Assembly (NCBI GenBank): GCA_021820105.1
Contig: JAKAED010000029.1
Span: 1 to 32,190, forward strand
Direction: 5' to 3'
Source of the DNA: Actinomycetes bacterium
GTDB lineage: Bacteria; Actinomycetota; Thermoleophilia; Solirubrobacterales; Solirubrobacteraceae
DNA: 32,190 nucleotides
Within the stretch, counting starts at the first letter, position 1. Every line of letters begins with the position of its first letter. Below the pieces are notes generated by a model. That model was given only the letters and a program-made list of their open reading frames with translations, was not told the origin of the DNA and made no database searches. Below are positions 1 to 32,190 of this stretch, piece by piece. The position numbers and the translations under genes are program-made.

Positions 1-556
1 CGATCTCCATCGGTACCAGGCGGGGCTCGATGTCCCAGTAGCGCATGAACTTCTCCCAGCAGACCTGCACGTTGATGCCCGTCACCAGGTTCGGCCGATC
101 GGTCGGCCTGCCGGCCGCGCGCATCCGTTCGCGCCAGCGCCACTTCAGGGCCAGCCCGCAGAGCATCGCCGCCTCACTGGACCCGGTCGTTGAGCAGCCC
201 GTGGCCTGCTCAGTCGCATCGGCGTGCCAGAGCTCCGCGATCATGTTCACGCAGCGTGCCTCGATCTCGGCCGTCTGCGGATACTCGTCCTTGTCGATGA
301 TGTTCTTGTCGGCGGTCTCGTCCATCAACCTGGCGGCCAATGACGGCATCCAGGTGGTGACGAACGTCGCCAGGTTGAGGCGGGCCTGTCCGTCCAGCAG
401 CAGTTCACTGCTGATCAGCTCGTAGCTCATCTGCTCGCCCAGGCCCTGCTCGGGCAACGCCCTGAGCGGCATCAGCGCTTCCGGGTGCTGCTGGTGCACC
501 GGTGCTGCCAGCTGTTGGCGGTGATGCCCGTTTGCCCGGTGTTTGGACAGTGCCAT
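1..556 (-). CDS. gad: Glutamate decarboxylase, N-terminal part (cut by window edge)
   Basis: PLP-dependent decarboxylase converting glutamate to GABA and CO2, usually cytosolic and linked to acid resistance or GABA metabolism. About 185 residues are visible. The reading has the family landmarks in order: [18 protein letters not shown], then [20 protein letters not shown], then the substrate/cofactor-region motif [20 protein letters not shown], then PTDRPNLV and [12 protein letters not shown]. These align closely, from memory, with E. coli GadA/GadB. The PLP lysine lies beyond the window. The start chosen is the ATG at 554-556, preceded by AGGAG with about 5 bases of spacing. It lies downstream of the conjugation operon on the same strand, separated by 94 bases holding an inverted repeat (598-644). 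The family call is firm; whether it belongs functionally with the amine genes further right is unknown. Confidence 0.93.
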
Positions 557-597
557 TGCTCTCCTGACACGAAGCGTGGATGTGCTCGGCATCCTAC

Positions 598-644
598 CGT
601 TCGGTCCTGGCGGCCGAGTCACCTCCGCCGTATGCGACCGAACG
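598..644 (-). terminator. Compound inverted repeat between the conjugation operon and gad
   Basis: CGTTCGGTC at 598-606 is exactly complementary to GACCGAACG at 636-644, and nested inside are GGCGG (609-613) and CCGCC (625-629). The structure sits between the stop at 651 and the gad start at 556. It could end the conjugation transcript or be a 5' leader element of gad. There is no T-run, so a classical intrinsic terminator is not shown. Confidence 0.4.
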
Positions 645-650
645 CCCTGC

Positions 651-1025
651 TCAGCTCCGTTGCGCGAGCTCATCCAGGAAGCGGCGGAACGAGGCCCGAT
701 CGCTGTCGGGAGAGAACGGATCGTTGCCATCCCGCAGCAGCGCCGCCACTCGCTCCAGGTCGTAGAGCAGCGCGAGCTTGCCGGGTGGGTCGTCCCACTC
801 ACCGCTGTCGTAGCGCTCCGCCCAGGCGGCCAGCGCGGCCAGCGCCTCCACCTGCACTGGGTTCTCCCACCATCCCGTGCGGATCGGCAGGAGGTAGCGC
901 CGGCGCAGCCTGCAGGTGTCGAGCCAGAGATCCTCGAACCAGACCCGGCACAGAGCGGGATCCTCAAGTGGCGGTCTCAGATCCCGCAACCGGTCAGACA
1001 CCGCCGGACCTCCCACGGCAACCAT
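651..1025 (-). CDS. Small DUF4913-like protein of the conjugation operon
   Basis: 124-residue soluble protein of unknown function. The central part, with WFEDLW, then [20 protein letters not shown], then a DPF near the C-terminus, resembles the W-rich DUF4913 proteins that often follow TraG/VirD4-like genes in actinobacterial conjugative elements. That match is from memory and is tentative. The ATG at 1023-1025 overlaps the end of the coupling-protein gene by 32 bases and has an AAGGG-type ribosome site about 8 bases upstream, so translation is probably coupled. The protein is the last gene of the operon. No membrane segment or catalytic motif is visible, and its role in transfer is unknown. 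Confidence 0.6.
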
Positions 1026-2511
1026 CTCGGCGGCCCTTCCGGTGATCGCTTGCGATCGCGCGACGGGCGGCTGCGAGCCTGCGCAGTTGACGGTTCCCGA
1101 ACCATGTCCGCAGGCGTACCCTCACCGGTGCCAGACGGCCGTAGAGCAGCAGCGCGTGCCCCTCCGGAAGTTGGCGCAGCGCTTCCGGCGAGATCAGCGG
1201 CGCCCGCCGGTGGGTGTATGAGCGTGTGCCTCCGCTACGTCCGGTCGTGCGGGTGAGCTCCCTGCGCTCCTCCTCGCCGACCAGTCCTGAGAAGTAGCGC
1301 AGCGTCTCCAGATCCGCCACGCCGGGCAGCAGCATCCGCGCGCGGTGACTGTTGACCACGGTCTCCGCCTGGCCGCGGTAGCGGCTGCGGGCCTGCGCCA
1401 GGTCGTGGAAGATCGAGATCAGCTGGATGTTGTGGCTGGGGGCCGTTGAGGCGATCTCCGCCAGATTCGGCAGCGGCGCGACGTTTCCGGCCTCGTCCAG
1501 GCAGACGAGCAACGGCAGCGCAAGCCGGCCACCCCTCAGGTTCGCCAGCTCGTACGCGGCGTCGACGATCTCTGAGAGCAGTGCCAGGAAGATTGGCCGC
1601 AGGAGCTTTGATGCCTTTGCGTCCCCGATCAGGTAGAGCGTGGCGCTTGACCGCAGCAGACGCTGCGCGGTGATCTCACAGCCGTGGGCGGAACGCGCGA
1701 CTCGCGTGAAGCGGTAAGCACGCAGCAGGGTCTGGGCTGTGGCCTCGATGGAGGTCCGGGTTCTGTCGGCCTGCGCGTCAAACGCGCGCACCGCGTCGTA
1801 GGCCGAACGTGCGTCCAGTCGCTGCGGCTCGGTGGCGGCGCCTGTGAGCAGCCGGTCGAGCTCCTCCTGGAGCGTGCGTTGGCCCTGACCATAAGCCCAC
1901 GTCACGACCTGCTCGATTCGCGCTCCTGAGTTGGCGGCCACATAGAGCAGCGGTGCCAGCCGCTGCTCGGCTGCGACGGCCCAGAAGTCGCCACCCTCAA
2001 CGCCGCGTTGATCCAGTTCTCCCGCTGCCGCCAGCCTCCAGGCAACCTCCAGCGCACCGTCCCAGGTGCGCGCGCCGCGCAGGGGTGACCAGGTATGTCC
2101 AGCTGCGCCGGAGAGTTCGAACGGGTCAAACACCAGCACCTCACCCAGTTGCCGGCGACGGTTCAGTGTGGCGCCCAGCAGGTCCGTCTTGATCGACGAT
2201 GCTACGGCCGGCCCCTGCCACTCCAGCAGTGCGGGGATCGCGAGACCAGCCGATTTGCCGGACTGCGGGGGCCCAAAGGCGACCAGCGCGTGGCGTTGCT
2301 CGGCTCGCAGCAGCCGGCGCCCCTGGTAGCCGAGCGCCAGGCGCCCTCCCTGATCGTCCGCCCGTGGGCTGGCCCGCAGCTCCGTCAGATCAGCGTGCTT
2401 TGCCCAGCGCGCGCCCGGATCCGCTCGGCGCTGGCGCTGGCCCTCGCGGGACAGCGTGAACAGAACCACGGCGAGCACCACCGCAACCAGTGACCAGAGC
2501 TCACCGGGCAT
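994..2511 (-). CDS. VirD4/TraG-type type IV coupling ATPase
   Basis: Couples substrate (normally relaxase-DNA) to the type IV secretion channel at the inner face of the membrane. The 505-residue protein starts with one hydrophobic helix (about residues 5-20), followed by a basic stretch and a RecA-like ATPase domain. Walker A is GPPQSGKS (80-87) and Walker B is LLVCLDEAGN (334-343), followed by PLPNLAEIAS and a sensor-like region SIFHDLAQARSRY, all typical of TraG/TraD/VirD4. Only one N-terminal helix is visible where many VirD4 proteins have two. The gene overlaps the preceding VirB4-type gene by 11 bases and is followed by the DUF4913-like gene, so it belongs to one operon. No relaxase gene is present in the window, so its substrate is unknown. 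Confidence 0.88.
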   Translation of the reverse strand: MPGELWSLVAVVLAVVLFTLSREGQRQRRADPGARWAKHADLTELRASPRADDQGGRLALGYQGRRLLRAEQRHALVAFGPPQSGKSAGLAIPALLEWQGPAVASSIKTDLLGATLNRRRQLGEVLVFDPFELSGAAGHTWSPLRGARTWDGALEVAWRLAAAGELDQRGVEGGDFWAVAAEQRLAPLLYVAANSGARIEQVVTWAYGQGQRTLQEELDRLLTGAATEPQRLDARSAYDAVRAFDAQADRTRTSIEATAQTLLRAYRFTRVARSAHGCEITAQRLLRSSATLYLIGDAKASKLLRPIFLALLSEIVDAAYELANLRGGRLALPLLVCLDEAGNVAPLPNLAEIASTAPSHNIQLISIFHDLAQARSRYRGQAETVVNSHRARMLLPGVADLETLRYFSGLVGEEERRELTRTTGRSGGTRSYTHRRAPLISPEALRQLPEGHALLLYGRLAPVRVRLRTWFGNRQLRRLAAARRAIASDHRKGRRDGCRGRSGGV

Positions 2512-3739
2512 TGATGCGCATCCCGGTGTCGGTGTCGGTGAGCGCGTGCTCGATCCGCGATCGTTGGTGCTGAACTATGAACGACCTGGAGCCGACGCGC
2601 CAGAGCGCCTGGCCCGGCCTCAGCTCCGTCAGCAACTGTGCCTCGGTCTCGGACAGGCCGAGCAGCTCTCGTGTCGCCCCGACCTGACTCTCGTCCTGGT
2701 GGTAGATGACACGGGTGGATGCATCGGCGATCAACCCCTCAGCGATCCGTGCTGCGCGTGAGCCCGCGTCACCGGCCGCCTGAAGGTCGCCGAGCTTGTG
2801 CAGCACGACCAGGTTCATGACCCCGAACTGGCGCGCCAGCTTGAAGTTCGATTGAAACCATTCACCCAGTCCACCGTGCTGGATGATCTTCCAGCTCTCG
2901 TCAGCAACGTTGATCAGGCGCTCTCGACCTGGACGCCCAGCCATGCGGGCAAACTGCGCGCTCATCCAAGCTGTGGCACAGGCCATCAGGATGCCCACTG
3001 CGGGGGAGTCCCTGACCGCGTGCAGATCCAGCACCAGCAGCCGCGAGTCAAGGTCGATCCCCGGACTGGTCGGACCGTCGAAGAGGCCCTTTAGCGGGCC
3101 CTCGCAGAGATCCTGCAATGCCAGGGCCGCACGCCGGCCATCTGCCGCAAGCTGCTCCTGGCTGGTCTGCAGGCGCGCGGCCATTTCGGCCGACGGGTTG
3201 AACATGACGGCCGTGATCAGCGGCAGCGTCGGCTCAGTCTCCCGAGCCCGTACCGTTCGCAACGCCTCCCGCAGAACGGAGGATTCAACCTGATTGAGCG
3301 CTTCCCCAAGCGCCGTGGTGGCGATCGCGCGAAGCAGCTCAATCTGTGCATGCTCCTCCGGGCGTGCGGATAGCGGGTTCAGCCGCACGCCGCCGCCGGG
3401 CGTCAGTGACACCGGTTTGACTCCGACGCTCGCACAGAGCGCTCCGTACTCACGTTTGACGTCCAGCACGAACGCTCTGCGCCCGAACAGCAGCATCCTC
3501 CAAAGCAGCGTCTTCACCAGTGCGCTCTTGCCCTGCCCGAGCTTGCCGATGACGATCGCGTTCGGGTCATCAAGGACACCGTCGTCATAGAGCACCCACG
3601 GGTCGAAGCAGAAAGCTCCGCCGTTGGCGTCGCGCCCGATGTAGGTCCCACGACCCCCGAGACCGCCGGACGCCATGAACGGATAGATCGCCTGTGCGTG
3701 TCTGGTCGTCACCCGGTGGCCGGCCGAGGCGGCGTTCAT
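2501..3739 (-). CDS. VirB4/TraC-type conjugation ATPase (ATPase-domain protein)
   Basis: Energises assembly of the type IV secretion channel. The 412-residue protein is essentially the ATPase half of VirB4. Walker A is GKLGQGKS (65-72), it is followed by VLDVKREYGALC, and Walker B is LINVADES (275-282). The REYGAL segment and the late ESQV...LGLSETEAQLL region are typical of actinobacterial VirB4-like proteins (SCO6881/TraC group). VirB4 usually also has a 300-400 residue N-terminal domain; here that part appears to be supplied by the gene just upstream (3736-5202). The start ATG overlaps that gene's stop as ATGA, and the end overlaps the coupling-protein start by 11 bases, so expression is tightly coupled. 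Confidence 0.87.
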   Translation of the reverse strand: MNAASAGHRVTTRHAQAIYPFMASGGLGGRGTYIGRDANGGAFCFDPWVLYDDGVLDDPNAIVIGKLGQGKSALVKTLLWRMLLFGRRAFVLDVKREYGALCASVGVKPVSLTPGGGVRLNPLSARPEEHAQIELLRAIATTALGEALNQVESSVLREALRTVRARETEPTLPLITAVMFNPSAEMAARLQTSQEQLAADGRRAALALQDLCEGPLKGLFDGPTSPGIDLDSRLLVLDLHAVRDSPAVGILMACATAWMSAQFARMAGRPGRERLINVADESWKIIQHGGLGEWFQSNFKLARQFGVMNLVVLHKLGDLQAAGDAGSRAARIAEGLIADASTRVIYHQDESQVGATRELLGLSETEAQLLTELRPGQALWRVGSRSFIVQHQRSRIEHALTDTDTGMRINAR

Positions 3740-5202
3740 CGCAGTCCCCTCGCTAGCGGCAGCGTGAAGCTGAAGGACTCGGCCTGCTGACCGTAGAGCC
3801 GCCGCAGTTCCAACCTGCCGCGGGCTGCGTGCAGGTGAATCTCTGCGCAGGCTCGTCGCAGCTCGCTCTCGTCTCGGCCGCTGACCGTGACAAAGCCGCT
3901 GAACCGCACCTCGCCGTGACCTGCGGCAAGCTCCGCCTCGCGTCGGGCGGCGGCCTCCTGAGCCTGACGGTGGCGGGCCGTCTCTGACTGTCCGAATCGC
4001 CGGCGAAGCTCACTGTCGGCGCGGTCTCGGGTGATCGCCGCCTCAACCTCTCGTGCCGACCGCTCCGGTGCGATCGGCTCAAATGTCACCGCGACCGTTC
4101 GCACAGTGCCCGAGTCGGCCAGCAGCGCATCCATGAACATCGGCGAGACGTCGATCCGCGGCCAGTTGCTGATCCAGAAGGTGGCGTGTAGCGCGCCGTC
4201 ACAGCGGTAGTAATCCCAGTGTTCGTGAGCGCCGAGGGGACCGGCGCTGGCACCGCCGCTTGTCTCGCCGCCTCCGCCCAACTCCAGGGCGGTCATATCG
4301 GTCCGCGCAAAGGGGTCATAGGCGGTGCGCAACACCCTCGCCAGCTGAGCGCTGCCCAGCGCCCCCAGCACGCGGATCTCCGCCGTCTCCAGCCCGCGCG
4401 CGATCCGCGCGATCTGTTCCATCACCAACTCGTAGGTGTGCTGGGCGGGCGCGGTCAGGCGGGCGGTATCGAGCTGGATCGCCAGGAGGATCTCATGGTC
4501 GCGCGTGACCTGCGTGCTCTGCCCAATCAGCTCCAGGTAGGACTCGACCACGGGCACGCCGCGCGCCGGCAGCGATGGATCGCGTGCGCTGTGCAGCCAG
4601 CGTGCCAGCTCATCACCCTGCGCGGGAGCGGTTCTTTCGACCCACTGCAGGCGTCTGATGGGACCGTTCGCGGCGGCCGTCAGGACCATCCCCCATTGCG
4701 CCAGCCGTCGCTCCTGGACCTCCGGGTCGAGGAGCGCGAAGGACAGCGCCTGGCAGGCGATCACCGCTGTGAGCAACCGTCCGTGTCGCTCTGACAGCGC
4801 ACCGACGCTGCGCCCATTGGCCTCGATCTGGACCAGTTCGACCCCCTTCAACTCGCGCGGTAGTTCCCGTGGATGCTGGTCAGCGGCCAGCGTCCCGGCC
4901 GTGGGCAGTCGTGAGCTGAAACGTCGACCTCCTCTGCCCAGAGACCTCCTTCCGAATGCGAGGCTGATGGGCGCCCACTGCTCGAGCGTCCGGCCACCGA
5001 CCGGGAACGTCGCCAGCATCACCGTGCCGATCAGTAGGACCAATGAGCCGACGACTCCGCCGCCGCCGCTGATCCTTCCGAGCACTTCGACCGCGCCGGC
5101 CAGGCCGCCGCTGATCAGGAGCGCCTGACCAGCCCGCAACGGTCCCAGCAGCCCACGTCGTTCCAGAGGGCCAAAGCGGTACCCGCGTCGTTCAGTCCGC
5201 AT
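3736..5202 (-). CDS. SCO6880-like conjugation protein (VirB4 N-terminal counterpart)
   Basis: 488-residue protein with a PrgI-like start. A basic N-terminus (MRTERRGYRFGPLERRG) is followed by two hydrophobic helices (about residues 25-75), then a long soluble region with charged, coiled-coil-like stretches near the C-terminus. It has no Walker motif. This fits the SCO6880 family that precedes the VirB4-type ATPase in actinobacterial conjugative systems and corresponds to PrgI/VirB3 fused to the N-terminal part of VirB4; that equivalence is inference. The ATG at 5200-5202 was chosen over one 42 bases upstream because it matches the family start and overlaps the preceding stop by only 11 bases. 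Its own stop forms ATGA with the next gene. Confidence 0.8.
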   Translation of the reverse strand: MRTERRGYRFGPLERRGLLGPLRAGQALLISGGLAGAVEVLGRISGGGGVVGSLVLLIGTVMLATFPVGGRTLEQWAPISLAFGRRSLGRGGRRFSSRLPTAGTLAADQHPRELPRELKGVELVQIEANGRSVGALSERHGRLLTAVIACQALSFALLDPEVQERRLAQWGMVLTAAANGPIRRLQWVERTAPAQGDELARWLHSARDPSLPARGVPVVESYLELIGQSTQVTRDHEILLAIQLDTARLTAPAQHTYELVMEQIARIARGLETAEIRVLGALGSAQLARVLRTAYDPFARTDMTALELGGGGETSGGASAGPLGAHEHWDYYRCDGALHATFWISNWPRIDVSPMFMDALLADSGTVRTVAVTFEPIAPERSAREVEAAITRDRADSELRRRFGQSETARHRQAQEAAARREAELAAGHGEVRFSGFVTVSGRDESELRRACAEIHLHAARGRLELRRLYGQQAESFSFTLPLARGLR

Positions 5203-6508
5203 CGTCAGGCCTCGGCTCGGACTCGCCAGGCACGTGCAGCTCAAGTCCGGACGCGCTCAGCGGGGGGTGCATGCTGGCGCGCCAGTCTGGCGGCAGCACA
5301 AAGGCCGGTCTGCTGTCTTGCTCGGCCGCTGCTGCTGCTGCTGCTGCTGAGGGCCCCGCGGGCGTGCTGACTGGTCGTGACTCTGCCGGATCACCGCCGC
5401 CTGCCAGGTCAGCGCCGCCTGGCGGGTTGGCAGCGACTGGCGGGTTGGCGGCGCCTGGCGGGTCGGCAGCGACCGATGCTCTGCCCGAGTCAGCTTCTCT
5501 GCCCGGCACCGGCGCCAGTTCGTCGGCGTGGGTGCGCAGCCGAGTGCTCAGCGTGGAATTCGGCTCCAAGCTGGAGCCGGCGAAACGGTCGGCGTGGGCG
5601 CTGAGCTGGCGGTGTGTCGCCGCCATGTCGTTATGGAGCATGCCCGCAACCCCGGCACCAACTTCCGTGAAGGGCAGGATTCGCATCAGCGACCACGGCG
5701 CGAATGTGGACAGCACGATCAGCGACATCGCCACCAACAACTCCGAGATGCCTGGTGTGCCGGCCGCGAAGGCGCCGGTGGCCAGCGAAAGCACGGCCAC
5801 GATCGCAAACTTGGAGAGGATCAGCGAGACCAGCAGCTCGACCATGCGCGCCGCCCAGACACGCCGCGCCGGCCAGACCAGCGCCGCGAACGCCAGCGGC
5901 AGCATCAGCACCACGACGTACACGGCGGCCTCCCGTATCAGCAGTTCAACGGCGAGTGCCAGCGCCGCCATGATCGTCAGCAGCCCGACAAACACGGCGA
6001 AGAACTGGGAGCCGCCAGGCGTCAACGCCAGCGCCTCGGCCGCGGTGGCGGCGTGAATCAGGAACTGCGCACCACCCATGGCCGCGCTCCCCGAGACAAA
6101 GGCGGACATCTGATCCGTGGCCGCCAGCAGCAGCATCGTCAACGGCGCGGCCAGGCTGACGCCGATGACAGACAGGGGCAGGTAGCCAAAGGCGGCGCGA
6201 AGCAGCAGGCCCAGATCCGCGTGCGCCACCGCCTGCACGGCGGCGGCGCACAGAAACGGGATGGTGAGCATGGCTGCGAGCGCTGCGATCCGCCAGTAGC
6301 TGGAGGAGAACCAGGTGCTGGTCAGATTCGGCGAGGTGGCAGCACCGATCGTGTCCGCGACCTGCTTGAGTGCCGCTGCTGTGCTCTTCAGGATCCACGA
6401 AGAGACTGCGGTGATCATGAAATTGGCCGTGGATCCCACGGCCTGCGAGACCAGGCCGCCGATTGGGCTGGACTCGACCAAGCCGCCGAGTGTTCCGAGA
6501 ATGCTCAC
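5192..6508 (-). CDS. TrbL/VirB6-like polytopic conjugation protein
   Basis: 438-residue inner-membrane channel component. After a short N-terminal region with one helix (about 28-45), hydrophobic segments lie near residues 75-95, 105-130, 170-190, 195-212, 225-247 and 256-275, with the basic motif WPARRVWAARM between two of them. The C-terminal third (from about 290) is soluble and Pro/Ala-rich, with hexapeptide-like repeats at about 345-366 and a run of nine alanines near 388. The open frame extends to 6835, but the real start is the GTG at 6506-6508. That GTG overlaps the previous gene's stop as GTGA; starting further upstream would read out of frame through the 96-residue gene. The family is typical of actinobacterial T4SS operons. 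Confidence 0.8.
   Translation of the reverse strand: MSILGTLGGLVESSPIGGLVSQAVGSTANFMITAVSSWILKSTAAALKQVADTIGAATSPNLTSTWFSSSYWRIAALAAMLTIPFLCAAAVQAVAHADLGLLLRAAFGYLPLSVIGVSLAAPLTMLLLAATDQMSAFVSGSAAMGGAQFLIHAATAAEALALTPGGSQFFAVFVGLLTIMAALALAVELLIREAAVYVVVLMLPLAFAALVWPARRVWAARMVELLVSLILSKFAIVAVLSLATGAFAAGTPGISELLVAMSLIVLSTFAPWSLMRILPFTEVGAGVAGMLHNDMAATHRQLSAHADRFAGSSLEPNSTLSTRLRTHADELAPVPGREADSGRASVAADPPGAANPPVAANPPGGADLAGGGDPAESRPVSTPAGPSAAAAAAAAEQDSRPAFVLPPDWRASMHPPLSASGLELHVPGESEPRPDDAD
5328..5348. repeat. Triplet repeat (GCT/AGC x7) encoding polyalanine
   Basis: Seven perfect GCT triplets on the plus strand read as GCA codons on the coding strand, giving a nine-alanine run with two flanking alanine codons. 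It lies in the soluble tail of the TrbL-like protein and is prone to slippage in steps of three, so it should vary in length without frameshift. Confidence 0.9.
5401..5472. repeat. 18-bp tandem repeat in the TrbL-like gene
   Basis: Three copies of an 18-base unit close to CTGGCGGGTTGGCAGCGA run at 5419-5436, 5437-5454 and 5455-5472, and a degenerate fourth lies at 5401-5418. They encode hexapeptides of the form (D/N)PPxAA in the proline/alanine-rich cytosolic tail. Unit length is a multiple of three, so copy-number change keeps frame. Confidence 0.85.
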
Positions 6509-6795
6509 TTGGCAGTTGCGCCGAGGTGGGCAAAGAAATTGATCAGGCCGGGCCCGGCGCCGATCACCAGGGCGGAGCCCGCCGAGACCAGCGCGGCCAT
6601 CCTGCCGCGGGCGGCGTAGTGGTGGCTGTTGGTATGTGAGGCCACGGCCCAGACGGCGGCCCCGATGAAGGTACCCAGCAGTGTGATCGCCAGAGCCCAC
6701 GCGTCGGCTCCGTTGACGATCTGCTGCAGGACGTTGCTGCCGGGCAGGCCGGCGGGATTTGGGTTGGCGGTTACGTCGGCCAAGAGTGTCCTCAT
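6505..6795 (-). CDS. DUF6112-like two-helix membrane protein, first gene of conjugation operon
   Basis: 96-residue protein with a short N-terminus rich in N/P (ANPNPAGLPGSNVLQQIVNG) and two hydrophobic helices (about residues 32-52 and 66-90) around a loop SHTNSHHYAARGR. Size, GLPG motif and topology resemble the DUF6112 family that precedes TrbL-like proteins in actinobacterial conjugative elements. The position is that of a TrbC/VirB2 pilin, but a pilin role is inference. Start ATG at 6793-6795 has AGGAG seven bases upstream, and all five of those bases are inside a perfect 11-bp hairpin (6802-6832). The stop overlaps the next gene's GTG as GTGA. Confidence 0.75.
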   Translation of the reverse strand: MRTLLADVTANPNPAGLPGSNVLQQIVNGADAWALAITLLGTFIGAAVWAVASHTNSHHYAARGRMAALVSAGSALVIGAGPGLINFFAHLGATAK

Positions 6796-6801
6796 CTACG
6801 C

Positions 6802-6832
6802 GCTCCTGTTCAGTTGAGATATGAACAGGAGC
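6802..6832 (-). promoter_or_regulatory. Perfect 11-bp hairpin sequestering the operon's ribosome binding site
   Basis: GCTCCTGTTCA (6802-6812) and TGAACAGGAGC (6822-6832) are exact complements around a 9-base loop. In minus-strand RNA the proximal arm contains AGGAG, the Shine-Dalgarno of the gene starting at 6795 (seven-base spacing), so folding would hide it. As DNA the same dyad (arm centres 20 bp apart) could be an operator for a dimeric regulator. The sequence cannot separate the two readings. Confidence 0.75.
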
Positions 6833-6851
6833 CACAGTAGGGAAAAAAGAC

Positions 6852-6889
6852 AGACTAGACTAGACTCAAATGTGTCAAATTAGAGTCAA
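6852..6889. repeat. Short direct-repeat cluster in AT-rich divergent spacer
   Basis: Three tandem AGACT units (6852-6866) run into TCAA motifs at 6866, 6875 and 6886, the last two one helical turn apart within GTCAA. GACTC (6863-6867) is also the complement of GAGTC (6883-6887). This is one of the most AT-rich stretches in the window and lies between the sigma-factor gene and the conjugation operon, so it likely holds promoters or regulator sites; no promoter is clear enough to assign. Confidence 0.5.
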
Positions 6890-6906
6890 TAGGTTCAGGA
6901 GGGTCG

Positions 6907-7404
6907 ATGGAACATCCTGCCGATGTGGATCGCCTGTATCGGGAACTGCAGCCCCAGCTGCTGCGGATCCTGCGCAGCAACCTGCAGTTGTCCGACTGGA
7001 TCCTGGAGGATGCCTGCCAAACCGCTTGGAGCGCTCTGCTGGCGCGTCCCGATGGTGTCGCTGCCGGGTGCGAGCTGGGCTGGCTCTCAACGACGGCAAC
7101 CCGCATCGCTTTGAACACCATCCGCCGCGAGCGAAAGCTTGCCGTCGAGGCCGAGGCGGCAGAGGTCGCGCGGCTTGAGGACTGGCGGGCTTCCCAGCCG
7201 GGGCCGGACTCCGGACTTGAGTTGCTCGAGCGGCTCGCTGAGGTCCGTCGTCTCCCGGAGCGTCAGGGCCGGATGGTGATGCTCCACGGTCTCGGCTACG
7301 GGTATGAGGAGATCGCGGCGGCCACGGGGACTACCTGCCGAACCGTCGCGCGTCAGTTGACGCGGGCCCGTCAGCGGCTTGTGGGAGCGGCGGAGAGCGC
7401 GTAG
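6907..7404 (+). CDS. ECF-like RNA polymerase sigma factor
   Basis: 165-residue transcription initiation factor. An N-terminal helical region (about 8-60, with LEDACQTAWSALL as in sigma region 2.1-2.2) and an arginine-containing helix ALNTIRRER (region 2.4-like) are followed by a variable linker and a C-terminal helix-turn-helix (about 117-158, LPERQGRMVMLHGLGYGYEE then TVARQLTRARQRL) matching sigma region 4. A strong ribosome site AGGAGGG precedes the ATG. It is transcribed away from the conjugation operon across a 111-bp spacer, which suggests that it controls that operon or itself. No anti-sigma gene is adjacent. It could instead be a sigma-like regulator with weak core binding, since region 2 is divergent. 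Confidence 0.8.
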   Translation: MEHPADVDRLYRELQPQLLRILRSNLQLSDWILEDACQTAWSALLARPDGVAAGCELGWLSTTATRIALNTIRRERKLAVEAEAAEVARLEDWRASQPGPDSGLELLERLAEVRRLPERQGRMVMLHGLGYGYEEIAAATGTTCRTVARQLTRARQRLVGAAESA

Positions 7405-7425
7405 AGCGCCAGCTCGAATGGTCCG

Positions 7426-8055
7426 CTAAGGGTGCGGGAGGCGCCCTGCCCAGACGGCCCGCGCGCCGAGGTCTCCCACGCGGAAGACGTAGTAGGCCGA
7501 CACCAGGGCCAGTAGGACGAGGGCGATCCGCAGCGCCGTGTAGATCAGCTGCGAGCCGAGGATGTCATCCGCGAGTTTGAGCCCGGTCGGCATGCCACCG
7601 GAGATGCGGTGTGCGGAGAACGTGAGGATCACAGTTGCCGTGAACAGCGTGAAGACGACGGCCAGGATGTGAGCGGCCTGCTCGTGCTGGGCGATCAGCT
7701 GGGCGCGATGCCCGACCAGGTGCAGCACCACGCGCAGGGCCGCCCCGGCCTGCATGGCGGGGAAGATGGATGACATCGCCGCGATCGCGCACAGCGACAG
7801 TGGGATTCCATAGCGCTCCAGCCAGCGCGGCTGGGCCGCGCAAATGAGCGCACCCAGAACGCTCACCGGAATCAACACCACCGGCACGTGGACAAACAGC
7901 GGGTGGGCCGGCAGGTTCGCGTAGATCCGAGTGATCCGGATGCCGATCGTGAGGAAACCCAGAAATGCCAGGCCGGTGAGGATGAACTCGGCGCGTCGCC
8001 AATCGACGCCGCCCTGCTGCGGGGCCATGCGAAGCTTCGGAGATCCGGTGGTCAT
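7426..8055 (-). CDS. DUF2231-like multi-pass membrane protein
   Basis: 209 residues with about four to five hydrophobic segments. The first two loops contain LPAHPLFVHVPVVLIPVSVL, a motif like the HPxxVHxP signature of DUF2231 membrane proteins, followed by GALICAAQPRW and a later Q-H-E-Q-A-A-H stretch before another helix. Histidines near the membrane face suggest heme or metal binding in relatives, but that is not shown here. The start (ATG at 8055) has no good ribosome site; ATG codons further in are possible. It converges with the sigma-factor gene, 21 bases apart, and does not look part of the conjugation operon. Confidence 0.6.
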   Translation of the reverse strand: MTTGSPKLRMAPQQGGVDWRRAEFILTGLAFLGFLTIGIRITRIYANLPAHPLFVHVPVVLIPVSVLGALICAAQPRWLERYGIPLSLCAIAAMSSIFPAMQAGAALRVVLHLVGHRAQLIAQHEQAAHILAVVFTLFTATVILTFSAHRISGGMPTGLKLADDILGSQLIYTALRIALVLLALVSAYYVFRVGDLGARAVWAGRLPHP

Positions 8056-8169
8056 GCGGCGCAGGAGTCTAGGCTGGAGAATCTAAAGGCGGAGTAATCC
8101 CGGCATGAGAAGCGGCTCAGGGAAGCCACTTTGCACAGCCGCACAAATGGATCGGATTCTTGTCGCGAC

Positions 8170-8640
8170 CTACCGGGCGCGGCCACGCTTACGCCGCTTG
8201 CGCTCGGCCGGTTTCAGCTTCCGCGGCTTGCGGGGCGCCTTTGATCCGGGGTGTGCCCGCTCGCCAAAGATCGAATCATGGCCTCCGCCGTGGCCAACCT
8301 GCGCGGCCTGCGCACGAGCGTCATACCAGACCCAGAAGGCGATCCCGCCAAGCACAAGCACCGCCACCAGTGCCACGATGATCCCGCCTATCCCCGATAG
8401 TCCGCCACCAGCTGATGAGGTGCTCACCGGCACCGATGTGGTCGTTGTCAGCTGTGACTGCAACGCCTGCTGCTGGGCGCTTGAGAGGTTGAAGCCAGGC
8501 TGATTCACGGCTCCCGATCCAGCCGCGTTGGTGCTGATCGTGATTCCACCGGAGCCGGCCGCAAGCGCCGCCGGAGCAGCAAGCCCGGCGGCGCAACCGC
8601 AGACCAGCGAGGCGGTCAGAAGCGCGAGCGCACGACGCAT
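8170..8640 (-). CDS. Small secreted/anchored protein with basic cytosolic tail
   Basis: 156 residues, no recognised family. An N-terminal signal sequence (residues 1-28, LALLTASLVCGC then AAPAALAA) precedes a low-complexity, Gly/Ser/Thr/Gln-rich extracytoplasmic part, one transmembrane helix (about 83-105, IIVALVAVLVLGGIAFWVWY) and a strongly basic tail (133-156). Topology is therefore outside, membrane, inside. It starts 7 bases after the stop of the FAD oxidoreductase gene and is likely the last gene of the envelope-type operon. It might be a small scaffold for the glycosyltransferase system; function is unknown. Confidence 0.65.
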   Translation of the reverse strand: MRRALALLTASLVCGCAAGLAAPAALAAGSGGITISTNAAGSGAVNQPGFNLSSAQQQALQSQLTTTTSVPVSTSSAGGGLSGIGGIIVALVAVLVLGGIAFWVWYDARAQAAQVGHGGGHDSIFGERAHPGSKAPRKPRKLKPAERKRRKRGRAR

Positions 8641-8647
8641 ACGATCA

Positions 8648-10177
8648 CTAGGCGTTCAGCGGGTTGTTCATCGCCGGTGGCTCTGGGTCATTCGCGTACG
8701 GGTTCTCGTTGTCGTGGATCTCCTCGTGGTACACGCTCTCCACGTTCACCGACCAGATGTCGTGGTGGGTACCCAGCAGGATGTTGTCGACCGCGCGCAT
8801 CGCTGTGAGCATCGAGTGATCGGAGTTGTTGTAGCGATGCAGCCCGTTGCGTCCGACCTGGGTGAGGTTGGTCATGTCCGCTTCGAGCCACCGGCGGATC
8901 GTCGTGACCCGCTCCGCGTACTTCTCGTCGTAGATCGGATAGGCCTTGTGAACCCGTGCCACGAAGCCGAACTTGACATTGGCCGCGCGGGCGAGATTCA
9001 GCTTCTCAATCTCCTGGCCGGCCATCTGCACCAGCTTCTCATCGTCCATGTTCCACAGCTCGTCACCCTCAAAGCAGAAGTACTCCATGCCGATCGATGA
9101 CGCCGTCTCGCCCTCGGGCACCATCCATGGGCTCCAGGACTTGAAGTTCTGGATGCGCAGCACGCGCACACCCGGCTGGTGGATGTAGATCCAGTTGTCG
9201 GGGAACAGGTCATCACCATCGATCACCAGCAGCACCGTCAGGAACTCGCGGTAGCGGAGGCCACGAGCGGCATCACGCACCTCCACCGGCGCCTCCGGAT
9301 CGGCAATGCCAACGGTCGTGCGCAGCGGCAGCGAGGAGACCACGTGGGACGGAGTCAGCACCTCCCCACCCGCGTGCACCTCGACAACCCTGCCGGTGCC
9401 GTCGGTGACCAGCTTCGTGACTGGGCAGTTCATGCGGATCTCGCCGCCCTGGTCCTGGATGTCCTTGGCCATCTGCTCCCACATCTGGCCGGGACCAAAG
9501 CGGGGATAGTTGAACTCCGAGATCAGCGACTTGATCTTGTTGCCCTTGTTGCCGAAGAACGCGGCCTTGGCGGCGCTGAAGAACGACAGTCCCTTGATCC
9601 GCTGGGCAGCCCACTCGGCACGGATCTCGCTCGTGGGAACGCCCCACAGCTTCTCCGTGTAGGTCTTGAAGAAGTGGTTGTAGAGGCGCTTGCCGAACCG
9701 GTTGGACACCCAGTCCTCAAACGTGTCCTCGCGGCCCTTGGGCTTTGCCTGCGCCCACAGGTAGGAGATCATGCAGCGCGAGAGCTCAACCAGGCCGAGC
9801 TTCTTGATCACGTCCATGCCCTCCAGCGGGTACTCCAGGAACTTGTCGTTCCAGTAGATCCGGCTCTGGCGGGGGCGCTTGAGGAACTCCTCCTTCATGA
9901 TCTCGTGCCAGAGGTCATCAACCTCCTTCACCTTGGTGAAGAAGCGATGCCCGCCCAGGTCAAAGCGGTAGCCGTCCCTGACCTCGGTGCGGGCGATCCC
10001 GCCGAGCATGTCAGTCGACTCGAGCACAACCACGGGCTTGCTCTGCTTGGCCATCAGGTAAGCGGCCGTCAGGCCGGCTGGACCTCCGCCGAGCACTACT
10101 ACCGGGTGGTCTTGGGTGATGTCAGCGCCGTAGTTGGGCGCTGCGGCCGGGGCCGCTGAGTCCGAGCTTTCAGGCAC
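8648..10177 (-). CDS. FAD-dependent oxidoreductase, UDP-galactopyranose-mutase/protoporphyrinogen-oxidase-like
   Basis: 509-residue flavoprotein. After a short Ala/Pro-rich leader, the Rossmann ADP-binding motif GGGPAGLTAAYL is at 30-41, followed by the acidic VLES end of the second strand, LGGIART and FDLGGHRFFTK (73-82), the signature of amine-oxidase/UGM-like NAD(P)-binding_8 proteins. Relatives are often encoded with glycosyltransferases and annotated either as UDP-galactopyranose mutase-like or protoporphyrinogen-oxidase-like; which substrate applies here is open. The GTG start is 10 bases after the stop of the GT39 gene, with AGG in the spacer. Context (two GT-C proteins, lipoprotein) favours modification of an envelope sugar or lipid over heme synthesis. 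Confidence 0.78.
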   Translation of the reverse strand: MPESSDSAAPAAAPNYGADITQDHPVVVLGGGPAGLTAAYLMAKQSKPVVVLESTDMLGGIARTEVRDGYRFDLGGHRFFTKVKEVDDLWHEIMKEEFLKRPRQSRIYWNDKFLEYPLEGMDVIKKLGLVELSRCMISYLWAQAKPKGREDTFEDWVSNRFGKRLYNHFFKTYTEKLWGVPTSEIRAEWAAQRIKGLSFFSAAKAAFFGNKGNKIKSLISEFNYPRFGPGQMWEQMAKDIQDQGGEIRMNCPVTKLVTDGTGRVVEVHAGGEVLTPSHVVSSLPLRTTVGIADPEAPVEVRDAARGLRYREFLTVLLVIDGDDLFPDNWIYIHQPGVRVLRIQNFKSWSPWMVPEGETASSIGMEYFCFEGDELWNMDDEKLVQMAGQEIEKLNLARAANVKFGFVARVHKAYPIYDEKYAERVTTIRRWLEADMTNLTQVGRNGLHRYNNSDHSMLTAMRAVDNILLGTHHDIWSVNVESVYHEEIHDNENPYANDPEPPAMNNPLNA

Positions 10178-10187
10178 TTATCTGAAC

Positions 10188-11813
10188 CTATTTCTTGATG
10201 TAGAGAATGGCGGAGTCCGCGACGCAGCAGGCGCCTCGATAGTTGTGGGGCGCCCACGCCTCCATCTTAAGCTGCTTGTCGCTCGCGAGGATGCTGCCCC
10301 ATTGCGCGGAGCGCGTGCGGATCTCCCTGGTCCACGGCGCCTTCCAGCCGGCGGCGCCCTCCGTGAGCGGCCGGATGTAGAGCACCTGCTGGCCGGACTT
10401 GAGCCCATTGAGCATCGGTGGAAGCACCTTGTCAGGCTGTGCGGCACGGTAACGCTGCATGGCGTTGATCCAGTTCACGAAGCTCGGATCCTTCACGGGG
10501 CCGATCGTGTTTGAGAATCGCAGCCCACCTGGCAGGTAGTAGTAGGCCAGCGGTGTCTGCTCGGGTTGGCCGACGATCACGAGGTCTCCGCGGTGCAGCA
10601 GCGGACCCATCTCGCCGGCTATGTCCTGCATGTTGCTCTTGTGCTGCGGCCCGTATGTGTTGGGTCGCGCAAGGAAGATCAGCGAGACCGCCAGCGTGAG
10701 CGCCCCGACCACACCGGCCCGCGCGATCCCGATCGCGGTCAGCATCAGGATCGCCGGGATGATCGGCGCAAAGTACCGCGGGTTCCAGGCGGGCGTGATC
10801 TGGGAGGCGACCCAGCCGAACAGGAGTGTGAAGAACACGAGGCTGAGCAGAAGCAGTGCGATCTTCGCCTGACGACTGGCACGCTGTGCCTCGCGGAACA
10901 GGCCCGCATACCCGACAAGCGCGCCGATCACGAGGATCGCCGCCACCGTGGCCCCGCCGTACACGCTCTGGGCGATCTGAATCGGAGCGCCGAAACGCGG
11001 TGAGGTGTCCCACGGCGCGGCGGTGTGCAGGGACTGGAAGATGAAGGTGGTGACCCACGGCGCAAACATGATCGCGGCACCGAGGTAGGCGTAGATCGCG
11101 TCGCGGATCAGGTTCTGGCGGATCTCATCGCTGCCGATGCGGTAAAGGACCGCGAGCGACACCACCGACGCGCCTCCGAAGAAGATCGCCCAGTTGTGGG
11201 TGTAGAGCATCGCCGCCTGGGCCAGCGAGAAGAGGATCACGTAGCGCCGTTCCCGGAACGCGAAGCCGCGGATGAAGCCGATCGTGCCGAACAGCCCGAA
11301 CAGTGTCATCAGCGCGTACATGCGGGTTTCCTGGCTGTAGTAGTCCAGGAACGCGCTGAAGGCCATCAGCGTGGCGGTCACAAGCGCGGCGCGCTTGCCG
11401 GCGATCCGCAGCGAGCCCCAGTAACCCACCGGTATGCAGAGCAGCGCGCAGATCTCGGAGAGCCAGTGGGTCGCGGCCATGCCGTTGCCAAACGCCAGCA
11501 TCCAGAAGTGCAGCAGCAGGTAGAAGAGCGGTGGCGAACCGTCCTGGCGCAGAATGCCGGGGATCGCCGCGAGGGGATGGGAGGAGATACCGACGGTGAT
11601 CCCCTCGTCCATCCAGAACTGCTGTCCGACCGAGTGCGTGCGGATGACGAGCGACACGCCGACGAGGATGAGCAGGATCAGAGCGACCCGTGCCCACTCC
11701 GGAAGCCTTCTGAGGCGCTCGGGGAGCGGGAAGACGAAGTCCGGGATGTAGCCCGACTCCTTGGTTCCCGGGACGATGGTCCGGTCGATGCGGGTGGTCG
11801 TTGTCGCAGCCAT
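10188..11813 (-). CDS. GT39/ArnT-like polyprenyl-phosphate sugar transferase
   Basis: 541-residue integral membrane glycosyltransferase of the GT-C fold. A cytosolic N-terminus is followed by a first helix (about 43-58) and then the hallmark acidic pair in the first extracytoplasmic loop, FWMDEG (D69, E70), with HPLAAIPGILRQDGSPPLFY downstream, as in PMT/ArnT-family enzymes that take sugars from polyprenyl phosphate. About ten more hydrophobic segments follow, then a soluble C-terminal domain (from about 410). Acceptor and sugar cannot be read from the sequence. It sits 11 bases after the lipoprotein gene and 10 bases ahead of the FAD oxidoreductase gene, so all are probably in one transcript. 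Confidence 0.8.
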   Translation of the reverse strand: MAATTTTRIDRTIVPGTKESGYIPDFVFPLPERLRRLPEWARVALILLILVGVSLVIRTHSVGQQFWMDEGITVGISSHPLAAIPGILRQDGSPPLFYLLLHFWMLAFGNGMAATHWLSEICALLCIPVGYWGSLRIAGKRAALVTATLMAFSAFLDYYSQETRMYALMTLFGLFGTIGFIRGFAFRERRYVILFSLAQAAMLYTHNWAIFFGGASVVSLAVLYRIGSDEIRQNLIRDAIYAYLGAAIMFAPWVTTFIFQSLHTAAPWDTSPRFGAPIQIAQSVYGGATVAAILVIGALVGYAGLFREAQRASRQAKIALLLLSLVFFTLLFGWVASQITPAWNPRYFAPIIPAILMLTAIGIARAGVVGALTLAVSLIFLARPNTYGPQHKSNMQDIAGEMGPLLHRGDLVIVGQPEQTPLAYYYLPGGLRFSNTIGPVKDPSFVNWINAMQRYRAAQPDKVLPPMLNGLKSGQQVLYIRPLTEGAAGWKAPWTREIRTRSAQWGSILASDKQLKMEAWAPHNYRGACCVADSAILYIKK

Positions 11814-11824
11814 AATCCTGGACC

Positions 11825-12241
11825 TCAGCCTGGGACGCCGATCGCGGCGCAGTCCTCGACCTTTGTCAGGATCTTGTGATGCGCCTGATTGGGGTACACG
11901 AGCAGGCTGCCGATTACCTCGGCCCCAGACTCCTTCCCCATGATCTGCAGGCCCTGTGCGATGCCTGCCGTCGGATAGAAGATGATGGTCGGCCCCTGCG
12001 GAGCGTTGCCGACCTGAATTGCCGGAAGGTGCTCGGCGCCGTCAGCGTAATACTCGCGATACGGCAGCTTGTCGCGTCTGAGGCACTTGGCCTGCGGGAT
12101 GCGCGGATCGTCTCTGAGGCCATAGAAGCCTGCGTGCTTTCTGAGCTGAGCGGTACCGGCCACGGGCTTGGGCGGGATCCCGCAGCCGCTGATCAGCAGC
12201 GCGACGAGCCCGCATGCCGCGGCGACCTTGAGGGGGGTCAT
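11825..12241 (-). CDS. Lipoprotein of envelope operon
   Basis: 138-residue predicted lipoprotein: MTPLKVAAACGLVALLISGC with lipobox I-S-G-C20, then a roughly 115-residue mature domain with IIFYPTAGIAQGLQIMGKES near its middle and two later conserved-looking segments. No family recognised. I chose the ATG at 12241 because it begins a canonical signal peptide. An in-frame ATG at 12328 overlaps the upstream stop as ATGA and would add 29 residues before the signal peptide, so translation may be coupled through that site. The open frame continues further upstream inside the glycosyltransferase gene, but that part is an antiparallel-frame artefact. The protein likely acts outside the membrane with its two glycosyltransferase neighbours. 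Confidence 0.68.
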   Translation of the reverse strand: MTPLKVAAACGLVALLISGCGIPPKPVAGTAQLRKHAGFYGLRDDPRIPQAKCLRRDKLPYREYYADGAEHLPAIQVGNAPQGPTIIFYPTAGIAQGLQIMGKESGAEVIGSLLVYPNQAHHKILTKVEDCAAIGVPG

Positions 12242-12324
12242 ATGCGTGCCAGGGTAGTGGATTGGCCGCTGAACCAGCCGTTGGCCGCGGAGCGAATTGG
12301 CACGCGCATCTGCCTGTCTATCGG

Positions 12325-14079
12325 TCATGGTTTTTTGTTGGCAACTGAGCAGTTCATGTAGAGCGTCACGGGCGGGGCATTGAAGATCCGGTACTGAGTG
12401 CCGTTGGCGTGCATCCACCCCAGGTTCCATGCGTGCATCTGCGAGGTGAGCGGGTAGTCGATCGCGCCCTGCGTGGCGGGATCCTGGAAGACGACGTTGG
12501 GGCCTGGGCCGGTCTCGTCCTCCCGTGGTGGCAGCGCGCTCACATAGTAGATCGGAACCTTGAGGTACCAGGCGAGCATCGTCACCTGAAGGTTGTTGGT
12601 CAGCACGTTGGGGCGCGATTCGGCGCCGCTCGTGCCACAGCTCAGCACACGGTCGACGCCGCCGCCTGACTGGATCAGTGCCGCGAAGCGTTCGCGCAGC
12701 TGCGCCTGGTAGCTCAGCTCGGACCGGATCGAGCTGACGGTCGGCATCTGGTTCGTGAACCGATTTGGGACCAGTGCGAATACGAACAGCATCACGAGCG
12801 TCGCCACGGCCAGCACCGGCGTCCAGCCGGCGGCGCGGCTCACCCCCTGCAGCGGCCTCACCCGCGCCGCCAGCCGGCGCAGACCGCGGAGGGTGATGGT
12901 CGCAACGCCGACGCAGGCCCATCCGTAGGCGGCACAGCCGCTGATGCAGATGAGCATCACCCCGATCACCGCGTAGCGCGGGTTGCCGGCAAAGCCGATC
13001 TGCGTCTCAACCGCGATCCCAAGCCACCAGAGCATTCCAAACAGGCCGCTGGCCGCTGCGGCGGTGGCCGCCGCATGGCGCCGGACGGCGGCTTCCCAGC
13101 TGCCGAGTTGACGCCGGGCGCGGATCAGCAGGTAGGCGGTGAACACGATCAGGGCCAGCGTGGCCAGTTCCAATCGCTCCAGCACCAGCGGCCAGAGCGT
13201 ATTGGAGAGCTCGCACGAGAACGGAAATGAGGCGTTGGCGCAGCTGCCCGCCTGGTGGTTGTGCATCGCATGTGTGCCGAGCCCGATCAGCGAGCCTCCA
13301 CCAAGCTTCTGTGGGACTCCCCAGAGCGCCAACATCAGTACGCCAAGTCCCAGCACGAGCAGCCGAGCGCCGCGATCGCGCCACATCAGCCAGAGGCCAT
13401 AGATGCCCCAGAGCGGCCAGACCTCCGGACGGTCCAGGCAGGGAATCAGTCCTAGCGCAAAGGCCTGGCGATGGTGACCATCCCAGGCCCGCTCGACGGC
13501 GATCAGGAACGCCGCCGTCATCACGCCCTCGCTGTACCCGAGCATCATGTTGCCCGCATAGTGCGGGGTGAAGGTTGTGACGACCAGCACCGCAGCGCCT
13601 GCAAAAACGGCCGGGGCCACAGCCACGGCTCGATCGCTCAGAGCGCGAGCTGACAGGCGGGATTGTGACCCCGTCTGCTCGACCAGGCCGAGCGTCATCC
13701 GCACCGTGATCTTCGCGGCCACCAGGACTGTGAGACCGGCCCCAGCGCGCGCAACCAGCAGCCACAGGTTCGGTTGCGCCGAGCCGAACAGAGCAAAGAC
13801 CGTGGTGAAGATGACGGGCAGCGGCTTCCAGCTGGAGCCGCCTGCTATGTGCAGGGCGGTATCCACGCTGGGCCCACTGCCGGTGAGTGCGTGGAAGATC
13901 TCGCGACCCCAGATCAGCCACGACCACGGGTCGTAGCTGGGGGTTGAGGGGTATGTGAGCGAGACCGCGCTGAAGCTGAGTGCGAGCAGCGCCAGCCAGA
14001 GGTACAGCCGTCCGCCCCTGAAGTACAAACGCCATTGGGCGAGGTGGCGCATGGGGCTGGCGGCGGCGGTCGTGCTCAT
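12325..14079 (-). CDS. Multi-pass GT-C-like membrane protein
   Basis: 584 residues with about ten to twelve hydrophobic segments and a C-terminal soluble domain of about 150 residues. The first extracytoplasmic loop carries PSYDPWSWLIWGREI, an acidic/aromatic motif placed as in GT-C sugar transferases, and a second loop has LDRPEVWPLWGIYGLW. No exact family name is assignable; arabinofuranosyl- or mannosyltransferase-like is plausible. A cysteine-bearing segment (VLSCGTSGAE) in the C-terminal domain might form a disulfide. It is the first gene of the minus-strand operon leading into the lipoprotein, GT39 and FAD genes. The ATG at 14079 lacks a clear ribosome site, so the start is uncertain. 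Confidence 0.7.
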   Translation of the reverse strand: MSTTAAASPMRHLAQWRLYFRGGRLYLWLALLALSFSAVSLTYPSTPSYDPWSWLIWGREIFHALTGSGPSVDTALHIAGGSSWKPLPVIFTTVFALFGSAQPNLWLLVARAGAGLTVLVAAKITVRMTLGLVEQTGSQSRLSARALSDRAVAVAPAVFAGAAVLVVTTFTPHYAGNMMLGYSEGVMTAAFLIAVERAWDGHHRQAFALGLIPCLDRPEVWPLWGIYGLWLMWRDRGARLLVLGLGVLMLALWGVPQKLGGGSLIGLGTHAMHNHQAGSCANASFPFSCELSNTLWPLVLERLELATLALIVFTAYLLIRARRQLGSWEAAVRRHAAATAAAASGLFGMLWWLGIAVETQIGFAGNPRYAVIGVMLICISGCAAYGWACVGVATITLRGLRRLAARVRPLQGVSRAAGWTPVLAVATLVMLFVFALVPNRFTNQMPTVSSIRSELSYQAQLRERFAALIQSGGGVDRVLSCGTSGAESRPNVLTNNLQVTMLAWYLKVPIYYVSALPPREDETGPGPNVVFQDPATQGAIDYPLTSQMHAWNLGWMHANGTQYRIFNAPPVTLYMNCSVANKKP

Positions 14080-14115
14080 TGGGTCGGGCGGGCGGATGAG
14101 GAGTTCAGCTGCTCT

Positions 14116-14146
14116 GACCGCGATCTCAGAGTAGGAGATCGCGGTC
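14116..14146 (-). terminator. Perfect 12-bp inverted repeat downstream of the SDR gene
   Basis: GACCGCGATCTC (14116-14127) and GAGATCGCGGTC (14135-14146) are exact complements around a 7-base loop, in the gap between the SDR stop (14262) and the glycosyltransferase start (14079). Neither side has a T-run. It probably ends the catabolic transcript or protects its 3' end; an operator for the next gene is the alternative. Confidence 0.5.
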
Positions 14147-14159
14147 CTTCGATGTATCT

Positions 14160-14176
14160 CCGGAAGTGGCTTCCGG
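14160..14176. repeat. 7-bp stem, 3-base loop hairpin
   Basis: CCGGAAG (14160-14166), loop TGG, CTTCCGG (14170-14176). It is the second of three inverted repeats packed into the same 182-bp gap and may act with them in termination or RNA stability. Confidence 0.5.
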
Positions 14177-14180
14177 CATG

Positions 14181-14242
14181 CTGACCGGAGCCATGCGACC
14201 AGATCGCAGGCACCGCGTCAACAGCGCTATGGCTCCGGCCAG
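14181..14242. repeat. 14-bp imperfect inverted repeat next to the SDR stop
   Basis: CTGACCGGAGCCAT (14181-14194) pairs with ATGGCTCCGGCCAG (14229-14242) at 13 of 14 positions across a 34-base loop. It is the closest of the three repeats to the end of the SDR gene (20 bases away), so a role in transcript ending is possible. Confidence 0.5.
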
Positions 14243-14261
14243 GGCCCAGCGCGCCGACTGA

Positions 14262-15005
14262 TTAAAGCGGAGTTGTGTAGGCGCCGTTGATGCCGCCATC
14301 GACCAGCAGCGATGAGGCGGTCATGAATGAGGAGTCATCGCTGGCAAGGAACAGTGCCGCCTTGGCGATCTCATGCGCCTCACCGAACCGCCCCATCGGC
14401 ACATGCACCAGCCGCCGAGCGGCCCGCTCGGGATCCTTGGCGAACAACTCGATCAGCAAGGGCGTACTCACAGGTCCTGGGCAGAGCGCGTTGACGCGCA
14501 CGCCGCTCTTGGCGAACTCAACGCCCATCTCACGCGACATCGCCAGGACACCGCCCTTGGAGGCGGTGTAGGAGATCTGTGACGTCGCAGCGCCCATCAC
14601 GGCCACAAACGACGCGGTGTTGATGACCGAGCCTCCGCCTGTCTCCAGGAGGTGCGGAATCCCGTACTTACAGCACAGGAAGACGCTCTTGAGGTTCGCA
14701 TCCTGGACCCTCTGCCAGGCGTCGAGTCCGGTCACGAGCACCGAGTCATCGTCGGTCGGGGAGATGCCGGCATTGTTGAACAGCACGTCGACCCTGCCGA
14801 ACTGCTCCCGCACCTGCTTGTAGAGCGAGATCACGGCCTGCTCATCGGTCAGGTCGGCCTGAAGCGAGAGCTCGCCGACCTGATGCTCAAGCAGGTCGAC
14901 TCCGACTACGTGGGCACCCTCGGCCGTGAAGAGCTCCGCGGTGGCGAGTCCGATCCCTCCGGCGGCGCCGGTGATCACTGCAACTTTGTCTTGTAAGCGA
15001 TTCAT
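14262..15005 (-). CDS. Short-chain dehydrogenase/reductase (SDR)
   Basis: 247-residue classical SDR, NAD(P)-dependent oxidoreductase. The cofactor motif TGAAGGIG is at 12-19, D36 after the second strand suggests NAD over NADP, NNAG is at 77-80, and the catalytic triad is S132, Y146 and K150 (YTASK). The C-terminal ending SLLVDGGINGAY is typical of the 3-oxoacyl-reductase-like group. The substrate is not predictable from sequence. The start overlaps the aldehyde dehydrogenase stop as ATGA, so both are translated together and probably act in sequence on the carbon skeleton released by the amine pathway. It is the last gene of the catabolic operon. Confidence 0.87.
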   Translation of the reverse strand: MNRLQDKVAVITGAAGGIGLATAELFTAEGAHVVGVDLLEHQVGELSLQADLTDEQAVISLYKQVREQFGRVDVLFNNAGISPTDDDSVLVTGLDAWQRVQDANLKSVFLCCKYGIPHLLETGGGSVINTASFVAVMGAATSQISYTASKGGVLAMSREMGVEFAKSGVRVNALCPGPVSTPLLIELFAKDPERAARRLVHVPMGRFGEAHEIAKAALFLASDDSSFMTASSLLVDGGINGAYTTPL

Positions 15006-16369
15006 GTGGTTGCGTAGTAGATGGTTTTAATTTCTGTATAGGCGTCGGTCGCATGCGGTCCAAGCTCGCGTCCGTATCCGGACTGCTTGAAGCCGCCGAA
15101 CGGGGTGCTCACGCGGACCGAAGAGTTGGAGTTGATCGACAGCACGCCCGTCTCGACCGCTCGTGCCACCCGCAGCGCCCGCCCACCGTCACGAGTCCAG
15201 ATTGAACCGGACAGACCATAGATCGTGTCGTTGGCCAGGCGCACGGCTTCATCCTCGTCGCGGAACGGAATCACCGCCACGACCGGCCCGAAGATCTCCT
15301 CGCGGACCGCACGCGAGTCTGGTGCGACCGGTGCCAGCACGGTCGGTGCGAACCAGAAGCCCGGCCCTTCTGGGGCACTGCCGCGGAAGGCGATCTCGGC
15401 GCCGTCAGAATCCAGGAATGACGCGACACGGTCGCGCTGCCGGGCGGAGATCAGCGGTCCCATCATCGAGTCTGGATCAAGCGGATCGCCGACCTTGAAG
15501 CTCTCAACGTGAGGTTGGAGCAGCGTCAGGAACTTGTCCACGGCGGATGCCTCTACGAGCAGTCGCGAGCGTGCGCAGCAGTCCTGGCCGGCGTTGTCAA
15601 ATACGGCCCACGGAGCGGCTGCGGCGGCCTTCTCCAGGTCGGCGTCGGCGAAGATGATGTTGGCCGACTTTCCGCCCAGCTCAAGGGTCACGCGCTTGAT
15701 CGTCTGCGCCGCTGCCGCCGCAATCTGCCGGCCCACAGCGGTCGAGCCGGTGAAGGCGATCTTTGCCACGTCTGGGTGCTCGACCAGGTGCGCCCCCGCC
15801 TCCGGTCCGGTTCCGGCAACGACGTTCACGACGCCGGGAGCGATCCCTGCGTCCAGGACGAGCTGTTCAAAGCGCAGCGCGGTGAGCGGTGTCAGCTCTG
15901 CGGGCTTCAGCACCACGGTGTTGCCGGCCGCGAGCGCCGGTCCGAGCTTCCACGCAGCGATCGTCAGTGGGAAGTTCCAGGGAACGATCAGGCCGACGAC
16001 TCCCAGTGGCTCGCGAACCGTGAACGCCTGTCCGCCCGCGACCGGGATGGTGTCGCCGAGCAGGCGCTCGGGCACACCGGCGTAATAGCGGAAGGTGTCC
16101 ACGACCATCCCCATCTCGCCGCGTGCCGAGGCAAGCGGCTTGCCGGCGTTGCGCGCTTCGAGCAGCGCCAGCTCCTCAAGGTGCTCTTCGACCTTGTCGG
16201 CCAGTGCGCGCAGCTGAGCGGCGCGCGCGGCGGGCGCCAGCCCGCGCCACGCTGGAAGCGCGGCGCGGGCCTGGGCGACAGCCTCATCGACTTCATCCGT
16301 CCCCGCACAGGGAACCTCCTCGAGCACGCCTTCAGTGGCGGGCTCGAGGACCGTCAGCACATCAGTCAT
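15002..16369 (-). CDS. NAD(P)-dependent aldehyde dehydrogenase
   Basis: 455 residues, soluble, oxidises an aldehyde to its acid. Motifs in order: PWNFP (130-134, with oxyanion-hole N132), FTGSTAVGR (206-214), general base E230 in TLELGGKS, and catalytic C264 in NAGQDCCARSR. Late signatures EEIFGPV and the C-terminal FGGFKQSGYGRE are also present. The family includes betaine-aldehyde, aminobutyraldehyde and glutamyl-aminobutyraldehyde (PuuC-like) dehydrogenases, which cannot be told apart here. A permease gene ends 41 bases upstream and the SDR gene follows by a 4-base overlap. With a glutamine-synthetase-like gene in the cluster, a role on an aminoaldehyde is the likeliest reading. Confidence 0.92.
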   Translation of the reverse strand: MTDVLTVLEPATEGVLEEVPCAGTDEVDEAVAQARAALPAWRGLAPAARAAQLRALADKVEEHLEELALLEARNAGKPLASARGEMGMVVDTFRYYAGVPERLLGDTIPVAGGQAFTVREPLGVVGLIVPWNFPLTIAAWKLGPALAAGNTVVLKPAELTPLTALRFEQLVLDAGIAPGVVNVVAGTGPEAGAHLVEHPDVAKIAFTGSTAVGRQIAAAAAQTIKRVTLELGGKSANIIFADADLEKAAAAAPWAVFDNAGQDCCARSRLLVEASAVDKFLTLLQPHVESFKVGDPLDPDSMMGPLISARQRDRVASFLDSDGAEIAFRGSAPEGPGFWFAPTVLAPVAPDSRAVREEIFGPVVAVIPFRDEDEAVRLANDTIYGLSGSIWTRDGGRALRVARAVETGVLSINSNSSVRVSTPFGGFKQSGYGRELGPHATDAYTEIKTIYYATT

Positions 16370-16410
16370 GTGGCCTTTCTATGTCAGTGCAAATGCGTTG
16401 AAGCGACCGC

Positions 16411-18006
16411 TCACGGAGCCGCCGGGCCTGGCGCGATCTCCTCAAGCCCCTCGAGCTCGTGGAAGACGCCGTCATCGATCGTCCGGATCGGTCCCTTGAA
16501 GGTGCGCCGCGCCGACAGCAGGTACCAGGCGGTCACCAGCAACATGATCCCGATCGTCACGATCGGTGCGTAGTTCACGGAGCTCCAGCTGAAGCCCTTG
16601 CTGAAGAACACGCCCGCCGGAGAGGTCGGCAGGCAGAAGATGATCACGCACAGGCTCACCCACACCACCGCGATCAGATTCACCCACTTGTACTTGGCGC
16701 CCAGCGTCCACGAGCCCGGCTTGAAACCGTCACCCATACGCCACCGCAGGAATACCGGGATCGTGTAGGCGATGTAGAGGCCGATGACCGTGATCGACGT
16801 GACCGCAAAGAACGCGACCGGGTAACCGGCTGAGTTCGGGAACAGCGCGGGAATGGTGATCAGGGTCGCCATCGCGACGACGAACAGCACCGCGTAGGTG
16901 GGCGTCTTGTTGGCTCCCAGCCGCCGCCACAGCTGGTGGCCGGGGACGGCACCGTCACGGCTGAAGGCGAATGTCATGCGTGAGCAGCTGGTGACGCAGG
17001 CCATGCCGCAGAACAGCTGGCCCACGGTCGAGATGAAGATCACGAGCTTCGCGGTGCCGCTGCCGAGCGCGCTGGTGATGATCGCCAGGGCGGGGAAGCC
17101 GGCGCTGTTGATCGCGTTGAGGTGATTGGGAGTTGCGGCGAAGGTCAGAGCCATCAGCACGATCCAGCCGATCACGGCGGAGTAGGCGACTGAGCGCCAA
17201 ACGCCCCGGGGCGCCGCGTTCTCGGCGCCGTGCGTCTCCTCTGAGATGTGCGCTGAGGCGTCATAGCCCGTGATCGTGTACATGGTCAGCAGGAAGCCCA
17301 GCGGCAGCGTGTAGTACCAGTACATGTGATGCCCGAAGGCGCCGAACGCGCGGCTGCCGAACACGAACGAGGCGGTCGCGTGATGGCTCGGAACCGCGAA
17401 CAGCAGGATCGCGATGACCGCGACGCCAATCACGTGCCACCACACCGAGATGTTGTTGAACAGCGAAACCAGGTGGCTCGAGAAGACGTTGATCAAGCCG
17501 TGGATCACCAGGAACAGCATGAACAGCACGAACACCACGTGCGCGTCGTACTTGACGTTCGTGGAGGCGAAGTTGAAGATGAAGTTCAGGTTGTAGAGCC
17601 CGAGCAGGTACTGAGCGAAGCTGGCGGCCGCGTAATCCACTGAGGCGACGCAGGCGATCAGACCGATCAGGTTGAACCAGCCGGTGAACCAGCCCCAGCC
17701 GGGGCCACCGAGTTTCGAGGCCCAGTAGTAGATGCCGCCTGAGGTGGGCATCGCCGAGGCCAGTTCAGACATCGAGAAGGCCACGCACAGGATCAGGCAC
17801 GCGATCACCGGCCAGCCGATTGAGATCGCCACCGCACCGCCGTTCAGGAATGCCTGCCCGTAGCTGGTGAAGCATCCCGCCAGGACCGAGATGATCGAAA
17901 ACGAGATGGCGAAGTTCGAGAACGAACTCCAGCCGCGCTTGAGCTCCTGTTTGTAACCGAGTTCCGCCAGTTTCTGTTCGTCGGCGGACAGGCTCCCCGT
18001 ACTCAT
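16411..18006 (-). CDS. APC-superfamily amino acid/amine permease
   Basis: 531-residue secondary transporter with about 12 membrane helices. The start ELGYKQELKRGWSSFSNFAI followed by SFSIISVLAGCFTSYG is characteristic of the APC amino acid/choline (ACT, BAT1-like) group; later GYDASAHISEETHGAENAAP is the conserved loop of that group. The ATG at 18004-18006 is preceded by GGAGGGG with nine-base spacing. Substrates of relatives include GABA, choline, ethanolamine and polyamines. It opens the transport/oxidation operon (permease, ALDH, SDR) about 200 bases downstream of the GntR regulator gene, a region with a candidate promoter and operator-like palindrome. Confidence 0.9.
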   Translation of the reverse strand: MSTGSLSADEQKLAELGYKQELKRGWSSFSNFAISFSIISVLAGCFTSYGQAFLNGGAVAISIGWPVIACLILCVAFSMSELASAMPTSGGIYYWASKLGGPGWGWFTGWFNLIGLIACVASVDYAAASFAQYLLGLYNLNFIFNFASTNVKYDAHVVFVLFMLFLVIHGLINVFSSHLVSLFNNISVWWHVIGVAVIAILLFAVPSHHATASFVFGSRAFGAFGHHMYWYYTLPLGFLLTMYTITGYDASAHISEETHGAENAAPRGVWRSVAYSAVIGWIVLMALTFAATPNHLNAINSAGFPALAIITSALGSGTAKLVIFISTVGQLFCGMACVTSCSRMTFAFSRDGAVPGHQLWRRLGANKTPTYAVLFVVAMATLITIPALFPNSAGYPVAFFAVTSITVIGLYIAYTIPVFLRWRMGDGFKPGSWTLGAKYKWVNLIAVVWVSLCVIIFCLPTSPAGVFFSKGFSWSSVNYAPIVTIGIMLLVTAWYLLSARRTFKGPIRTIDDGVFHELEGLEEIAPGPAAP

Positions 18007-18082
18007 GCTTGCTCCCCTCCTAGAGTCTCATGGTGGGCCCCGCAAACCGCCGAAAGGTTCGGCGACCGGCCCTTAGCGCGCG

Positions 18083-18111
18083 ATCCTGCCCAAGCTTGGC
18101 TGCGAAGTCAA
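18083..18111 (-). promoter_or_regulatory. Candidate permease promoter with palindrome between -35 and -10
   Basis: On the minus strand TTGACT (18106-18111) and CAGGAT (18083-18088) are 17 bases apart. The perfect palindrome CCAAGCTTGG (18090-18099) lies in the spacer, a position where a bound regulator such as the neighbouring GntR protein would block polymerase. The permease ATG is about 70 bases downstream. The -10 is weak (3 of 6). Confidence 0.4.
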
Positions 18112-18163
18112 GACCAATCCCGCAACTTCATACATTTGGATAGGCGCCGTGTCGGGTGACCCT

Positions 18164-18193
18164 GTTTCGACCGGCCCGCTGGCCGGTCGAAAC
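18164..18193 (-). terminator. Perfect 13-bp hairpin after the GntR gene
   Basis: GTTTCGACCGGCC (18164-18176), loop CGCT, GGCCGGTCGAAAC (18181-18193): a perfect stem starting 12 bases after the GntR stop (18206). It has no T-run. It probably separates the GS-GntR transcript from the permease operon, or folds so that the downstream genes are less expressed. A dyad operator is the other reading. Confidence 0.6.
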
Positions 18194-18205
18194 GCCCACC
18201 CGGGC

Positions 18206-18949
18206 TCAGGTCCGGGGCAACAGCCCCGCGAGCACATGCTCGGTGCCCCGCAGGTGTTCCGCCATCTCCCGCGCGGCCGCGCCCTCGTCTCCGCTGGCCA
18301 CGGCCGCAAGCAGCCGGCGGTGCTGGCTGTTGGATGAGCCGAGAACCTCAGCCGGGTGCGCGATCAGGGCGAGCAGGCGGGTCACGCTCCCCTGAACCTC
18401 CGTGGTCGTCGTGATGCAGTGTGGATTCCCGGTCGCCTCCGCCAGACCGATATGGAAGCGCACGTCAAGCTGGCGGTAGACGGTGAAGTCCGCGGTTGCT
18501 CCGTCCATCGCGCGGCCCAACTCAGAGAGCATGCTGATCGCCTCCGGGTGCGCTCGCCGACAGGCCAGTACTGCGACACCCACCTCGACCGCGATGCGGT
18601 AGTCCCAGGTCTCGTGCCAACGATCGAGCAGCTCAGCCGGCGGTGGCGGCGCCGGGGGAAGCTCGTCGACGACGAACGTGCCGCCGCCACGACCACGGGT
18701 CGCGTGCAGGTGCCCGCTCTGGCCGAGCGCGACCAGCGCCTGGCGCAGCGTTGAGCGCGCGATGCCTAGCTTCGCGCACAGCTCCCGTTCGGCGGGCAGC
18801 CGCGTGCCCGGTGGCAGCAGTCCCAGGCGGATGGCCGTGCCGATCCTGTCAACCGCCTCCTCAAACGCCGTCTGGGAGCGCACCGGCGCGAAGATCGCAT
18901 CGAGCGAGGTGGCTGTGTCAAGCGTGCCTGTGCGCTCGCTGATCGTCAT
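18206..18949 (-). CDS. GntR-family (FadR/FCD type) transcriptional regulator
   Basis: 247 residues. The N-terminal winged helix-turn-helix (about 28-95) has PPGTRLPAERELCAKLGIAR STLRQAL followed by a wing GRGGGTFV. The C-terminal all-helical FCD domain (about 110-240) has DVRFHIGLAEATGN and HRRLLAAVASGD, with Asp/His positions typical of metal-binding FCD domains that sense organic acids. It starts 19 bases after the ligase gene on the same strand and is followed by a strong hairpin, then the permease operon. It is the obvious local regulator of the cluster, responding to an intermediate; the ligand is unknown. Confidence 0.9.
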   Translation of the reverse strand: MTISERTGTLDTATSLDAIFAPVRSQTAFEEAVDRIGTAIRLGLLPPGTRLPAERELCAKLGIARSTLRQALVALGQSGHLHATRGRGGGTFVVDELPPAPPPPAELLDRWHETWDYRIAVEVGVAVLACRRAHPEAISMLSELGRAMDGATADFTVYRQLDVRFHIGLAEATGNPHCITTTTEVQGSVTRLLALIAHPAEVLGSSNSQHRRLLAAVASGDEGAAAREMAEHLRGTEHVLAGLLPRT

Positions 18950-18968
18950 CGTGCTGTCGTTTCGGGGC

Positions 18969-20297
18969 TCACAGCCGCTCGAAGCCGCGTACCCGTTCCC
19001 AATCTGTCACGGCGGCGTCAAACGCTGTCAGCTCGACGGTCGCGGCGTTCACGTAATGCGCCACTACCTCCTCGCCAAAGGCACGGCGAGCCACGTCGCT
19101 GGCGGCAAAGAGGTCTCGAGCGTCCCGCAACGTGGGCGGCAAACGCGGCCTGCTCTCGCTGACGTACGCATTTCCCTCAAGCGCCGGCTCGAGCTCGAGC
19201 CCCTGCTCCACACCCTCCAGTCCGGCGGCGATCAGCGCCGCCAGGGCCATGTAGGGGTTCAGATCCGCTCCTCCGGAGCGGTTCTCGAAGCGCAGTGAAT
19301 GGCCGTGTCCAACCACCCTGAAGGCGCAGGTGCGATTGTCGTGGCCCCACGCGACCGTTGTGGGGGCGAACGAGCCTACGGCGAAGCGCTTGTAAGAGTT
19401 GATGTTGGGAGCAAGCAGCAGCGTTAGTTCTCGAGCGTAGGCGAGCTGCCCGGCGAGGAACGACTCGAAGGTGTGCCGGTCACGCTGGAACAGCGGTCCC
19501 TCTGCGTCCGCCAGTGAGAAGTGGATGTGGCACGAGTTGCCCTCGCGCTCGTTGAACTTCGCCATGAAGCTGATCGCCATGCCCTCCTGGGCCGCGATCT
19601 CCTTCGCGCCGTTCTTGTAGACGACGTGGTTGTCGGCCATCGTCAGCGCGTCGGCGTAGCGGAAGTTGATCTCGTGCTGCCCGTAGTTGCACTCTCCCTT
19701 GGAGTTCTCCACGACCAGTTCAGCCGCCCTCATCGAGTTGCGGATCCGGCGGATCAGCGGCTCAACGCGCGAGGTGCCAAGCAGTGAGTAGTCGACGTTG
19801 TACTGGTTGCCCGGTTCGAGTTCCCGGTAGCCCTTGCGGAACGCCTCCTCGTAGCTGTCGCGGAAGACCAGAAACTCAAGCTCGGTGGCCGCGTTGGCCG
19901 TCCAGCCACGCTCCGCCAGCCGCGCGAGCTGAGCGCGCAGCACCTGACGCGGTGAGGCCACCACATCGGTGCCATCGGCCCAGGCGAGGTCTGCCAGGCA
20001 CAGCACCGTGGCGGTCTCCCACGGCATCATCCGCAGCGTCGTGAGATCCGGGCGCATCACGAAATCTCCGTAGCCCTTCTGCCACGACGCCATCTCGTAT
20101 CCGTCGACCGTGTTCATCTCCACATCGACGGCCAGCAGGTAGTTGCAGCCCTCAGCGCCGTGGTGCAGCACCTCGTCCAGGAAATACCTGCCGGTCAGGC
20201 GCTTCCCCTGCAGCCGGCCCTGCATGTCCGCCAGTGCCAGTACGACGGTCTCAATCTCGCCCGCGTCGATCCCTGCTCTCAGTGCCTCGAGCTCCAC
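18969..20297 (-). CDS. Glutamine-synthetase-like gamma-glutamyl-amine ligase
   Basis: 442-residue GS-fold ATP-dependent ligase. It has the GS N-terminal beta-grasp region (LADMQGRLQGKRL near 22-34) and the catalytic region with E139/E141 in ATELEFLVF, GECNYGQHEINF (201-212), HIHFS (257-261) and the later NRTCAFRVV plus FENRSGGADLNPY. Length and motifs match the type-I-like paralogues (PuuA, GlnA3/GlnA4, gamma-glutamylmethylamide synthetase) that attach glutamate to amines instead of ammonia; this is favoured by context, not proven by sequence. The GTG start at 20295-20297 follows GGGGAG. It is divergent from the phosphotransferase gene across 97 bases and opens the GS-GntR transcript. Confidence 0.88.
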   Translation of the reverse strand: MELEALRAGIDAGEIETVVLALADMQGRLQGKRLTGRYFLDEVLHHGAEGCNYLLAVDVEMNTVDGYEMASWQKGYGDFVMRPDLTTLRMMPWETATVLCLADLAWADGTDVVASPRQVLRAQLARLAERGWTANAATELEFLVFRDSYEEAFRKGYRELEPGNQYNVDYSLLGTSRVEPLIRRIRNSMRAAELVVENSKGECNYGQHEINFRYADALTMADNHVVYKNGAKEIAAQEGMAISFMAKFNEREGNSCHIHFSLADAEGPLFQRDRHTFESFLAGQLAYARELTLLLAPNINSYKRFAVGSFAPTTVAWGHDNRTCAFRVVGHGHSLRFENRSGGADLNPYMALAALIAAGLEGVEQGLELEPALEGNAYVSESRPRLPPTLRDARDLFAASDVARRAFGEEVVAHYVNAATVELTAFDAAVTDWERVRGFERL

Positions 20298-20310
20298 CGC
20301 AACTCTCCCC

Positions 20311-20339
20311 TTGACTAATGCGCCTGACGACGATGTGAT
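20311..20339 (+). promoter_or_regulatory. Candidate promoter of phosphotransferase-flavoprotein genes
   Basis: TTGACT (20311-20316), 17 bases, TGTGAT (20334-20339, 4 of 6 matches) on the plus strand, about 55 bases ahead of the start at 20395. It lies in the 97-bp divergent gap with the ligase gene, so a single regulator could act on both directions. Confidence 0.4.
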
Positions 20340-20394
20340 GCGCAGCCATGAAGGTATATGAGTCGCGCCTTAACCGCCACACCTTGATCAGCGG

Positions 20395-21306
20395 ATGACT
20401 GAGCTCGCTGATCTGCTGCCGAGGCTCGAGCGTGAACTCGGGGTCAGCTCTGGTGCGCCTCTGCCGCTCAGCGGCGGGATCACCAACCGCAATTACCGGA
20501 TGCGGCTCGGGGCGCATGACTGCGTGCTGCGGCTGCCAGGAGCCGATACGGCGCTGCTCGGGATCGATCGCGTCGCGGAGCGGCTCGCGGCCGAGCGGGC
20601 CGCGAGCCTCGGCATCGGACCGGAACTGCTCTACGCGGACGAGGATTGTCTGGTCACCGCGTTTGTCCCCGGCGTGCCGGTCGACCCGGCGCAACTCCGA
20701 GCCGACCCGGCGCAGGTTGGGCGGGCGCTGCGCGCCTTCCATGACAGCGGCCTGGAACTGCCGATGCGCTTCTGGATCCCGGAGCTGCTTGAAAAGTACG
20801 CGCTGCTGGTGCGGGAGCGCGGCGCCGGCTTGCCGCCCGCCTTCACGCGAGCTCGGGCGCTGGTTGACAGGATTGCGCGCGTGTTGCCGCTGAACGATGC
20901 CGTTCCCTCACACAACGACCTGCTGGCGGGCAACCTGATCCAGACGGGATCGAGCGTCCTGCTCGTTGACTGGGAGTACGCGGGGCTTGGGCATCGCTAC
21001 TTCGACCTGGGCAACCTCGCGGTCAACAACGAGTTTGATGAAGCTGCGGAGCGGCGCCTCCTCGAGTCCTACTTCGGCGTCGCTGACGGCGGTGAACCTG
21101 CCGGGAGCGCGCAGGCGCGGCTGGCGCGGCTGCGTCTGTTCCGCCTTGTATCCGATGCCCGGGAGGCCGCGTGGGGAGTGGCTCAGGAGCTCATCTCCGA
21201 GCTGGAGTTTGACTTCGCCGCCTATGCGGATGAGCACTTTGAGCGGCTCGACCGAGCTGCCGCCGACCCACAACTGGAGGAATACCTGAATGCCGCGACC
21301 CCGTGA
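20395..21306 (+). CDS. Choline/ethanolamine-kinase-like phosphotransferase (APH fold)
   Basis: 303-residue small-molecule kinase. The N-lobe has LSGGITNRNYRM (nucleotide loop, 26-37) and VLRLPG; the C-lobe has the catalytic Brenner motif SHNDLLAGN (172-180) and the metal motif VDWEYAG (D192), followed by YFDLGNLAVNN. That combination is typical of the choline/ethanolamine kinase (LicA-like) branch of the APH superfamily. It could phosphorylate an amino alcohol or a thiamine-like substrate. The gene's last 17 bases overlap the flavoprotein gene, so the two are co-translated. A kinase fused by operon to a demethylating flavoprotein is not a textbook pairing. Confidence 0.85.
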   Translation: MTELADLLPRLERELGVSSGAPLPLSGGITNRNYRMRLGAHDCVLRLPGADTALLGIDRVAERLAAERAASLGIGPELLYADEDCLVTAFVPGVPVDPAQLRADPAQVGRALRAFHDSGLELPMRFWIPELLEKYALLVRERGAGLPPAFTRARALVDRIARVLPLNDAVPSHNDLLAGNLIQTGSSVLLVDWEYAGLGHRYFDLGNLAVNNEFDEAAERRLLESYFGVADGGEPAGSAQARLARLRLFRLVSDAREAAWGVAQELISELEFDFAAYADEHFERLDRAAADPQLEEYLNAATP

Positions 21307-23725
21307 ACTGCCTGACCGTGCCCGGATCGTGATCATCGGCGGTGGCGTTGGCGGTACCGCCATCGCGCACCAACTGGCCAAGCTCGGGGAGCGCGATGTG
21401 ATCCTGCTTGACCGCAACGAGCTGACCAGTGGCTCGACGTTCCACTCGGCCGGGCTGGTCGGACAGCTGCGTGGCAGCGTCTCGCTGACCCGAATGATGA
21501 TGGACTCGGTGGCCCTGTACCGGACGCTGGACTGCGGTTGGACCGAGTGCGGTGGCATCCGTCTCGCCTGCACTCCCGAGCGCGAGCAGGAGGTGCTGCG
21601 TCAGGTGGCCTGGGCGCGCACCTTCGGGCTGCCGCTCGAGCTGATCGGGCCCGAGGAGGCTCAGCGGCTGTTCCCGCTGATGGTCACCGACGGCGTGCGC
21701 TGTGGGTCCTACCTGCCCACCGACGGATATCTCGACCCCTCGCAGCTGACCTACGCGCTGGCCGAGGAGGCTCGCGCGGAGGGGGTGCGGATCTTCACCC
21801 ATACGCGCGTGACCGGGATCGACGTCCGCGGCGGACGGGTGCGCGGCGTTGAGACTGAGTGGGGCCCGGTTGAGGCGGAGATCGTGGTCAACGCCGGCGG
21901 CATGTATGCAGCGGAGATCGGCCGGCTGGCGGGTGTCAGGGTCCCGATCGTGCCATTCGCGCACGAGTACCTGGTGACGCAACCATTCCGCGAACGGGAA
22001 CGCGATGCCGACGGCAAGATCGTGCACCTGCCGACGCTGCGCGACCCGGACAACCTGATCTACTTCCGTGAGGAGGGGGACGGTCTGGTGATGGGTGGCT
22101 ATGAACGTCACAGCGCACCGTGGTCACTGGACGCACAGCTGGTCGACCGCATCCCGGCGGACTTCAACGGTCGGCTGCTCGAGGAGGACTGGCCGCGCTT
22201 TGAGGAGATCGCCGAGAACTCCCGGCGTCGGGTTCCGGCGATGGAGGACGTCAGGGTCACGCGGCTGATCAACGGACCGGAGGCGTTCACCCCGGACAAC
22301 GAGTTCTGCCTCGGCGAGAGCGACGTTGGCGGCTTCTTCGTGGCCGCCGGCTTCTGCGCCCACGGCCTGGCGGGGGCGGGCGGGATGGGGAAGCTGATGG
22401 CGGAGTGGATCGTCGCCGGCGAGCCGGGGCTTGACGTCTGGGAGATGGACATCCGCCGCTTCGGCCCGCAGTACCGCTCTCCCGCCTACACGCTCAAGCG
22501 CACCAAGGAGGTCTACGAGACCTATTACGACATCCGCTACCCCGGGCACGAGCGGCAGGCCGGTAGGCCTCTGCGGCTGCCGCCCGCCTACCAGTGGCAC
22601 GCTGAGCACTACGCGAGCTTTGGCGAGAAGTCCGGTTGGGAACGGGTCAACTGGTATGAGGGCAACGCTGCCGCCGGGGACGCGAGCCTGCGCCCGCGTG
22701 GCTGGGCGGGGATGCACTGGTCGCCCGCGATCGGCGCCGAGGCACTAGGCACGCGAGCGCGCGCGGGGCTGTTTGATGAGTCCTCCTTCAGCAAGCTGGA
22801 GCTGACCGGACCGGGAGCGGCGGCGTTGCTGGAGCAGTTGTGCGACAACCGCGTGGCACGCGAGGTCGGTCAGATCACCTACACACAGATGCTCAACCGT
22901 CACGGCGGGATCGAGTGCGACTTCACTGTGACCCGTGTTGCTGAGGAGCTTTTCCAGATCGTCACCGGCACCGCCTTTGGGCAGCACGACGCGAGCTGGA
23001 TCCGCCGCCACCTGCCGGCGGACGGCTCGGTGAGCCTGTCCGACGTGACCTCCCGCTGGGCCTGCTTCGGGCTCTGGGGCCCACGCGCGCGTGACGTGCT
23101 CGCGCCGCTTACTCCGGATCCGCTCGACTTCGGCTACATGCGCATGCGCGAGATCACCGTGGGCGACGTGCCGGTGCGTGCGCTGCGGGTCACCTACGTG
23201 GGTGAGTTCGGTTGGGAGCTTTACTGCCCCAGTGAATATGGCCTGAACCTGTGGCGCGCACTGTGGGAGTCCGGCGAGCCGGCGGGGATGGTGGCCGGCG
23301 GCTACCGCGCGATCGACTCGCTGCGGCTGGAGAAGGGCTACCGCGCGTGGGGCTCTGACATCACGCCTGACGAGAGCCCGTATGAGGCCGGCCTCGGGTT
23401 CTGTGTCGCAGCGGACAAGACGTTCAACGGCTCCGAGACGTTGCGCGACCGGCCGGTCACGCGGCGGTTGCGATGCATCACGCTCAGTGACCCCCGGGCG
23501 GTCACGCTCGGCAACGAGCCGGTGCGGATCGACGGGGCGGTGGTTGGCCGGGTGACAAGCGGCGGCTACGGCTACGCGGTGCAGCGCTCGATCGCCTATG
23601 CCTACCTGCCGCCGGAGGTTGATGTCGGCGCCTCGCTGGAGATCGACATCTTTGGCGAGTGGGTGTCCGGCGAGGTCACCCGTGAGCCGCTGTATGACCC
23701 GGAGGGGGCGCGGCTGCGGGGGTGA
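21290..23725 (+). CDS. DAO-GcvT flavoprotein, dimethylglycine/sarcosine dehydrogenase-like
   Basis: 811-residue two-domain enzyme. The N-terminal DAO domain has the ADP motif IIGGGVGGTAIAHQL (15-29) and STFHSAGL with H52 at the position of the histidine that carries covalent FAD in dimethylglycine dehydrogenases. The C-terminal half (from about 430) is a GcvT/aminomethyltransferase domain with WERVNWYE, FDESSFSKLELTGPGA, VTYVGEFGWELY and RLEKGYRAWGSDIT, which in relatives accepts formaldehyde onto tetrahydrofolate. It should therefore oxidise an N-methylated amine or amino acid and deliver a C1 unit to folate. Substrate choice (dimethylglycine, sarcosine, glutamylated methylamine) is open. 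GGAGG precedes the ATG with nine-base spacing, inside the kinase gene. Confidence 0.92.
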   Translation: MPRPRELPDRARIVIIGGGVGGTAIAHQLAKLGERDVILLDRNELTSGSTFHSAGLVGQLRGSVSLTRMMMDSVALYRTLDCGWTECGGIRLACTPEREQEVLRQVAWARTFGLPLELIGPEEAQRLFPLMVTDGVRCGSYLPTDGYLDPSQLTYALAEEARAEGVRIFTHTRVTGIDVRGGRVRGVETEWGPVEAEIVVNAGGMYAAEIGRLAGVRVPIVPFAHEYLVTQPFRERERDADGKIVHLPTLRDPDNLIYFREEGDGLVMGGYERHSAPWSLDAQLVDRIPADFNGRLLEEDWPRFEEIAENSRRRVPAMEDVRVTRLINGPEAFTPDNEFCLGESDVGGFFVAAGFCAHGLAGAGGMGKLMAEWIVAGEPGLDVWEMDIRRFGPQYRSPAYTLKRTKEVYETYYDIRYPGHERQAGRPLRLPPAYQWHAEHYASFGEKSGWERVNWYEGNAAAGDASLRPRGWAGMHWSPAIGAEALGTRARAGLFDESSFSKLELTGPGAAALLEQLCDNRVAREVGQITYTQMLNRHGGIECDFTVTRVAEELFQIVTGTAFGQHDASWIRRHLPADGSVSLSDVTSRWACFGLWGPRARDVLAPLTPDPLDFGYMRMREITVGDVPVRALRVTYVGEFGWELYCPSEYGLNLWRALWESGEPAGMVAGGYRAIDSLRLEKGYRAWGSDITPDESPYEAGLGFCVAADKTFNGSETLRDRPVTRRLRCITLSDPRAVTLGNEPVRIDGAVVGRVTSGGYGYAVQRSIAYAYLPPEVDVGASLEIDIFGEWVSGEVTREPLYDPEGARLRG

Positions 23726-23786
23726 GGCAGCGTCCAGTTCGCCAGATCCGACCGCAAACCCGCGAAGTTGGCAAACTGGGGCCCCG

Positions 23787-24386
23787 ATGACCGCACCCGC
23801 CTCCGTACTCTCCGATGCGACGATCCTGCGCTACGTCCAGGAGGGGCGGATCAGAGTCGACCCGTGGGATCCGAAGATGGTCCAGCCGGCCAGCATCGAC
23901 CTGCGCTTGGGCGACTCCTTCCGCGTCTTCCACAACCATCGGGCAACGGCGATCGACCTGCGTGATCCGCCGGCCAACCTGACTGAGGAGGTTGTGGTCG
24001 CGCCCGGTGAGGCATTTGTGATCCACCCCGGCGAGTTCTGCCTGGGCCGCACGCTGGAATGGGTCGGCATTCCGGATGACATCGTCGCCCGGATCGAGGG
24101 GAAGTCCAGCCTCGGCCGTCTGGGCTTGATCGTGCACGCCACCGCCGGCTTCTGCGATCCCGGGTTTGAGGGCACCCTGACGCTTGAGCTCAACAATCTG
24201 ACCCGTGTTCCGATCCGGCTCTACCCGGATCTGCCCATCGCTCAGCTGTCCTTCATGACGCTGGACCGGCCGGCTGAGCGGCCCTACGGCAGCCCCGGTC
24301 TGGGCAGCCACTATCAGGGCCAGTTGGCGGCCACAGAGAGCCGCTACGAGGGTGGGCCGGCGGCGGCCGGAGGCACGGCAGCGTGA
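23787..24386 (+). CDS. dcd: dCTP deaminase (likely bifunctional DCD-DUT type)
   Basis: 199-residue trimeric enzyme that deaminates dCTP; the actinobacterial type also hydrolyses dUTP to dUMP. The motif EGKSSLGRLGL (104-114), HATAGFCDPGFEG (117-129), catalytic E134 in TLTLEL, and the C-terminal RPYGSPGLGSHYQGQ match the dUTPase-capable DCD-DUT group as I recall the M. tuberculosis enzyme. The open frame begins further upstream at 23598 inside the flavoprotein gene, but the family start is MTAPASVLSDATI, giving the ATG at 23787. It lies 61 bases after the flavoprotein stop and 117 bases before citrate synthase; it is a housekeeping gene unrelated to the amine cluster. Confidence 0.92.
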   Translation: MTAPASVLSDATILRYVQEGRIRVDPWDPKMVQPASIDLRLGDSFRVFHNHRATAIDLRDPPANLTEEVVVAPGEAFVIHPGEFCLGRTLEWVGIPDDIVARIEGKSSLGRLGLIVHATAGFCDPGFEGTLTLELNNLTRVPIRLYPDLPIAQLSFMTLDRPAERPYGSPGLGSHYQGQLAATESRYEGGPAAAGGTAA

Positions 24387-24428
24387 CGCCAGCGCGTGCT
24401 TCGGTACTACATTCCCATCCAGAGCGTG

Positions 24429-24438
24429 CCCAGCTGGG
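24429..24438. repeat. Palindrome upstream of citrate synthase
   Basis: CCCAGCTGGG, a perfect 10-base palindrome in the 117-bp gap ahead of the citrate synthase start, possibly an operator. No promoter can be assigned with confidence around it. Confidence 0.3.
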
Positions 24439-24503
24439 GCCGATTCTCGGAGGCGGGGTGAGCTGGCTAACGGCGACCACATGATGAGCTTGAGAGGAAC
24501 AGC

Positions 24504-25832
24504 ATGACCACCGAAACGGCACAGAATCAGGGCGGTGCGGGCGTGACGGGCGGCGACACGCTCACGATCGTCGACAACCGCACGGGGAAGACCTACGAGG
24601 TTCCGATCGAGGACGGCACGATCCGTGCCACGGAGCTGCGCAAGATCAGGGTCGACGAGGACGACTTCGGGATCATGACCTATGACCCCGCCTACATGAA
24701 CACGGCCTCGTGCCGGTCCTCGGTCACCTACATCGATGGCGACAAGGGGATCCTCGAGTACCGCGGCTACCCGATCGAGCAGCTGGCGGAGAAGTCCACC
24801 TACCTGGAGGTCGCCTACCTGCTCATCCACGGGCGGCTGCCGAGCCGCACCGAGCTGGACGAGTGGACGCACCTGATCACAACCCACACGTTCGTGCACG
24901 AGAACATCAAGGGTTTCATGCAGGGGTTCCGCTACGACGCGCACCCGATGGGCATGCTGCTGGCCTCCGTCGGCGCGCTCTCGACCTTCTATCCGGAGGC
25001 CAACCAGATCAAGGACGAGACGCTGCGCATGATGCAGGTCGTGCGGCTGGTGGCCAAGATGCCGACGTTGGCGGCCTTTGCCTACCGGCACAACAAGGGC
25101 ATGCCGTACGTGTACCCGGACAACGACCTGAGCTACGCGGGCAACTTCCTGTCGATGCTGTACAAGGTCGCGGAGCTCAAGTACCAGCCTGACCCCCGGC
25201 TCGAGCGCGCGCTGGACGTGCTCTTCATCCTGCACGCTGACCACGAGCAGAACTGCTCCACAAGTGCCGTGCGCGGCGTCGGCTCATCGCAGGTTGATCC
25301 CTACTCCGCTGTGACGGCCGGAGTCGCGGCACTGTACGGACCGCTGCACGGCGGCGCCAACGAGGCTGTGTTGCGGATGCTGCGCAGGATCGGCACGCAG
25401 GACAACATTCCCGGCTTCATTGAGGGCGTGAAGGCCGGCAACGAGCGCCTGATGGGCTTTGGTCATCGGGTCTACAAGAACTTCGATCCACGCGCCAAGA
25501 TCATCAAGAAGGCTGTTGATGACGTGTTCGAGGTGACCGGCAAGAACCCGCTCCTGCACATCGCCACCGAACTCGAGAAGATCGCGCTGGAGGACGACTA
25601 CTTCGTCTCCCGCAAGCTCTACCCGAACGTCGACTTCTACTCCGGGCTGATCTATGAGGCGCTGGGCATGCCTGTCGAGATGTTCCCGGTGCTGTTCGCA
25701 ATCGGCCGCACGAGCGGCTGGATCGCGCAGTGGCTAGAGATGATCGATGACTCCGAGCAGAAGATCGCGCGTCCGCGTCAGATCTACACGGGCGGCCGCG
25801 GCATCGATTACGTGCCGATCGAGCAGCGCTGA
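24504..25832 (+). CDS. gltA: Citrate synthase
   Basis: 442 residues, TCA-cycle entry enzyme condensing acetyl-CoA and oxaloacetate. The N-terminal region has the type II (hexameric) features TASCRSSVTYIDGDKGILEY RGYPIEQLAE. Catalytic residues are visible as H282 (GPLHGGANE) and D377 (NVDFYSG); substrate-contact H247 (LHADHEQN) and GFGHRVYK with H321 are also present. The ribosome site AGAGGA precedes the ATG. A cupin gene starts 12 bases after its stop, so both probably share a transcript. Full length for the type II form; nothing odd in the sequence. Confidence 0.97.
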   Translation: MTTETAQNQGGAGVTGGDTLTIVDNRTGKTYEVPIEDGTIRATELRKIRVDEDDFGIMTYDPAYMNTASCRSSVTYIDGDKGILEYRGYPIEQLAEKSTYLEVAYLLIHGRLPSRTELDEWTHLITTHTFVHENIKGFMQGFRYDAHPMGMLLASVGALSTFYPEANQIKDETLRMMQVVRLVAKMPTLAAFAYRHNKGMPYVYPDNDLSYAGNFLSMLYKVAELKYQPDPRLERALDVLFILHADHEQNCSTSAVRGVGSSQVDPYSAVTAGVAALYGPLHGGANEAVLRMLRRIGTQDNIPGFIEGVKAGNERLMGFGHRVYKNFDPRAKIIKKAVDDVFEVTGKNPLLHIATELEKIALEDDYFVSRKLYPNVDFYSGLIYEALGMPVEMFPVLFAIGRTSGWIAQWLEMIDDSEQKIARPRQIYTGGRGIDYVPIEQR

Positions 25833-25844
25833 TCAGGGCGTCCG

Positions 25845-26279
25845 ATGTCTGACGGCGTCACCACGGCCCGGCTCGACCAGCCGCCCGAGCAGCGCTTCGC
25901 GCGGCTGCGCGGGCCGCTGGGCGTGCACTCCTTTGGCATCAACGTCCTGACGTTCGAGCCTGGCCAGCGCAGCCGCATCCATCGGCACGCACGCCAGGAG
26001 GAGGTCTACGTGGTGCTCGACGGCGCTCTCACCCTGATCGTCGAGCGTGAGCCGTCCAGATACGCGGTTGGCGACATTGTGCGGGTCGCCCCAGAGATCC
26101 GGCGCCAGCTCGTCAACCATGGACCCGGTGTGCTCCGGCTGCTGGCGCTGGGGGGCGACGCCGAGCATGAGCACGAGCCGCGGGACGCGGAGGCCTTCAA
26201 CGATTGGGACGAGACGGAGGGGGGCACGCCACAGAGCGTGCCGATCCCAGCGGACCTGCCCGCCTCCGAACTGATCTGA
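25845..26279 (+). CDS. Cupin-domain protein
   Basis: 144-residue single-domain cupin. Motif 1 RIHRHARQEEVYVVLDG supplies the H-x-H...E metal ligands, and motif 2 AVGDIVRVAPEIRRQLVN is followed by the expected glycine turn but its usual metal histidine is not visible. An acidic tail ends the protein. Function unknown; relatives include small dioxygenases, isomerases and regulators. It starts 12 bases after citrate synthase. Its stop TGA abuts the stop of the convergent permease gene (TGATCA at 26277-26282), so no spacer or terminator lies between the two transcripts. Confidence 0.8.
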   Translation: MSDGVTTARLDQPPEQRFARLRGPLGVHSFGINVLTFEPGQRSRIHRHARQEEVYVVLDGALTLIVEREPSRYAVGDIVRVAPEIRRQLVNHGPGVLRLLALGGDAEHEHEPRDAEAFNDWDETEGGTPQSVPIPADLPASELI

Positions 26280-27095
26280 TCAAGGGGCCAGGAAGCTGCT
26301 CCGCAGCGAGTCCCCGACGAGGTTGAACGCGATCACGGTCACCATGATCATCAGGCCTGCGGGATAGACCTCCCACCAGTAGCCGTCCAACAGGTAGGAC
26401 GTGCCCTGATAGAGCATGCCGCCCCAGCTGGTCGCGGGCGCCGGCAGGCCGAATCCCAGGAAGCTGAGCGTGGCCAGCAGGATGATCGCGTCGGCGACCT
26501 GGAAGGTCGCGTTGACGACCAGCGTGCCGAGCGTGCCGGGCAGCACATGACGCACAACGATCCGCGCCGATGTTGCTCCCATACCGCGGGCGGCGTCAAC
26601 AAACTCCCTGCTCCGAAGCGAGAGCGACTCACCCCGGATCAGGCGCGCCGGGCCAAGCCAGGAGAGCAGCGAGATGACCCCGATCAGCAGCGGCAGGGTG
26701 GGTTGCGTGACCGTCGCCAGGTAGATCAACACGAAGATCGCGGGCAGTGCCAGGAGGGTGTCCACAGCCCGCATCATGAGCGCGTCCAGCGCCCCGCCGG
26801 CGAGACCGGCGACGGCACCCCAGAGCGCGCCGAAGCTGGTTGCCAGCAGCGCCACCGCCAGGCCGATCTCCAGGGAAGCGCGGCCTCCCACCATCAGTCG
26901 CCCCAGCACGTCATAGCCATTGGCGTCGGTGCCCAATGGATGCGCCCCGCTGGGTCCCAGGTTCGTGATCGCGACGTTCGCGTGGGTCTGATCCGTCTGG
27001 TACAGCAACGGTCCCAGGAAGCAGAAGCAGAGCAGCAGGAGGATGAGGGTGAGACCGGTGGCGACGGCAGGGCGGTCGCGCAACTTGAGGGTCAT
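26280..27095 (-). CDS. ABC transporter permease, DppC/OppC-like, TPP-riboswitch operon
   Basis: 271-residue inner-membrane permease of the peptide/nickel type, about six helices. The EAA-loop signature RGMGATSARIVVRHVLPGTL faces the ATPase partners, followed by LLATLSFLGFGLP and the C-terminal NLVGDSLRSSF. The periplasmic N-terminal segment with HPLGTDANGYDVLGR is the DppC hallmark. Start ATG overlaps the DppB-like stop as ATGA. No ATP-binding subunit gene follows; the next gene is a convergent cupin gene abutting at the stop. The substrate is probably a thiamine-related compound because the operon lies under a TPP riboswitch. Confidence 0.88.
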   Translation of the reverse strand: MTLKLRDRPAVATGLTLILLLLCFCFLGPLLYQTDQTHANVAITNLGPSGAHPLGTDANGYDVLGRLMVGGRASLEIGLAVALLATSFGALWGAVAGLAGGALDALMMRAVDTLLALPAIFVLIYLATVTQPTLPLLIGVISLLSWLGPARLIRGESLSLRSREFVDAARGMGATSARIVVRHVLPGTLGTLVVNATFQVADAIILLATLSFLGFGLPAPATSWGGMLYQGTSYLLDGYWWEVYPAGLMIMVTVIAFNLVGDSLRSSFLAP

Positions 27096-28123
27096 TGCGT
27101 CTCCTGACGCAGATGCACGCGGGGATCCAACAGGGCGTACGCGATATCGGCCAGCGCGCTGCCCAGCACGGTTGCCAGGGCGACAACCACGGTCACGCCC
27201 AGTTCCACCGGGTAATCCGCGTTGGCAGCGGCGGTCCAGTAGCTCAGACCGACGCCGGGCACGTTGAACACGTACTCCACAACGAGCCCGGAGGTGAGCA
27301 GCATCGGCACGGACATGCCGAGCAGCGTCACCACACCCAGCAGGGAGTTGCGCAGCACGTGTCGCGCCAGCACCAGGCGCTCAGGAAGCCCCTTGGCGCG
27401 GGCCAGTCGCACGTAGTCCTGCGCCAACGTCTCCAGGGCCGCCGAGCGCATGTAGCGGCTGAACCAGGCGACGTTGACGAGCGTCAGCGTGAGCACCGGC
27501 AGGACCAATCCCATCGGGTCCGCGAGGATGCCCGCAGGGGCGGAGGACTGCCCCGCCTCCGGTGGCAGCAGGCGTGCGCCGATGCTGAGGCCCGCGATCA
27601 GCAGCAGTGCGAGCCAGTAGGCCGGCATCGCGTAGAGTCCCAGTCCGACGGTGGTGAGGATGCGGTCGAACGCGCGGCCACGGTGAACCGCCTGAGCGAT
27701 CCCCAGCGGCAGCGCGAGGATGAGCGCCAGCGTGAGCCCCAGGCCGACCAGGATCAGGTCGTTTGGAACCTCTTGGGCGATCAGCGCGCCCACACTCTGG
27801 TTGAGTCGGTAGGAGTAGCTGAGGTTGCCGTGCAGAAGCCGCCAGAGGTAGTCCAGGTACTGGATCGGGAGTGGCTGGTCAAGTCCGTTAGCGGCGTTGA
27901 ACGCGGCCACCGCACGGGGCGATGCGCGCGGCCCCAGGATCGCGTGGGCGATGCTGCCGGGCGTCAGCCGCTCGAGCATGAACACCACCAGCGTGACCCC
28001 CAGCAGGACGCCCGCGGCCTGCGCCAGGCGTCTGACCGCAAAACCTGCCAGCGGCGTACGTGCCCGGCCGCCGGGAGGCCGTGCTGCGGCCAGCTCCTCC
28101 TGCTGCTGCGTGGCGACGCTCAC
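27092..28123 (-). CDS. ABC transporter permease, DppB/OppB-like, TPP-riboswitch operon
   Basis: 343-residue permease. It has an N-terminal helix AGVLLGVTLVVFMLERLTPG with GSIAHAILG as in DppB, an EAA loop RLARAKGLPERLVLARHVLR and the C-terminal SGLVVEYVFNVPGVG. The open frame extends to 28648, but that portion is the antisense-frame shadow of the binding-protein gene. The start is the GTG at 28121-28123, overlapping the binding-protein stop as GTGA, and it gives a normal basic N-terminus (VATQQQEELAAARPPGGRAR). Pairs with the DppC-like protein as the membrane channel of the importer. Confidence 0.88.
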   Translation of the reverse strand: MSVATQQQEELAAARPPGGRARTPLAGFAVRRLAQAAGVLLGVTLVVFMLERLTPGSIAHAILGPRASPRAVAAFNAANGLDQPLPIQYLDYLWRLLHGNLSYSYRLNQSVGALIAQEVPNDLILVGLGLTLALILALPLGIAQAVHRGRAFDRILTTVGLGLYAMPAYWLALLLIAGLSIGARLLPPEAGQSSAPAGILADPMGLVLPVLTLTLVNVAWFSRYMRSAALETLAQDYVRLARAKGLPERLVLARHVLRNSLLGVVTLLGMSVPMLLTSGLVVEYVFNVPGVGLSYWTAAANADYPVELGVTVVVALATVLGSALADIAYALLDPRVHLRQETQ

Positions 28124-30030
28124 CGGACGAAGTACCACTCCTCCGGGCTCAGATACCCGTACGCGTTCGGCGTGGCTCCCGCAAGGTTGGACTGGAAGCT
28201 CAGCAGCGTGCCCGGTGAGGGTTGCCAGAAGTCCGGGAGCTGCAGCCGCACGGCGTTGGCGTACGCGTCCAACGCCTGCTGGGCGACCCGGCCGGGTGCG
28301 GTGGTGGTTGCCTTGATCAGGCTGTCCACGCGCCGGTTGGAGTAGCTGCCGACATTGCCGAGCGCACCCGTTTGGAAGATCTCCTCGCCGGTTGGGTAAT
28401 GATCCGGTGCGAACACCCAGGCCGACCCATATTGACCCAGCTGCCAGTTGCAGGCCGCAGTGTGCGGCGCGCAGGGTTCGATCTCGGCATTGATCGTCGC
28501 GTTGGTCACCTCTCTGAGCTGGAGTTGGATGCCGACCCGGCGTGCGACGGACTGCAGGTCCACCATGGCGCCGTCCGTGGAGGACATGCCGCTGGGATAC
28601 ATCAGCGTGAAACGCAGCTCCTGGCCGCCCGGGATGTCCGCTCCGCACTGGTCACGGCCGTTGCCGGGACGAATGCACCTGGTGATCCCGGCCGCCATCA
28701 CCTTCCACCCATGGGCGGCAAGGAGCCGGCGGGCGGCGGCGACGTTGAACGGATAGGGATCGATGCGGGCCAGCGTGTCCGCAAACGGGTTGGCTGGCTG
28801 TGCCGGAACCGGACTGTAGGTCGGTACGCCCAAACCCTGGTAGTAGGCGTGGATCCAGCCACGCTGGTCGACCAGATGCTGGAAGGCCTGGCGGAAGTAG
28901 AGCTGGCGCAGGATCGGGCCCACGGTCGGGTTGTTGAAGTTGGGCTCGAAGTAGTCAAACCCATACGGGTAGAAGGCGGTCAGGCGGTAGCCCTGGGCGC
29001 GCAGCGTCGCGGCCTGGGGGACATCGGGATCGGGCACGTAGCCGACTGAGATCTGCGGGGCTGAACCGCCCTGGTTGCCCTTGGATGCGCCTGCCCGCAG
29101 CACTGAGAACTCCGCTGTCTCACTGGTGAACGGAAGCTCCACGAACCGCGCCAGGCGCGGCCTGTTCGGACCGCTGTAGGTCGGGTTCGGTATGAACGTG
29201 GCCTGGCCGGACGCGGTCAGCGAGCGCAGCTTCCAGGCGCCGTCCACCACCGACCAGATCGGGCTGGAGGTGTAGCTGGCGAGCCGCTTTGCCTGGTCAT
29301 CCAGGAAGCGGTACACGGCGCGGGCACCGGCCGGGTAGTTATCTGGTAGGCCTCCTGGGCCGAAGGTGGGGGGCGGGCCCGAGCCGGGCAGTTGGGTCAC
29401 GTCCCAGGCGAGCGGCAACGGCGTGATCTGGGACAGTTCGTTGTCCGTGAACCAGACCGGGTTGTAGGACCGGTTGAGTTGCAGCCGCACGGTGCGCGGC
29501 CCGACCGCCTTCCAGGACGTGAGGTTGTCCGGAAAGCCCCCGGGCACGTACGAGGCCCAGGCGGCACGGTTGGCCCGCAGCAGGTTGATCCAGAAGATCA
29601 CGTCGCGGGCGCTGACGGTTTCGCCGTTGGACCATCTGGCGTGCTTGAGCGTGATCGTGACGACCCGGTTGTGGTCGCTGTAGACGGGGGCATCCGCGAG
29701 CGACAGCGCGTAGTCGGCACGGGTGTGGCCGCGGTCGCCGTACCAGTAGAGCGGCCGGTACATGAGCGTCTGAAAGTCGTAGACGTTCTCATTGGAGTAG
29801 TAGGCACCCGAGATCAGGGGAAAGATGTAGTTGGGCGGCTGCAGCGGCTGCTCGGCCCAGTAGGCGGTGCCGCCACGGATCGGCGTGCCGGTGCTGGCTA
29901 GCACCCGTTGCGACGGTTGCCTGCCGGCCACATTGCCGGCCACATTGCCGGCCACGTGCGCCACGCCACACGCCGCCAGCAGGACCGAGGCGATGATGGC
30001 CGCGAGTCCGACTCGCCACTTGCTGTCCAC
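28120..30030 (-). CDS. SBP_bac_5-type solute-binding lipoprotein under TPP riboswitch
   Basis: 636-residue extracytoplasmic binding protein of the peptide/nickel family. Signal peptide and lipobox L-A-A-C21 are followed by a short repeat-built linker VAGNVAGNVAG (26-36), then the family's three-domain receptor with TITLKHARWSNGETVSARDV and VGPILRQLYFRQAFQHLVDQ. The GTG start (30028-30030) follows GGGAG by six bases, and those bases belong to the 3' end of the TPP aptamer. It is the first gene of the importer operon and its stop overlaps the DppB-like start. Family says peptides; riboswitch says thiamine, its phosphates or a precursor. Confidence 0.9.
   Translation of the reverse strand: MDSKWRVGLAAIIASVLLAACGVAHVAGNVAGNVAGRQPSQRVLASTGTPIRGGTAYWAEQPLQPPNYIFPLISGAYYSNENVYDFQTLMYRPLYWYGDRGHTRADYALSLADAPVYSDHNRVVTITLKHARWSNGETVSARDVIFWINLLRANRAAWASYVPGGFPDNLTSWKAVGPRTVRLQLNRSYNPVWFTDNELSQITPLPLAWDVTQLPGSGPPPTFGPGGLPDNYPAGARAVYRFLDDQAKRLASYTSSPIWSVVDGAWKLRSLTASGQATFIPNPTYSGPNRPRLARFVELPFTSETAEFSVLRAGASKGNQGGSAPQISVGYVPDPDVPQAATLRAQGYRLTAFYPYGFDYFEPNFNNPTVGPILRQLYFRQAFQHLVDQRGWIHAYYQGLGVPTYSPVPAQPANPFADTLARIDPYPFNVAAARRLLAAHGWKVMAAGITRCIRPGNGRDQCGADIPGGQELRFTLMYPSGMSSTDGAMVDLQSVARRVGIQLQLREVTNATINAEIEPCAPHTAACNWQLGQYGSAWVFAPDHYPTGEEIFQTGALGNVGSYSNRRVDSLIKATTTAPGRVAQQALDAYANAVRLQLPDFWQPSPGTLLSFQSNLAGATPNAYGYLSPEEWYFVR
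29922..29955. repeat. 12-bp tandem repeat in the binding-protein linker
   Basis: Nearly three copies of TGCCGGCCACAT (29922-29933, 29934-29945, partial from 29946) encode the GNVA repeats just after the lipobox cysteine. Being in frame, copy changes would only lengthen the tether to the membrane. Confidence 0.85.
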
Positions 30031-30032
30031 TG

Positions 30033-30121
30033 CTTGCTCCCTCCGCCGGCATGACCCGGATCAGGTTCTACGGTCGGCGCCTTGCAGCGCCCTCTCAGCC
30101 GGAATGGCTCCCGCGTTGTTC
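30033..30121 (-). ncRNA. TPP riboswitch (THI box)
   Basis: Read on the minus strand, the conserved aptamer elements appear in order: GGGAGCC-AUUCC-GGC (P2), CUGAGA (30098-30093), a variable P3 GGCGC-UGCAAG-GCGCC (30091-30076), GACCGUAGAACCUGAUC (ACCUGAUC at 30066-30059), then CCGG-GUCAU-GCCGG and GCGGAGGGA (30046-30038). These match the thiamine pyrophosphate aptamer consensus, including pyrimidine-binding CUGAGA and the ACCUGAUC/GCGGAGGGA core. TPP binding normally lowers expression. The ribosome site of the binding-protein gene overlaps the 3' end of the aptamer and its GUG start is just beyond, so control is probably at translation initiation; no terminator stem or T-run is visible. The P1 5' strand runs into the stop codon of the upstream kinase gene. 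Confidence 0.93.
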
Positions 30122-30677
30122 AGTCTCCGATTGTAGGCTCGTACCCCGGGTCGGCGCCACCGGAAACGACGAGGTCGAACGCTTCGGGCGGTCGCGTGGT
30201 GAAGTATTCGCGTTCGGCCTGCAGCCATTCCTCATCCCACTCCGCCGCGCTGATGCGCCCGTGCAGCCGCCGGAGCCGCACCGGCTCCGGGGTGGTGATC
30301 AAGATCGTGCGCGCGACCAGGTCCGCCAGGGCGGGCGCGGCTGATGAGACGCCCTCGATCAGGATCACGCGCGAGCCCGTGCTCGGCGTCTGCTCCAGAT
30401 CGTCACGCCGCAGCCGGACGATCGCGGGCGTCAGCGCCTGGGCACGCAACGCCTCCCAGTCGTAGTACGCCGCCATTGGATGGCCATCGGCGTGCTCACG
30501 GGCCTCATGGAAGAAGTCGTCCATTGCGATCGTGACAGCCGCCAGCGACCGCGCTGCCGTCGCCGTGATGGTCGTCTTGCCGGCGGCGCCGTGGCCGTCG
30601 ATGGCCACCACCAGTGGGCCCGGCACCTCCTGCTGCCAGACACGAATCGCGGCGACCACCCGTTCGGCGGCGGTCAC
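30120..30677 (-). CDS. Uridine-kinase-like P-loop protein
   Basis: 185-residue nucleoside/small-molecule kinase-like P-loop NTPase. Walker A is GHGAAGKTT (28-36), then AMDDFFH (the DDF(Y/F) substrate region of uridine kinases), a DWEALR segment, LIEGVSSAAP and the lid-like RRLHGRIS. Likely phosphorylates a nucleoside or vitamin-type alcohol; exact substrate unknown. I chose the GTG at 30675-30677 because it overlaps the metallopeptidase stop as GTGA; an ATG at 30710 would add 11 residues and overlap more. The stop lies at the 5' edge of the TPP riboswitch, so a transcript continuing through could link it to the importer. Confidence 0.8.
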   Translation of the reverse strand: MTAAERVVAAIRVWQQEVPGPLVVAIDGHGAAGKTTITATAARSLAAVTIAMDDFFHEAREHADGHPMAAYYDWEALRAQALTPAIVRLRRDDLEQTPSTGSRVILIEGVSSAAPALADLVARTILITTPEPVRLRRLHGRISAAEWDEEWLQAEREYFTTRPPEAFDLVVSGGADPGYEPTIGD

Positions 30678-31372
30678 AGCACCAGCGTTCCGGCGTTCCG
30701 TCGCAGCCACAGGGCCTGCTCGCGATGGTCCGGGCAGTGCCGCTGCACCAGCGCCCAGAAGCGCGGCGAGTGATCCATGACGGCAAGGTGGCAGACCTCG
30801 TGCCAGACGACATAGTTCAGCACCGCCTCAGGAGCTAGCAGCAGCCGCCAGTTGAAGCTGAGCCCGCCGCTGCGCGAGCAGCTGCCCCAGCGTGTGCGCT
30901 GGTCGCGAATCGTGAGGCGCGTGTGCTGGAGCCCGGTCAATTCGCATGCGCGTTCCACGCGCGCGCTGAACTCGGCGCGGGCCATCCGCCGATACCACCG
31001 CTCGAGCGCCGGCGTCCGCTGCGGTCCGATCGGCACCAGCAGGGTGTCGCCGCGCCGGGTGACAAGCGCGCGACCGGACTCGGGATGCAACGTGAGGCTG
31101 CTGCCCAGATAGGGCACCGTGTCACCGCGCGCCAGCACACTGGCGCGCTGCCGCTCGACCTCGGCCAACCTCCGTTCGATCCAGGGGCGCAGCTCCTGAA
31201 CCGCATCGTCCGCCGCGTGCGCAGCGCATCGCTGCGGGAGCACCACCTCGACCGTGCCGGAGCGATCCACGACCACGCGCACCCGACGGGCGCGCGCCGA
31301 GCGGCGCACCTGATAGGCAAGCGTGGCCTCATGCCGTGTGGAGGCAAGCGGTTGTTGAATAAGCGCATACAC
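30674..31372 (-). CDS. YgjP-like (DUF45) zinc metallopeptidase domain protein
   Basis: About 232 residues. The C-terminal domain has RWGSCS (161-166), WRLLLAPEAVLNYVVWHEVCH with the zinc motif H191-E192-xx-H195, and the third ligand region DHSPRFW (H201), ending CPDHREQALWLRRN, the signature of the YgjP/DUF45 metallopeptidase-like family (related to SprT/WSS1). The N-terminal LAYQVRRSARARRVRVVVD is the typical beginning of the family. The open frame runs further upstream, so the start is uncertain: GTG at 31372 keeps the family N-terminus, and GTG at 31309 is the shorter choice. It is divergent from the GNAT-like gene by 29 bases and overlaps the kinase gene by 4. Confidence 0.82.
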   Translation of the reverse strand: MYALIQQPLASTRHEATLAYQVRRSARARRVRVVVDRSGTVEVVLPQRCAAHAADDAVQELRPWIERRLAEVERQRASVLARGDTVPYLGSSLTLHPESGRALVTRRGDTLLVPIGPQRTPALERWYRRMARAEFSARVERACELTGLQHTRLTIRDQRTRWGSCSRSGGLSFNWRLLLAPEAVLNYVVWHEVCHLAVMDHSPRFWALVQRHCPDHREQALWLRRNAGTLVL

Positions 31373-31401
31373 CCGCGGAAAGGGTACGGTCCCGCTACGA
31401 C

Positions 31402-31827
31402 ATGCCTGCCATCCCTGAGCCACCAGGCCGCTTCGGCGACGCTCTGATCGAACTGCGGCCCATCGCAGAGTGGGACATCCCTGAGGTGCTGATCGCCCAC
31501 CAGGATGACCGCGAGCTGCATCGGCGCCGCGGAATGGCCAAACCACCGACCGGCGCCCAGCTCGGCCGCGAGGTTGAACGAGCGCCCGAGCGCCGTCTGA
31601 GCGGTGACTCAATCGAGCTGACGATCGTCGAGCCCGGCAGCAACGACTGCCGCGGGCGGGTGGAGATCTTCGCGCTTGACTGGGAAGAGCTGACGGCGAG
31701 TGTGCGTGTGTGGGTGGCTCCGCAGCTCCGCGATCGTGGGCTTGAGCAGCGTGCTGCGGAACTGGCCACGCAGTGGCTGCGCTCGGCTGTGGGCTTGCAC
31801 GATCTTGATGTGACGTTGCTCACGTAG
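31402..31827 (+). CDS. GNAT-like acetyltransferase
   Basis: 141-residue protein with GNAT-fold layout: an N-terminal strand IELRPIAEWDIPEVLIAHQD, a basic RRRGMAKPP loop, and the central VEIFALDWEELTASVRVWVA followed by the acetyl-CoA motif PQLRDRGLEQRAAELA, close to RimJ/RimL relatives. The R/Q-x-x-G-x-G/A loop reads RDRGLE, so the second glycine/alanine is replaced by glutamate. The protein ends right after strand six, shorter than typical RimJ proteins (about 180). Either a divergent GNAT or an inactive relative. A SnoaL-like gene starts 13 bases after its stop. Confidence 0.6.
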   Translation: MPAIPEPPGRFGDALIELRPIAEWDIPEVLIAHQDDRELHRRRGMAKPPTGAQLGREVERAPERRLSGDSIELTIVEPGSNDCRGRVEIFALDWEELTASVRVWVAPQLRDRGLEQRAAELATQWLRSAVGLHDLDVTLLT

Positions 31828-31840
31828 ACTGCGGCCCACA

Positions 31841-32190
31841 ATGGCGTCCAGCTCCGTCATCGCCAGGCGCTACTTCGATGCGCTCAGCCGACGCGATCTG
31901 GAGGCTGCGCTTGGCTGCTGGGCGCCGGGCACCGCGGAGGACATCAACATCCGCTTCGGGGAGCTGTTTGAGGCGTTTCCGGATCTGCGGATCGAGCTGC
32001 TCGACACAACCACGCAGCGTGAACGCTGTGTGGTCCGCTGGCGCGCCACCGGCACGTTCCTTGGTCCGGGGAGACTGCAGGGGTTCGCGGCCAATGGCGG
32101 GCAGATCTCGATCGATGCCTGCGATGTGCTTGAGGTCCGTGAGGACCAGATCGTCGGCGGTGGGTTCTACATGGATGGCGCCGAGGTGCT
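31841..32190 (+). CDS. SnoaL-like/ester cyclase-fold protein, C-terminus beyond the window
   Basis: About 116 residues visible, start ATG at 31841 after the short GNAT-like spacer, running off the right edge. The pattern ARRYFDALSRRDLEAALGCWAP, then AFPDLRIELLDTTTQRERCV VRWRATGTF, then FAANGGQISIDACDVLEVRE, is that of the SnoaL-like cone-shaped alpha+beta fold (polyketide-cyclase/limonene-epoxide-hydrolase group). Most such proteins in actinobacteria have no assigned substrate. The two genes are probably co-transcribed. Confidence 0.75.
   Translation, partial: MASSSVIARRYFDALSRRDLEAALGCWAPGTAEDINIRFGELFEAFPDLRIELLDTTTQRERCVVRWRATGTFLGPGRLQGFAANGGQISIDACDVLEVREDQIVGGGFYMDGAEV

What the first reader, a model, noticed from the sequence alone, without database searches (positions are those of the whole stretch)
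28120..30121. TPP riboswitch controls a peptide-type (SBP_bac_5/DppBC) importer
The minus strand carries a full THI-box aptamer directly ahead of a binding protein and permeases that homology alone would label a dipeptide importer. Riboswitch control implies thiamine, its phosphates or a precursor such as HMP as cargo. Well-known bacterial thiamine importers (ThiBPQ, YkoEDC, ThiXYZ, ThiT) are of other families, so this may be an undescribed or rarely noted vitamin B1 transporter.
Basis: partly seen in the sequence, partly recalled or inferred. Interest (0 to 1): 0.82.

Follow-up and report, generated by a model that had tools for sequence, protein, structure and literature searches.

The report
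Vitamin B1 switch on peptide-type importer
In a group of actinobacteria that seems to have lost the ability to make vitamin B1, the one vitamin B1-sensing RNA switch found controls an importer of the kind normally used for small peptides, which makes that importer a strong candidate for a new kind of vitamin B1 transporter.

Summary
An RF00059 aptamer at 30124-30021(-) scores 51.4 bits, E 3.6e-9, slightly under the 54.3-bit gathering score. It contains the Shine-Dalgarno of an SBP_bac_5 gene (28120-30030), which two DppB/DppC-type permease genes follow. It is the only TPP aptamer found in this genome. Seven other genomes of the genus, among them complete Conexibacter sp. S30A1, have an ortholog (66% identity or more) with the same arrangement and one aptamer each. 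In all 8, thiC and thiD and any full-length thiG went unfound; ThiE has lost most active-site motifs; the ThiY locus, where found, has no aptamer and a replaced central segment. Sister species keep aptamers on thiC, thiO-thiG or ThiXYZ. ThiL passes its cut-off in 6 of 8. By elimination the cargo is most likely thiamine or TMP, not a precursor. A uridine/nicotinamide-riboside-kinase-like gene lies 0-1.3 kb upstream of the aptamer in these 8 and in no other genus member searched: a candidate thiamine kinase. No ATPase gene is adjacent; no ligand was tested. My paper searches found no SBP_bac_5-type thiamine importer.

The parts
30021..30124 (-). TPP (THI-element) riboswitch aptamer
   Evidence: RF00059 51.4 bits, E 3.6e-9; only match found in the genome; present ahead of the orthologous gene in the other 7 clade genomes, in G007 across a contig break
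30040..30044 (-). Shine-Dalgarno GGAGG inside the aptamer's 3' strand; its AGG is predicted to pair with CCU in the aptamer
   Evidence: sequence; consensus pairs 68-93, 69-92, 70-91 of alignment A4; 9 nt to the start codon
28120..30030 (-). SBP_bac_5 substrate-binding lipoprotein (636 aa, GTG start)
   Evidence: PF00496 E 9.4e-34; AlphaFold2 model pLDDT 87.6, best PDB match oligopeptide-binding AppA 1xoc, E 1.9e-33
27092..28123 (-). DppB/OppB/NikB-type permease; start codon uncertain (open frame runs up to 28648)
   Evidence: PF00528 E 5e-35, PF19300; NCBIfam Opp2B E 7.7e-70, under its cut-off; 28060 is not a start codon
26280..27095 (-). DppC/OppC-type permease (271 aa)
   Evidence: PF00528 E 1.6e-23; NCBIfam Opp4C E 3e-79, under its cut-off
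30120..30710 (-). P-loop kinase of the uridine kinase / nicotinamide riboside kinase type, abutting the aptamer upstream; candidate thiamine kinase (inference)
   Evidence: found in 9 of 61 genomes: the 8 clade genomes (0-1.3 kb upstream of the aptamer) and one weak hit, G036; PRK06547 E 4.7e-10, far under its cut-off; fold matches

Best explanation
This is the TPP-repressed vitamin B1 importer of a thiamine-auxotrophic lineage of Solirubrobacterales. The binding lipoprotein, of the peptide/nickel-type family SBP_bac_5, captures thiamine or thiamine monophosphate and hands it to the DppB/DppC-type permeases, energised by an Opp/Dpp-type ATPase encoded elsewhere. ThiL makes TPP from TMP; if free thiamine is imported, a separate kinase is needed, perhaps the neighbouring P-loop kinase. 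When TPP is plentiful the aptamer folds and one of its helices takes up the AGG of the Shine-Dalgarno sequence, so the binding protein is not translated; when TPP is scarce the site is free. Shown: aptamer, gene order, conservation, and the failure to find the rest of the pathway or its visible decay. Predicted: the pairing of the Shine-Dalgarno. Inferred: cargo, source of the ATPase, the kinase's role, and coupling of permease expression to the switch.
For: Aptamer on the SBP gene in 8 of 8 genomes with an ortholog of at least 66% identity; in G007 aptamer and gene lie on two contigs whose ends share about 53 bases with 2 mismatches. One TPP match per genome in all 8. thiC 0 of 8; full-length thiG 0 of 8 against 18 of 20 other genus members; thiD 0 of 8 against 18 of 20. 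ThiE motifs QxRxK and GQxD lost in 7 of 7 clade rows that cover them, TPTKP altered (Lys to Arg) in 8 of 8. No aptamer at the clade's ThiE and ThiY loci fetched; central segment of ThiY replaced in 6 of 6 clade rows aligned in full, whereas sister species carry an aptamer on ThiXYZ. thiL over cut-off in 6 of 8. YkoE found in 0 of 14 genomes, the 8 included. G011 is one contig and equals a record titled complete genome, so there assembly gaps should not explain the absences. Residues specific to the TPP-controlled SBPs cluster at 534-558 around the conserved Asp543.
Against: No ligand, uptake or growth data. All 8 genomes share one origin of the arrangement (tree of 7 of them), so they are one event, not eight. 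No ATPase in the operon; in G007 and G026 no permease genes follow the SBP either. An Asp nearly invariant in the whole SBP set is kept, so peptide binding is not excluded. 3 of 8 clade ThiE proteins still pass the TIGR00693 cut-off, and ThiY lost the same segment in two thiC-bearing species, so that loss alone does not prove auxotrophy. Short PF05690 (ThiG) matches pass Pfam's low cut-off in all 61 genomes; I disregard them. Other NMT1-type paralogs (about 32-36% identity to ThiY) occur in clade genomes. The aptamer lacks a canonical P1. G007 has no recognisable ThiL. Thiamine transporters without a riboswitch, other than YkoE, were not searched; one search used stricter filters that can lose weak aptamers.
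Confidence: 0.78

Rival explanations
1. It is an ordinary peptide (or other nutrient) importer that came under a TPP riboswitch, for instance by rearrangement, and does not carry thiamine.
For: Family and permeases are of the peptide/nickel type; the conserved Asp is kept; 0 of 73 more distant homologs examined has the aptamer ahead of the SBP.
Against: The arrangement has been kept in 8 species whose SBPs have diverged to 65-74% identity, and it is the only TPP aptamer found in those genomes; apart from it I found no route to thiamine there, though not every known transporter was searched.
Confidence: 0.1
2. It imports a thiamine precursor (HMP, formylaminopyrimidine or hydroxyethylthiazole), replacing ThiXYZ one for one.
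For: ThiXYZ, whose binding protein is closest to a formylaminopyrimidine-binding protein, is what many sister species keep under the same control.
Against: ThiD was found in 0 of 8 and most ThiE active-site motifs are lost, so known enzymes could not turn a precursor into TMP. ThiM and TenA were not searched.
Confidence: 0.05
3. The aptamer is a decaying remnant (for example of a former thi operon at this place) and no longer regulates.
For: Score under the gathering threshold and no canonical P1; single-sequence minimum-energy folds give the aptamer helices clearly in only some of the 8.
Against: Core letters are invariant over 8 genomes while the flanks diverge; 7 of 22 pairs show double changes across 28 aptamers, most of them from sister species; SD-to-start spacing is 9 nt in 8 of 8.
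Confidence: 0.05

Closest known systems
ThiXYZ (NMT1/THI5-type precursor importer under a TPP riboswitch)
   Same: ABC importer controlled by a TPP aptamer; present under such control in sister species of the same genus
   Different: Binding protein of another family (best PDB match 3ix1) and an ATPase gene in the operon; here SBP_bac_5 with DppBC-type permeases and no ATPase gene
ThiBPQ (TbpA) thiamine ABC importer
   Same: Inferred cargo (thiamine and its phosphates, recalled for ThiB) and TPP riboswitch control (thiB under THI-elements in PMC2211319, passages read)
   Different: The window SBP matches only PF00496 among Pfam families
Opp/Dpp/Nik peptide-nickel importers
   Same: SBP_bac_5 fold and two BPD_transp_1 permeases
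   Different: TPP aptamer in the leader, apparently thiamine-auxotrophic background, no ATPase gene in the operon, clade-specific residues near Asp543
TPP riboswitch with the Shine-Dalgarno inside the aptamer
   Same: Same layout as thi loci of the genus, where called start codons also fall within the aptamer match (e.g. L035, L036, L039)
   Different: Only the downstream gene differs

Membership tests
TPP riboswitch, RF00059 | Covariance-model score at or above gathering (54.3 bits) | tested here: not met
   51.4 bits, E 3.6e-9; 5 of 8 clade aptamers do pass
TPP riboswitch, RF00059 | Conserved core (CUGAGA, ACCUGAUC) with the inner helices | tested here: met
   Alignment to the model; consensus fold with 22 pairs, 7 with double changes
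TPP riboswitch, RF00059 | P1 closing helix | tested here: not met
   4 of 5 model pairs non-standard
TPP riboswitch, RF00059 | Binds TPP and controls expression | not testable with these tools
   needs in-line probing or a reporter
SBP_bac_5 (cluster C) binding proteins | PF00496 match over its cut-off and the matching fold | tested here: met
   117.5 bits against 32.4; the 50 best Foldseek rows shown are by title peptide, nickel and similar binding proteins (cluster C is a recalled label)
Opp/Dpp peptide ABC importer | Two OppB/OppC-type permeases with the SBP | tested here: met
   not beside the SBP in G007 and G026
Opp/Dpp peptide ABC importer | OppD/OppF-type ATPases in the operon | tested here: not met
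   Next gene is a + strand cupin; ATPase-like frames occur in paralogous clusters, e.g. L087 (read by eye)
Opp/Dpp peptide ABC importer | Peptide is the ligand | not testable with these tools
   needs a binding assay
ThiXYZ / NMT1 importer | NMT1-type binding protein | tested here: not met
   Window SBP matches only PF00496
YkoEDC importer | YkoE (PF09819) subunit | tested here: not met
   0 of 14 genomes, the 8 clade genomes included; rings in 2 of 14 control genomes
ThiBPQ importer | ThiB-type binding protein | tested here: not met
   No such Pfam or NCBIfam family on the window SBP; a ThiB elsewhere in the genome was not searched

The most novel reading that the evidence does not exclude
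The locus is a complete, so far undescribed vitamin B1 salvage module: an SBP_bac_5-type thiamine importer under a TPP riboswitch, beside a nicotinamide-riboside-kinase-like P-loop enzyme that phosphorylates thiamine to TMP, which ThiL turns into TPP. Both transporter and kinase would be new families for these tasks, and together they would replace biosynthesis, ThiXYZ and thiamine pyrophosphokinase in this lineage.
Probability: 0.2. Interest if true: 0.78.

Novelty: new variant of a known kind. Interest (0 to 1): 0.64.

Why it matters
If true, a peptide/nickel-type binding-protein family gains a vitamin B1 branch, which homology-based annotation would call a dipeptide importer. It would explain how a lineage without recognised thiamine synthesis lives, and would be a clear case of one transporter family replacing another (ThiXYZ) under the same RNA switch. 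It also gives a directly testable candidate for the missing thiamine-to-TMP kinase in bacteria that have ThiL but no recognised thiamine pyrophosphokinase.

Tried and rejected
Rejected: HMP or another precursor as cargo (no thiD found, ThiE motifs lost). Rejected as thiamine kinase: the window's choline-kinase/APH-like gene at 20395-21306; it does not show at this place in the G017 neighbourhood, but its function was not tested. Considered: that many SBP_bac_5 relatives are TPP-controlled; the R1 scan of the 80 named loci kept (of 241 relatives) found the aptamer only in the clade. Weak R1 matches taken as chance: L184 (21.4 bits) and L193 (14.6 bits), both on the strand opposite to the SBP; L091 (21.8 bits, E 0.007) inside the coding region of a 41% paralog; L093 (16.0 and 15.8), L100 (14.0) and L090 (13.3). 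The CTGAGA motif count is no evidence.

Dropped before counts: PF05690 (ThiG) matches weaker than about 1e-60, which are short (mostly around positions 165-225) yet pass Pfam's cut-off in all 61 genomes; TIGR00097 (ThiD) matches weaker than 1e-30 (G018 counted as present with a 113.8-bit fragment under the cut-off); the ThiY row of G024, cut to 19 residues by my script, although one search shows a 315-aa ThiY-like frame there.

Led nowhere: first aptamer alignment, with 10 of 28 rows on the wrong strand (redone); automatic start picking in G007 chose an ATG 4 nt after the SD, whereas the aligned GTG lies at 9 nt; my ORF caller chose wrong-frame ORFs in several loci. Paper searches without a relevant hit.
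Full report
Observation. The default Rfam scan of the window reports nothing, because the TPP aptamer at 30124-30021 on the minus strand scores 51.4 bits, under the gathering score of 54.3; at E 3.6e-9 it is nevertheless beyond chance, and it is the only RF00059 match found in the 4.0-Mb genome (264 contigs, 88.9% complete). P1 is poor: 4 of its 5 model pairs are non-standard. The gene it overlaps, 28120-30030, encodes a 636-residue SBP_bac_5 lipoprotein; two BPD_transp_1 permeases follow, closest to Opp/Nik/Dpp permeases but under every NCBIfam cut-off listed. No ATPase gene follows; the next gene is a cupin on the other strand.

Layout of the switch. GGAGG (30044-30040) lies in the 3' strand of the aptamer, 9 nt before the GTG start at 30030. 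In the consensus fold of 28 aptamers from the order (8 clade, 20 others), the AGG of this sequence pairs with CCU, so a folded aptamer should hide part of the ribosome-binding site. Called start codons of thi genes in sister species also fall within the aptamer match, so this layout looks like the habit of the genus and is nothing new. Single-sequence minimum-energy folds of the 8 leaders give the expected helices clearly in some (G017, G024) and only partly or not in others.

Conservation. Among 61 genomes (own plus 60 relatives), 19 have an SBP match at E 1e-3. Eight of them (G000, G007, G011, G012, G017, G020, G024, G026) have an ortholog of at least 66% identity; all other matches are at 49% or less. 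Seven of the 8 have the aptamer immediately upstream on the same contig. In G007 the aptamer ends one contig and the SBP starts another; the two ends share about 53 bases around the start codon with 2 mismatches, one of them in the Shine-Dalgarno. In G020 the SBP is split over two contigs and the aptamer precedes its 5' part. Each of the 8 genomes has exactly one TPP match (whose stricter filters can lose weak ones). The aptamer core is invariant while the flanks differ.

Named genomes. The GTDB scan kept the best 80 loci of 241 relatives. Seven belong to the clade (L114-L120; matched to G handles by equal contig lengths), among them Conexibacter sp. S30A1, titled complete genome (Thermoleophilia, Solirubrobacterales by NCBI taxonomy). 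The R1 model finds the aptamer in L114, L115, L116, L117 and L119 and its cut end in L118; L120 begins inside the gene. Of the 73 other loci (52% identity or less) 0 has it ahead of the SBP; L159 has only 108 bases before the match and so is hardly testable. A tree of 51 SBPs puts the 7 TPP-controlled rows in one clade (100/100): one origin.

What the lineage lost. In the genus set (28 genomes), thiC is in 0 of 8 clade genomes and 4 of 20 others. Full-length or long partial thiG (E below 1e-60) is in 0 of 8 and 18 of 20; in the clade only short matches at 4.8e-7 or weaker remain, of a kind found in all 61 genomes and formally over Pfam's low cut-off. thiD (E below 1e-30) is in 0 of 8 and 18 of 20. 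Fisher p is 1.4e-5 for thiG and for thiD, but the genomes are related and the p-values overstate the case. Several clade genomes are incomplete (69-93%), but G011 is a single contig. ThiE matches exist in 8 of 8, 3 of them over the TIGR00693 cut-off, but the clade proteins are fused to a membrane domain and have lost the motifs QxRxK (7 of 7 rows that cover it), GQxD (7 of 7) and TPTKP (Lys to Arg in 8 of 8), which M. tuberculosis-type ThiE 3o63 shows (that 3o63 is the M. tuberculosis enzyme, and that these residues bind substrate, diphosphate and metal, is recalled). NDR is kept in 1 of 7 (G012). R1 finds no aptamer at the 8 clade ThiE loci fetched.

What sister species keep. Their aptamers lie on thiC (for example G015), on a ThiO-like gene with thiG downstream and thiE divergent (for example G006), and on a ThiZ-ThiX-ThiY operon. 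For the last, 14 loci were fetched; in 10 the first frame called is the ATPase, in the other 4 my ORF caller chose other frames but the ThiY match lies downstream on the same strand. ThiY is closest to the formylaminopyrimidine-binding protein 3ix1. In the clade a ThiY ortholog was found in 7 of 8 genomes (not G007), with no aptamer in the stretches fetched; ThiZ and ThiX frames were called in G000, G024 and G026, whereas in G017 ThiY follows the upstream gene directly. In 6 of 6 clade rows aligned in full the central segment of ThiY, which I take for most of the second lobe, is replaced by a low-complexity, mostly Ser/Thr-rich stretch. The same loss occurs in G014 and G015, which have thiC, so it suggests that this ThiY no longer imports the precursor, not that the cell is auxotrophic. 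Other NMT1-type paralogs at about 32-36% identity remain in clade genomes, function unknown. A YkoE subunit is found in 0 of 14 genomes.

What is left. ThiL passes its cut-off in 6 of 8 clade genomes; G017 has a partial match (119.5 bits) and G007 only weak ones (77.4 bits or less). Thiamine pyrophosphokinase (PF04263) is in 0 of 28 genus members; the matches in 19 of 61 genomes all cover only positions 6-48 of 113. TMP is therefore the likely entry point: either TMP is imported, or thiamine is imported and phosphorylated by another kinase. The gene abutting the aptamer upstream (30120-30710) is found in 9 of 61 genomes: the 8 clade genomes, where it lies 0 to 1.3 kb upstream of the aptamer, and a weak hit in G036. 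Its Walker A motif (GxxxxGK) is kept in 8 of 8 rows; it matches PRK06547 and uridine kinases weakly, and its model (pLDDT 77.7) matches uridine kinases and human nicotinamide riboside kinase (best E 3.9e-7, TM about 0.4-0.54). Nicotinamide riboside, like thiamine, is an alcohol on a cationic ring (recalled); this is suggestive only. Common descent of the locus could explain the co-occurrence without any shared function.

Binding protein. The AlphaFold2 model (pLDDT 87.6, 51 sequences) is an SBP_bac_5-type binding protein; its best PDB matches include proteins for peptides, nickel chelates, EDTA, sialic acid, chitin oligosaccharides and an opine, so the fold does change ligands; no thiamine-binding protein is among the 50 shown. 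Seventeen positions are invariant in the 7 TPP-controlled proteins and rare (5% or less) in the other 44; five of them (534, 537, 544, 557, 558) surround the near-invariant Asp543. In OppA and DppA I take the corresponding Asp to hold the peptide amino group (recalled). Its retention leaves peptide binding possible.

Energising. G000, G007 and G026 carry paralogous SBP-B-C clusters with a fused ATPase-like frame of about 700 residues (L087, L092, L088, read by eye), which could serve the TPP-controlled importer. In G007 and G026 no permease genes follow the SBP, so there the whole membrane part would have to be shared. This is inference.

Literature. Nine searches of the open-access library (for the strain name only) gave no SBP_bac_5-type thiamine importer. 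In PMC3766115 (passages read: 19 thiamin and precursor transporter orthologs in the TPP analysis, 255 genomes overall) the words oligopeptide and dipeptide do not occur in the main text; its supplements were not read. PMC2211319 (passages read) names thiB, an outer-membrane receptor, thiXYZ and thiV. Rodionov 2002 is not held. All other listed papers were seen only in search listings.

Verdict. It is a new variant of a known kind: a riboswitch-controlled B1 importer built from an unexpected protein family.

Noticed in passing
G039, G042, G045, G048 (order-level relatives, genus g13): These genomes also have no strong ThiG, ThiE or ThiD match, yet have a TPP aptamer and a ThiY-like protein at 37-41% identity (downstream of the aptamer in three; in G048 the aptamer is at a contig end): a second possible auxotrophic lineage, perhaps with ThiXYZ carrying thiamine itself.
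   Followed up: no
L097 (G014) and L098 (G015): Two thiC-bearing species of the genus also have ThiY with its central segment replaced; this ThiY seems to have been freed for another task outside the clade too.
   Followed up: partly
L062:4652-5716 (G000) and orthologs: Degenerate ThiE is fused to a membrane domain that resembles a separate gene behind thiE in relatives such as L040 and L059.
   Followed up: partly
window 994-3739: Genes like type IV secretion coupling protein (TraD/TraG) and TraG-type ATPase; similar frames lie near the SBP locus in G007 (L083).
   Followed up: no
window 14262-23725: Amine-catabolism-like block: SDR, aldehyde dehydrogenase, amino acid permease, GntR/FCD regulator, glutamine-synthetase-like enzyme, choline-kinase/APH-like protein, DAO plus GCV_T protein.
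   Followed up: no
window 29923-29955: Short in-frame repeats (Val-Ala-Gly-Asn) in the linker behind the SBP lipobox; linker length varies between orthologs.
   Followed up: no
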